From a virus: a DNA stretch of 43,650 bases. Every line of letters begins with the position of its first letter. The first letter of the stretch is position 1. The notes beneath the pieces were generated by a model, which worked only from the letters and a program-made list of their open reading frames with translations, was not told the origin of the DNA and ran no database searches. The stretch is taken from IMG/VR virus record IMGVR_UViG_3300025122_005215, positions 1-43,650 of that record; one strand, given 5' to 3'. Both the position numbers and the translations under genes were made by a program. This document shows, piece by piece, positions 1-43,650 of the stretch.

Positions 1-73
1 GCTTATTGTTAAGATGATATTTTTTATTTCCGTGAGTAAAAGAACACCCAGCGCACAATATATTGTATATCAT
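1..73 (-). CDS. SGNH-like array protein, copy 0 (partial, runs off left edge)
   Basis: Only the first 24 codons are in the window; the rest lies beyond position 1. The translation begins MIYNILCAGCSFTHG, matching the start of the copy at 1664-2422 (MMYNILCAGCSFTHG) and carrying the GCSF block with the presumed nucleophile serine. The start ATG overlaps the TGA stop of the upstream copy (ATGA). It is preceded by an AAAGAG ribosome-binding site contained in the last codons of that copy. The tandem array therefore continues past the window edge. The product name is at family level only. Confidence 0.8.
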   Translation of the reverse strand, partial: MIYNILCAGCSFTHGNKKYHLNNK

Positions 74-864
74 AAATACTCTTTTATTTTATCTGCAATT
101 ATTCTAGTACCTTCTTTATCGGGATGCGTAGAATCCGTTGTCATCTTATTCTTCCTGAACCATTTTGTATTAAAATTTTCTTCATATATATATGTAATAT
201 TTCTTTCCTTACAATAATCGGTTAATTTAGTCTTATACCAATCTTTACAAAATGCATTAAGTAAAGGAAAGGAATTGACTTCATATCGTAAAAATATTAA
301 TTTAATATTACGATATCTCTCTCGAATAAGCTTAACATTAATATGTACTTGATCTATAGCTTTATCTAAATATTTCTCATGATTAGTAAAAATACCCTCC
401 AGATGTTTACCCAGCCCGGGTCGACTATTTAGTACTAACGTATTCCATATATTATTTTTATTTAATGTTGTACCCTGGTACCCATGAGTTATTATTTCTT
501 TCTCCGGGATGTTTTCTCGAATATGAAAATGTGAGTCTCTTTGCTCATTTAAATCTATAGGCTGGCGAGCCGGTGATGGTACTTGATAGATAAAATGTGT
601 TAATTCTATACCTTCATTTTCTCGGACAAAATTCTCTATTAAATGTTTTGTAATTCCAGCGCCTGGTTCACCAATGTTGTATACTTTCCCCGGTAAGTAA
701 TCACAATAAGAATATCCGCCAAAATTATTACCTTCCGGAAGCCTCTCACATTTTGTAAAAGAGCATCCGGCGCTTAATATTTTATATTCTATATTCTCTT
801 TATCAGTACTATTGAAATTAAAATCCCAATTACCACCAGGTACAAAAGTTGTCGTATTATCCAT
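70..864 (-). CDS. SGNH/GDSL hydrolase-like protein, array copy 1
   Basis: A 264-aa member of the local paralogous family. Visible blocks are GCSF at residues 33-36 (candidate nucleophile S35), NIGEPGAGI (glycine block II-like), THFIYQVPSPARQP, KLIFLRYE, YIYEENFNTKWF, and C-terminal DSTHPDKEG with D244 and H247. The order Ser...Gly-rich...DxxH is that of SGNH/GDSL esterases and acyltransferases. The usual GxND block is not obvious. There is no signal peptide or membrane segment. It ends in IADKIKEYL and overlaps the next copy by ATGA. Its start follows AAGGAG encoded by the end of copy 2. The substrate is unknown; O-acyl groups on glycans would fit the family, by inference only. Confidence 0.75.
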   Translation of the reverse strand: MDNTTTFVPGGNWDFNFNSTDKENIEYKILSAGCSFTKCERLPEGNNFGGYSYCDYLPGKVYNIGEPGAGITKHLIENFVRENEGIELTHFIYQVPSPARQPIDLNEQRDSHFHIRENIPEKEIITHGYQGTTLNKNNIWNTLVLNSRPGLGKHLEGIFTNHEKYLDKAIDQVHINVKLIRERYRNIKLIFLRYEVNSFPLLNAFCKDWYKTKLTDYCKERNITYIYEENFNTKWFRKNKMTTDSTHPDKEGTRIIADKIKEYL

Positions 865-1667
865 TACAAATACTCCTTTATTTTATCTGCTATTACTTTA
901 GCACCTGCTTCATTGGTATGTCTCCCATCAGCGCATAAGCCATTTGCATTAAACCATTTTGTATTAAAATTTTCTTCATATATATATGTAATATCATTTT
1001 TCTTACAATAATCTGGTAACATATTTTTATAAAAATCTTTACAAAATTCATAAATTAATGGACGCGAGGATTCCTCGTATCGTAAAAATATAATTTTTAT
1101 ATCAGAATAGGCTTCACGTATAAGATTTACAATTTTTTCGGTTTCGATTAAACCTTTTATTAAGTATCTCTCTTTATGTTCAAAGACTTTTACTAATAGC
1201 TTATGTACATTAAGTTTGTTCATTTTAGTATTAAGTTTATGTTTGGCTGAAGCGTAAGGCACGCCGGTTGGGCCGATACCGCCTCTCTCTAATAATACTT
1301 TTAGTGACATTATCCAGTCCCAATATAAGATATACGTCCCATGACGGCCTGATTGGTCAAAAGATTGGATATATGGAGCTTTTAAAAAATCTTCATCATT
1401 TAATTCGGGCCATAAAATCTGTCGCGATGGGGAAGGTATTTGATAAATAAAATGCGTTACCGCTGTGTTCTTATTATTATGTTTTAACCAGTTAGTCAAA
1501 CCCCAACTCTCAATACCAGAGGCGCTTCGAGCAATATTATGTGCGTCTATCATATCGGGTAAGAACACACAATACGATTCACGGCGGCCATTGAGCCGCT
1601 TTCGTCCCGGCGGCACGATTTCCTTTCGGTTACGTGAAAAAGAGCAACCATTGTTTAAGATAATCAT
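864..1667 (-). CDS. SGNH/GDSL hydrolase-like protein, array copy 2
   Basis: A 267-aa paralogue beginning [11 protein letters not shown] (candidate nucleophile S9), followed by [58 protein letters not shown] and a C-terminal D247-G-R-H250 with HTN in place of the HPN of other copies. It ends in IADKIKEYL. The segment between the Gly block and the FLRYE block is long and unlike other copies, so the family pairs conserved ends with a variable middle. It shares a 43-nt identical stretch with copy 1 (952-994 versus 158-200). Translation is coupled to copy 3 by an ATGA overlap. Function is inferred from motif order only. Confidence 0.75.
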   Translation of the reverse strand: MIILNNGCSFSRNRKEIVPPGRKRLNGRRESYCVFLPDMIDAHNIARSASGIESWGLTNWLKHNNKNTAVTHFIYQIPSPSRQILWPELNDEDFLKAPYIQSFDQSGRHGTYILYWDWIMSLKVLLERGGIGPTGVPYASAKHKLNTKMNKLNVHKLLVKVFEHKERYLIKGLIETEKIVNLIREAYSDIKIIFLRYEESSRPLIYEFCKDFYKNMLPDYCKKNDITYIYEENFNTKWFNANGLCADGRHTNEAGAKVIADKIKEYL

Positions 1668-2422
1668 AAATACTCCTTTATTTTATCTGCTATCAATTTA
1701 GCACCTGCTTCATTGGGATGAAGCCCACATTTGTTCTTTTTAAACCACTGTGTATTAAAATTTTCTTCATATATATATGAAATATCATTATCTTTACAAT
1801 AATCAGCTAGCATGATTTTATAAAAGTCTTTAGTAAATTCACGCAGTAACGGTCTTCTCGTATCCTCATAACGTAAAATTATTATTTTTGCATTAGGTTG
1901 TTTTTTTCGAATTAAATTAACACTAATATCAACCATGGCTACAGCTTTTTCATGATATTGATCTATTTTATCAAAAGCTTGTAATTTAGATTCTCTTAAT
2001 GCAACAAATACTGTTTCTGGGAAGCTGGGATTTGCTGACTTTCGTCTGCCAGCGCTCTCGTAATGGCCTTTGAAGTGCGCAGGGCACTGATAAAAATGGT
2101 TTTCATTAAAATCATTTAGATCTACAGGCTGTCGAACCGGGCTGGGTACTTGATAAACAACATGTGTTAGCTTTTCTTCTTTGTTTTTCCAAAACCATTT
2201 TTTAAAATATTTAGGAGTAATACCACCACCACATCTCCCGATATTCCAAGTTGTCCCGGGTAGAAAATTAGCATACGGATACCACCCCTCTCGCCCAAAT
2301 TTACATTTCATGCCACCACCGCGGTGATCGGGCGTGTCAACAACCGGTTTGAAGCCATCTCGTATTGCTTTAAAATTACCGTGAGTAAAAGAACAACCGG
2401 CGCATAATATATTATACATCAT
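1664..2422 (-). CDS. SGNH/GDSL-like protein, array copy 3 (catalytic Asp missing)
   Basis: A 252-aa paralogue with GCSFTHG near the N-terminus (S11), NIGRCGGGI, THVVYQVPSPVRQP, KIIILRYEDTRRPL and YIYEENFNTQWF. At the C-terminal block the expected D-x-x-H reads C232-G-L-H235, so the triad aspartate is absent while His is kept (LHPNEAG). Either this copy works with a Ser-His dyad or it has lost activity. It is most similar to copy 4: both contain AFDKIDQY and LIRKKQPN. Both ends show the ATGA overlap plus AAGGAG arrangement of the array. Confidence 0.72.
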   Translation of the reverse strand: MMYNILCAGCSFTHGNFKAIRDGFKPVVDTPDHRGGGMKCKFGREGWYPYANFLPGTTWNIGRCGGGITPKYFKKWFWKNKEEKLTHVVYQVPSPVRQPVDLNDFNENHFYQCPAHFKGHYESAGRRKSANPSFPETVFVALRESKLQAFDKIDQYHEKAVAMVDISVNLIRKKQPNAKIIILRYEDTRRPLLREFTKDFYKIMLADYCKDNDISYIYEENFNTQWFKKNKCGLHPNEAGAKLIADKIKEYL

Positions 2423-3276
2423 AAATACTCCTTTATTTTATCTGCTATCAATTTAGCTCCTGCTCTATTGGGATGAACTCCGGGCTTTTCACCCTTACGG
2501 GTGATTTCAAGCGCACCATAATTGTTAAATTTAAACCACTGTGTATTAAAATTTTCTTCATATATATATTTAATATTGTTTTTCTTACAATACTCTGCTA
2601 ACGCGGTTTTATAAAACTTCTTGCTAAATTCATATATTAATGGCCTTTGAGTATGTTCATAGCGTAAAAATATTATTTTCACGTTAGGTTGTTTTTTTCG
2701 AATTAATTTAACATTAATATCAACCTGATCCATAGCTTTTTTATAATATTGATCTATTTTATCAAAAGCTTCCAAGCTGGTATTCTGGCGTTTCGTTAAA
2801 CGACAACCAGATATCTGCATCCATACCGATTTAAGGTCGTCCCTCTTCAGGGTGGATCTAAAATGATTTTCTTCATAATCATTTAAGTCTACAGGTTGGC
2901 GCGTTGGACAGGGCACTTGATAAACGACATGTGTTAAATTTACATCTGGATGTTTTTTAAAAAATATTCTAAAATATTTAGTACAAATACCAATACCGCG
3001 CTTTCCAATATTAAACGATCGACCAGGTAACATACTGGCATACGGATACTCATCATGTCCTTTGTGACAGTGCGTAAAAGAGCAGCCAGCACATAATATA
3101 ACATATTCTTTATCAGAAGGATTTATAACCTCTAAACATACCGGAGTCTTTTCGATAAAGTGCATGTCTCCTAGAAGACGTGATCGTTTATAAACTTTAT
3201 CACTTTCAGGTAAATCGTCATCGGAATTAGCTATATTATTTTGAAAAGCTTTCCACCAGGGACGCTCAGTAGCCAT
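2419..3276 (-). CDS. SGNH/GDSL-like protein, array copy 4 (N-terminal extension, catalytic Asp missing)
   Basis: A 285-aa paralogue with an N-terminal extension of about 55 residues absent from other copies (start MATERPWWKAF) before LCAGCSFTH (S66). It keeps NIGKRGIGI, THVVYQVPCPTRQP, KIIFLRYEHTQRPL and YIYEENFNTQWF. The C-terminal block reads P265-G-V-H268 instead of D-x-x-H, as in the related copy 3. The region before that histidine carries a short insertion (YGALEITRKGEKPG). Unlike copies 1-3 it is not coupled to the gene upstream of it. It has its own late-promoter-like ATTAAATA 5 bp before the ATG. It ends in IADKIKEYL and overlaps copy 3. Confidence 0.72.
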   Translation of the reverse strand: MATERPWWKAFQNNIANSDDDLPESDKVYKRSRLLGDMHFIEKTPVCLEVINPSDKEYVILCAGCSFTHCHKGHDEYPYASMLPGRSFNIGKRGIGICTKYFRIFFKKHPDVNLTHVVYQVPCPTRQPVDLNDYEENHFRSTLKRDDLKSVWMQISGCRLTKRQNTSLEAFDKIDQYYKKAMDQVDINVKLIRKKQPNVKIIFLRYEHTQRPLIYEFSKKFYKTALAEYCKKNNIKYIYEENFNTQWFKFNNYGALEITRKGEKPGVHPNRAGAKLIADKIKEYL

Positions 3277-3281
3277 ATAAT

Positions 3282-3289
3282 TATTTAAT
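3282..3289 (-). promoter_or_regulatory. late-promoter-like octamer before array copy 4
   Basis: Reads ATTAAATA on the minus strand, one base from the T4 late consensus TATAAATA. It ends 5 bp before the ATG at 3276, so the predicted transcription start falls on the start codon. Confidence 0.5.
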
Positions 3290-4031
3290 ACGTTGATTTA
3301 TAATTCGAATAGGTTATTTTATCTGCTATAAGTTTAGCACCAGCTTTATTGGGATGTCTTTTATCCCATGTCAGTTTATTCTTCCTGAACCACTCAGTAT
3401 GAAAATTGTTTTCATTAATATATACAATATTGTTTATATCACAATATTTAGACACAGTTTCTTTATAAAACTTTTTATGAAATTCCGCAATAAACTGTAA
3501 TCTAGTTTCTTCATATCGTAGAAATATTATTTTAATTTCAGGAAATCTGCTACGAATAAGGTCAATATTATATTTTATAGCTCTCATCGCTTTCTCGTAA
3601 AATAAATCCCGACGATCCATAATATCGTGTATTTCTTGCATACTGATAGGAGACCTTTTTCCACTTTTTCCGGTTTTTTTATAGACGAACTTTAACACTG
3701 TCCATAAAAAATCTATATCGTATACTTCACTGTTTTTGCCCGGAGTTACTTTACCATATTTTTTAAAGATATATTGTTTTATTTCTATAGGAGCCGAAAA
3801 AAAATCATCTATTGTATAATCCTTACATAATGGTTGTCTTGTTGGAGATGGTATTTGCCAGATAAAATGAGTTAAATTTATATTTTTAGTTTTATTAGAA
3901 TTTAAAAATTCATTAACCCGTGTTACATCAATACCAGAACCACGATCAGCAATATTATACACGCAATCAGGCAAATACTCACAATATGATGGACTCGTCG
4001 AAAAAGAACATCCATTGTTTAAGATGATCAT
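3285..4031 (-). CDS. SGNH/GDSL hydrolase-like protein, array copy 5 (aberrant C-terminus)
   Basis: A 248-aa paralogue beginning [11 protein letters not shown] (S9), then SYCEYLP, YNIADRGSGID, THFIWQIPSPTRQP, KIIFLRYEETR, YINENNFHTEWF and the catalytic-type D223-K-R-H226 of DKRHPNKAG. All other complete copies end in KIKEYL, but this one ends IADKITYSNYKSTY. The AAGGAG joint is therefore lost, and copy 4 downstream uses its own promoter-like element. The start is preceded by CATAAATA 9 bp upstream. Immediately upstream, in the opposite direction, lies a truncated copy of the folE promoter and 5' end. Confidence 0.74.
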   Translation of the reverse strand: MIILNNGCSFSTSPSYCEYLPDCVYNIADRGSGIDVTRVNEFLNSNKTKNINLTHFIWQIPSPTRQPLCKDYTIDDFFSAPIEIKQYIFKKYGKVTPGKNSEVYDIDFLWTVLKFVYKKTGKSGKRSPISMQEIHDIMDRRDLFYEKAMRAIKYNIDLIRSRFPEIKIIFLRYEETRLQFIAEFHKKFYKETVSKYCDINNIVYINENNFHTEWFRKNKLTWDKRHPNKAGAKLIADKITYSNYKSTY

Positions 4032-4040
4032 ATTAATAAA

Positions 4041-4048
4041 TATTTATG
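4041..4048 (-). promoter_or_regulatory. late-promoter-like octamer before array copy 5
   Basis: Reads CATAAATA on the minus strand, 9 bp before the ATG at 4031. It lies back to back with the early-type promoter at 4056-4083. The same divergent arrangement recurs at 5088-5126. Confidence 0.5.
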
Positions 4049-4055
4049 TTAACCG

Positions 4056-4083
4056 TTGATTTATGAGTCTAGTATACTATAAT
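4056..4083 (+). promoter_or_regulatory. sigma-70-type promoter of the folE 5' fragment
   Basis: TTGATT (4056-4061), a 16-bp spacer and TATAAT (4078-4083). The second in-frame ATG (4091) is 7 bp past the -10 box. This is a diverged duplicate of the folE promoter at 5099-5126, with the same spacer length. Confidence 0.55.
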
Positions 4084-4180
4084 GATTCATATGAACGAGG
4101 TTTTACTTCAATACGCTAATCAAAATCGACCACGGACTCTAGAAGAAAAAGACAATATTATCGATAATGCTGCAAAGTAA
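4082..4180 (+). pseudogene. truncated duplicate of the folE 5' end
   Basis: A 32-codon ORF that matches the first 32 residues of folE except at two positions (MIHMNEVLLQ versus [10 protein letters not shown]) and then stops at TAA exactly where similarity ends. At DNA level 4102-4177 is identical to 5145-5220 (76 nt), while the promoter-proximal part is similar but diverged. It lacks all catalytic residues of GTP cyclohydrolase I, so it is a scar of a duplication or insertion rather than a functional enzyme. A regulatory peptide role cannot be excluded. Confidence 0.85.
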
Positions 4181-4184
4181 TCAA

Positions 4185-4295
4185 CTACCAAAAAGGGTAA
4201 ATATTATCCTTATCATCATCTTTCATTCTCTTGCGAGAAAACCATTGTATAAATTGTGCGTATCTAAGTCTAATTTTAAACCATAATTTCTTCAT
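4185..4295 (-). CDS. small basic 36-aa ORF coupled to array copy 6
   Basis: The ATG overlaps the TGA stop of copy 6 (ATGA) and follows AAGGAG-N5, the same joint that starts copies 0-3. The translation begins [20 protein letters not shown] and then reads RKRMKDDDKDNIYPFW. It is rich in aromatic and basic residues with no clear membrane segment. It sits exactly where another SGNH copy would be expected. It could be a genuine small gene or a chance ORF left by rearrangement; no family is recognised. Confidence 0.4.
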   Translation of the reverse strand: MKKLWFKIRLRYAQFIQWFSRKRMKDDDKDNIYPFW

Positions 4296-5080
4296 AAATA
4301 CTCCTTAATTTTATCTGCTATTAATTTAGCACCAGCTTCATTGGGATGGCGCTTATCCCCGGTTAAATGATTATTCTTAAACCACTCAGTATGGAAATTA
4401 TCTTCACATATATACGTAATATTATTTTCATTGCAATAGTCACTTAAGTGTGTCATATGAAATTTTTCACTAAACTCCCAAACTAGTTGATCATGTCTTC
4501 CGGAATGTGTATACCGTAAAAATATAATTTTAATATCAGGCCATTTTTTACGAACCATAATAACATTTGTATCAATTACAGCTAATGCTTCGTTCGTGTA
4601 GTGCTCCACGTACGGTGCATCCTCTATAAAATCTCTCCACGGAGCCTTACCATCACCAAATTCGAAGATCTTCTGCTTACTATGAATTAGTCGTTTCCGG
4701 TTTTTTAATATATCAGGTATCGTCCAGTAAACCTTACTGTATTGATCTAAAAAGTCAGGCTGTATCATACGACCAAACGATGGTATTTGATAAATAAAAT
4801 GCGTTAAATTAGTGTCTGCAGACAACAAATCTCCTTCATACCTCTTAAAAGGTGATTCACCGTTAATAAGTCTAGGTATTCTTATTGATTCGATACCAGA
4901 ACCAGGATAAGCAATATTATATATTTTTCCCGGAATAAAGTCGCAATATGATACCCATACACCACCCCGTGTCTTTCTCTTTTTATTTTTCGGTCTCGTA
5001 CGATCTGGTATGAACTTAGCATCATCAGGAGACCAATGTGCTGAAAACGAACAACCGTTGTTCAGAATAGTATACTCCAT
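4292..5080 (-). CDS. SGNH/GDSL hydrolase-like protein, array copy 6
   Basis: A 262-aa paralogue with NNGCSFSAH (S11), [51 protein letters not shown] and the C-terminal D242-K-R-H245 of DKRHPNEAG, then IADKIKEYL. All presumed catalytic residues are kept. It is separated from the other copies by the folE fragment and the 36-aa ORF. It is transcribed divergently from folE, with a perfect late octamer TATAAATA 7 bp upstream of the ATG. Family assignment rests on motif order; the substrate is unknown. Confidence 0.76.
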
Positions 5081-5087
5081 ATATTAA

Positions 5088-5095
5088 TATTTATA
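5088..5095 (-). promoter_or_regulatory. T4-type late promoter, array copy 6
   Basis: Exact TATAAATA on the minus strand, 7 bp before the ATG at 5080, abutting the divergent folE promoter. Confidence 0.65.
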
Positions 5096-5098
5096 AAG

Positions 5099-5126
5099 TT
5101 GACTTATATGTTAATTATATTATAAT
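5099..5126 (+). promoter_or_regulatory. sigma-70-type early promoter of folE
   Basis: TTGACT (5099-5104), 16-bp spacer, TATAAT (5121-5126). The first in-frame ATG (5125) overlaps the -10 box. The second (5134) lies 7 bp downstream, at the expected transcription start. This predicts a leaderless message beginning at the second ATG. Confidence 0.65.
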
Positions 5127-5778
5127 GATTTATATGAATGAGGATTTACTTCAATACGCTAATCAAAATCGACCACGGACTCTAGAAGAAAAAGACAATA
5201 TTATCGATAATGCTGCAAAGGCATATGAAGGTTATATGGATGCTTTAGGGTTTGATTGGAGGAACGATCCAAATAGTTCGAATACACCTAAAAGAGTAGC
5301 AAAAGCATTTGTAAATGACTTAGCAGAGGGATGCTATACAGAGCCTCCGAAAATTACTGCGTTTGATAATATTGATAAGTATGATGGTATTGTATTTCAA
5401 GGTAATATTAAAGTACATTCTTTCTGCTCTCATCATCATTTACCGTTTATAGGCGTTGCGCATGTAGCATATATACCTGGAAGAGATGGTAAAGTAATAG
5501 GCTTAAGTAAATTAAATAGAATCGTTGAATGGTTTGCGAGACGACCACAGGTACAAGAGAATTTAACTATGCAAATACATACACATATAGATGAAGTATG
5601 TGATGAAAATAATGGTGTAGCAGTATTAGTAGAAGCTAATCATATGTGTGCTTGTGTAAGAGGTGTTAAGCATGACAGTACAATGAAAACTGCTAGAATG
5701 TCAGGAGCATTTTTAGATAAAACTGATCTTACAAGACAGGAATTTTATAATTTTGTAAGAGATTTAAAATGTTCCTAA
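5125..5778 (+). CDS. folE: GTP cyclohydrolase I
   Basis: A 217-aa protein of normal FolE length. It converts GTP to 7,8-dihydroneopterin triphosphate, the first step of both folate/pterin and queuosine (7-deazaguanine) synthesis. Visible are [11 protein letters not shown] at about residues 97-107 (zinc Cys and His), [22 protein letters not shown], and [10 protein letters not shown] with the second zinc cysteine. The QE motif and the HMCACVRG loop are typical. The annotated ATG overlaps the -10 box, so the second ATG at 5134 (MNEDLLQY) is the more likely start. QueC lies elsewhere in this window, favouring a deazaguanine role. The first 32 codons are duplicated at 4082-4180. It converges on the gene at 5779. 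Confidence 0.95.
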
Positions 5779-6423
5779 TTAGGAAACACCAACTGCATTC
5801 AACTTGCCCAGCCAAAATTCCCTATTGTCAGGTTTAAATTTAACAATATCCTCAGGACTAACAGTAAACCCTAAGTTAGTTAAAATATCATATATATGCT
5901 TTATAAGATTTACAACATTATTCTCAAAAAACTCTTTCCCTACGTCTTGTGCACTAATTTCTCTAATATCATGAAATTCGTTTTCTCCGTAAGCCTGTTT
6001 TGATATATCCGTCCCATCAACACCATTCCGAAATAACGTTGCGTCAAATTCATCTGAATTCACAGGAGGATAATATGAGTTTAATGTATTCATTATTTCT
6101 TTAATTTGAGGCTGATTATACCCTGTATTCATTTTACTAACCTCACCTTTTATTATATACCCCTGACTCCCTATTCCAAAAAAAGGATACCAATCTCCAG
6201 CTTCCTTTCCACTAGTACCCTCTGATGATTGGTAAAACGCTAATTTTCCTTTTGGTAAATCTAATAGTACCATAGGTCTGTCACGACCATCGTCGTTATA
6301 CCACCCTTTTGTTACTTCTGGATATACATCACCACTCAACATGTTGAGCATTTCGCCTGAATCACCGGGTGGTTGGCCAGTCGCCCAGTTACCTTCTAAA
6401 ACAAATTGTTTAAATGATATCAT
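5779..6423 (-). CDS. hypothetical late protein with capsid-targeting-like N-terminus
   Basis: A 214-aa protein without a recognised family. The first residues, MISFKQFVLEG, resemble the N-terminal capsid-targeting sequences of T4 internal proteins (pattern like MKTYQEFIxE), which the gp21 protease cuts after (L/I/V)xE. Cutting after VLE would leave a mature protein starting GNWATG. The body is polar, with several aromatic motifs (GDWYPFFGIGSQGY) and no membrane segment. It overlaps the nucleotidyltransferase-like gene upstream by ATGA and is presumably driven by the late promoter at 7596. A virion or internal-head role is inference. Confidence 0.6.
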   Translation of the reverse strand: MISFKQFVLEGNWATGQPPGDSGEMLNMLSGDVYPEVTKGWYNDDGRDRPMVLLDLPKGKLAFYQSSEGTSGKEAGDWYPFFGIGSQGYIIKGEVSKMNTGYNQPQIKEIMNTLNSYYPPVNSDEFDATLFRNGVDGTDISKQAYGENEFHDIREISAQDVGKEFFENNVVNLIKHIYDILTNLGFTVSPEDIVKFKPDNREFWLGKLNAVGVS

Positions 6424-7589
6424 AACGAATCAAATACCTGTTTAATTTGATTCAGGTCAACGTGATCTGGAATATCGTTCCGTATCAGATCAAAGTCATC
6501 GAAATTATCTCTAATATTACTGGCACTATAAGGCGTCCCAGACACGTCTGTAGTAACATCAACAGCTGTCTCTGCTGGATCAAGAATATTTAAACCTAAT
6601 TCTTCCTTTTCGGCCCATTTCTGTGCATATGACCAACGCTTCCAGTCATTATCTTTATTACTAGCACCCAGTACAACTGTTGTATCTGAATCTAACGTCT
6701 TAAGAGATTCATATGCAGCTGTTACTGGAGAAGGATAATCAGAAATACTAATTGTTACATTATTAAGAGGTTCAACATATAATTCAAAAATTTGAGCAGC
6801 AGCAGTTGGAGTAATTATTCTACCATCTTTAGTCTTTCTCTCACTTTTAGCAGATGGAGCAGAAATTAAAACATGAACATGACCATCAGGATAAGTTTCA
6901 CTATATTGTTTGACCATTTCATAATGACCTTTATGTGGTGGTTTAAAGCTACCGGGAACAAGAACGACTACTCTATCGTTTTTTTTTAACAAGTTTTCAA
7001 GAACAACATCAGCCTTAGACACAAACCCTTCACTTAATCCTTGATCAACAATTATTCTACGTACAACCTTAGCAACCTTTTTAGAAGTTTCCGGTATAGC
7101 ATCCTTATTAATAAGCTCTCTTTCTGCATCTGATAGTAACACATCACCTAAATCAATATGTAATGCCTTACGAGCGAGGTTCACTAAAAACGTTTCTCCT
7201 TCTGTTGTTAACGGTTCAGCTGGCTCAACAACAGGTGGAGCAGGAGGTTCTCCAACACCAGGTGGAGGAATCGCTGGTTCAAATTCACCACCAGTTGGTG
7301 GACCTTGTCTTGGAACAAACTCATCCGGGCCTTGCTCTGTAAGCGCTTCACCATCGACGGTTGTTGAGGCCTTTATATTTCTTATTGCAGCAGCTGCTTG
7401 GTTATTTTTATCTGTTGCTGCGGCAAGTTTTTCCTCCTTTGAACGGAGTAACTTTAATTCTCCATCAGTAAGTTTCTCGCCCTTATCTTTTTTATTCTGG
7501 GCTGCGGTCGTGGCCGCGGCTCGTGGATCTGAGGTAGCTCCATCATCATTATTAGTCAATTCAGCAATTTTTTTAAGAAACTTACTCAT
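6420..7589 (-). CDS. nucleotidyltransferase-like (cytidylyltransferase fold) protein with long disordered N-terminus
   Basis: A 389-aa protein. Residues 1-130 are low-complexity, Ala/Lys-rich and then Pro-rich (EPAIPPPGVGEPPAPPVVEP). The C-terminal half holds GSFKPPHKGH at 213-222, the HxGH-type nucleotide-binding motif of the NMN adenylyltransferase/cytidylyltransferase superfamily. SASNIR near residue 355 resembles the ISSTxxR motif. Such domains transfer AMP or CMP from NTPs to a phosphorylated acceptor; T4-like marine phages often carry one of unknown substrate. The disordered leader and late promoter TATAAATA (6 bp upstream of the ATG) suggest a virion-associated or late role rather than early metabolism. 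Its stop overlaps the next start (ATGA). Confidence 0.75.
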   Translation of the reverse strand: MSKFLKKIAELTNNDDGATSDPRAAATTAAQNKKDKGEKLTDGELKLLRSKEEKLAAATDKNNQAAAAIRNIKASTTVDGEALTEQGPDEFVPRQGPPTGGEFEPAIPPPGVGEPPAPPVVEPAEPLTTEGETFLVNLARKALHIDLGDVLLSDAERELINKDAIPETSKKVAKVVRRIIVDQGLSEGFVSKADVVLENLLKKNDRVVVLVPGSFKPPHKGHYEMVKQYSETYPDGHVHVLISAPSAKSERKTKDGRIITPTAAAQIFELYVEPLNNVTISISDYPSPVTAAYESLKTLDSDTTVVLGASNKDNDWKRWSYAQKWAEKEELGLNILDPAETAVDVTTDVSGTPYSASNIRDNFDDFDLIRNDIPDHVDLNQIKQVFDSL

Positions 7590-7595
7590 CTTAAT

Positions 7596-7603
7596 TATTT
7601 ATA
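7596..7603 (-). promoter_or_regulatory. T4-type late promoter
   Basis: Exact TATAAATA on the minus strand, 6 bp before the ATG at 7589. It overlaps the left copy of the 24-bp repeat. Confidence 0.7.
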
Positions 7604-7621
7604 GCAACGAAAGCTTATTTC
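7598..7621. repeat. 24-bp direct repeat, left copy (flanks FkbM gene)
   Basis: Identical over 24 bp to 8400-8423. It contains the FkbM stop codon and the proximal part of the late promoter of the 6420-7589 gene. The right copy encodes the C-terminus of the 8401-8961 gene. Confidence 0.9.
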
Positions 7622-8400
7622 CTATGTCTACTAAGAAAATCAACGGCCTCGGCTGGTGTCAATTTATCTAACCAAAAACCTCTATTTATAAAAGTGAATT
7701 CACCATTGGGTCTTTGACTTGTTTGCACCGGCGAAAAACCTTGTTTTGTTATATAATGTATAAGTTCTTTTACTTTTGTTTTGCCTAATATTTGTCGATG
7801 GACTTCCATACTTATAATACCTATGTTGCTCAACTTCTCGCCAAATAACAAGCCGTATTCTGCTCCCTCTATATCACATTTCAAATAATCTATCTTATCA
7901 CGGCTTACAAATTTAAACACCTGAGGCAACCCAATGGCTATTACAGAGTGTGAATGATCCTTGGATTTTTCTATATTATCCACAATAGAGCTTCCGTAAG
8001 GAGAAGATCTATTATTAAATTTAAAGTCAATTATTTTACCATCGATGCCGGTACCGTCTGCGCTTTTTCTAGATTTTGAAAGAGCTAAATTTAGACAAGT
8101 AATTTTATTAATAAGGTTTTTCTCTTGAACATTTCTTATAAGTTTTAAAAAATTCGGGTAACATGGTTCAAAGCAATATATTTCATCAAAATATTCTTCG
8201 TTTTGTATAGCAAAATATCCTTGCGCTGCGCCAATATCAACACAAACCTTTTTTTCACCATCGTCAGGAAGGATTGAAAAATCGGGAATTAGATAATCAC
8301 CGGTCAGTTTTCTTTTGTTAAGCTCTCGGTCTCTATCATCATTATTTATAATTCTTTCCCAAGAAGCAAAAAAACCGTTTTTATATTTCCTCTTCTCCAT
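7615..8400 (-). CDS. FkbM-family SAM-dependent methyltransferase
   Basis: A 261-aa class I methyltransferase of the FkbM type, which typically O-methylates sugars or small metabolites. Visible are the SAM motif VCVDIGAAQGYFAIQ at about 52-66, YCFEPCYPNF (acidic residue of motif II) and YLKCDIEGAEYGLL with ISMEVH, both characteristic of FkbM proteins. The gene sits exactly between two copies of a 24-bp direct repeat, and its stop codon lies inside the left copy. This suggests it entered as a cassette between its two neighbours. No Shine-Dalgarno is visible, and the ATG directly follows the upstream stop codon. With the window's glycosyltransferases and rml genes, a glycan-methylating role is plausible. 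Confidence 0.88.
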   Translation of the reverse strand: MEKRKYKNGFFASWERIINNDDRDRELNKRKLTGDYLIPDFSILPDDGEKKVCVDIGAAQGYFAIQNEEYFDEIYCFEPCYPNFLKLIRNVQEKNLINKITCLNLALSKSRKSADGTGIDGKIIDFKFNNRSSPYGSSIVDNIEKSKDHSHSVIAIGLPQVFKFVSRDKIDYLKCDIEGAEYGLLFGEKLSNIGIISMEVHRQILGKTKVKELIHYITKQGFSPVQTSQRPNGEFTFINRGFWLDKLTPAEAVDFLSRHRK

Positions 8401-8423
8401 TTATAGCAACGAAAGCTTATTTC
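8400..8423. repeat. 24-bp direct repeat, right copy (flanks FkbM gene)
   Basis: Identical to 7598-7621. Here it encodes the last residues (NKLSLL and stop) of the 8401-8961 gene and reaches into the ATG of the FkbM gene. Confidence 0.9.
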
Positions 8424-8961
8424 TTATATCATTGAAATATGTTTTATCTAAAAATGTCAATTCATAGTGTTTACAGAAATATTGTAATTTACTAAAATAA
8501 AACTTACCAGTTTGTATCTTACTAAGTCTTCTCATTAACACTACAACTAGTTCCGCTGCAAAACCATCACATTTAAGTTTTTTCTTAAAATCCTTTAAAG
8601 ACAGTGGTTCACGTATTACGATAACCGGGAATTTTTTAATAAAAACATCTAAAAAAGGAATATATTTTTCATTAAGCTTATTAGCATTATCAAAATATAT
8701 AACAGGCTTCTTCTTATTATTATAACTCTTTAATACCTCACAGGTATAGTGTATAAAATAATGAAATATATATTTTTTATGCTGTTTATTATTAAATTTT
8801 AATTCATTGTCAAATTCAGATACCTTATCTATAGACGAATTATGAATACGCTCTATTACCGGAGTAAAATTAATAATATTAAAGAGTGAATTAGGTAACC
8901 TATATGAGAGACTCGGGCTTAGATGTGTGTTTTTCGTTAAGTTGTCTAATTCTATCTGCAT
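8401..8961 (-). CDS. hypothetical protein
   Basis: A 186-aa protein, Lys/Phe/Asn-rich, soluble by composition, with no motif I recognise. The middle (KPVIYFDNANKL, PVIVIREPL) alternates hydrophobic beta-like strands with acidic turns, as in Rossmann-like or nuclease folds, but no catalytic set is evident. The start overlaps the upstream nuclease-like gene by 62 bp out of frame, which is long for this genome. No later in-frame ATG exists near the N-terminus, so a non-ATG start may be used. The 3' end is the right arm of the 24-bp repeat. Confidence 0.55.
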   Translation of the reverse strand: MQIELDNLTKNTHLSPSLSYRLPNSLFNIINFTPVIERIHNSSIDKVSEFDNELKFNNKQHKKYIFHYFIHYTCEVLKSYNNKKKPVIYFDNANKLNEKYIPFLDVFIKKFPVIVIREPLSLKDFKKKLKCDGFAAELVVVLMRRLSKIQTGKFYFSKLQYFCKHYELTFLDKTYFNDIRNKLSLL

Positions 8962-9415
8962 TGTTCTTCCAAAAATCCGTGTAACTAGTTATAATATATT
9001 TGCTAGTATAACGCAAGTAATTTTTATATCGGAAATAATGTGATAAGTTTGTTGGAAATAAAATATAACTACCTTTACGAGTTACTTTAATAACTAGAAA
9101 CCAATTGTCTTCACTTTCAGCTTGTTTAATCCATTTATTTAAAGTTAAATTATTAGTGAATAATTTATGATAATCAAATGTCTTATAGCTTTTACACTCG
9201 ATCTTAAAGGAAGACATACACGGAGGTACCATAATATCTCCATCCATCATACGTTTTTGATCTTCCGTTAATCGATCAAGTCGGTGAAAATTAGCGCCTC
9301 CAGTATAGGCACCGGAGTTTGGAACTCTAATAAAATTCTCATTAAACGTCTCACTTAGATCTTTTGCGACTTCTCGCTCCCAGCTGTTACCTTTTTGTTT
9401 GGCCGCGCTCGGCAT
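8900..9415 (-). CDS. PD-(D/E)XK nuclease, Holliday-junction-resolvase-like
   Basis: A 171-aa protein. The N-terminus KQKGNSWEREVAKDLSE supplies the conserved Glu of motif I, GDIMVPP the catalytic Asp, and FKIECKSYK the ExK pair. This is the arrangement of archaeal Hjc-type and phage resolvase-like nucleases. SGAYTGGANFHR between them matches the flexible loop of that family. T4 resolves branched DNA before packaging with gp49, a different fold; an Hjc-like enzyme could fill that role here by inference. A weak late element (CATAAGTA) lies 8 bp before the ATG. Confidence 0.75.
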   Translation of the reverse strand: MPSAAKQKGNSWEREVAKDLSETFNENFIRVPNSGAYTGGANFHRLDRLTEDQKRMMDGDIMVPPCMSSFKIECKSYKTFDYHKLFTNNLTLNKWIKQAESEDNWFLVIKVTRKGSYILFPTNLSHYFRYKNYLRYTSKYIITSYTDFWKNNADRIRQLNEKHTSKPESLI

Positions 9416-9423
9416 TATATAAT

Positions 9424-9431
9424 TACTTATG
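9424..9431 (-). promoter_or_regulatory. weak late-promoter-like octamer
   Basis: CATAAGTA on the minus strand, two bases from TATAAATA, 8 bp before the ATG at 9415. Confidence 0.3.
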
Positions 9432-9433
9432 AC

Positions 9434-9658
9434 TTAGCTAGACCTTGCAAGTTTTTTCTTTTTACGCTTTTTCTTTTCCTTCTTTACCTTACCCTTGCGT
9501 TCTATAGTAGCACCTAATACATTGGGTATTCTCGCATCATCTGGTTGATATGTATCTCCACTATTATACTCACCTGTGCCTTGACCTAGCCCAGCTGAGG
9601 CAACAGTGTTATCATTTAATAATTGTGTAACTACTTGATCAAATAAATTAAGCGGCAT
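9434..9658 (-). CDS. small protein with Lys-rich C-terminus
   Basis: A 74-aa protein starting MPLNLFDQVVTQLL. This start is chosen over an ATG at 9730 because it lies 5 bp after the late-like element ACTAAATA, and the 24 extra residues would overlap the divergent uvsY gene. The middle is Gly/Asp-rich (GLGQGTGEYNSGDTYQPDDA). The last 20 or so residues are almost entirely Lys and Arg (KKEKKKRKKKK). A strongly basic tail suggests nucleic-acid binding or packaging in the head, but no family is recognised. Confidence 0.55.
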   Translation of the reverse strand: MPLNLFDQVVTQLLNDNTVASAGLGQGTGEYNSGDTYQPDDARIPNVLGATIERKGKVKKEKKKRKKKKLARSS

Positions 9659-9663
9659 ATAAT

Positions 9664-9671
9664 TATTTAGT
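9664..9671 (-). promoter_or_regulatory. late-promoter-like octamer
   Basis: ACTAAATA on the minus strand, 5 bp before the ATG at 9658. Confidence 0.35.
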
Positions 9672-9697
9672 TGATTTCTACATAAATATACTATAAT
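9671..9697 (+). promoter_or_regulatory. sigma-70-type early promoter of uvsY operon
   Basis: TTGATT (9671-9676), a short 15-bp spacer and perfect TATAAT (9692-9697). The uvsY ATG follows 6 bp later, so the predicted +1 coincides with the start codon. It begins the long plus-strand block. Confidence 0.55.
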
Positions 9698-9703
9698 AAA
9701 TAA

Positions 9704-10108
9704 ATGGAGATTGGTGATATTATCAATCAATACCTTAAAGAGGCGAGTATTGATACAAATTTAGATCGATTAGAAGTTACTTCCACTCAAGAACGATTGA
9801 TTTCTAATAAACATAAATGGTCAGCCAGATTAATTAATCATAAAATTAATTTAAATAAATTTAAATCTGATCGAGCATCTCTCTTAGAGGGATATATAAC
9901 TAAGTATCAAGAAGATGAACCAGTACGCGTAAATAGATCTATTGCAGAAAAGGCGGTTCAAAATAAAAACGAAATAAAAGCTATAGATTCAAAAATTCAA
10001 AACGAAGTCCTTATTATTAGCTTCTTAGAAAATATATACAAAAATATAAGCTTTGCGACAAATGATATAAAAAATTTAGTCGAATTAATGAAGCTTGAAA
10101 CTCAATGA
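9704..10108 (+). CDS. uvsY: UvsY recombination mediator
   Basis: A 134-aa protein, close to T4 UvsY (137 aa). UvsY loads the UvsX recombinase onto gp32-coated single-stranded DNA. The sequence is helical and charged, with an SKHKW/SARLINHK-type segment (here NKHKWSARLINHKIN) aligning with YSKWLNKHS of T4 UvsY. The assignment rests on length, this pattern and position directly before uvsW. The gene overlaps uvsW by 4 bp (ATGA). Its promoter lies immediately upstream with no room for a leader. Confidence 0.75.
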   Translation: MEIGDIINQYLKEASIDTNLDRLEVTSTQERLISNKHKWSARLINHKINLNKFKSDRASLLEGYITKYQEDEPVRVNRSIAEKAVQNKNEIKAIDSKIQNEVLIISFLENIYKNISFATNDIKNLVELMKLETQ

Positions 10109-11556
10109 TTAATATTACATTACGCTCAAACTCTCAAGCTATGTTAGAGGGTCCTGAATTAGATATTATCAGAGAACATTTTAGTGTAAAAAACGAAGCA
10201 GCTCATTTTCAAAGAAGATTCGGACGGTTTGTTCCTCACCGAACATACGCAATTACTCAACAAGGTAAATGTGATATTGGATTATTAATGGAAATTGCAA
10301 AGCTTTGCAAAATAAAAAATATAGAAATTAATTTTTCAAAAGAAATAAAAAATTCATTAGTACCTACATTACGTAAAGATAATATTATTGATTATAATTT
10401 AAATTTAGAATACAGAGAGTATCAACAAGATATAATCAATAAATGTATTGACATTGGCCGTGGCACAATAATATTAGCAACCGCCGGAGGTAAAACCTTA
10501 ACTATGGCTGGCTTGTTAGAATTTTATTATAAAAACTATAGTAAAAACTTTAAAGGCTTAGTTATTGTGCCTGATTTAGGATTAGTAAATCAAACAATAT
10601 CTGACTTCGAGCAATATGGTGTATCGTTTTCTACAACCAAATATACTGGGAAGGATGAATTAATACTATCTCGTAATATTATTATAGCTAATTTAGGTAT
10701 ACTACAAAGCTCAAAGCAAGATATCTCGTGGATAGAGCATATTGATTTTTTAATAGTAGATGAAGTACATAAAGTAAGAAGAGGTAATAAGATAAATAAT
10801 ATTCTCAAGAAAATCACTACCTCACACCGCTTTGGCTTTACTGGTACGTTACCGGACGATTTATTAGACAAGTGGAATATTTTTGGAAAGATAGGACCGC
10901 AATTATTTGAAAAAAAAGCTTATGAATTAAGAAACGAAAAGTATGTCGTACCCGCAAAGGTACACGTATTAGAACTAAATTACGACACACCATCTTCACA
11001 AATATATCATGGAAGCAACTCTAATGCGTACTACTTGCAAGAAAATGAATTTATACGCAATAATTGCTTTAGAAATAATTTATTAGCAAAGCTTTCAAAT
11101 AAATTAGATAGGAACGCGTTAATATTAATCGACTATATTGAGCATGGTGAATTATTGCTTAATACATTAAAAGATATTTGTAAAACTAAACAAGTATATT
11201 TTATTCAAGGAGAAGTAGAGGTATCTGAGCGTAAAAAAATACAAACATTAATGGAAGAACAGAATAATATAATAGTTGTCGCTATTTCTAAAATATTTTC
11301 TACAGGTATTAATATAAAAAATTTACATTATATAATGTTCGCAGGTGGCGGAAAAGCAAAAATAAAAATAATACAAAGCATAGGCCGAGGCCTACGATTG
11401 CATTCTGATAAAAAAGAGCTTACAATCTTTGACATTGCTGATAACTTACGCTATGGTCAACGGCACATGGAGCAGCGCCTATCATTATATGACAGCGAGC
11501 ATATAAATTATATTTTTACGCAGTATTATGAAACCAAAAACAAAAAAGAAAAATAA
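10105..11556 (+). CDS. uvsW: UvsW-type DNA/RNA helicase
   Basis: A 483-aa SF2 helicase of T4 UvsW length. UvsW unwinds R-loops and branched DNA and helps shift from origin- to recombination-dependent replication. Visible are YREYQQDII (Q-like motif), Walker A ATAGGKTLT near residue 125, VDEVHKV (DEVH box), FGFTGTLP (motif III) and SIGRGLRLH (motif VI). The N-terminal about 110 residues form the small substrate-binding domain of the family. It overlaps gene 55 by 29 bp. Confidence 0.92.
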   Translation: MINITLRSNSQAMLEGPELDIIREHFSVKNEAAHFQRRFGRFVPHRTYAITQQGKCDIGLLMEIAKLCKIKNIEINFSKEIKNSLVPTLRKDNIIDYNLNLEYREYQQDIINKCIDIGRGTIILATAGGKTLTMAGLLEFYYKNYSKNFKGLVIVPDLGLVNQTISDFEQYGVSFSTTKYTGKDELILSRNIIIANLGILQSSKQDISWIEHIDFLIVDEVHKVRRGNKINNILKKITTSHRFGFTGTLPDDLLDKWNIFGKIGPQLFEKKAYELRNEKYVVPAKVHVLELNYDTPSSQIYHGSNSNAYYLQENEFIRNNCFRNNLLAKLSNKLDRNALILIDYIEHGELLLNTLKDICKTKQVYFIQGEVEVSERKKIQTLMEEQNNIIVVAISKIFSTGINIKNLHYIMFAGGGKAKIKIIQSIGRGLRLHSDKKELTIFDIADNLRYGQRHMEQRLSLYDSEHINYIFTQYYETKNKKEK

Positions 11557-11968
11557 AAAAACATATTACGTTAATCCGAAGGAATTTTTACAACAATTAA
11601 CAGATTATTATAAAACAGACGACTTAATCGATGATTTAGCTATGTCTGTTTATAAAATTGCTGTTGGTTTAAGTTATTCTCCTAACTTTATAAATTATAG
11701 CTATAAAGATGAAATGATTGGTGATGCTGTTGTAAAAATGATAGCAGCAGTAAACAACAAAAAATTTAGAATAGATTCTCCATCAAATCCATTTTCATAT
11801 TTTACTACTATCGCCTATCATGCATTTATTAATAGAATAAAGAAAGAAAAGAAATATAGAGACACAATTAATGATTATCAAGAACAAGTATACGGTCAGC
11901 TAGCTAGAGATGAAGAAATAGTAAATAAACAACCAGTTAAAGATTACGACCGAGAATTATATACATAA
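11528..11968 (+). CDS. 55: gp55-like late sigma factor
   Basis: A 146-aa protein, shorter than T4 gp55 (185 aa). It recognises late promoters (TATAAATA) when bound to host RNA polymerase. The conserved stretch YKDEMIGDAVVKM followed by NPFSYFTTIAYHAFINRIKKEK matches the sigma region 2-like segment of T4 gp55 (NPFAYFTTI). The N-terminus is Lys-rich. The 3' end overlaps gene 47 by a single base. Numerous late-promoter octamers in the window are its expected targets. Confidence 0.88.
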   Translation: MKPKTKKKNKKTYYVNPKEFLQQLTDYYKTDDLIDDLAMSVYKIAVGLSYSPNFINYSYKDEMIGDAVVKMIAAVNNKKFRIDSPSNPFSYFTTIAYHAFINRIKKEKKYRDTINDYQEQVYGQLARDEEIVNKQPVKDYDRELYT

Positions 11969-13014
11969 TGGTAGTTGAAAACAATAAAAAAATCGGATTC
12001 TTTTCTGATTTACACATTGGCATACATCAAAATAGTGAAAAGTGGCATGATGTTACTTTAGAGTGGGCAAAATGGTTCACAAACGAACTAAAAGAACAAA
12101 ATATTACTAATTTGTTTTTTGGAGGTGATTTTTTTCATTATCGAGATGAAATAAATGTAAAATCCCTACATTTTGCCAATGATGTATTAGACTTATTTAA
12201 TGAGTTTGAAATAATTATGATTCCCGGTAATCATGATGCTTATTATAAGGACAATTCTAATGTACATTCATTATCTATTTTAAATAATAGAAAAAACATT
12301 AATATCCTTGATAAGCCGTGTATACAAACTATCTTTAATAAGCAGGTTGGCTTCTGTCCGTGGGGTACAAATATAGATAAAATTCCAGAATGTGACTTAT
12401 TAGTCGGTCATTTTGAAATTCAAAATTTTAATTTTAATAGTTTTAAAGTATGCGAGGCAGGTATTCAGTCATGCGACTTACTTAATAAGTCTAAACTCAT
12501 AGTATCTGGTCATTTCCATAAACGACAACGCCGAAAATACTCAAATGGAGAGATAATTTATGTTGGAAACCCATTTGAAATGGACTTTAATGACATTCAG
12601 GATCAGAAAGGGTTTTATATATTTGATTTTAATGAACAAAATATAAAATATACCTTTATCGATAACAAAATATCCCCCATACATGTAAAAGTAAACTTAA
12701 GTGAACTTGAAAAATTAAAAGCTATAGCAAAAAAAATAGGTTGGGCCAAGATAGCTATAAAAATTATTATAGATAAAGATATAAAAACAAATTTAATCGA
12801 TAAAATAATTGCATCTATAAATTTTGAAGCACCATTTTCTTTAGTAACAGATTATTTACATAAATTTAATATTGGCGATAATATTGAACTAACAAATGAA
12901 CTTGGTGACTTGAATGTCAAGCAATGTATTATAGAATATGTAGACTCTTTAGATATAGATAATAAAGAAAAAGTAATAAACAAAACTGTGCATTTATATA
13001 ATCAGTTTTCATAG
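11968..13014 (+). CDS. 47: gp47 recombination nuclease subunit (SbcD/Mre11-like)
   Basis: A 348-aa calcineurin-like phosphoesterase that pairs with gp46 to resect DNA ends for recombination-dependent replication. All metal-binding motifs are present: SDLHIGIH (D14, H16), GGDFFH (D54), PGNHD (N88-H89), VGHFE and SGHFHKRQ. It is close to the T4 protein in length (339 aa). It directly precedes gene 46 with a 3-bp gap, the same order as in T4-like phages. Confidence 0.95.
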   Translation: MVVENNKKIGFFSDLHIGIHQNSEKWHDVTLEWAKWFTNELKEQNITNLFFGGDFFHYRDEINVKSLHFANDVLDLFNEFEIIMIPGNHDAYYKDNSNVHSLSILNNRKNINILDKPCIQTIFNKQVGFCPWGTNIDKIPECDLLVGHFEIQNFNFNSFKVCEAGIQSCDLLNKSKLIVSGHFHKRQRRKYSNGEIIYVGNPFEMDFNDIQDQKGFYIFDFNEQNIKYTFIDNKISPIHVKVNLSELEKLKAIAKKIGWAKIAIKIIIDKDIKTNLIDKIIASINFEAPFSLVTDYLHKFNIGDNIELTNELGDLNVKQCIIEYVDSLDIDNKEKVINKTVHLYNQFS

Positions 13015-13017
13015 TGT

Positions 13018-14838
13018 ATGAAGTATATAAATTTTAACACAATAAAAATTAGTAACTTTCTATCAATAGGTAAAAAGCCAATTGAAATTAATTTTCAAAC
13101 CGGATTAAACATAATTACTGGTGTTAATAGAGATAAAGAGGATAGAAGAAACGGTGTTGGTAAATCGACGATTGCTGATGCTATACATTTTGCGATTTTT
13201 GGTGAAACAATACGAGAGGTCTCAAAAGATTTTATTGTAAATTCTGTAAACAAAAAAAATACATATGTAGAGTTACATTTTTCAATAAATGAAAATAATA
13301 AAACAAATAATTATCGAATTGTACGTAAGCTAAAACCTACAAAGTGTTATCTGTATGTTAATGATACAGACGTAACTGAAAGCACTATACCTAATACTAG
13401 TAAAAAAATAAAGAGTATACTTAGCTGTTCTCCGGAAGTTTTTCAAAATTGTGTTATAATGTCACTTAACACTACATTACCTTTCATGGCACAAAAAAAG
13501 GTTGAAAAAAGAAAATTTATTGAAGGTATTTTAAATTTAGAAATATTTTCTGAGATGCTTTTAAGTGCTCGATCTGAATATAACAATGTACAAAAAAAGT
13601 ATGAACATATTACAAAAGATTTTGACCACGCAACTAATATTTTTAAGCTTCTTCAAGATCAAAAAGATAAAATTCTAACTAACATTATTGAACAAAAAGA
13701 TAAAATTAATGATAGAATAAAAATTATAAACGAAGATATAGAACAAAACAAAACCAAAATTAAAAATATAAACAGAGATTTATATAATAAAAGTAAAGAA
13801 AAATTAGAGTTTATAAAAAATAAATTAAAAGATATACAAAGCCAGCTAGATACTATTTCAAATAAAATTACAGAACATCAAACTGAAATAAAATTTTATA
13901 ATAAACAAACCTCAAATATTGGTACAGATGATGATAATTGTCCAATATGCTTACGACAAATTACAAGCAAAGATAGAGATCATATAGAACAAGAGAAAGA
14001 TAAAATTAAAAAAGATATTGATAATTGCGAACAAGATATTGAAAGTTTATTACAACAACAAAAAAACATTATTAATTTAAAAGAAAATAGTATTACGGCA
14101 GAGTCGCAACTCAACGCCTACGTCTCCACCGTAAAAACAGTTCATAATAATAATAAAATAACCGCTGCATATATTGATAGTCTTAAAAATGATCTTAATA
14201 AAAATAAAAACGAATTACAAGAAGTAACAAAAAAAGAAACTAATTTAGAAGTAAATGAACTAGATAATAAATTAAAAATCAAAATAAAAGAAGTAAATGA
14301 ATTAGAAAAAACATCAGACAATATACATTCAGATTTAGAAATTCTAGAAGTAGTAAAATACATCTTATCAGAAGAAGGTGTAAAGTCGTTTATTGTGAAA
14401 AAGATTTTAGATGTTTTAAATAAACGCTTATTATACTATTTACAAAAAATGGATGCAAATTGTATTTGTAGGTTTAATGAATATTTTGAAGAAGAGATCG
14501 TAAATGAAAAAAACGAAGAATGCTCGTATTTTAATTTTTCCGGCGCCGAGAGAAAGAATATAGATCTTGCTATTCTATTTACATTTATAGACATGAGAAG
14601 ACTACAAGGAGACGTAGCATATAATTTATTAATGTTTGATGAACTGTTAGATAGTTCATTAGATGAAAAGGGAGTAGAATTAGTGTTAAATATAATTAAA
14701 GAACGAGTTGATGAGCATAATGAGAGTATATATGTTATTTCTCATAGAAAAGAATCAGTTAAAGCTGCCTCTGGTGAAGTTATTATTCTAGAAAAGAAGA
14801 ACAGTATTACTACTCGTGTGGATTTATCTAATAATTAG
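13018..14838 (+). CDS. 46: gp46 recombination ATPase subunit (SbcC/Rad50-like)
   Basis: A 606-aa SMC-like ATPase, partner of gp47. Visible are Walker A NGVGKST (residues 45-51), a Q-loop region, long charged coiled-coil halves rich in Lys, Glu and Asn, a zinc hook CPIC near residue 307, the signature SGAERKN near 508, Walker B LLMFDEL and the VISHRKE switch. The coiled coil is shorter than in cellular SbcC, as in T4 gp46 (560 aa). Start and spacing are consistent with co-expression with 47. Confidence 0.95.
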   Translation: MKYINFNTIKISNFLSIGKKPIEINFQTGLNIITGVNRDKEDRRNGVGKSTIADAIHFAIFGETIREVSKDFIVNSVNKKNTYVELHFSINENNKTNNYRIVRKLKPTKCYLYVNDTDVTESTIPNTSKKIKSILSCSPEVFQNCVIMSLNTTLPFMAQKKVEKRKFIEGILNLEIFSEMLLSARSEYNNVQKKYEHITKDFDHATNIFKLLQDQKDKILTNIIEQKDKINDRIKIINEDIEQNKTKIKNINRDLYNKSKEKLEFIKNKLKDIQSQLDTISNKITEHQTEIKFYNKQTSNIGTDDDNCPICLRQITSKDRDHIEQEKDKIKKDIDNCEQDIESLLQQQKNIINLKENSITAESQLNAYVSTVKTVHNNNKITAAYIDSLKNDLNKNKNELQEVTKKETNLEVNELDNKLKIKIKEVNELEKTSDNIHSDLEILEVVKYILSEEGVKSFIVKKILDVLNKRLLYYLQKMDANCICRFNEYFEEEIVNEKNEECSYFNFSGAERKNIDLAILFTFIDMRRLQGDVAYNLLMFDELLDSSLDEKGVELVLNIIKERVDEHNESIYVISHRKESVKAASGEVIILEKKNSITTRVDLSNN

Positions 14839-14853
14839 CGATAAATTTATATA

Positions 14854-16080
14854 ATGATTGCTTCCTTTCATCAGACTCCTCGACTTCCATTTGCGCCTCC
14901 GGCAATTGGTAATCCATCTTTCACCTTACCACCACAGCAGCAGCAAACCATGCCCGGAAAATCTAGCCATAAAGCGCCAGATCTACCTCGAGGTTTAAAC
15001 TTTTACGCAGACTATTCAGGGTGTGGCCACTGGAGAATGATCTGGCCAGAGTTATTACTTAATTGTTACGGTAAAGCAAACATACAAGGTGGTACTGTAA
15101 TGATTGGAGATAAGAATTTCTACCAGGGAGTTAAAACAGTTCGAATTCAACGACAAGCAACTGAAGCTCAAGCAAATTATATAAAGTGGTTAAGTCAATT
15201 ATCTAAAGAACTCAATTTTAAAATTATATATGAAATAGATGATATAATATTTAAAGAAGATATACCTCATTATAATAAATTTAGATTTGCATTCGAAGAT
15301 CCAAAGATAAGACAAACAAGTATGGAGATCATGCAGTTATGTGATGAAATTACTGTAACTAATAAATTCATGCAAAACTATTATATTGAAAAAACTGGTA
15401 ACAAGAATGTAACAGTAGTACCTAATTTTATTCCAAAGCTTTGGATGGATAGATATTTTGACCTGGCAAAAGTTAAAGATAATTATCAGAGAAATAAAAA
15501 GAGACCTCGAGTAGTTTATTGCGGGAGTGGTGCACATTTTGATATTGAAAATAGAATTAAACAAAAGGATGATTTTTATCACATTAATGATACAATAAGA
15601 AAAACAGTAGATAAATTTCAATGGGTATTCGTAGGCGGGTTCCCATTAACTTTAAGAGATTTAATTCAACAAAAAAAGATCGAATATCACGAATGGACTA
15701 ATTTAGTAGATTATCCTGAATATATAAACAGGATGAACCCTACAGTGTTTTATGCTCCATTAGAAGATAGTAATTTTAATAAAGCAAAGAGTGATTTAAA
15801 ATTTATTGAAGGATGTGCATTAGGTATTCCGACTATTTGTCAAGATTTATGTACGTATAGTACTGCATTTCATAAATTTAAAACTGGAGATGATTTAGTA
15901 AGCAAAATAGAATATCTAACTAACGATTATAAAAAATATACAAAAGAAGTAAAGCGAGCTCGAGAGTATATGAAATCTCGATGGATGGAAGATAATATTA
16001 ACTTTTACACTGAATTATATTCATTCCCATACGGTGATCCAAAAAGAAAAAACCTCAATCGCTTAAACGAAATTAGTTGA
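14854..16080 (+). CDS. glycosyltransferase (GT4-like, GT-B fold)
   Basis: A 408-aa protein inserted between 46 and 43. The first 45 residues are Pro/Gln-rich. The body has YEIDDIIF, a switch to the C-terminal domain at VVYCGSGAHFD, WVFVGG, YHEWTNLVDYPEYINRMNP and APLEDSNFNKAKSDLKFIEGCALGIP. The last resembles the E-x7-E donor-sugar motif region of GT4 enzymes. It probably moves a sugar from a nucleotide sugar onto a glycan or protein. The acceptor is unknown; the rmlA/B/D genes in this window could supply a dTDP sugar. The exact start is uncertain because a TATAAT-like string overlaps the ATG. Confidence 0.78.
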   Translation: MIASFHQTPRLPFAPPAIGNPSFTLPPQQQQTMPGKSSHKAPDLPRGLNFYADYSGCGHWRMIWPELLLNCYGKANIQGGTVMIGDKNFYQGVKTVRIQRQATEAQANYIKWLSQLSKELNFKIIYEIDDIIFKEDIPHYNKFRFAFEDPKIRQTSMEIMQLCDEITVTNKFMQNYYIEKTGNKNVTVVPNFIPKLWMDRYFDLAKVKDNYQRNKKRPRVVYCGSGAHFDIENRIKQKDDFYHINDTIRKTVDKFQWVFVGGFPLTLRDLIQQKKIEYHEWTNLVDYPEYINRMNPTVFYAPLEDSNFNKAKSDLKFIEGCALGIPTICQDLCTYSTAFHKFKTGDDLVSKIEYLTNDYKKYTKEVKRAREYMKSRWMEDNINFYTELYSFPYGDPKRKNLNRLNEIS

Positions 16081-16105
16081 TTTATCATTTCATATTCTTT
16101 ATACT
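16077..16105 (+). promoter_or_regulatory. sigma-70-type early promoter of gene 43
   Basis: TTGATT (16077-16082), 17-bp spacer, TATACT (16100-16105). The gene 43 ATG starts 7 bp after the -10 box. This predicts a leaderless or near-leaderless transcript. Confidence 0.6.
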
Positions 16106-16112
16106 ATAAAGA

Positions 16113-18770
16113 ATGTATAGGAACTTAGCATACATACCAAATCAGCGTGTCATGCGTTTATATACATGGGACGAAAACGGTGTTAGGATTGAAACAGATT
16201 GCCCGTATCAACCGTACTTCTATTCGGAGACAAATTCAAATCGATATGATGGAACGTCGTTATACGGTACAAAGCTTCGAAAACATATCGCTAATAGTGA
16301 ACTAGATAGAAGAAAGAAAATTGAAGATCTTAGTGATCATAAAATTTATGAAAATATTTCTCCCTATCAACAATTTTTAGTTGACAGATTTTGGGAAATA
16401 AATGAAACAGATGATTTTACCAAATTTCCTCTTAAGATATGGTTCTTTGATATAGAAACATATTCCCCTGATGAGTTTCCAAAACCTGAAGAAGCAAGTC
16501 ATATGATTAATGTAATTACAGTCTACGATACTGTAGAAAAAATGTATTTTACATGGGGAATTAATAAATATAAACCAAAATCCGACGACGTAAAATATGT
16601 TCACTGTAAGACTGAAACCGAGTTATTACAGAAATTTTTAGATTTTTATTGCAAAGAACGACCTGATATTTTATCCGGTTGGGCAAGTGAGGTTTTTGAT
16701 ATTCCGTATGTAATTAATCGAGTTAGAAACATACTAGGGGAAGACGCTACTCGGTTATTTTCACCGGTACATGATGAAATCATGAAGCCAATCTACCAAC
16801 GAGCGTATCGTGGTAATTTTGGTAAGCAAACATCAAAATACGTGGTTGAGGGGGTATCAATGCTAGATTATCTTGACGTGTATAAAACCTTCAGTCTGGG
16901 CATGAAAGACAGTTATAAGCTAGATAACATAGCTCACATAGAACTAGGAGAGAACAAGGTAGATATAGGAGAAACTAACCTTGCAACGCTGTCTATCAAT
17001 GATTGGGACAAGTTTGTAGATTATAATATTCATGATGTAAGACTGCTGGTTAAACTTGAAGCTAAGCTTATGTACATGGACTTGGCAAGAATGTTATCGT
17101 ACATAGGATTAACCCCATTTAACGCGGCCCTAGGTACTATTAGTACAGTAAACGGTCGTGCAATCGTAGAAGCAAGAAAGTCAGACCCACCACGCATCAT
17201 ACCAACTTTTATAAAAGGGGACGATAGGTCCGGTAAATATGAAGGAGCATATGTAGGTGAGCCAAAACCCGGGTTTCAAGAGAATATTATATCCTTTGAT
17301 GCTAATTCACTATACCCAAGTGTAATGGTTACTCTTAACTTAAGCCCAGAAACTAAGATCGGAAGCATTGTTGGGACTGATAATAATAAAGTATATATAA
17401 AGACAGTAAATAACAAAGATATTGAGATGTCTTATGGGGATTTTAACAAGTGGTGCACTAAGAACGAAATAGCAGTGACAAGAGCAAAAAAACTTTTTTC
17501 ACAAAAAACTAAAGGAATTTTTCCGCGAATCACAGATCACTTCTATGATATAAGAAAAGGAAAAAAACAACAATGGAACGAGGCTCGTGAGGAAAAACAT
17601 CAATTGTCTCTTAAGCTTAAAAAAGAAAAAAATAAAGATACAAAAGAAAAATTAACGAAAGAAATAAAAGAGACCCAATTAAAGATTGATCAGCTTTGGA
17701 TCTGGCAATTCACTTTAAAAATTCTTATTAACCGTATTTATGGTTATTTTGGTAATAAAAACTCTGCTATGGCGGATGGAGACATCGCACGGTCAATTAC
17801 GTTAACAGGTCGCGATGTCATAAAACAAAGCAATATTATTTTAAGAAATTATTTTAAAAGAAACACTAATTTAACTGATAAAGATCTTGAAAAGTCTGAT
17901 CCGATCATTTATAATGACACGGATAGTTCATATTGTACTATTACTCCTCTACTTGACTACAAAGGTATATTACTACATAAGGATAATAATATTAACGAAG
18001 AAGTATATACTCTTGTTCAAGATATAGAAGACGATTTAAACGTGCATATCGAAAAATGGGCACGAAATACCTTGTTAACTAAGGATCCGAGGTTTGTCTT
18101 CAAGAGAGAGTCTATTTGTGATAAAGGCATTTTCTTACAAAAGAAACGGTATGTCTTACATAAACTTGACGACGAAGGAGTTGTTTGTAATAAATTTAAA
18201 TATACTGGTGTAGAAGTGGTTCGAACGACTATGCCTAATGCGATTAAACCATTTGTGAAAAAGATTATTGAGCATATGATTATGACTGAGAATCAAAATA
18301 CTACAAATGAAATCTTCGAAGAGACATATGAAATTTTTAAGTCATTATCTATAAAAGATATTGCATTTGTAATGGGTGTTAAAGAATATGAAAAATACAG
18401 CGTACACACTAAAGGCTGGGTAGTCAAAAAAGGAACACCAATTCATGTTAAGTCCTCTATATATTACAACAAGCTTCTAGATCATTATCATATTTCTAAA
18501 AAGCATGAATATATTAGCTCTGGTGATAAAATAAGATACTTTTATACAGTAACTCCTAACAAGTTTGGTTTAAATTCATTAGGTTTTAAATATGACATAC
18601 CTCCAGAATTCGAACAGGACTTTAAAATAGACTACGAAAAAATGTTTGAAAAAATTGTATATAGTGTTATTGATAGGTTTTATGATAATGTAAATTGGAA
18701 GTCATTTCGACCAGGTCAAGCTGTTAATACAGACTTATTTGATTTCTTTAAAACACCTGTTGCAAATTAA
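16113..18770 (+). CDS. 43: family B DNA polymerase, gp43
   Basis: The replicative polymerase with 3'-5' proofreading, 885 aa against 898 in T4. Exonuclease motifs are FFDIETYS (D113, E115), LSGWASEVFDIPY and YNIHDVRLL. Polymerase motifs are SFDANSLYPSVM near residue 395 (motif A), KILINRIYGYFGNKNS (motif B) and YNDTDSSY near 603 (motif C). All catalytic aspartates are present. It is preceded by its own early-type promoter immediately at the start codon. The downstream order (small gene, uvsX, 41) is that of T4-like cyanophages, apart from inserted genes. Confidence 0.97.
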   Translation: MYRNLAYIPNQRVMRLYTWDENGVRIETDCPYQPYFYSETNSNRYDGTSLYGTKLRKHIANSELDRRKKIEDLSDHKIYENISPYQQFLVDRFWEINETDDFTKFPLKIWFFDIETYSPDEFPKPEEASHMINVITVYDTVEKMYFTWGINKYKPKSDDVKYVHCKTETELLQKFLDFYCKERPDILSGWASEVFDIPYVINRVRNILGEDATRLFSPVHDEIMKPIYQRAYRGNFGKQTSKYVVEGVSMLDYLDVYKTFSLGMKDSYKLDNIAHIELGENKVDIGETNLATLSINDWDKFVDYNIHDVRLLVKLEAKLMYMDLARMLSYIGLTPFNAALGTISTVNGRAIVEARKSDPPRIIPTFIKGDDRSGKYEGAYVGEPKPGFQENIISFDANSLYPSVMVTLNLSPETKIGSIVGTDNNKVYIKTVNNKDIEMSYGDFNKWCTKNEIAVTRAKKLFSQKTKGIFPRITDHFYDIRKGKKQQWNEAREEKHQLSLKLKKEKNKDTKEKLTKEIKETQLKIDQLWIWQFTLKILINRIYGYFGNKNSAMADGDIARSITLTGRDVIKQSNIILRNYFKRNTNLTDKDLEKSDPIIYNDTDSSYCTITPLLDYKGILLHKDNNINEEVYTLVQDIEDDLNVHIEKWARNTLLTKDPRFVFKRESICDKGIFLQKKRYVLHKLDDEGVVCNKFKYTGVEVVRTTMPNAIKPFVKKIIEHMIMTENQNTTNEIFEETYEIFKSLSIKDIAFVMGVKEYEKYSVHTKGWVVKKGTPIHVKSSIYYNKLLDHYHISKKHEYISSGDKIRYFYTVTPNKFGLNSLGFKYDIPPEFEQDFKIDYEKMFEKIVYSVIDRFYDNVNWKSFRPGQAVNTDLFDFFKTPVAN

Positions 18771-18787
18771 AAACTTTATAATATAAT
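18760..18787 (+). promoter_or_regulatory. sigma-70-type early promoter of the 18794 gene and uvsX
   Basis: TTGCAA (18760-18765), 16-bp spacer, TATAAT (18782-18787), followed 6 bp later by the ATG at 18794. The -35 box overlaps the 3' end of gene 43. Confidence 0.55.
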
Positions 18788-18793
18788 AATTAC

Positions 18794-19147
18794 ATGGATA
18801 TCATTACATACGTTGATAGTATAGGTAGGACTTGTTTCGGTGAAGTAGTAGAACGAGCAGATTCATTTTTAAGAGTTAAAGCACCAGCAATGATTATGGT
18901 AACACCGAATGACGCTGCAAATATGAAAGTAGATGTCATGCCATTATTTTTTACTGAATTCTCTAGCGGTGAACCTCCTGTCTTTAAATATACTACTTCT
19001 CAATATACAGAAGTAGAAGTCACTATTTCAGATAAAATATTAATACATTATAATGCTAAAATTAATGTTAAACAAGAGCCAACCCCAGAGCCAGCCGCTG
19101 AAGCTTTATCTGAAGAAAAAGTACCTGAAGTAACATTATTCGAATAA
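18794..19147 (+). CDS. conserved-position hypothetical protein between 43 and uvsX
   Basis: A 117-aa protein. The first 80 residues look beta-rich (TYVDSIGRTCFGEVVE, FLRVKAPAMIMV, YTEVEVTISDKILIHY), as in small barrel or Sm-like folds. The tail is disordered and acidic (EPTPEPAAEALSEEKVPE). T4-like marine phages have a small gene of unknown function at this place, so a replication-related role is plausible but unproven. It has its own early-type promoter and is 4 bp from uvsX. Confidence 0.6.
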   Translation: MDIITYVDSIGRTCFGEVVERADSFLRVKAPAMIMVTPNDAANMKVDVMPLFFTEFSSGEPPVFKYTTSQYTEVEVTISDKILIHYNAKINVKQEPTPEPAAEALSEEKVPEVTLFE

Positions 19148-19151
19148 TAGT

Positions 19152-20240
19152 ATGTCAAATCTTGTCGATAAGGTTTTTGGTAAATTACAAAAGCTTAATA
19201 AAAACGCGACTACTCTTGAAGAAAATACACTTAGTAATGTAACTGAGTGGATTGATACCGGTTGCTTAGTATTAAATTCTATTTTATCTGGATCCCTATA
19301 TGGAGGAGTTCCTAAAGGTAGAATAACAATTTTTGCTGGTGAAGCTCAATGTGGTAAAACTTTTATTTTAAATAAGATTCTTGCCAAGGCACAAAAAACC
19401 GGAATGGTCCCGGTAATATTTGATACTGAAGTCGCAATTGAAAAAGAAGGAGCTGAAAATGTAGGTCTAGATGTTTCAAATGTAAAATATGTTCCTGTTG
19501 ATACTGTTGAACATTGTCGTAATCAAATTATGGCATTCTTAGACGGAGTTGAAGAGGAGCCAGAACTTCACGGAAAATTTATTATATCAATTGATTCTCT
19601 TGGAAATTTAGCATCCTCAAAAGAAATTGCTGATGCTGAGGCTAATAAAGGAGCCATGGACATGGGGCTCAGAGCTAAACAGCTTAAATCCATGATGCGT
19701 ATTATTACATATAAGGCTGCCGTAACCGGTACAACTATTATATGTAGTAATCATACATATGCTGACCCTGGTGCACTCCATCCTACCTTAGTCAAGCAAC
19801 AAGCTGGAGGATCTGGTCCTATGTACATGGCTTCTCTATTAGTCCAAATGGCTGCTAAAAAAGAAAGAACAGACGCAGCAAACGATAACGATGAAGCGTT
19901 AACTGAAAGCAGAAATTATTCAGGAGTTACTCTTCGAATGCTTACAGTAAAAAATAGGTTTATCCCTGCATTTCTACAAGCAGAAGCATATTTAAACTTT
20001 AAAACAGGTTTAGATAAATATTCTGGATTAAAAGAGGTCGCGGTTGCTCATGGAGTTATACAACAAAATGGTTCTACATATAGTATGGGAGATAAAAAAT
20101 TAGGATACTATAAAAATTGGCGCAAAGATGAGGAAGTGTGGAATAATATATTACCTAAGATAGAATCTTCTATAAGTGAGCAATACCGATATGGTAAATC
20201 ATTAGGTGACTCCGCTATATTAGAACAAGAAGATGAGTAA
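19152..20240 (+). CDS. uvsX: UvsX RecA-like recombinase
   Basis: A 362-aa strand-exchange ATPase (T4 UvsX is 391 aa). It shows Walker A GEAQCGKT (63-70), VIFDTEVAIEKEGAEN (the Glu-containing segment), IISIDSLGNLASSKE (Walker B), and CSNHTYADPG with QAGGSGPMYMASL (loop L2 region). It forms presynaptic filaments with UvsY and gp32. Its stop overlaps the start of queC by 8 bp, so queC is translationally coupled to a core recombination gene. Confidence 0.95.
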   Translation: MSNLVDKVFGKLQKLNKNATTLEENTLSNVTEWIDTGCLVLNSILSGSLYGGVPKGRITIFAGEAQCGKTFILNKILAKAQKTGMVPVIFDTEVAIEKEGAENVGLDVSNVKYVPVDTVEHCRNQIMAFLDGVEEEPELHGKFIISIDSLGNLASSKEIADAEANKGAMDMGLRAKQLKSMMRIITYKAAVTGTTIICSNHTYADPGALHPTLVKQQAGGSGPMYMASLLVQMAAKKERTDAANDNDEALTESRNYSGVTLRMLTVKNRFIPAFLQAEAYLNFKTGLDKYSGLKEVAVAHGVIQQNGSTYSMGDKKLGYYKNWRKDEEVWNNILPKIESSISEQYRYGKSLGDSAILEQEDE

Positions 20241-20919
20241 AGCTGTTGTACCTATTTCAGGTGGTTTAGATAGTTCCGTAATACTAAGCATAGTAGCACG
20301 AGCGGCATCAGAAATATATGCAATAACTTTTGATTACGGTCAAAAGCATCGTAAAGAAATCCAATTCGCAGGCTTTCAATTAATTAACTATGACACTATT
20401 GAACAACACAAAATATTAGATATACAATTTTTCAAAAAAATTGCTAATACTTCTTCTTTAACAAACAATAAAATTAAAGTCGCTCATACGAAAGATGTTC
20501 TAGGGGATGCTCAACCTGTTAATTATGTACCATTTAGAAATATGATGATGTTATCGATTGCTTGTTCATATGCAGAATCTGTTGGAGCAGAAACGGTGTA
20601 TCATGGATCCGCTCTCGTAGACAGTCAAGCAGGTTATTGGGACGGTAGTGCAGAATTTTTAGAACAAATTAATCATTTAACTGCTTTAAACCGTAAAAAT
20701 AGAATTAAAATAGAAGCACCATTAATTAATCTATCCAAAAAGGAAATTATTAGGCTCGGACTAGATAACGGTGTAAGATTCGAAGAAACTTGGACGTGTT
20801 ACGAAGGCAAAGATAAAGCTTGTGGTTATTGTACTGCATGTAGTTCTCGTATACAAGGATTTTTAGATAATAAATTAAAAGACCCAATTGAATATGAACG
20901 AACAGACATTCCATGGTGA
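20233..20919 (+). CDS. queC: 7-cyano-7-deazaguanine (preQ0) synthase
   Basis: A 228-aa protein of normal QueC length. It makes preQ0 from 7-carboxy-7-deazaguanine, ammonia and ATP. The PP-loop SGGLDSS lies at 9-15. Further hallmarks are FDYGQKH, VPFRNMMMLSIACSYAE, and a four-cysteine zinc site C189, C197, C200, C203 (CYEGKDKACGYCTAC). It is inserted between uvsX and gene 41, followed by a GMP-reductase-like gene and a class II glutaminase. FolE, four steps earlier in the pathway, is at 5125; QueD and QueE are not in the window. In phages this pathway commonly feeds DNA modification. Confidence 0.95.
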   Translation: MSKAVVPISGGLDSSVILSIVARAASEIYAITFDYGQKHRKEIQFAGFQLINYDTIEQHKILDIQFFKKIANTSSLTNNKIKVAHTKDVLGDAQPVNYVPFRNMMMLSIACSYAESVGAETVYHGSALVDSQAGYWDGSAEFLEQINHLTALNRKNRIKIEAPLINLSKKEIIRLGLDNGVRFEETWTCYEGKDKACGYCTACSSRIQGFLDNKLKDPIEYERTDIPW

Positions 20920-21847
20920 ACTAGAATATTCTGATATTCTATTAGTACCAAAATACAGTCAATTAGATACTCGAAACGCTGCTGACACATCTTTTAAGTT
21001 AGGGAAGTTTTCATTTAACTTACCAGTAGTTCCATCTAATATGAAAACTGTAATAGATATCGAACTATGCAAGCAATTAGATGATAATAATTATTTTTAT
21101 ATTATGCATCGGTTTGATAATGTATTTGAAACAGTACAAAATCTTAACGACCTTAATTGTAATTGTGTGAGCGTTAGTATAGGAGTAAACCAAGAGTCTT
21201 ATGACCAATTGGAAGCTATTATACTTAATAAATATAGAATTGATATTATTACAATTGACGTAGCTCATGGGCATCATTTAAAAGTCAGTAATATGGTTAG
21301 GTTTGTTAAAAAACATTTCCCTGATTCAATAGTTATTGCTGGTAACGTCGGAACATACGATGGGTTTCAATTTTTAGAAGACGCAGGCGCGGATGTTATT
21401 AAAGTAGGAATTGGATCGGGAGTTATTTGTACTACTCGGTATAAAACCGGTTTTGGTACACCTATGTTTTCAACATTATTAAAAATTAGCTCTCACAAAA
21501 CAAAAGCTAAAATAATGGCAGACGGAGGGTGTAAAGAATTTGGAGATATTGCAAAGGCTTTAGTTGCTGGAGCAGATTGCGTAATGGCTGGATCTTTTTT
21601 TGCAGGTTGTATTGACTCACCAGCAAAACATATTAACGGGCATAAACAATATTATGGTAGTACATCATATACTCAAAAAAGAAATAAATTAAATTTTGTT
21701 GAAGGTAAACAAATAGAAATAGACTTAGCACCGGAATATAATATTAGATTAAGAGAGATTGAAAAAGCTCTTAAAAGCTCTATTTCATATGCAGGTTGCA
21801 AAGATTTAAGTTGCCTAAGTGATACAAAGTTCATACAATTAAAGTGA
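20894..21847 (+). CDS. guaC: IMP dehydrogenase/GMP reductase family protein (GMP-reductase-like)
   Basis: A 317-aa TIM-barrel protein without the CBS domains of IMP dehydrogenase, so closer to GuaC (about 347 aa), which converts GMP to IMP and ammonia. Visible are [37 protein letters not shown] with catalytic C179, [21 protein letters not shown], and [11 protein letters not shown]. An in-frame TTG at 20888 is possible but the ATG at 20894 is preferred. The start overlaps queC. Placed between queC and a glutaminase it may tune purine pools or act on a deazaguanine nucleotide; that is inference. Confidence 0.85.
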
Positions 21848-21848
21848 T

Positions 21849-22487
21849 ATGTGTGGAATTTTTGGCTCAACTGATATTAAAACTTTTAGAGAGTTATATA
21901 CAAAAAACTCTGAAAGAGGTAACTTTGTACGTAGCGTAACAATGTTGTTCCCGGGAGGGATGAAAAACGGCATCCGAGTAGCAACAAAATACGAACAAGA
22001 TTTTGACAGACACATAGAAGAAAATACTTTTTGTATATATTATCTAGGACATGTACAATCCCCTACATCAGAAATTAGAACATTTAATACTGATACTTCT
22101 CATCCATTTACGTATAAAAATACATATTTAGCACACAACGGAGTATTACAAAATTTTAATGAATTACAAGAAAAATATGAACTTAAAGGTAAAACAAATA
22201 AGGTTGATAGTAGCGTAATATTACCATTGATATATATGTCTGGTATTAAAAACGCGTTATCAGAACTTGAAGGTACATTTGGATGTTGGATGTATGAACC
22301 AAACATGGGTAGATTACAAATTTTTAGATCAGGATCAACATTATTTACTCATGATAATTCTTTTAGTTCTATTCAATTACCCGGATGGGAATTAGCAGAA
22401 GAAGGAGTAATATATGAATTTAATTTCAGTAAAAATAGATTCTTCCAAACACAAAAGTTTGAATTAAATTCTCCATTTTTTGTATGA
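21849..22487 (+). CDS. stand-alone class II (Ntn) glutamine amidotransferase
   Basis: A 212-aa protein consisting of only a GATase II domain. Cys2 (MCGIFGS) becomes the N-terminal nucleophile. YLGHVQSPT, HPFTYKN, LAHNGVLQNFNEL, KVDSSVI and LEGTFGCWMYE align with the usual glutamine-binding motifs. It would release ammonia from glutamine, but no synthetase, isomerase or transferase domain follows. Phage and archaeal GAT-QueC fusions use the same domain to amidate preQ0 to the archaeosine base. Here glutaminase and QueC are separate genes in one operon with a GuaC-like gene between them. Serving a sugar aminotransferase is an alternative. Confidence 0.85.
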   Translation: MCGIFGSTDIKTFRELYTKNSERGNFVRSVTMLFPGGMKNGIRVATKYEQDFDRHIEENTFCIYYLGHVQSPTSEIRTFNTDTSHPFTYKNTYLAHNGVLQNFNELQEKYELKGKTNKVDSSVILPLIYMSGIKNALSELEGTFGCWMYEPNMGRLQIFRSGSTLFTHDNSFSSIQLPGWELAEEGVIYEFNFSKNRFFQTQKFELNSPFFV

Positions 22488-23185
22488 AAACTCTCATAGC
22501 AGTCGCTACTGAACATACTGAGGCTAGCTTTAAAACAACTAAATTATATAAAAGCTTAACTCATCACGAAGAAAACACTATAACTACTTTCGACTTAAAG
22601 CCTACATATCAAAATACTAGTGGACTATGCGCCGTTTATAATAATTATCTTATCCCGGAAAATTTTAAAAAATATGACTGTATTCTTTTTGTACATGATG
22701 ATGTATTTATTGATAGCATAAATTTCTTAGTAGAAATTCGCAATTCGTTTAAGCGAGGATTTGATATTATCGGTGTCGCTGGAGGAAGTAAGTTACAAGT
22801 TCAAAAACCTTGTTTATGGCATTTATTATGTAAGCCAGATACTATGTCTGGTATAGTGTCACATTATTATAATAATACAGATTATGCTCCTACAATCTTC
22901 GGACAAACACCTAAAGAAGTAATATTATTAGATGGTGTGTTTTTTGCAGTTCGAACAAAATCAATTTCTGAGAAGAAAGTAAAATTTGATACTAATCTTA
23001 AAGGATTCCATTATTATGATTTAAAATTTTCCTTAGATTGTCATTTAGCTGGTTTGCGCTTAACTACAGCTCCTATTCACATCATTCATGAATCACCCGG
23101 GTTACTCAACCACACAGAAGAATATAGCAAATCAGAAGACTACTTCTATAATGCTCTGTTAGAACATGCTAACAAACGAAAGTAA
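22484..23185 (+). CDS. GT-A fold glycosyltransferase (GT2-like)
   Basis: A 233-aa protein with FVHDDVFID (metal-binding DxD-like Asp pair), FDIIGVAGGSKL, VILLDGVFFAVR and FHYYDLKFSLDCHLAGLR. This series is typical of small GT2-like glycosyltransferases seen in bacteria and phages. It overlaps the glutaminase upstream by 4 bp (ATGA) and gene 41 downstream by 20 bp, so it is the last gene of the insert between uvsX and 41. The acceptor could be DNA, a virion protein or a host glycan; the sequence does not say. Confidence 0.75.
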   Translation: MKTLIAVATEHTEASFKTTKLYKSLTHHEENTITTFDLKPTYQNTSGLCAVYNNYLIPENFKKYDCILFVHDDVFIDSINFLVEIRNSFKRGFDIIGVAGGSKLQVQKPCLWHLLCKPDTMSGIVSHYYNNTDYAPTIFGQTPKEVILLDGVFFAVRTKSISEKKVKFDTNLKGFHYYDLKFSLDCHLAGLRLTTAPIHIIHESPGLLNHTEEYSKSEDYFYNALLEHANKRK

Positions 23186-24518
23186 TTACTTAGATATAGA
23201 TTTAGAGTATTTAGAAAAGGTAGTTTTTAAGAATTGTCTTGAAGACGAAGTTTATCTAAATTCTATTATTGATAATCTTAATTATAAATTTTTTAAAAAT
23301 AAAGATTTTCAACAAATAATTAAAATAATACAAGCTCTTTATCGAAAAAATAATAGACGGCCCTCTCTCACTGAATTACAATTATATTTAAATACATCTC
23401 AACTCAAAGAACACTATCAAGCAAGTAAAAAAATTACTGATGTTTTAGAAGTAGAATTATCTAATGATATATTACTTTCTTATACAGAGAAATTCTTACA
23501 AGAACAAGCTGTATTTAATACATTTCTAGAAATCGTTGATAATAAAGAAAGAGATGTAAAAAGTATTTACGATAAATTCTCAAAAGCATGTAATATTTCT
23601 ATTACAACAAATGTAGGTCATAATTATTTTAAAGATGTAGAACAACATATTACCGATCTAACAACACGTGAAGAAAAGATTAAAACCGGGTGGGATTGGC
23701 TTGATGCAAGACTAGGAGGAGGTTTCCTAGAACAGGGCCGTAGTATGTATATTTTTGCTGGGCCTACTAATGTTGGAAAGTCTATATTTTTAAGTAACAT
23801 TGCAAGCCATGCTGCGGCCCAAGATAAAAATGTTTTAGTTGTTTCTCTTGAAATGTCAGAAATGATTTATTGTAAAAGAATTACATCTAAACTTACTGGA
23901 TTACCTGTAAATCATTTAGATGATCACGTAGAAGACTTAAGAGAAAAGGTAGGTAAATTTAAAATAACCCATCCTAGAGCAAATATGATAATTAAAGAAT
24001 TTGCTCCAAGCTCTATTACACCTATCCAGCTTGAAGGTTTTATTAAAAAATTAATTAATAAGAAATTTAAACCTGATATTATAGTACTCGATTATTTAAA
24101 TCTTTTAGCAAGTACATATGGTAATAATTCTTATGAACGAATAAAGAGTATATCTGAACAAATAAGAGCAATGTCGTATACTTTTGAATGCCCAATTATC
24201 TCTGCTACACAAGTAAATAGAACAGGATACGGAACAGGTAATAATGCAGGAGGTCCTGGATTAGAGGCGATTGGAGAAAGTTACGGATTAGGAGCCACTG
24301 CAGATGTTATAGTAAGTATTTGGAGAACAGAAGAAGATGAAGAAGATGATGCGCTTCATATAGGTATTATTAAAAACCGATTTGGTTCTAATACAGGTAG
24401 TACTCGAGTCTCTATAGATTATAATACTCTTACTCTTACGGAGAATAACGATTTAAATGTTAATGAAGATGTAAATACTGCGGAAAATGATGCTGTACAA
24501 TTCGGAAGAGTGATGTAA
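23166..24518 (+). CDS. 41: gp41 replicative helicase/primosome (DnaB-like)
   Basis: A 450-aa hexameric 5'-3' helicase (T4 gp41 is 475 aa). The N-terminal about 150 residues are the DnaB-type helical domain. The RecA-like core has GWDWLDARLGGG, Walker A GPTNVGKS near residue 200, VVSLEMSE, Walker B IIVLDYLNLL, the SATQVNR sensor and IIKNRFGSNTG (Arg finger region). It works with primase gp61 and loader gp59, both in this window. Confidence 0.95.
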   Translation: MLTNESNYLDIDLEYLEKVVFKNCLEDEVYLNSIIDNLNYKFFKNKDFQQIIKIIQALYRKNNRRPSLTELQLYLNTSQLKEHYQASKKITDVLEVELSNDILLSYTEKFLQEQAVFNTFLEIVDNKERDVKSIYDKFSKACNISITTNVGHNYFKDVEQHITDLTTREEKIKTGWDWLDARLGGGFLEQGRSMYIFAGPTNVGKSIFLSNIASHAAAQDKNVLVVSLEMSEMIYCKRITSKLTGLPVNHLDDHVEDLREKVGKFKITHPRANMIIKEFAPSSITPIQLEGFIKKLINKKFKPDIIVLDYLNLLASTYGNNSYERIKSISEQIRAMSYTFECPIISATQVNRTGYGTGNNAGGPGLEAIGESYGLGATADVIVSIWRTEEDEEDDALHIGIIKNRFGSNTGSTRVSIDYNTLTLTENNDLNVNEDVNTAENDAVQFGRVM

Positions 24519-24534
24519 ATACCTACAAAGCATA

Positions 24535-25431
24535 GTGAGAGAGAGATCAACAACGTCAACATATATAAATGGAGACAAACCAGTAAAGACCGTAGACCGG
24601 CTTAAATTATATGTTCGCTTAAATGAAGAAGCTAATAATCAACCCGCATCACCCTTTCCAATTAAAACATTTACTCTTAATGAAAATCAATTAAATAATT
24701 CATTTAATAAACTCGGCCAAGTTGGCTCATCTCCCTCGAGAACGGTAAGCAATTTATTCTGGATGAATATTGATTGGCGAGAAATTAAAAAAACGTTAGG
24801 AGAAATAAATATCTTAGATTTTGGATGTGGATCGGGAAGTTATTTTAAAAAATTATATGAATGGTCTAATAAATCTATATCATCTTATACTGGTATAGAC
24901 TTACAAGAATCTTCTAAATGGAAAAATTATACTAATGCATCTTTTATAAAATTAGACATTGATAAAAATATCGATAATTTAAAATCATTTTTCCCAGAAA
25001 AAATAAATTTCTTTATGTCTCAATCTGCGTTAGAACATATAAAATATGATTTAGAAATTTTTACACAAATAAAAGAATATATATTAAAAAACAAAAAACC
25101 TGTTACTCAAGTACATTTAGTACCTGCACCGGAAAGTCTTAGACTATATCTAACTCACGGTTATAGACAATACGGTCAAAATGCTCTTAATAAAATAATA
25201 AATCTATTTAAAGATTTTTGTGATATTAAAATCTTCGGGCTTTGCGGTGAAGATTGTAATAATCTTCATTTTAAATATATTACACAATCAATGTTTGGGA
25301 ATCCCGACAAAAGAAAAACACACCCAGATAAATATAACGACCGATTAAAAAAATCGATTCAAGGAGATATGAAAAAACAATCAATAGATTCTGCTTGTTT
25401 TTGGGCTTTAAGAATTAATTACAAAGGATAA
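24535..25431 (+). CDS. class I SAM-dependent methyltransferase
   Basis: A 298-aa protein that starts with GTG (no ATG near). It contains ILDFGCGSGSYFKKLYEW (motif I), YTGIDLQES (motif II), FIKLDIDKN and FFMSQSALEHI, a Methyltransf_11/23-type core. No DNA-MTase catalytic motif (DPPY or PCQ) is visible, so a DNA methylase is unlikely; a sugar or small-molecule substrate fits better. The N-terminal 60 residues have no known match by eye. Confidence 0.75.
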   Translation: MRERSTTSTYINGDKPVKTVDRLKLYVRLNEEANNQPASPFPIKTFTLNENQLNNSFNKLGQVGSSPSRTVSNLFWMNIDWREIKKTLGEINILDFGCGSGSYFKKLYEWSNKSISSYTGIDLQESSKWKNYTNASFIKLDIDKNIDNLKSFFPEKINFFMSQSALEHIKYDLEIFTQIKEYILKNKKPVTQVHLVPAPESLRLYLTHGYRQYGQNALNKIINLFKDFCDIKIFGLCGEDCNNLHFKYITQSMFGNPDKRKTHPDKYNDRLKKSIQGDMKKQSIDSACFWALRINYKG

Positions 25432-25433
25432 TT

Positions 25434-25601
25434 ATGACGACATCCAAAGATATCAATAAAAAATCAACACGACCTAAAATATATGAACGCAATCCTGATA
25501 CTAACGTAATACGCTGGCGATATTTAGGAGAAGATCCAGAAGTTTATGGTTGGCCTCATTATGGCAATATTTTAACAGAAAAAGAAACAAATGATAAATA
25601 A
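25434..25601 (+). CDS. small hypothetical protein
   Basis: A 55-aa ORF filling the gap between the methyltransferase and DHH genes, with a good ribosome-binding site (AAAGGA, 6 bp before the ATG). It begins MTTSKDINKKSTRPKIYERN and continues with NVIRWRYLGEDPEVYGWPHYG. The polar start, Arg/Trp/Tyr-rich middle and 11-bp overlap with the next gene support it being real. No family is recognised. Confidence 0.65.
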   Translation: MTTSKDINKKSTRPKIYERNPDTNVIRWRYLGEDPEVYGWPHYGNILTEKETNDK

Positions 25602-26487
25602 AGACGAAATAATCTTTACCGACTTAGATCTTGATGGTTGCTGTAGTTATTTAATTTATACGTGGTTTAAGCAAACTAAACCAAAAGCTGTTACATTAAA
25701 GGTTTCTAATATCCGTGAAAAACTATTAGGATGGCTTAACTACAATAAAATTGAAGATTATAAAAGAGTGTATTTCTTTGATTTAGACACTACAGAAATT
25801 AAAGACTTAATCGATAAAGAAAATGTAATTATTTTTGATCATCACAAATCACATGAAGATGAATACTCCCGGGCAAAAACATTTATCAATACAGAGCAAA
25901 CATCATGTAGTAAGCACATTTATCAAATATTAAATCATATATATCCAAATGTTAACTTAACTAAAGAACAAAAAAAATTAATAACGTTTGCGGATGATTA
26001 TGATTGTTATGAATTAAAATACCCGGAAAGTAATAAATTAAATTTTTACCTCTGGTATACAAACGGTGACAAACTGCAAAATTTTATTAATGATTTCGAA
26101 AATGGGTTCTTTGGATTCACAAATGAACAAAATAAAATAATTAGCTATCATTTTTACAAATTTAAAAAACTAAGAGAAAGTATAGACTTGTTTAAGGCGA
26201 AACTTTCCATAGCAGGGAAACAATACGATTTTATTAGTACATTTGCAAGCGAGTATATTAATGATTTAGGTCAATTTATAATTGATAATCATGCATGTGA
26301 TGTATGTATGATGATTAATCTAAAAAATAACAGAGTGTATCTACGTAGAAATAGAAATATTGATTTTAATTTAAGTAAGTTCGCAAAAAAAATATGTGAT
26401 GGAGGAGGTCACGAATATGCTGCTGGAGGTATCTTAAACGATAATGTATTAGCATTAAGTAAACAATTTGAACCATTAAATGGATAG
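25591..26487 (+). CDS. DHH-family phosphoesterase
   Basis: A 298-aa protein with FTDLDLDGC (DxD motif, 9-17), FFDLDTTE, FDHHKS (the DHH signature near residue 80), FADDYDCYEL and C-terminal GGGHEYAAGG (DHHA1 GGGH motif). The family includes nanoRNase/pAp phosphatase (NrnA), RecJ and cyclic dinucleotide phosphodiesterases. Its size matches NrnA-type enzymes. Candidate roles are degrading short oligonucleotides released by gp47/46 and Rnh, or removing host signal nucleotides. The second is speculative. Confidence 0.85.
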   Translation: MINKDEIIFTDLDLDGCCSYLIYTWFKQTKPKAVTLKVSNIREKLLGWLNYNKIEDYKRVYFFDLDTTEIKDLIDKENVIIFDHHKSHEDEYSRAKTFINTEQTSCSKHIYQILNHIYPNVNLTKEQKKLITFADDYDCYELKYPESNKLNFYLWYTNGDKLQNFINDFENGFFGFTNEQNKIISYHFYKFKKLRESIDLFKAKLSIAGKQYDFISTFASEYINDLGQFIIDNHACDVCMMINLKNNRVYLRRNRNIDFNLSKFAKKICDGGGHEYAAGGILNDNVLALSKQFEPLNG

Positions 26488-26755
26488 TCCATATACAATC
26501 TTAGAGCGAAAAGATATGATACATGTCTTTTTAACGTTATGTAGTTTTATTTCTATTTGCGAAAATAGAAAAATTAATCTCGCAAATGTATTTTTATTAG
26601 TTCTTAAAGAAGAGAAATACAGAGAATTATTTAAAAGGTCGTTATTATTAGATAGTAATTTTGAATTAGTTAAATTATTTTTACAACATGACCCCTATCT
26701 ATATAAGAGTAAATATATAACTAAATATCTTAAGAAAAATGATATAGATTTATGA
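26480..26755 (+). CDS. gp33-like late transcription coactivator candidate
   Basis: A 91-aa mostly helical protein ending in KYLKKNDIDL. I do not recognise the sequence. Its position directly before 59 and 32 is where T4 has gene 33 (order 33-59-32), and the size suits short gp33 homologues of marine phages. T4 gp33 bridges the clamp gp45 and RNA polymerase through an acidic-hydrophobic C-terminus. The terminal DIDL could play that part, by inference only. It overlaps both neighbours by 4-8 bp. Confidence 0.55.
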   Translation: MDSPYTILERKDMIHVFLTLCSFISICENRKINLANVFLLVLKEEKYRELFKRSLLLDSNFELVKLFLQHDPYLYKSKYITKYLKKNDIDL

Positions 26756-27393
26756 ATAAATTATCGATATTTGAAAAAAATATATATAATATTTATCTTA
26801 AAACTTCTAGAAATAAAAAAGGATTTACCCCTCGAAAAGATTTTAACAAACTAGACGATACAAAATACGTTTTACTTAAGAAAATATCAAACACTTTAAA
26901 AAATAAAAAAATAGATCCAATTATATTTTTTAATGCACCATATAAATTATATTCAGAAAAATATGTACCGCTTGACTTTTATAGTACATTTAACGCTATT
27001 TCTACATATAAAAAATACACGACAGATATAGAATTAACAAAACCTGATCATCAATTTAATATTACTAGATTAAGAAACAGCTTTAAATTTATCTACGATA
27101 TGTGTATTAAACATAATTTAACAAGTTGTGACCAATATCTCGACATACAGTCAGGAATATATCCTAATTTTATTTTAGATTTAAAAAATAATGATATTAA
27201 TTATTATTCCTTATTGTCTCTTAATGTATCAGAAAAAAATATTAAGCTAGAAAAAAATATAGTTGAATTTGTATGTGGAAGCTTTTATAATACTCTAAGT
27301 AGTTTGAGATCGAAATATACATTTTCGAAAAAAATGAAACCTTTGGGAATAAAATTAACGAATACTATAAATAAAATATTAAAAACAAAATGA
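26752..27393 (+). CDS. 59: gp59-like helicase loader
   Basis: A 213-aa protein (T4 gp59 is 217 aa), all-helical and very basic. gp59 loads gp41 helicase on gp32-covered forks. The segment IDPIIFFNAPYKLYSEKYVPLD followed by FYSTFNAISTYKKY has the spacing of the ALIFISNLV...FYREYIGRLKQI stretch of T4 gp59. The gene directly precedes 32 with a 4-bp overlap, as in T4. Confidence rests largely on synteny, length and this pattern. Confidence 0.65.
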   Translation: MNKLSIFEKNIYNIYLKTSRNKKGFTPRKDFNKLDDTKYVLLKKISNTLKNKKIDPIIFFNAPYKLYSEKYVPLDFYSTFNAISTYKKYTTDIELTKPDHQFNITRLRNSFKFIYDMCIKHNLTSCDQYLDIQSGIYPNFILDLKNNDINYYSLLSLNVSEKNIKLEKNIVEFVCGSFYNTLSSLRSKYTFSKKMKPLGIKLTNTINKILKTK

Positions 27394-28250
27394 CAACAAA
27401 AAATATGTTTGAATCAATTAGAGGAGCGATGGCTCAGACCGCGCAACAAACTTCAACTAGTAATATTATGCGACTAAAGCCAGGTAATACGTATACATTA
27501 CGGCTTGTACCGTTTGTAAAGGATCCTAGTAAAACATTTTTTCATTATTACTCGCATGGATGGGTAAGTGAAATGACGGGACAATTTCAAAGTTCGATTA
27601 GTCCACAGACATGGGGAGAAAGAGATCCTATTGCAGAGGCTCGATATAGACTCTCTCGTACTGGTTCTGAAGAAGAGAAAGAAAAGGCAAAAGCTTTAAA
27701 TCGTAAGGAAAATTGGCTTGTTAATGTTTATGTAGTAAAAGATCCTGATAATCCGGAAAATGAAGGTAAAGTGAAAATTCTTAGATTTGGTCGTCAATTA
27801 CATAAAATTGTAATGGAGGCAATGGAAGGAGAAGATGCAGAAGAATTTGGTGAAAGGATCTTTGACCTCTCAAAAGACGGTTGTAATTTTCGAGTCAAAG
27901 TTGAAGAGCAAGGCGGGTATCCGACATATGTGAGTTCTCGTTTTGCTATGCCTTCTGAAATCGCAGGAGTAACAACTAGTACTATTAAAGATGTTTACGA
28001 ACAAACGTTTGATTTGGAAAATGTTTTTCCTGTTAAAAGTTATGACGAGCTACAGACAATGCTCAATGAACATTATCATGGCGTTACAGAAGAGGCTGCA
28101 GCAGAAACTACACCAAAACAACCCACAAGCACTCCACCTGAAGAAGATGATTTACCTTTTGATGATTTAGATTCTAAATCAAAAATCGATTCTGATTCAA
28201 CTCCTATTGATGATGATAAAGTTAAAGAATTGCTTGATACCTTGGAATAA
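27390..28250 (+). CDS. 32: gp32 single-stranded DNA-binding protein
   Basis: A 286-aa protein (T4 gp32 is 301 aa). It covers ssDNA and organises replication, recombination and repair proteins. The core has RLVPFVKDPSKTFFHYYSHGW, NWLVNVYVVKDP and KILRFGRQLHKIVMEAM, as in gp32 homologues. The C-terminal about 50 residues are acidic and disordered (EEDDLPFDDLDSKSK...DDDKVKELLDTLE), the protein-interaction tail. The zinc-binding His/Cys cluster of T4 is not obvious. It is followed 3 bp later by a Gln-rich gene. Confidence 0.92.
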   Translation: MTTKNMFESIRGAMAQTAQQTSTSNIMRLKPGNTYTLRLVPFVKDPSKTFFHYYSHGWVSEMTGQFQSSISPQTWGERDPIAEARYRLSRTGSEEEKEKAKALNRKENWLVNVYVVKDPDNPENEGKVKILRFGRQLHKIVMEAMEGEDAEEFGERIFDLSKDGCNFRVKVEEQGGYPTYVSSRFAMPSEIAGVTTSTIKDVYEQTFDLENVFPVKSYDELQTMLNEHYHGVTEEAAAETTPKQPTSTPPEEDDLPFDDLDSKSKIDSDSTPIDDDKVKELLDTLE

Positions 28251-28253
28251 AAG

Positions 28254-28637
28254 ATGAACGAAGATGTCGCAGTAAAAATGTTCATTCATCAAATGAACGA
28301 CCAAGCGAAAAGCTTGAATAAGGATATTGTTCAAAAAAGTGCGACAATGAACGATATACCTGTAAATAAGGAGATATATAAAAAATCTCAACCACGACAT
28401 CAACAACAGCAACTCCCACAACAGCAACAGCAGATATATCAACAACCAGTTGCTCCTCAGCCACAAATTACAGGAGATCCCGCTCTATTGAATAGCTTAA
28501 TAGAGCGGGTATCTGCCGTTGAAAAACAAATTAGTAAATTTGTGAGCTTAATTGAAAAGAGAATTGCAAAAAACGCAAAAGAAATTAATATACGAATCAA
28601 ATTAAACGAAAATAATGATTCTACCAATAAAGAATAA
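28254..28637 (+). CDS. Gln-rich linker protein with C-terminal helix
   Basis: A 127-aa protein. Residues 1-45 are polar and helical. Residues 46-75 are a Gln/Pro-rich low-complexity tract made of CAA/CAG codons (QQQQLPQQQQQIYQQP). Residues 80-127 form a heptad-like amphipathic helix (LLNSLIERVSAVEKQISKFVSLIEKRIAK) suited to coiled-coil oligomerisation. No family is recognised. Lying between 32 and 45 it may be a replisome-associated scaffold, by inference. The coding region carries a perfect 11-bp stem hairpin (28479-28509). Confidence 0.65.
   Translation: MNEDVAVKMFIHQMNDQAKSLNKDIVQKSATMNDIPVNKEIYKKSQPRHQQQQLPQQQQQIYQQPVAPQPQITGDPALLNSLIERVSAVEKQISKFVSLIEKRIAKNAKEINIRIKLNENNDSTNKE
28479..28509 (+). 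other. 11-bp inverted repeat (RNA hairpin) within coding region
   Basis: CCCGCTCTATT and AATAGAGCGGG are perfect complements separated by a 9-nt loop. It is unusually GC-rich for this genome. No T-run follows on either side, so it is not a standard intrinsic terminator. It lies 106 bp upstream of the gene 45 start. Confidence 0.8.
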
Positions 28638-29346
28638 AGATAATTTTATTCAAAATTTTCTTAATCCGATATCGAGATTAAATTCATCTGCGACATTAGA
28701 TGTACACGATACTATATCTACTATAGTTCATAATAATTCTAATATTTTTCTTAAAGCAGAATATAAGATCAGTTGGGACGATCACCCAGAACAATGTACT
28801 ATATGCTTACCTGATACAATAAAATTAATTAAGATTTTATCGTGCTTAGACGAAAATGATTTACATCTTGAAATAGAAAAAAATTGTATAAAATATAATA
28901 GTAATGTTAATAGATTTACATATCATTTATTTGATAGTAGTATAACAAAAGATACTGCATTTGATTTTAATAAAATTGATGATATTACATTTAACACTAA
29001 CTTTAAACTTACAAAAGAAAAAAATAGTGCAATCTTAAAAGCACTTCCGTTTGTAACTGAATCTAGTAAAATATATATTAAAACCGAAAACACAAATGTA
29101 TATGCTGAATTATCAGATAAAAAACTACAAAACGTAGATAGTTATACAACTTTGTTAGCGGATGAATATGATGGACAAGATTTAGATTATGAATTAATCT
29201 TAGATATTGAGTTGTTTAGGCTTATTTCTATATTAAATTTTAATGAGGCAATTATTAATATAAATAACCAATATAAAATGCTTATGCTTAAACTTAATAT
29301 TGATAATATCGAACTTACATTTGTTAGTACGAGTTATAAAAACTAA
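28615..29346 (+). CDS. 45: gp45-like sliding clamp
   Basis: A 243-aa protein (T4 gp45 is 228 aa). The clamp tethers gp43 to DNA and activates late transcription with gp33 and gp55. The C-terminal part DEYDGQDLDYELILDIELFRLI...NQYKMLMLKLNIDNIELTFV lines up with GDYDGENTFNFIINMANMKM...GNYKLLLWAKGKQGAAKFEGE of T4. The acidic, beta-rich composition fits. The loader genes 44/62 are not in the window. It overlaps the Gln-rich gene by 23 bp. Confidence 0.75.
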   Translation: MILPIKNKDNFIQNFLNPISRLNSSATLDVHDTISTIVHNNSNIFLKAEYKISWDDHPEQCTICLPDTIKLIKILSCLDENDLHLEIEKNCIKYNSNVNRFTYHLFDSSITKDTAFDFNKIDDITFNTNFKLTKEKNSAILKALPFVTESSKIYIKTENTNVYAELSDKKLQNVDSYTTLLADEYDGQDLDYELILDIELFRLISILNFNEAIININNQYKMLMLKLNIDNIELTFVSTSYKN

Positions 29347-29660
29347 TGAAAAATAAAGTCACGACATGTGGGTATTTTATTAAACGTTTAAGAGATAACG
29401 GATATACAGTAAATAGAATTTTCTCAGATTATACATCAAATGATCCTCGGCGATGGACCATAATGATTAATCCAGAACAAAATGCCTTATATATAACGTG
29501 TTATGTTAATTATGATTGGAGTGGAGACTTTAAATTTGAACTAAATGACGGAAGTCACTTTAAGAATTATCAATTAAAAACTGACAGCATGGAAGTTATC
29601 ATGACTAAATTAATCGAAAAGAATATTACACCTAATGAAAAGACAAATGCCAAAACCTAG
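29346..29660 (+). CDS. hypothetical protein
   Basis: A 104-aa protein with beta-rich middle (RRWTIMINPEQNALYITCYV, GDFKFELNDG) and helical ends. No family is recognised. It starts within the last codon of gene 45 and overlaps the next gene by 26 bp, so it belongs to the same operon as the clamp. Confidence 0.6.
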   Translation: MKNKVTTCGYFIKRLRDNGYTVNRIFSDYTSNDPRRWTIMINPEQNALYITCYVNYDWSGDFKFELNDGSHFKNYQLKTDSMEVIMTKLIEKNITPNEKTNAKT

Positions 29661-29928
29661 GAATTTTGATAACTTATTAAAGTCTAGTATTAATGCCGCT
29701 GAGTCTGTCGATTCAATGGAAGAACAAGATATGTCGTTTATTAACGATTATTTAGCGGAGCATTTAAAATCATTTATACTACTTGGATATGACCTTAAAG
29801 GAGAAAGTGTAGTAATTGTTTCAGGTAAGACTCCTCAAGATTATGACGCTATAGAGACATTATTAAGACGAGTAGGTAGTATAGATTTCTTCAGCGACAT
29901 ACAAGAACAAAAGAATAAAGATGAATAA
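29635..29928 (+). CDS. hypothetical protein
   Basis: A 97-aa acidic protein (starts MKRQMPKPRNFDNLL; an alternative ATG at 29647 gives MPKPRNF). It contains MEEQDMSFINDYLAEHLKSFILLGYDLKGE and a charged tail. No motif is recognised. It is placed between clamp-linked genes and the nucleotide-sugar genes and overlaps both neighbours. Confidence 0.6.
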   Translation: MKRQMPKPRNFDNLLKSSINAAESVDSMEEQDMSFINDYLAEHLKSFILLGYDLKGESVVIVSGKTPQDYDAIETLLRRVGSIDFFSDIQEQKNKDE

Positions 29929-30841
29929 AATAGTTGTTTTAGGTAACGGTTATATTGGGAAAAAAGCTTATAAGTATTTTCTCGAAAACTTAGAAAATAT
30001 ATATGACGTAGTTCATTTAGCAAACTATCCATATAATACACCCGACAAATTAAAAGAAACATTATTTAGTAATTTAATATCCGAGTTTCGCGGATCACAA
30101 ACTAAATGGATAATAAACTGTGTTGGGTACACTGGTGCTCCTAATGTGGATGCCTGTGAGGAGAATAAGCAAATTTGCTGGGATTTAAACGTAACACTGC
30201 CTACTATGCTAGCTCAGTTTTGTGTAAAAGATAATATAAAAATTATTAATGTAAGCTCTGGGTGTATATATGACGGACCAACAGACGTACAATACACAGA
30301 AGAAGACGAACCAAATTTCGGACTAACTAATCCTGATAGTAGTTGGTATAGTAAAACAAAGCATGCAGCAGAACTATGCCTGAAGAACTTTAAAAACGTT
30401 TATACTTTACGTATAAGAATGCCAATTTGCAATGATTTTAACTCTAAGAAAAACTATTTAAGTAAAATCTTAAAATATAATAATATTCTCGAAGAGGTAA
30501 ACTCTAAAACTGTTATTGAGGATCTACTGCATGTAATTAATAAAATTATTAATATCGAAGAATTACCTAACGGTGTGTATAATTGTGTCAACCCTAATCC
30601 TCTTAAAACAACTGAAGTGTGTGACATCTTAGATAAACACGGACTATGGAATCCGAACTGGAAGTTTATTACCTATAATCAATTAAAGGAACATATTGTC
30701 GCTAATAGATCTAATTGTATTTTATCAATAGATAAAGTGAAAGAGTATGGATTAGATATGCCGTCAGAAAGAGAGTCGTTAATTAGAATATTAAGTGAAA
30801 AAGAAACATACCTTACTAAAGAATTAGCGGATGAAAGATAA
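29921..30841 (+). CDS. NAD(P)-dependent sugar reductase, RmlD-like
   Basis: A 306-aa extended short-chain dehydrogenase with VLGNGYIGKK (GxGxxG near residues 8-13), WIINCVGYTGAPNVDACE (the NAxAYTxVDxAE-type motif of dTDP-4-dehydrorhamnose reductases), INVSSGCIYDG (catalytic Ser/Thr region) and YSKTKHAAE (YxxxK). It probably reduces a 4-keto sugar nucleotide produced by the RmlB-like enzyme two genes downstream. Whether the product is dTDP-rhamnose cannot be told, because RmlC is not seen. It overlaps the glycosyltransferase gene by 11 bp. Confidence 0.85.
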   Translation: MNKIVVLGNGYIGKKAYKYFLENLENIYDVVHLANYPYNTPDKLKETLFSNLISEFRGSQTKWIINCVGYTGAPNVDACEENKQICWDLNVTLPTMLAQFCVKDNIKIINVSSGCIYDGPTDVQYTEEDEPNFGLTNPDSSWYSKTKHAAELCLKNFKNVYTLRIRMPICNDFNSKKNYLSKILKYNNILEEVNSKTVIEDLLHVINKIINIEELPNGVYNCVNPNPLKTTEVCDILDKHGLWNPNWKFITYNQLKEHIVANRSNCILSIDKVKEYGLDMPSERESLIRILSEKETYLTKELADER

Positions 30842-31478
30842 AAGTATATTACTTATGACATATCGCGATTCATCCGCTGAATCAATATATCATGATTTAT
30901 ATAAACATACTGAGCCATATTTTAAAGAGTATGCTATAGCTAATAACTACGAATATAAACATATTTTAATCGATGATATAGAGCCAAATATATGCCGTCT
31001 TCGAAAACTAAGTCTTATCACAAGACAACTACAACGTAATTACAAATACATTATATATTCTGATATTGATATTGTTATCAAAGATCCTACTTATAATATA
31101 TTCGATGAATCTAAAAAGTTAATACATAAAGATATAACTATATCATCAGATTCTCACGGGCTATGCACTGGGTTTATGATTATAAAAAATACAATATTTA
31201 GTAGAGTATTTTTTAACACATGCACTTTTTTAAAACCAACAACAATATCTGAATACCCACGCTCGCAAAAAAGCGCTGACGATCAAGAAATGATAAAACA
31301 TTTGTATTTTGAATATCCACATATAAGACAAAATATTGACCCAAAATTAAGTGAAGGAGTAGTATCTAACGTACAATCATCAGAATCAAATATTCGCGAT
31401 AGCTTTGCTCATCATCATTGGTGGAATTATAGAACGCAAGAATATATTGATGAGGTATTTAACACATTAAAACCATGA
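30831..31478 (+). CDS. GT-A fold glycosyltransferase (GT34-like)
   Basis: A 215-aa protein with a Rossmann-like start, RKLSLITRQLQRNYKYIIYSDIDIVI containing the DxD metal-binding motif, SHGLCTGFMIIKN and a C-terminal AHHHWWNYR. The order matches small galactosyl/mannosyl-transferase-like enzymes of the GT34/GMA12 type. It is sandwiched between the RmlD-like and RmlB-like genes with 4-11 bp overlaps, so it is a candidate user of the dTDP sugar they make. Confidence 0.7.
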   Translation: MKDKSILLMTYRDSSAESIYHDLYKHTEPYFKEYAIANNYEYKHILIDDIEPNICRLRKLSLITRQLQRNYKYIIYSDIDIVIKDPTYNIFDESKKLIHKDITISSDSHGLCTGFMIIKNTIFSRVFFNTCTFLKPTTISEYPRSQKSADDQEMIKHLYFEYPHIRQNIDPKLSEGVVSNVQSSESNIRDSFAHHHWWNYRTQEYIDEVFNTLKP

Positions 31479-32473
31479 AAGATAAAAATATTTTAGTAAC
31501 AGGCGGTTTAGGATTTATTGGAAGTCATTTTGTAGAGCTCCTTCACCGTGAATGTGAAAATTGCGAAATAACAATTATCGATAGTTATGCATATTGCGTG
31601 TCTGATAAAACAGAAGACTATCTATGGGACATGTATAAAAAGTCTAGTAATAAATTAGATATAATATATGTAAGTATTTCAGATTTTAAATTAGATAAAG
31701 AGTATGATTATATTGTAAATTTTGCTGCAGAATCTCATGTAGATAACAGTATCAAAGCTGGTGATATCTTTATCGATAGTAATTATGTAGGGGTATACGA
31801 ATTATTAAAACAACTACCTGACAGTACAAGGTTTCTTCAAGTAGGAACGGATGAGGTATATGGTAGCTTACAGTTTAATTCAGACCCGAGCGAAGAATAC
31901 AGTTTATTAGAACCATCATCTATATATTCAGCAACAAAAGCAGGAGCAGATTTATTAGCACTATCCTTTCACAAAACATATAAAAAGGATATTATTATAA
32001 CAAGATGTACAAATAACTTCGGACCCAGGCAATACTCCGAAAAATTTATTCCAGTTATTGCTTACAAAGCTAATAATAATGAACAAATTCCAGTATATGG
32101 AAAGGGTAATAACATACGTCAATGGATATACGTCAAAGACCATTGCGAAAAAATATACAACGTATTAACACAAGGAGATGCAGGAAAGATATATAACCTT
32201 GCTCCTGACTCAGAATACCATTCAGAAATATCTAATATTGAAATTGTAGAGATAATTTTGACGATTTTGAAAAAGCCTAAAAAGTTAATTAGCTATGTTG
32301 AAGATAGAAAAGGTCATGATCTTAGATATAGTTTAAGAGATTCAGCGTATAGGGACATGATGATTCAATCAGGCGATCAATTAGAATTTTCTGAAACTCA
32401 AAAAACATTTGCCGATGATTTAAGATACACTATAATGTGGTATATTGAAAATGAAAAATGGTGGGGCAAATAA
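31475..32473 (+). CDS. rmlB: dTDP-glucose 4,6-dehydratase
   Basis: A 332-aa protein. It converts dTDP-glucose to dTDP-4-keto-6-deoxyglucose using bound NAD. Visible are TGGLGFIGSHF (9-19), NFAAESHVDNSI, FLQVGTDEVYGSL (Thr-Asp-Glu catalytic set), YSATKAGAD (YxxxK), TNNFGPRQYSEKFIP and RQWIYVKDHCEKI. All are RmlB hallmarks and its length is close to the family norm of about 350. The matching RmlA lies about 10 kb away on the other strand at 42457. Confidence 0.93.
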   Translation: MKDKNILVTGGLGFIGSHFVELLHRECENCEITIIDSYAYCVSDKTEDYLWDMYKKSSNKLDIIYVSISDFKLDKEYDYIVNFAAESHVDNSIKAGDIFIDSNYVGVYELLKQLPDSTRFLQVGTDEVYGSLQFNSDPSEEYSLLEPSSIYSATKAGADLLALSFHKTYKKDIIITRCTNNFGPRQYSEKFIPVIAYKANNNEQIPVYGKGNNIRQWIYVKDHCEKIYNVLTQGDAGKIYNLAPDSEYHSEISNIEIVEIILTILKKPKKLISYVEDRKGHDLRYSLRDSAYRDMMIQSGDQLEFSETQKTFADDLRYTIMWYIENEKWWGK

Positions 32474-33353
32474 TCTTATAATAGACGGCAACAATCTATT
32501 ATACCGAATCTTTTGGACTAATAATTTTAAATTAGACGAATCAAACAGTCCAGGTCAAATATTTCTATTTTTACGATCTCTAAAATCTTATGTAGATAAA
32601 TTTCAATCAAAAAAAATTTATTGTACATGGGATAAAAAATTAGAATGGCCTTCTACTAATTTCAGGAATGAAGTTATTACCGTAGAATATAAAGCGAATA
32701 GGGATGACGATAAATTTAAAGATGTACATGAGTATGCAGAAAAAATCCAAGAGATTATTTCTTTACTAGGTGTACATAATATGTTTCCGCTTAGAATGGA
32801 AGCTGATGACTTAATGGCTTGGTTATCAGCACACCTTCCTGGTCAAAGTGTTATAGTAACAACTGATAAAGATTTATTACAAACAATATCCGTTGATACT
32901 AAAATCTATAGTCCTATAAAAAAGAAAATAGTTACATTACAAAATTTTGAAGAATATACAGGAGTATCTAAAGACCAATATTTAAATTACAGAGCTGTAA
33001 CAGGTGATAAATCTGATAATATACCTGGTATACCTAAATATGGTCTTGCTCGATTTAAAAAATTAGATCTAACTAAATTAACAGAAGAACAGCAAGTCAT
33101 TTATGAAAGAAACTTAAAATTAATGGACTTATCAATTGGTTATGATTATTATCCAGATGAGGTACCTATATATGAAGAACAATTAAAAAAATGTAAAACT
33201 CATAAAAGTAATCATAATAAATTTATAGAAGAAGCAAAGAAATTAAATATGTGGTCTATTGTAAGGAATTATTCTTCATGGCGAGAATCGTTTAATAACA
33301 ACGAAAATATAATAAATATTATTAAGAAGGCGATTAAAAATGCGAAAAGTTGA
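32451..33353 (+). CDS. rnh: 5'-3' exonuclease/RNase H (FEN-like)
   Basis: A 300-aa protein (T4 RNase H is 305 aa). It removes RNA primers from lagging-strand fragments. Metal-ligand motifs are LIIDGNNLLYR, MEADDLMAW, TTDKDLLQ and GDKSDNIPGIPKYG with its helix-hairpin-helix. An in-frame TTG at 32445 exists; the ATG at 32451 is preferred. It overlaps the end of rmlB by 23 bp, so rmlD-GT-rmlB is inserted upstream of a core replication gene within the operon. Confidence 0.92.
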   Translation: MKNGGANNLIIDGNNLLYRIFWTNNFKLDESNSPGQIFLFLRSLKSYVDKFQSKKIYCTWDKKLEWPSTNFRNEVITVEYKANRDDDKFKDVHEYAEKIQEIISLLGVHNMFPLRMEADDLMAWLSAHLPGQSVIVTTDKDLLQTISVDTKIYSPIKKKIVTLQNFEEYTGVSKDQYLNYRAVTGDKSDNIPGIPKYGLARFKKLDLTKLTEEQQVIYERNLKLMDLSIGYDYYPDEVPIYEEQLKKCKTHKSNHNKFIEEAKKLNMWSIVRNYSSWRESFNNNENIINIIKKAIKNAKS

Positions 33354-33531
33354 ATATACAAAAAATCCTAATAATATAATGGGACCTGCTGGTAATACAA
33401 TTGCACCTACAATGAGAGAAGTTAGAATGGGTGATGAAATACGTACAGAAGCACATTATACTGATCCTCACACCGGCCAATTTATTACAAAACAAATAGT
33501 TGATGTCCGATCAGTAGATGAGCCTAAATGA
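33340..33531 (+). CDS. small hypothetical protein
   Basis: A 63-aa protein, polar, starting MRKVEYTKNPNNIMGPAGN. It overlaps rnh by 14 bp and gene 61 by 14 bp, and the tight packing supports it as a real gene. No family is recognised. The TDPHTGQFITKQIVDVRS stretch looks like a short beta hairpin. Confidence 0.6.
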   Translation: MRKVEYTKNPNNIMGPAGNTIAPTMREVRMGDEIRTEAHYTDPHTGQFITKQIVDVRSVDEPK

Positions 33532-34546
33532 CGTAATACCACAAGAATATATTGTAGAAAAATTTTATCAATATGCGGGGTATCCTAAGTATAAAAAATT
33601 AACTAACGTATATGAAGGTGGTTGTCCTGTTTGTAGAGAAGGTAAGTCTTGGAATAAAAAAAGAAGACTCTACTATATAGTAAAAGAAGATCATATTTTC
33701 TGTCATAATTGTGGTTGGAGTGGTTCTCCTGTAAAATGGGTCCAAGAAGTAACAGGTAAGAATTATATTGATATAATTAATGAATGTAAAGATATAGATA
33801 CATTTAACATTCCTGTTGAAACAGAAGATAAATTAACTCCCGATAAACCACCACAATCTCTTCCTGGTGATTGTATTAATTTATACGATAAAGTTCAGTG
33901 CAGTTTTTATAGTCATGAACCAATGGTAACACATGCTATAATTACATGCAAAGAGAGAAGACTATTAACAGCAATTAATAAACCTAAATCTTTGTGGTTT
34001 AGTAGAAATGATTTTGTACATAAAAATAGAATAATAATACCGTTTTATGATAATAATAAAATCATATTTTATCAATCAAGAAAATTAAAACAAAATAAAA
34101 AAGATACAAAGCCAAAATATCTTTCAAAAATAGGAGCAGATAAAACAATATTTAATATCGATAAAATAGATAATACTTTAGAGTATATTTTTATTTTTGA
34201 GGGACCAATAGATAGTTTTTTTGTTAAAAATGGTGTTGCAGTAGGTGGTATCAGCAAAGGTAGATCTTGTTTTACAAAACGACAAGAACAACAAATAATT
34301 CAAAAACCTTTTCATAAGCGTATTTGGGTTCTTGATAACCAACACTGTGATGAAACAGCAAAACAAAAAACTCAATTATTACTCAGTCAAGGAGAAAAGT
34401 GTTTTATATGGCCTGAAGAGTTATTAAATTTTAAAGATTTTAATGATTTGTGCGTAAAAATAAACCGAGACGAAGTTACATCTCGGTTTATACTTAACAA
34501 TAGTTATACTGAATTAAAAGGTAAATTATTATTATCTAGAATTTAA
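33518..34546 (+). CDS. 61: gp61 DNA primase
   Basis: A 342-aa protein exactly T4 gp61-like in size. It synthesises RNA primers with gp41. The zinc ribbon CPVCREGKSW...HIFCHNCGWSG lies at about residues 35-70. The TOPRIM Glu motif is IFIFEGPIDSFFV, and RIWVLDNQHCDE supplies the DxD-like metal site. The 3' end holds an 11-bp inverted repeat (34460-34491). The gene converges on a minus-strand late gene with no gap. Confidence 0.92.
   Translation: MSLNDVIPQEYIVEKFYQYAGYPKYKKLTNVYEGGCPVCREGKSWNKKRRLYYIVKEDHIFCHNCGWSGSPVKWVQEVTGKNYIDIINECKDIDTFNIPVETEDKLTPDKPPQSLPGDCINLYDKVQCSFYSHEPMVTHAIITCKERRLLTAINKPKSLWFSRNDFVHKNRIIIPFYDNNKIIFYQSRKLKQNKKDTKPKYLSKIGADKTIFNIDKIDNTLEYIFIFEGPIDSFFVKNGVAVGGISKGRSCFTKRQEQQIIQKPFHKRIWVLDNQHCDETAKQKTQLLLSQGEKCFIWPEELLNFKDFNDLCVKINRDEVTSRFILNNSYTELKGKLLLSRI
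34460..34491 (+). other. 11-bp inverted repeat near the end of gene 61
   Basis: ATAAACCGAGA and TCTCGGTTTAT are perfect complements around a 10-nt loop, 55 bp before the gene 61 stop. No T-tract follows. It is close to the convergent boundary with the late gene at 34547, where an early transcript would be expected to end. Confidence 0.75.
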
Positions 34547-34999
34547 TTAACCAGTCCAACCTGCTGGCCTAGGCCCAGCTATTTCATCCGCCCACGCTTT
34601 ATCAGTAGCCGCTTTTGGTCCAGCTATATAAACAGCCCATTTCTTATCAAGATCAGACTTATAACCCGACGCCTTGGGCGCTGGCTTCGGCGGTGGAGGA
34701 GGTGCTGGCGCTGGTCCTCCAGGAGCAGCATCTTTGGCAGCCTCTGCAGCATCAAATTGAGCTAATACCTTTTCTGCTGCTTTTCTTTCTTTTTTCGCAT
34801 CCCTATATGCCTTTTCAGCGACCTTCTCTTCCTTCTCATGAGCCGCGATTATGTCCGCAGACGGAGTACCGCCGTGCTCCTTTTCAATCACTTGCCAAGC
34901 CGATCTCGTCGCTTTCCAAGCAACACGTGCTTTTCTAGATTGGATCTCGTGGGTCTCTATTCCTCGTTGTAACTCCGCTCGTCTTCCTGAATTTGCCAT
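34547..34999 (-). CDS. Ala/Lys-rich low-complexity late protein
   Basis: A 150-aa protein. Residues 1-90 are a long charged helix (VAEKAYRDAKKERKAAEKVL), probably coiled coil. Residues 91-110 are Pro-rich (PAPAPPPPPKPAPK). The tail repeats a motif twice (KKWAVYIAGPKA and KAWADEIAGPRP). No family is recognised. A late-type octamer CATAAATA lies 9 bp before the ATG. This composition is common in virion-associated or head-core proteins, so a structural role is a guess. Confidence 0.55.
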   Translation of the reverse strand: MANSGRRAELQRGIETHEIQSRKARVAWKATRSAWQVIEKEHGGTPSADIIAAHEKEEKVAEKAYRDAKKERKAAEKVLAQFDAAEAAKDAAPGGPAPAPPPPPKPAPKASGYKSDLDKKWAVYIAGPKAATDKAWADEIAGPRPAGWTG

Positions 35000-35007
35000 A
35001 ATATTAA

Positions 35008-35442
35008 TTATTTATGTTTTTCTATATAAAGGTTTTTAAAAATTTGATTTAATCCTGCTAATCTCTCACATACATCTAAAACTTCATTTTTTGTAGCATC
35101 AGAAACATCAGCATAAATAGTACCTACTTTATTATCATCTCGTAACTTACCTAACACACTAGAAATACCACCATTAAGATATTGTAATACCTCATCAATA
35201 TTGGTAATCCATTCTTGTAAATCTTCAAGTTCTTGTTGCTCGTTCGGGTTCTGATCTATTACATCTTCAAAATCGTCGGCATGATCTGGTTCATCTAAAG
35301 CATTTGCAAAAGATTGTTGATCGTCGGTCGGCTCCGCATCAATTGCTGGCGCAGGTGCGGGTCCGGGAGCAGCAGCTGGGCCTGGTGCATCAAATTCATC
35401 TTCTAAAAGTAAAGATAAAAATTTATTTTCAAACTTTCCCAT
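35008..35442 (-). CDS. acidic Pro/Ala-rich late protein
   Basis: A 144-aa protein. It starts MGKFENKFLSLLLEDEF; the amphipathic start ending in LLE-D resembles capsid-targeting peptides weakly. Then come AAAPGPAPAPA linkers, an acidic stretch (DEPDHADDFEDVIDQNP) and a helical C-terminal domain (LQEWITNIDEVLQYL, NEVLDVCERLAGLNQIFKNLYIE). It is divergently transcribed from the 35467 gene through overlapping late-promoter octamers. No family is recognised. Confidence 0.6.
   Translation of the reverse strand: MGKFENKFLSLLLEDEFDAPGPAAAPGPAPAPAIDAEPTDDQQSFANALDEPDHADDFEDVIDQNPNEQQELEDLQEWITNIDEVLQYLNGGISSVLGKLRDDNKVGTIYADVSDATKNEVLDVCERLAGLNQIFKNLYIEKHK
35009..35016 (-). promoter_or_regulatory. 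late-promoter-like octamer
   Basis: CATAAATA on the minus strand, 9 bp before the ATG at 34999. It overlaps the stop codon of the 35008-35442 gene. Confidence 0.45.
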
Positions 35443-35447
35443 GTAAG

Positions 35448-35460
35448 TATTTAATAAATA
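35448..35460. promoter_or_regulatory. overlapping divergent late promoters
   Basis: Minus-strand ATTAAATA (35448-35455) ends 5 bp before the ATG at 35442. Plus-strand AATAAATA (35453-35460) ends 6 bp before the ATG at 35467. The two octamers share 3 bp inside a near-palindrome (AAGTATTTAATAAATACTT). Confidence 0.55.
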
Positions 35461-35466
35461 CTTATG

Positions 35467-35829
35467 ATGAAAGGCATACTTTTCGAAGATTTATATAAGT
35501 ACACTAACAAGTATTGGAAAGACGTGAAGTCTAGACACGTTCGACCAACTACAAAAACATTAGCTGATATTGCACAGGCTAGTCCAGCAACTTATAATCA
35601 AATTTCAGCTGACCTTGTTCCTTTTCCAGGTGATCATTTAATTGAACAATTAGGTTCCGCTTATAAAAATATAGCGGATGCTACTGGGCTATTAGTTCAG
35701 CTGTTCGAAAATCCTTCCACCCACTTAGACGAAAAAGTTGTACAAGCCGCAACTTTAAAGTTGCAAAAAATTCAAGATCTTATAAAATCAGTGTCGGAAG
35801 ATTTAGATCATGACGAATCAGATAGTTAA
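35467..35829 (+). CDS. hypothetical late protein
   Basis: A 120-aa protein starting MKGILFEDLYKYTNKYW. An ATG at 35464 is only 3 bp from the late octamer, so 35467, which gives the 6-bp spacing seen elsewhere, is preferred. The protein is helical, with DLVPFPGDHLIEQLGSAYKNI and a charged C-terminal helix ending SEDLDHDESDS. No family is recognised. It overlaps the membrane/zinc-ribbon gene by 20 bp. Confidence 0.6.
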   Translation: MKGILFEDLYKYTNKYWKDVKSRHVRPTTKTLADIAQASPATYNQISADLVPFPGDHLIEQLGSAYKNIADATGLLVQLFENPSTHLDEKVVQAATLKLQKIQDLIKSVSEDLDHDESDS

Positions 35830-36202
35830 GAGTTTATTAATTTTAATTTTAATTTCAAGTTCAATTAGCGGTATAACAGTTTTATTTTATCCCTCCCTTA
35901 CTAGCTTTATAAAAGTATTCATAGGAGCAACCGGGGCTCAAATACTGTTCTTTTTTCTATATAATAATATTCTTAGATATATCGCTCGCTTAAATTTAGA
36001 AAAAGAGGCGCTACATTTATCTCAATTAGCAGAACAAAATCGGATTTTAGCTGAATGTCAAGGATGTAAAAAAATGAATAATGTATATGTAATATTAACA
36101 AAGGACGACAATGAATTTAATTGTGAAGAATGTGATGCTCAGAATAAAGTAAAAATTGATATTAGTACTGTATTACCAACAACAATGATTTATGAACAAT
36201 AA
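35810..36202 (+). CDS. membrane protein with C-terminal zinc ribbon
   Basis: A 130-aa protein. Two hydrophobic segments, at about residues 8-28 (LLILILISSSISGITVLFY) and 32-52 (FIKVFIGATGAQILFFFLYN), predict a two-pass hairpin with both ends on one side. After a helical linker come CQGCKK and CEECDAQNK, a two-pair cysteine knuckle typical of a zinc ribbon. A membrane-anchored zinc ribbon could tether a nucleic acid or protein partner to the inner membrane. The specific role is unknown. Confidence 0.65.
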   Translation: MTNQIVKSLLILILISSSISGITVLFYPSLTSFIKVFIGATGAQILFFFLYNNILRYIARLNLEKEALHLSQLAEQNRILAECQGCKKMNNVYVILTKDDNEFNCEECDAQNKVKIDISTVLPTTMIYEQ

Positions 36203-36413
36203 AAAACCTACTAAAGACTATTCACAACTGGCACGATGGTTGTGCTTATTTGAAGCAGTAAATATTATTGCTGAAAAAGCAGAAAAAATAGGACATACAA
36301 AAGATTGTCTAAAGCCGATTCCTATTAACAAATATATTAATGAAAGATATCCTTCTGTATTAAAGGACGTAGAATATGAATTTAGTAATAATCTCCATAC
36401 ACATCGTCGTTAG
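36192..36413 (+). CDS. small hypothetical protein
   Basis: A 73-aa protein (MNNKKPTKDYSQLARWLCLF...) with a helical Lys/Ile-rich body. It overlaps the upstream membrane gene by 11 bp. Its last 32 bp overlap the 3' end of the convergent gp14-like gene, so the two share a tail-to-tail coding overlap. No family is recognised; a role as a small packaging factor cannot be tested by eye. Confidence 0.55.
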   Translation: MNNKKPTKDYSQLARWLCLFEAVNIIAEKAEKIGHTKDCLKPIPINKYINERYPSVLKDVEYEFSNNLHTHRR

Positions 36414-37680
36414 ATCCATATTCAAAAAACTTCGCTTGCTCTGTATCTAAATCATTACCATAATCAGCATCTGGGTCAGTTACTCTACCCATACCAGAAG
36501 CATCAGTCACCTGTGTAGATTTCGCCTCAGGGGTTAATTCTGCAGTAGTATCTCCAGGACCAATAGCCTTGGGTAAGAACGTATGATCATTACGCCGAGC
36601 TCGGAGTTTAAATACATAATGACCTTGTAATTGATTTATCTCGTTAATACTTTCATCTAACCGCTCAGTGATTTCAAATATCTTACCATTTCTACCCTCA
36701 GGACGGTCATCACCGTATTCAATTAATTGAAATACATCGCCTGCATTTGGCTCAGCAATTTGTTTTTCATCAAAATTATGGGTTACCGCTCCGGTCCAAT
36801 ATCCATCAGATTTAGTGTCAGATTCAGTAATTGTTAAAGGTAAAGAGGTACTGGACGTTACTTTTGCTTTTTGAGTTATACGAAAACCATAAACAGTACC
36901 ACTACTCGATACACCAGAAGTCTTATAACGATTACGCCATTCAGCTACAAAAACATCACTTAATGAACGATTAATAGCGACAGCAATGTTATAAGGAACA
37001 GTCTGTGGTCCCAGTGACTGAGGAGATACTATTACGTCAAAATGTGTTCCAGCAGCCACAGCCGCTGTAAACAATGGATCAGGACTTGCAGCAGCTGAAC
37101 TCGCTGTTATGGTATGCGTACCACCAGATACTGATTGAAACGTCAAAGTATCACCAGCTGATAAAATTTGAATACCGGTTCCCTCAGCATCAATCCAAAT
37201 ATCTTTACATAACGTATCACCAACTCCAGGTGCTATAGCCGCCCGGGTCGGGTATTTACCATGCAGCATATACGACCCAGTATCTGGCTCAGCAAGCCCG
37301 GTATAATCAGTAGCTGACAACTCAGTTTCAAACGTTTCAATATCTATAATAGCTGTTAATTCATCATCTGACACTAAACCATATTGCGAATATGTTATTG
37401 CTCCGTCTGTTAAATCTATTAACATTACAAACGTAGCTTTTGGATAAAATCCTTGATATGGATTTTCACCATATACTTTATCAGTATTATCTATATCGAA
37501 TTTACGAGCATAATAATTTACCTGCGTACCATATAATCTTACTTGCTCCTTCCACCATCTTTTATATGTTTGATTACGCTCATTATCACCAAGCGATTTA
37601 TTATTAAACCGAATAATATCCTCTGCGTCACTATGATAGTTAACTGCCGTAACTGTATCTGTACTCCATGCCGATGCCAT
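36382..37680 (-). CDS. 14: gp14-like neck protein with large central insertion
   Basis: A 432-aa protein; T4 gp14, which joins head to tail, is 256 aa. Residues 67-120 (KVYGENPYQGFYPKATFVMLIDLTDG...SQYGLVSDDELTAIIDIETF) correspond to the T4 stretch around FGEDPQNKFTKAWKF...FSKFGMMVNDEVTLSI. Residues 308-370 (NAGDVFQLI...GKIFEITER) correspond to [20 protein letters not shown]. Between them, about residues 125-305 are beta-rich, Ser/Thr/Gly-rich sequence with no counterpart, like an added surface domain. The C-terminus is acidic and disordered. It overlaps the upstream 102-aa gene by 1 bp. Confidence 0.68.
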   Translation of the reverse strand: MASAWSTDTVTAVNYHSDAEDIIRFNNKSLGDNERNQTYKRWWKEQVRLYGTQVNYYARKFDIDNTDKVYGENPYQGFYPKATFVMLIDLTDGAITYSQYGLVSDDELTAIIDIETFETELSATDYTGLAEPDTGSYMLHGKYPTRAAIAPGVGDTLCKDIWIDAEGTGIQILSAGDTLTFQSVSGGTHTITASSAAASPDPLFTAAVAAGTHFDVIVSPQSLGPQTVPYNIAVAINRSLSDVFVAEWRNRYKTSGVSSSGTVYGFRITQKAKVTSSTSLPLTITESDTKSDGYWTGAVTHNFDEKQIAEPNAGDVFQLIEYGDDRPEGRNGKIFEITERLDESINEINQLQGHYVFKLRARRNDHTFLPKAIGPGDTTAELTPEAKSTQVTDASGMGRVTDPDADYGNDLDTEQAKFFEYGSNDDVYGDYY

Positions 37681-37988
37681 TACTTTTTAATAAAATATTG
37701 ATTGTTATCAATATACATTGTTATTCCTGTATTACCTAAATTTCTAGATCCTTCTTTCTCAAGATCTGTAATTCCATATAATTGTTTTAGTTCTTGTATA
37801 TCTTGAACACTTAAACGATGTATACCTGCTTGAGATGCTTTTAAGATTTTAAAACTGTTTGGCTCAGGTTTCGCCCGACTACTAGCAGGTAACAAATTTT
37901 GATGCTTTCTACCAGAACCCGTACTCCCTCTCAATTTGTATAAATTTTTACACCCTAAAGCTTCAAGGAATTTCCGAGTGAATAACAT
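37680..37988 (-). CDS. hypothetical basic late protein
   Basis: A 102-aa protein starting MLFTRKFLEALGCKNLYKLRG, followed by a basic flexible region (GSGRKHQNLLPASSRAKPEP) and a helical part HRLSVQDIQELKQLYGITDLE. No family is recognised. It is the first gene after a strong terminator and has a late-like octamer ATTAAATA 6 bp before the ATG. It shares its last base with the gp14-like gene, suggesting co-transcription of virion genes. Confidence 0.6.
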   Translation of the reverse strand: MLFTRKFLEALGCKNLYKLRGSTGSGRKHQNLLPASSRAKPEPNSFKILKASQAGIHRLSVQDIQELKQLYGITDLEKEGSRNLGNTGITMYIDNNQYFIKK

Positions 37989-37994
37989 TTTAAT

Positions 37995-38002
37995 TATTTA
38001 AT
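37995..38002 (-). promoter_or_regulatory. late-promoter-like octamer
   Basis: ATTAAATA on the minus strand, 6 bp before the ATG at 37988. It begins directly after the T-run of the terminator at 38003-38035. Confidence 0.5.
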
Positions 38003-38035
38003 AAAAAAAGCCCCCTTACATTAATGTAGGGGGCT
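38003..38035 (-). terminator. intrinsic terminator after the 38065-39513 gene
   Basis: Read on the minus strand: a GC-rich stem AGCCCCCTACATT pairing with AATGTAAGGGGGCT (one bulged base), followed by seven T residues. It lies 30 bp past the stop of the acidic 482-aa gene. It is the clearest intrinsic terminator in the window. Confidence 0.85.
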
Positions 38036-38064
38036 ATCAAAGGTACTATGTATTTTTATATATC

Positions 38065-38610
38065 TTATGTCTTGGCGTTAGCCTTTAACGGACCTTTACC
38101 GTGTTTCTTATCGCCCACGGTCTTACCGTCAGTGGTTGGTTTCCCGGTTGTAGGTGCGTCATCCGTAACCTTCGCATCACCTGTACCTGTGGACTTACCA
38201 CCTAAAGCATCAGCCGGTAGTTCCGTGGCGTTACCGGCGCCATCAGAAGGATCCTTGCCAACGTCTTTACCGTCTGTAGTTGGCTTACCGGTCGATGTTT
38301 CATCTCCCTCAGCTACTGTCTCGGCACTCTCGCGAGAAAATCCCTCTTCTGGTTCCTCTTCACCATTAAGACCATTAAGTTCATCCTCGAGATCGTCGGT
38401 CGGGGCAAGCTGATCAGCCACTGCACGAATAGCATCCGCTTGATCAGGAGTTAACGTTACAGTGATGTCTTCACCACCCTCATCGCCAAACTCATCATCA
38501 CCAACTGCGATTCCATCATCACCGGGTATACCTAGCTCAGCACCGAAATCGTCGTCTTCACTCATAACTTGCTCATAGAGCTTATCAAATATTGATTTAT
38601 CTTCTGACAT
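38065..38610 (-). CDS. nested in-frame gene within the acidic late protein
   Basis: A 181-aa product starting MSEDKSIFDKLYEQVMSEDD. It is supported by a perfect TATAAATA (38631-38638) 20 bp upstream and an AAAGG ribosome-binding site 7 bp before the ATG, both inside the longer ORF and in the same frame. The same AAAGG-N7-ATG pattern precedes gene 18. The N-terminal MSxxKSIFDKLYE looks like a genuine protein start. Two in-frame products, or a fusion of once separate genes, are both possible. Confidence 0.6.
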   Translation of the reverse strand: MSEDKSIFDKLYEQVMSEDDDFGAELGIPGDDGIAVGDDEFGDEGGEDITVTLTPDQADAIRAVADQLAPTDDLEDELNGLNGEEEPEEGFSRESAETVAEGDETSTGKPTTDGKDVGKDPSDGAGNATELPADALGGKSTGTGDAKVTDDAPTTGKPTTDGKTVGDKKHGKGPLKANAKT

Positions 38611-39513
38611 AATATTACCTTTGTTAGAATTATTTATACTATCCTTAACTACTTTCTCTTCTTTTTCAGGATTTTTTTCTTTTGCGTTTTCGTCTGCCTT
38701 GTCTGCTTCTTTTGGCTCTTGTACCTCGCCATCAATATTTTTTGTAGATGATTCTTGACTTGTAGAATCTTCCTCATCTACTGGTCGTTGTTTCTTTTTA
38801 TCTAGTTTCGGACCAACACCTTCATCCGGTTGGTCAAACGACGTTCCATCTTCTTCATTTAATTTAGATTTTAACGAAAATCCCTTGCCACTTGAAGATA
38901 AGCGACTTTCATACTCATCCATTATATTTGTAAAATTCATAACTTTCTTTTTTTCCTTTAATGTAACTAACTTTCTCTCAACTCTAACTGACTCTTTCTT
39001 TACAACATTATCTCTTTTAACCGCAATTCCATCACCTACCGCAGCAGCTTGGACCCACTCTCCATCAACGTTAAGAACTACAAAGTCGTCATCCTCACCT
39101 TCAACCTCTACTATATCTCCAACATCTAATGGCTCATCATCTAAATAGTCACCACTATGACGCGAAGGATCACCGAAATCTGCCTCATCACCAAAATCTG
39201 GTCCAAGATCTTCCTTTAACTTCTTTGACTTGATCACTTCAATATCATCATCACCCGTTTCGTCGCCTGCATCGGCAGCGGGAGGTCGTTCGTGTCTCTT
39301 CCTCCTTCTGTTTTTGCGACCTTTCGCGGTCATTGATTTCCCTGTACCGTAACCCTTTGAATTCTGTTGCGTTCCGCGGCGTGAAGGGTCTACCTTGTAG
39401 TCGCCCTTCGCTTCAGTCACGACTTCTTCGGACTCTGTAGTATCGTCAGCATCTACCTTTGCCGTAGATTTGGCAAAGGCTTCATTAATAGAGTTTAAAT
39501 CTCTGCTGTTCAT
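38065..39513 (-). CDS. acidic low-complexity late protein, probably composite
   Basis: A 482-aa protein. Residues 1-35 begin MNSRDLNSINEAFAKS. Residues 50-80 are a basic patch (KGRKNRRRKRHERPP). Residues 125-165 hold a small SH3-like beta segment (DVGDIVEVEGEDDDFVVLNVDGEWVQ). Residues 190-300 are charged and disordered. From 302 (MSEDKSIFDKLYEQ) an acidic domain follows, ending in a repeated TGKPTTDGK motif. An internal late promoter and ribosome-binding site precede residue 302, so a shorter product is likely. It could be a head-core or scaffold-type protein, but no homologue is recognised. It is divergent from gene 17. Confidence 0.65.
   Translation of the reverse strand: MNSRDLNSINEAFAKSTAKVDADDTTESEEVVTEAKGDYKVDPSRRGTQQNSKGYGTGKSMTAKGRKNRRRKRHERPPAADAGDETGDDDIEVIKSKKLKEDLGPDFGDEADFGDPSRHSGDYLDDEPLDVGDIVEVEGEDDDFVVLNVDGEWVQAAAVGDGIAVKRDNVVKKESVRVERKLVTLKEKKKVMNFTNIMDEYESRLSSSGKGFSLKSKLNEEDGTSFDQPDEGVGPKLDKKKQRPVDEEDSTSQESSTKNIDGEVQEPKEADKADENAKEKNPEKEEKVVKDSINNSNKGNIMSEDKSIFDKLYEQVMSEDDDFGAELGIPGDDGIAVGDDEFGDEGGEDITVTLTPDQADAIRAVADQLAPTDDLEDELNGLNGEEEPEEGFSRESAETVAEGDETSTGKPTTDGKDVGKDPSDGAGNATELPADALGGKSTGTGDAKVTDDAPTTGKPTTDGKTVGDKKHGKGPLKANAKT
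38631..38638 (-). promoter_or_regulatory. internal T4-type late promoter
   Basis: Exact TATAAATA on the minus strand inside the 482-aa ORF, followed by AAAGG (38618-38622) and the ATG at 38610. Confidence 0.65.
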
Positions 39514-39526
39514 GTAAATATTTATA
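39513..39526. promoter_or_regulatory. shared divergent late promoter between acidic gene and gene 17
   Basis: Minus strand TATAAATA (39519-39526) ends 5 bp before the ATG at 39513. Plus strand TGTAAATA (39513-39520) ends 6 bp before the GTG at 39527. Both lie in one near-palindromic 14-bp segment, TGTAAATATTTATA, which is the whole intergenic region. Confidence 0.6.
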
Positions 39527-41245
39527 GTGCCGAGGCTAAAAAAGGACGATAAATTTTATTTAGGTAATACAAATCTACCTAACCCTAATATGGAGTACGA
39601 GTGGACTCCCGAGATGGTAAAGTCTCTTAAGAAGGCGAGACAGAATATTCTTCATTTTGCAGAAAACTTTTTTCACATTGTTAATCTCGATCAAGGCAAA
39701 ATGTTAATAACTTTATATTCTTATCAAAAAAGAGTATTACGTAGTTTAAGAGATTATAGATTTGTAGCCTGTTTAGCTAGTAGACAGACAGGAAAAACTA
39801 CTATGATGACAATTTATGCTTTATGGATTGCTTGTTTTCAAGACGATCAACGTATATTAATTGTTGCTAATAAAGAACAAACTGCTATTAGTATTTTTTC
39901 ACGAGTTAGACTTGCATACGAGAATTTACCAAATTATTTAAAACCGGGAGTTGTAGAGTATGGTAAAACTTCTATGAAATTAGCCAATGGTAGTAGTATT
40001 GGTATTAGTACTACAAGCTCAGACGCTGGTCGTGGTGAATCTGTTAATGTACTAATTTTAGATGAGTTAGCGTTCATCCCAAATAATCTCGTTGAATCTT
40101 TTTGGAAGTCAGTATATCCTATTATTTCTGCCTCAACAAAATCTAAAATATTTGTAGCATCTACTCCAAACGGTAGTGGTAATTTATTTCATACATTATA
40201 CACAGAAGCAGTAAAAGGAATAAACAACTGGCAAGCAGAAAAAATATTATGGCATGAAGTTCCTGGTCGTGATGAAAAATGGAAACGTGACACAATTAGA
40301 TCTATAGGCAGTGAAGAAGCCTTTGCGCAAGAGTTTGATTGTAAGTTTCTCGATACTGGTGATTCATTTATTGATGAAATCTTTTTTGAAAAATTATTTG
40401 CAAAGACAACCGAACCCACTTATGTGTTCGATGACGGTTGTTATAAGATATGGACTGAGCCCGATAAAGATCATTTATATACTATTGGAGTTGATGTAGC
40501 AGAAGGAGTTGGTCAAAATTTTAGCGTTATACAAGTCTTAGATATAACTGACTTACAAGATATAAAACAAGTCGCAGAATATGCATCTAATGAAATCAAT
40601 CCATTTGAGTTTACTACTAAGGTCCGTGATATATGTTATCACTGGGGAGCACCTCCGGTATTAATAGAAAGAAATAATTGTGGTAGTCAGGTGGTCGATA
40701 ATTTATATCACCAATATAATTATAAAAACATAGTTAATTGGTCTCCTAAAATAGGTCAAATAAAATATGATAGGATAGGAGTGTATGCTCATACTAATAC
40801 CAAATATAAAGGTATTACTAATATGAGATATTGGGTTAATGATATTAAGTGTGTCGATATACAATCAAAACCTGCTGTCGTAGAAATGAAAAATTTTGTA
40901 AGATATCCTAATGGGTCTTGGGCCGCACAACCTGGATTTGAGCATGATGATAGAGTTATGGCAATGGTATGGGCATTATTAATATTAGAAAATAGTGTTA
41001 TACAAAAATATTACAATGTCCTAGAAATTGATGACAATCAACGACCCGCAAAAATAGAACTAGGACCATATATCGATCAAAAGTTTAGCAACTTCTTGCA
41101 AGAGTATAAAATGCAAAATATTGACGATACCTGGAAACCACATGAAGTTCACTTTACAGATATAAATATTTTTAATCAAGACGATGGGCCTAACTATAAT
41201 GCAGATATGGACGAATTAGAAGCACAAGGATATGTTAAAGTATGA
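39527..41245 (+). CDS. 17: terminase large subunit gp17
   Basis: A 572-aa packaging motor (T4 gp17 is 610 aa). The ATPase domain has Walker A-like SRQTGKTTMM near residue 87, VLILDELAFIP (Walker B with catalytic Glu) and ASTPNGSGNLF (motif III). The RNase H-fold nuclease has TIGVDVAEGVGQNFS, IERNNCGSQV and HDDRVMAMVWAL with catalytic acids. The start is GTG, immediately next to the divergent late promoter, leaving no room for a ribosome-binding site. It ends with a 4-bp overlap with the tube-like gene. Confidence 0.95.
   Translation: MPRLKKDDKFYLGNTNLPNPNMEYEWTPEMVKSLKKARQNILHFAENFFHIVNLDQGKMLITLYSYQKRVLRSLRDYRFVACLASRQTGKTTMMTIYALWIACFQDDQRILIVANKEQTAISIFSRVRLAYENLPNYLKPGVVEYGKTSMKLANGSSIGISTTSSDAGRGESVNVLILDELAFIPNNLVESFWKSVYPIISASTKSKIFVASTPNGSGNLFHTLYTEAVKGINNWQAEKILWHEVPGRDEKWKRDTIRSIGSEEAFAQEFDCKFLDTGDSFIDEIFFEKLFAKTTEPTYVFDDGCYKIWTEPDKDHLYTIGVDVAEGVGQNFSVIQVLDITDLQDIKQVAEYASNEINPFEFTTKVRDICYHWGAPPVLIERNNCGSQVVDNLYHQYNYKNIVNWSPKIGQIKYDRIGVYAHTNTKYKGITNMRYWVNDIKCVDIQSKPAVVEMKNFVRYPNGSWAAQPGFEHDDRVMAMVWALLILENSVIQKYYNVLEIDDNQRPAKIELGPYIDQKFSNFLQEYKMQNIDDTWKPHEVHFTDINIFNQDDGPNYNADMDELEAQGYVKV
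41161..41168 (+). promoter_or_regulatory. possible late promoter inside gene 17
   Basis: Exact TATAAATA on the plus strand, 73 bp before the ATG at 41242. Placement within coding sequence makes chance occurrence possible. Confidence 0.3.
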
Positions 41246-41829
41246 ACCAAGCACCACTTAATAAAAATAGACAAGATAAATTTATACTAGTTTTAAACTT
41301 ACCCGACGGTATAAAAAATATTGTAGATAATATAACTAGAAATACAAATAGAATTGACGCTAATAGCTTAGAAATTAGTATTGCTGGAGCTGTTACACCT
41401 ACTATTAGTATACCTGAAAAAACTGTTCCATATGGAGCACAAACTATAAAAGTTAGCTCTCACACGCGCCCAGCATATGAATCTCTAAATTTAGATTTTA
41501 AAATTGATAACGAATTTAAAAATTATTGGGCAATATATAAATGGCTTGATATTATTAATGATATTAAAACTGGTAACTTTAATGAAGACGATATTATAAA
41601 ATATAAATCAGCTCAAGAGTTATCAAGCCCTTCTCAGCAACTTCCTATATATTCATCTAATTTAACAGTATTCGGTTTAGATGAATATGAAAACAGAAAA
41701 ATTCAATGGGACTATATTGGAGCCTTTCCAACTAAATTAGCTGAAATTAAATGGAACTATGCTATTAGCGAAGAAATTACTTCATCGGCTACTTTTGAGT
41801 TTACAAGAATAGAAGCAAAATTAATTTGA
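41242..41829 (+). CDS. tail-tube-like structural protein
   Basis: A 195-aa protein between terminase and tail sheath. The sequence NKNRQDKFILVLNLPDG, TRPAYESLNLDFKIDNEFKNYWAIYKWLD and DYIGAFPTKLAEIKWNYAISEEITSSATFEFTRI is typical of myovirus tail-tube-fold proteins. T4 gp19 has a comparable GVFPTEISEIQLSY segment near its end. In most T4-like phages the tube gene 19 follows 18, so this may be a tube paralogue (tube initiator/terminator type) instead of gp19 itself. Only part of the neighbourhood is visible. Confidence 0.6.
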   Translation: MNQAPLNKNRQDKFILVLNLPDGIKNIVDNITRNTNRIDANSLEISIAGAVTPTISIPEKTVPYGAQTIKVSSHTRPAYESLNLDFKIDNEFKNYWAIYKWLDIINDIKTGNFNEDDIIKYKSAQELSSPSQQLPIYSSNLTVFGLDEYENRKIQWDYIGAFPTKLAEIKWNYAISEEITSSATFEFTRIEAKLI

Positions 41830-41934
41830 GTATTTTGCATAATACTCGCACGATTTTGAAAAAATTATTATAAGCAATATTACCGCACCTATAATAATAG
41901 TATACTTAAGATCATCTCCTGGGAACCATTTCAT
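41821..41934 (-). CDS. 37-aa single-TM peptide
   Basis: Starts MKWFPGDDLKYTIIIGAVIL and continues LIIIFSKSCEYYAKYSN. One strongly hydrophobic segment (residues 11-26) predicts a membrane anchor with a short acidic N-terminus. The ATG overlaps the TGA of the preceding 30-aa gene, and the 3' end overlaps the convergent 41242-41829 gene by 9 bp. Tight coupling in a four-gene string supports it. Function unknown; a small lysis or membrane-protein partner are possibilities. Confidence 0.5.
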   Translation of the reverse strand: MKWFPGDDLKYTIIIGAVILLIIIFSKSCEYYAKYSN

Positions 41935-42023
41935 ACTAAATGCCTACCAATAACTATCCCATTTATTATAGCAATAATTATTACAGTTATAGTCCAAATG
42001 ATTTTTTGCTTTTTATTAAGCAT
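41931..42023 (-). CDS. 30-aa single-TM peptide
   Basis: Translation MLNKKQKIIWTITVIIIAII then NGIVIGRHLV. A basic N-terminus and a hydrophobic run at about residues 8-27 predict one membrane span with the N-terminus inside. Its ATG overlaps the end of the 67-aa gene and its TGA overlaps the next ATG, so it is part of the ferredoxin operon. Too short to place in a family. Confidence 0.5.
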   Translation of the reverse strand: MLNKKQKIIWTITVIIIAIINGIVIGRHLV

Positions 42024-42219
42024 CATCATCATCACCTATCCCTTCTACAAGACAACCATCCGTTTCTTCTCCCTCATCAAGATCATGTTGTCTATATGCA
42101 TATAAAAGTATTCCGTACCACTGGTGGTATGGAGCATCGGGCCCGACCGGGTCTTGAATCCAATGTTCATTTCGGTGTACAAGGCCCCTTGCACGAGATT
42201 CGCGTTTATTATCTGGCAT
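42016..42219 (-). CDS. small acidic/aromatic protein downstream of ferredoxin
   Basis: A 67-aa protein starting MPDNKRESRARGLVHRNEHW, chosen because this ATG lies just inside the ferredoxin 3' end; in-frame ATGs at 42228 and 42225 are alternatives. The middle HWIQDPVGPDAPYHQWYGILLYAY is rich in Trp, Tyr and His. The tail GCLVEGIGDDDDA resembles the ferredoxin tail CPVDAIGDDGDA, hinting at a partial duplication. No family is recognised. Confidence 0.5.
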   Translation of the reverse strand: MPDNKRESRARGLVHRNEHWIQDPVGPDAPYHQWYGILLYAYRQHDLDEGEETDGCLVEGIGDDDDA

Positions 42220-42448
42220 CACCATCATCCCCGATTGCGTCGACTGGACAATTCTCCATAGCCTCTTTACATAACTTCTCTTCTTCTTCGTTTTGAGGTT
42301 GCTTGTAAACATATGAATAACCTTCCTCTGTCTGTCTGGTAAAATTATCTCTTGCTGTTTCGCGACACAAATCACAATCAATACATTGCGTATCTACATA
42401 ATATTTTCCTACTATGGTTTCAGATACCTTATCGTCAACATCTGCCAT
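42209..42448 (-). CDS. ferredoxin, single 4Fe-4S cluster
   Basis: A 79-aa protein with C22-x2-C25-x2-C28 (CIDCDLC) and C67-P (CPVDAI), the pattern of bacterial 4Fe-4S ferredoxins. It is acidic and soluble. It would carry single electrons; partners in T4-like phages could be radical-SAM enzymes (QueE would be one), ribonucleotide reductase or a host oxidoreductase. None is in the window. A late-like octamer ATTAAATA lies 5 bp before the ATG. Three very small genes follow it with overlapping ends. Confidence 0.85.
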   Translation of the reverse strand: MADVDDKVSETIVGKYYVDTQCIDCDLCRETARDNFTRQTEEGYSYVYKQPQNEEEEKLCKEAMENCPVDAIGDDGDAR

Positions 42449-42453
42449 AAAAA

Positions 42454-42461
42454 TATTTAAT
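42454..42461 (-). promoter_or_regulatory. late-promoter-like octamer of ferredoxin operon
   Basis: ATTAAATA on the minus strand, 5 bp before the ATG at 42448. It overlaps the stop codon of rmlA. Confidence 0.5.
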
Positions 42462-43323
42462 CAAAATAATAACTCATTACAATATTTGTCTTATACGAAC
42501 ATGCAGGCATTTTATTGACAATTTTTTGTAATTCTTCATATTTAATATTACCCTGTTTCCATGACTCTCCTTCAATACAACCAATCATTGTATTAGTTCT
42601 ATCTTGTATAGACTTTACATACATGGAAGCAGCAAACATTTCATCCGGATTCCCGGTATCAAACCAGGCATAATTACTATTTAAACTACTATGACCTAGT
42701 ACATTATCCTGTAAATAACTTTTATTTAAATCAGTAATTTCTAATTCACCTCTCGCAGATGGCTTCAACGCGCGCGCTCGCTCTCCTGCTGTATTATTAT
42801 AAAAATAAATACCAGTTACTGCTAAATTACTCATCGGACAATCTGGTTTTTCTTCTATAGAAACTATTGTTTCAGTTGCATCAAGCTCTATAACACCATA
42901 ATCAGATGGATTTGAAACCTTATAACTTACAACACAAGCCTTATTACCATTATTAAGCTCCGGTTTACGTATACCAGTAAAAATATTATCTCCTAAGATT
43001 AAACATACATCATCATCCCCTTGCCAAGCTTCAGCAATAATTAATGCCTCAGCTATACCAGCCGGATACATTTGTACTTTTAAAGTAAAATTAATCCCTA
43101 AATATGGCCGCGGCTTATCTGCTTGATGAAACAAATATAACAAATGAGGGTATGCTTGAGCATTTGTTATAATCATTATATCTTTTATCCCTAATTTTAT
43201 TAAAGTTGATAGAGGATAATAGATAGTAGGCTTATCGTAAATTGGTAAAAGTTGCTTTGAAACCGTTTTTGTACTAGGATAAACTCTTGATCCAGTACCG
43301 CCAGCTAATATGATGCCCTTCAT
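42457..43323 (-). CDS. rmlA: glucose-1-phosphate thymidylyltransferase
   Basis: A 288-aa protein, the usual RmlA length. It makes dTDP-glucose from dTTP and glucose-1-phosphate. Visible are LAGGTGSRVYPSTK and KQLLPIYDKPTIYYPL (nucleotide-binding signature), LILGDNIFTG (metal Asp), VVSYKVSNPSDYGVIEL, SIEEKP, VTGIYFYNN and AWFDTG. It is a late-strand gene with TATAAATA just before the ATG, whereas rmlB and the rmlD-like gene are in the replication operon. The pathway is therefore split over two transcription units. Confidence 0.94.
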   Translation of the reverse strand: MKGIILAGGTGSRVYPSTKTVSKQLLPIYDKPTIYYPLSTLIKLGIKDIMIITNAQAYPHLLYLFHQADKPRPYLGINFTLKVQMYPAGIAEALIIAEAWQGDDDVCLILGDNIFTGIRKPELNNGNKACVVSYKVSNPSDYGVIELDATETIVSIEEKPDCPMSNLAVTGIYFYNNTAGERARALKPSARGELEITDLNKSYLQDNVLGHSSLNSNYAWFDTGNPDEMFAASMYVKSIQDRTNTMIGCIEGESWKQGNIKYEELQKIVNKMPACSYKTNIVMSYYFD

Positions 43324-43324
43324 A

Positions 43325-43332
43325 TATTTATA
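43325..43332 (-). promoter_or_regulatory. late promoter before rmlA
   Basis: Exact TATAAATA on the minus strand but only 1 bp from the ATG at 43323. Either transcription starts inside the gene, or a later start or upstream promoter is used. Confidence 0.45.
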
Positions 43333-43380
43333 TTATAATGCTAATTTCGCCAAATCAACTAAAATATGTCCACGGAAAAC

Positions 43381-43388
43381 AATAAATA
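43381..43388 (+). promoter_or_regulatory. late promoter of gene 18
   Basis: AATAAATA, one base from consensus, followed by an AAAGG ribosome-binding site (43394-43398) and the ATG at 43406. This late message has a conventional short leader. Confidence 0.6.
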
Positions 43389-43405
43389 ATTGTAAAGGTT
43401 TTACT

Positions 43406-43650
43406 ATGAGTAGACGAACAATTCAATCACCAGGTGTAGAAATAAGGGAAATCGATTTAACACAGCGTCCCGCTGCTGCAGTAGGAACAAGTGTATTTAT
43501 CGCCGGATTCTCTGATCAAGGGCCAACAGATGAAATTTTTAATGTTGGTACGTTCGCAGAGTTTCAAGAAATTTACGGCAGTCCAACAAACTCCGCCGAG
43601 AGATATTTTTATCATTCGGCGCGACAAGTGTTTAATAGCGACGCCAATGT
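43406..43650 (+). CDS. 18: tail sheath protein gp18 (partial, runs off right edge)
   Basis: Only the first 81 codons are present. The N-terminus MSRRTIQSPGVEIREIDLTQ, then PAAAVGTSVFIAGFSDQGP and a TFAEFQEIYGSP motif, is the typical start of T4-like contractile sheath proteins, which have SPGVEI...DLS and FVGF..KGP...EF...FG. The ATG is 7 bp after AAAGG. The protein forms the outer contractile layer around the tail tube. Confidence 0.93.
   Translation, partial: MSRRTIQSPGVEIREIDLTQRPAAAVGTSVFIAGFSDQGPTDEIFNVGTFAEFQEIYGSPTNSAERYFYHSARQVFNSDAN

Follow-up and report, generated by a model that had tools for sequence, protein, structure and literature searches.

A marine T4-like virus carries QueC, a GMP reductase and a stand-alone glutaminase in its replication operon, probably to make altered guanine for its own DNA

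Coupling of a class II glutaminase to QueC is described for phage 9g, whose GAT-QueC is a single fused chain accompanied by a 9g-type DpdA; the locus reported here shares the coupling but has separate genes and a glutaminase (GAT) of another group. In the nt-1/Schizotequatrovirus cluster QueC is directly followed by a GAT of phrog_12378, the family of the GAT reported here; these phages possess DpdA2. Vibrio phage 6E35.1a, in which the GAT adjoins queC, is taken as the same phage as 6E351A, for which the excerpted text of PMC12028318 gives 15% of dG as modified. According to the excerpt of PMC6884629, the DNA of Campylobacter phages is highly dADG-modified without DpdA, and the insertion route in such phages is left open there. 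Similar to the virus reported here, Campylobacter phage CP220 (Firehammervirus) has QueC, FolE and QueE, and its phrog_19058 gene, which encodes gp056, adjoins a kinase and an HD phosphohydrolase, with a second kinase and a phosphoribosyltransferase (PRTase) also present. However, the pathway genes of the CP220 group are scattered, no Campylobacter phage is among the 27 records matching the GAT of our virus, and Campylobacter is not named among the GMP-reductase matches listed. Crippen et al. in 2019 reportedly gave a figure of 100% for dADG modification in Campylobacter phages. In Flavobacterium phage immuto, QueD, QueE, a PRTase, FolE, phrog_19058, a formyltransferase and a kinase are clustered, all families shared with G001, a relative of our virus; in contrast, immuto adds QueF and has no QueC, GAT or GMP reductase annotated in the 24 kb examined.

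The window, which is the whole stretch of 43,650 nucleotides analyzed here, is a genome fragment with a GC content of 32%. In agreement with the original prediction, it contains a queC/GMP-reductase-like/class II glutaminase operon of three ORFs between uvsX and gene 41, in addition to folE in the same window:

5125-5778, + strand: FolE (GTP cyclohydrolase I), step 1 of the preQ0 pathway (phrog_2197, E 7.6e-60)
19152-20240, + strand: UvsX recombinase, upstream flank (phrog_97, 2e-59)
20233-20919, + strand: QueC, 7-cyano-7-deazaguanine synthase family (PF06508, E 5.7e-61; TIGR00364 above cut-off)
20888-21847, + strand: GMP reductase-like protein, type 2 (GuaC-like; PF00478, E 4.8e-59; PRK05458, 310 bits)
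21849-22487, + strand: stand-alone class II glutamine amidotransferase (GAT), predicted Cys2 nucleophile (GATase_6, E 3.7e-12; phrog_12378)
22484-23185, + strand: glycosyltransferase-like protein, neighbor linked to GAT (PF13712, 2.1e-12)
23166-24518, + strand: gp41-like replicative helicase, downstream flank (phrog_19, 4.4e-77)

The successive gene junctions from uvsX to gp41 are -8, -32, +1, -4 and -20 bases. The trio recurs in other phages, where the original prediction had proposed to look for it. In locus counts that take in the window's near-copy and some near-duplicates, and that leave out L080, whose GAT match is absent at 1e-4, QueC and GAT occur together in 23 of 37 close GAT loci and in 18 of 23 distant ones, with the GMP reductase between them in 23/23 and 4/18, respectively. 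Among loci with room, QueC lies upstream of GAT in 21/21 close and 17/18 distant cases, the sole exception being L070, whose contig begins past that point; moreover, the glycosyltransferase-like gene is directly 3' of GAT in all 35 close and all 22 distant loci. The arrangement of the trio is not due to chance. The sequence thus shows a replication operon in which the genes for a GMP reductase, a glutaminase and a glycosyltransferase-like protein accompany queC.

The QueC of the window passes the curated family threshold (180.9 bits against TIGR00364, cut-off 150.3). Alignment to E. coli QueC showed that it retains SGGLDS, YGQKHRKE, VPFRN and TCY, such that the SGGxDS, YxQxHxxE and VPxRN motifs and the essential tyrosines of canonical QueC (PF06508 cluster 1) are all present; these elements are described as essential in the excerpt of PMC13329287. 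It differs in having YWDG in place of the YPDC motif, and its zinc site reads C(x)7CxxCxxC compared to the canonical C(x)8CxxCxxC, with the four cysteines retained. QueC and GAT are encoded by separate ORFs of one operon, as originally proposed, and the glutaminase-QueC fusion typical of GAT-QueC archaeosine synthase is absent in the window. This split is not unique, since QueC is followed by a small GAT-like gene in nt-1, Va3, F86, 2.275.O and pf16. The pairing of QueC with GAT is ancient, and its presence in nt-1, Va3 and pf16 has gone without comment.

In the GAT, C2, H96-N97-G98, D120 and R77 are invariant among 22 aligned sequences. The AlphaFold model (pLDDT 84.8) has the GlmS glutaminase as its best PDB match (E 6e-10, TMq 0.71). 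With Cys2, HNG, the conserved Asp and a modeled Ntn fold, the protein is a predicted class II glutamine amidotransferase. Q70 occupies the position of the usual glutamine-binding Arg, and R77 is invariant within the clade. The original prediction had considered archaeosine as the product, which finds no support. The stand-alone GAT is a member of phrog_12378, and the Arg found in the corresponding domain of 9g is replaced in it by Gln. Among 26 pattern matches in bacterial and archaeal genomes, only one, 26% identical, was a relative of this GAT.

The GMP reductase-like protein aligns along its length to the GMP reductase of PDB 1ypf; its ORF starts with TTG at 20888 and has an in-frame ATG at 20894. 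PRK05458 and TIGR01306 are its top-scoring models, yet the scores of 310 bits (cut-off 344; the best NCBIfam model) and 279 bits (cut-off 466) do not reach the curated cut-offs, and we therefore file it as GMP-reductase-like. By contrast, the enzymes at loci L071 and L059 are type 1, passing both PRK05096 (564 and 546 bits, cut-off 397) and TIGR01305 (535 and 515 bits, cut-off 492). The GMP-reductase tree separates the window type from the L071/L059 type with support of 99/98, and in the QueC tree the phages with the two types fall into different groups (100/99 and 100/97). Type 1 phages have further small genes between the GMP reductase and QueC or GAT. In addition, a third lineage, of type 2, lies in contig G011 inside an operon of phrog_19058, formyltransferase, GMP reductase, a 116-aa protein and kinase, and in G012 the gene is located outside the QueC-GAT slot. 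GMP reductase has been recruited repeatedly, with two subfamilies beside QueC and a third lineage in a linked operon; to this extent the GuaC-like protein behaves as the system component that the original prediction took it for. It is accessory, because 19 of 34 records lack it, namely 15 IMG/VR records (many of them short) and the four cultured phages Va3, 2.275.O, pf16 and nt-1.

The enzyme might instead serve ordinary purine salvage, in which host guanine nucleotides would be converted through IMP to the adenine nucleotides that an AT-rich genome requires; its proximity to queC would then be incidental. Consistent with this are the low GC of the window, the GMP reductases of Cr30, Mel-JY01 and TMA, which lack an annotated que gene nearby, and the IMG/VR contigs L026 and L181-L183, in whose fetched flanks no QueC match was found; moreover, the excerpt of PMC7029224 reports one pelagimyophage GMP reductase without a deazaguanine link. 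However, low GC is unsupported as the reason for the gene, with means of 0.339 in 16 loci with it and 0.367 in 12 without it (p 0.11), the GC content of phages with a type 1 enzyme in the slot is 38-40%, and the enzyme stands beside pathway genes in three lineages. We consider this explanation doubtful. Our literature search yielded nothing relevant that ties phage deazaguanine to GMP reductase or IMP dehydrogenase.

Among the 50 ORFs of the window scanned with PHROGs, no QueD, QueE or DpdA family was found. Contig G006, which is 99.97% identical to the window over 20,957 bases, continues from it into QueD (40183-40671), QueE (40815-41585) and a kinase-like gene (41606-42364), so that queD and queE, two of the three genes to be sought elsewhere in the genome under the original prediction, are present. 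The virus, represented by the window and near-identical G006, encodes FolE, QueD, QueE and QueC, which make up the whole preQ0 pathway; G001 and G002 likewise hold a complete set. Radical-SAM matches (9 of 15 records) were not taken as QueE.

Such a pathway might serve tRNA, with the phage boosting preQ0 for host queuosine and leaving its own DNA unmodified, as proposed in the excerpt of PMC6884629 for phages that have the pathway but no DpdA. Against this, the canonical TGT profile PF01702, which detects 14/14 control genomes but misses both 9g DpdA and nt-1 DpdA2 and says nothing on DpdA, matched 0/14 records; a tRNA route offers no obvious function for the kinase, the PRTase or the GMP reductase, and the cassette sits in a replication operon. 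This makes a tRNA role very improbable.

Homologues of 9g DpdA or nt-1 DpdA2 were found in 0/15 records, both by first searches run without a positive control and by a later one that had such a control. The models phrog_887 and phrog_7068 found no DpdA in the records searched; the controlled phrog_887 search gave a single 15.6-bit match, in an ORF reading as a glycosyltransferase. A controlled rerun of the DpdA2 HMM over 164 marine loci returned nothing below E 0.8, while the held-out control pf16 was found (E 8.7e-68). The earlier searches were blind to phrog_19058, as 9g DpdA matches the immuto protein only at E 0.93. This family, annotated as DNA guanine transglycosylase (DpdA) in immuto, is present in G001, G011 and G012, and in 34 viral loci, G003 included. 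For the dpdA check of the original prediction the outcome is mixed: no dpdA is recognizable by the four queries, and the relatives carry a que-linked family that one depositor calls DpdA. The reading that absence of DpdA implies a modified dNTP without base exchange loses its footing with phrog_19058 present in G001, G011 and G012, and such a route is treated below as a rival.

Among 50,697 phage records, phrog_19058 occurs in 24 (15 Campylobacter, 5 Bacillus and 4 Flavobacterium). It lies within a queC-queD-queE-folE operon in BSP7 and close to folE-queE-queD in phiST, and a kinase follows it in 29/29 loci with room. It is absent from the window and from the 132 kb searched of G002. In profile comparisons by hhalign, its likeness to 9g DpdA and to DpdA2 did not reach significance (1.2% and 7.7%, respectively; unrelated control 0.4%), and no TGT is among its PDB profile matches. 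By eye, its LDNxxFEL and HLLG resemble LDSGAF and HGFG of 9g. Its identity as a candidate transglycosylase rests on one depositor's annotation, the by-eye motif likeness and the que linkage.

Relatives also carry putative Gpt-type PRTase and dNMP-kinase-like genes alongside phrog_19058. Gpt-type PRTases, with purine PRT and XGPRT as the nearest PDB entries, occur in 4 of 14 records and were not found in the other 10. The one in G014 lies inside a queD-queE-PRTase-kinase operon and matches 30 phage records, including 15 Campylobacter, 5 Cellulophaga and 4 Flavobacterium, whereas in the clade of the window the PRTase stands apart from que genes. PF00156 gave five matches over 32 records, one of them to a pf16 frame of 291 aa, but did not match CP220; tblastn detects the annotated CP220 PRTase, so absences called by this profile are weak. 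A kinase lies downstream of QueE in 18/18 testable loci of 19 found (the contig of L173 starts inside the kinase). The queE-linked kinase of G001 matches 15 of 50,697 phage records, all of them Campylobacter phages; the AlphaFold model of the kinase has a pLDDT of 38.6. G001 further carries a class II-type RNR. Nucleoside deoxyribosyltransferase PF05014 was found in 0/14 records.

These genes could form a nucleotide-first route without base exchange, in which the PRTase would join deazaguanine to PRPP, kinases and RNR would yield the dNTP, the polymerase would insert it, and GMP reductase would lower competing dGTP. The G014 operon, the constant QueE-kinase order, the kinase matched among Campylobacter phages and the RNR all point this way, as does the modified dGTP proposed for Campylobacter phages in the excerpt of PMC6884629. 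Nevertheless, the same phages have the candidate transglycosylase phrog_19058, the PRTases resemble guanine/xanthine enzymes, and they are missing from 10/14 records, which renders the route rather unlikely.

We favor, tentatively and with a probability of roughly 0.4, that the cassette forms the central portion of a phage system for 7-deazaguanine DNA modification working by base exchange, with a Gpt-type PRTase and GMP reductase clearing guanine. GAT and QueC would form an enzyme of two subunits, in which the GAT releases ammonia from glutamine for use by QueC and whose product may be preQ0 or 7-amido-7-deazaguanine. The phrog_19058 protein would then swap guanine for the modified base, on DNA or on deoxynucleotides, each exchange releasing one guanine. 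A Gpt-type enzyme may convert the freed guanine to GMP, and GMP reductase may convert GMP to IMP, recycling the purine. Guanine and dGTP would be kept low, so that exchange is driven forward and the modified base wins. According to the excerpt of PMC8065100, DatZ of cyanophage S-2L similarly eliminates the normal nucleotide, which leaves the altered one for use; its substrate is dATP, whereas that of GMP reductase would be GMP, and the parallel is by analogy. A more specific and improbable version is that phrog_19058 is an unrecognized guanine transglycosylase paired with its neighboring kinase, which would exchange guanine for 7-deazaguanine in dGMP, with the kinase carrying the product to the dNTP and the Gpt-type enzyme and GMP reductase disposing of guanine.

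Altogether, this marine T4-like virus probably has the genes to build a modified guanine into its own DNA, and the repeated gain of GMP reductase suggests that replacing guanine in DNA needs active disposal of normal guanine. The candidates common to cultured Campylobacter phages and abundant marine phages are phrog_19058, its kinase and the Gpt-type PRTase, joined by QueC with its stand-alone glutaminase and the repeatedly recruited GMP reductase. If true, the phrog_19058/kinase route would supply the insertion step that is missing for Campylobacter phages with dADG DNA and likewise for many marine T4-like phages, and it would permit near-complete replacement of G. The idea offered is a simple one: free guanine from base exchange would have to be cleared.

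The window, a linear IMG/VR record of 43,650 bases, carries a T4-like replication block, its genes named as in T4, comprising a recombination mediator, helicase, late sigma factor, SbcD/SbcC-like nuclease, UvsX, DnaB-like helicase, gp32-type protein and primase. The interval from uvsX to the gp41-like helicase gene holds, in order, queC, a GMP-reductase gene, a stand-alone class II glutaminase gene (GAT) and a PF13712 gene, with successive junctions of -8, -32, +1, -4 and -20 bases. This arrangement, together with folE, confirms the original observation of an insertion between uvsX and 41.

5125-5778, folE
16113-18770, polymerase, named from its translation alone
20233-20919, queC
20888-21847, GMP reductase
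21849-22487, GAT
22484-23185, glycosyltransferase-like gene (PF13712), in a fixed GAT-to-gp41 position

The glycosyltransferase-like gene directly follows GAT in all 35 close and all 22 distant loci with room for it, and its product could act on the modified base. At the left end, there are six related tandem ORFs of 248-285 residues (70-5080, minus strand), of which just one matched PHROGs, weakly and to an endonuclease family (phrog_945, E 1.2e-4); a longer version of the array occupies the equivalent place in the related record G002. Two 105-base stretches (4073-4177 and 5116-5220), with a 96% match to the copies in the near-identical contig G006, form a short repeat that takes in the folE start.

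The window QueC scores above the TIGR00364 cut-off, can be aligned to the E. coli and B. subtilis proteins, and retains the residues named as essential in PMC13329287, with YWDG in place of YPDC and a zinc-site spacing shorter by one residue. One viral QueC copy (L057:3265-4008) lacks the clustered zinc cysteines, and two loci (L056:7598-8386 and L040:5580-6368) show by eye an additional glycosyltransferase-like gene between uvsX and queC. In GAT, Cys2, HNG and Asp120 are kept in 22 sequences, and the predicted structure (pLDDT 84.8) matches the GlmS glutaminase. GAT and the gene immediately 3' of QueC in cultured phages nt-1 and Va3 (L125:10099-10707 and L089:6001-6609, annotated as hypothetical) are both members of phrog_12378; therefore, the split QueC-GAT pair seen in the window is also present in cultured phages. 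Hutinet et al. (PMC6884629) describe Gat as fused to QueC and attribute ArcS to nt-1.

Of 61 GAT loci, one was left out, 37 were classed as close (60% identity or more) and 23 as distant. Those with both QueC and GAT hold a GMP reductase between the two in 23/23 close and 4/18 distant cases; PF00478 was found in 15 of 34 records searched. The window enzyme is nearest to type 2 GMP reductases (PRK05458, 310 bits, below cut-off; PDB 1ypf, E 1e-70). The GMP reductase found upstream of GAT in a distant branch (L059, L065, L067, L070, L071) is of type 1, with other small genes separating it from QueC or GAT; the pair that was scored (L071 and L059) exceeds two curated cut-offs. A 25-protein tree sets the two types apart (support 99/98), and a 27-protein QueC tree groups the phages with a type 2 enzyme in the QueC-GAT slot (100/99) separately from the type 1 phages (100/97), the latter including L066, whose GMP-reductase gene lies elsewhere in its record. 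The two subfamilies require two acquisitions. The G011 enzyme, also type 2, clusters with L026 rather than the window's clade (97/95, 25-protein tree), and its gene sits within an operon of phrog_19058, formyltransferase, GMP reductase, a 116-residue gene and kinase. The simplest count is three gains, with old loss a possible alternative; absences in short records carry little weight. A 2OG-Fe dioxygenase gene lies between type 1 GMP reductase and GAT in L071:9150-9791 (PF10014, E 2e-48) and L067:2380-3021 and also adjoins GMP reductase in L179; a methyltransferase-like ORF, seen by eye, separates GMP reductase from GAT in L024:519-1124.

The remaining pathway genes lie on G006, which is 99.97% identical to the window over 20,957 bases and 99.6% identical over 11,025 bases on the left side, beyond which follow a repeat array, QueD, QueE and a kinase, an order shared by G001 (QueE by phrog_2076, E 4.7e-46; QueD by PF01242) and G002. 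PF01242 was found in 9 of 14 long records. Of the genes to be sought beyond the window, queD and queE were located, and dpdA was not detected by 9g DpdA or DpdA2 searches: the DpdA2 profile, 9g DpdA and phrog_7068 had zero matches in 15 records, and phrog_887 a single chance-like one. A repeat DpdA2 search with held-out controls was again negative, recovering the control pf16 at E 8.7e-68.

Some relatives carry phrog_19058, a family labelled as of unknown function in PHROGs, to which the annotated DpdA of Flavobacterium phage immuto belongs. That protein is missed by 9g DpdA as query, and as query itself strongly matches G001 (E 5e-60), G011 and G012. The family occurs in 34 viral loci (G001, G003 and G012 among them), followed within 2.5 kb by a kinase in 29/29 loci with room and a formyltransferase in 26/29, and in 24 of 50,697 phage records (15 Campylobacter, 4 Flavobacterium, 5 Bacillus). 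It lies inside a queC-queD-queE-folE stretch in BSP7, within the que cluster in immuto, near folE-queE-queD in phiST (weaker match, E 2.8e-16), and, in CP220 (41% identical), with an HD phosphohydrolase on one side and a kinase on the other; it is absent from the window's own contigs. As profile comparison with DpdA found no link, we advance a transglycosylase role only as a hypothesis. The adjoining formyltransferase-like gene (phrog_9240), present in marine phages (L093:12230-12799, L220:15076-15603) and likewise in immuto, might add a base-tailoring step.

Of 14 records, 4 encode Gpt-type phosphoribosyltransferases, as do 29 contigs from the window's clade; the closest solved structures are purine and xanthine-guanine phosphoribosyltransferases. 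The G014 enzyme lies inside queD-queE-phosphoribosyltransferase-kinase and matches 30 cultured-phage records, including 15 Campylobacter, 5 Cellulophaga, 4 Flavobacterium and 2 Brevundimonas; two further records, of 2.3 and 4.8 kb, bear the labels Escherichia and Salmonella. queE was confirmed in CP220, phiST and immuto. The queE-linked kinase of G001 has matches in 15 records only, all Campylobacter (29-31% identity over 63% of the query). Brevundimonas phage StAshley (L216:680-5495) has the order RNR beta, RNR alpha, dNMP kinase, folE, phosphoribosyltransferase, with folE the sole que-pathway gene annotated in the parts examined.

A base-exchange enzyme would release one guanine per exchange, and a guanine phosphoribosyltransferase plus GMP reductase would be the expected additions for recycling it. 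Plain purine salvage and a nucleotide-first route are both serious rivals. Exchange may take place either on DNA or on nucleotides; the constant kinase neighbour, and the near-total base replacement reportedly found in Campylobacter phages by Crippen et al., speak for nucleotides. Exchange with guanine recycling would account for the operon, for GMP reductase having been gained repeatedly, and for the association with phosphoribosyltransferase and phrog_19058, all without any novel specificity.
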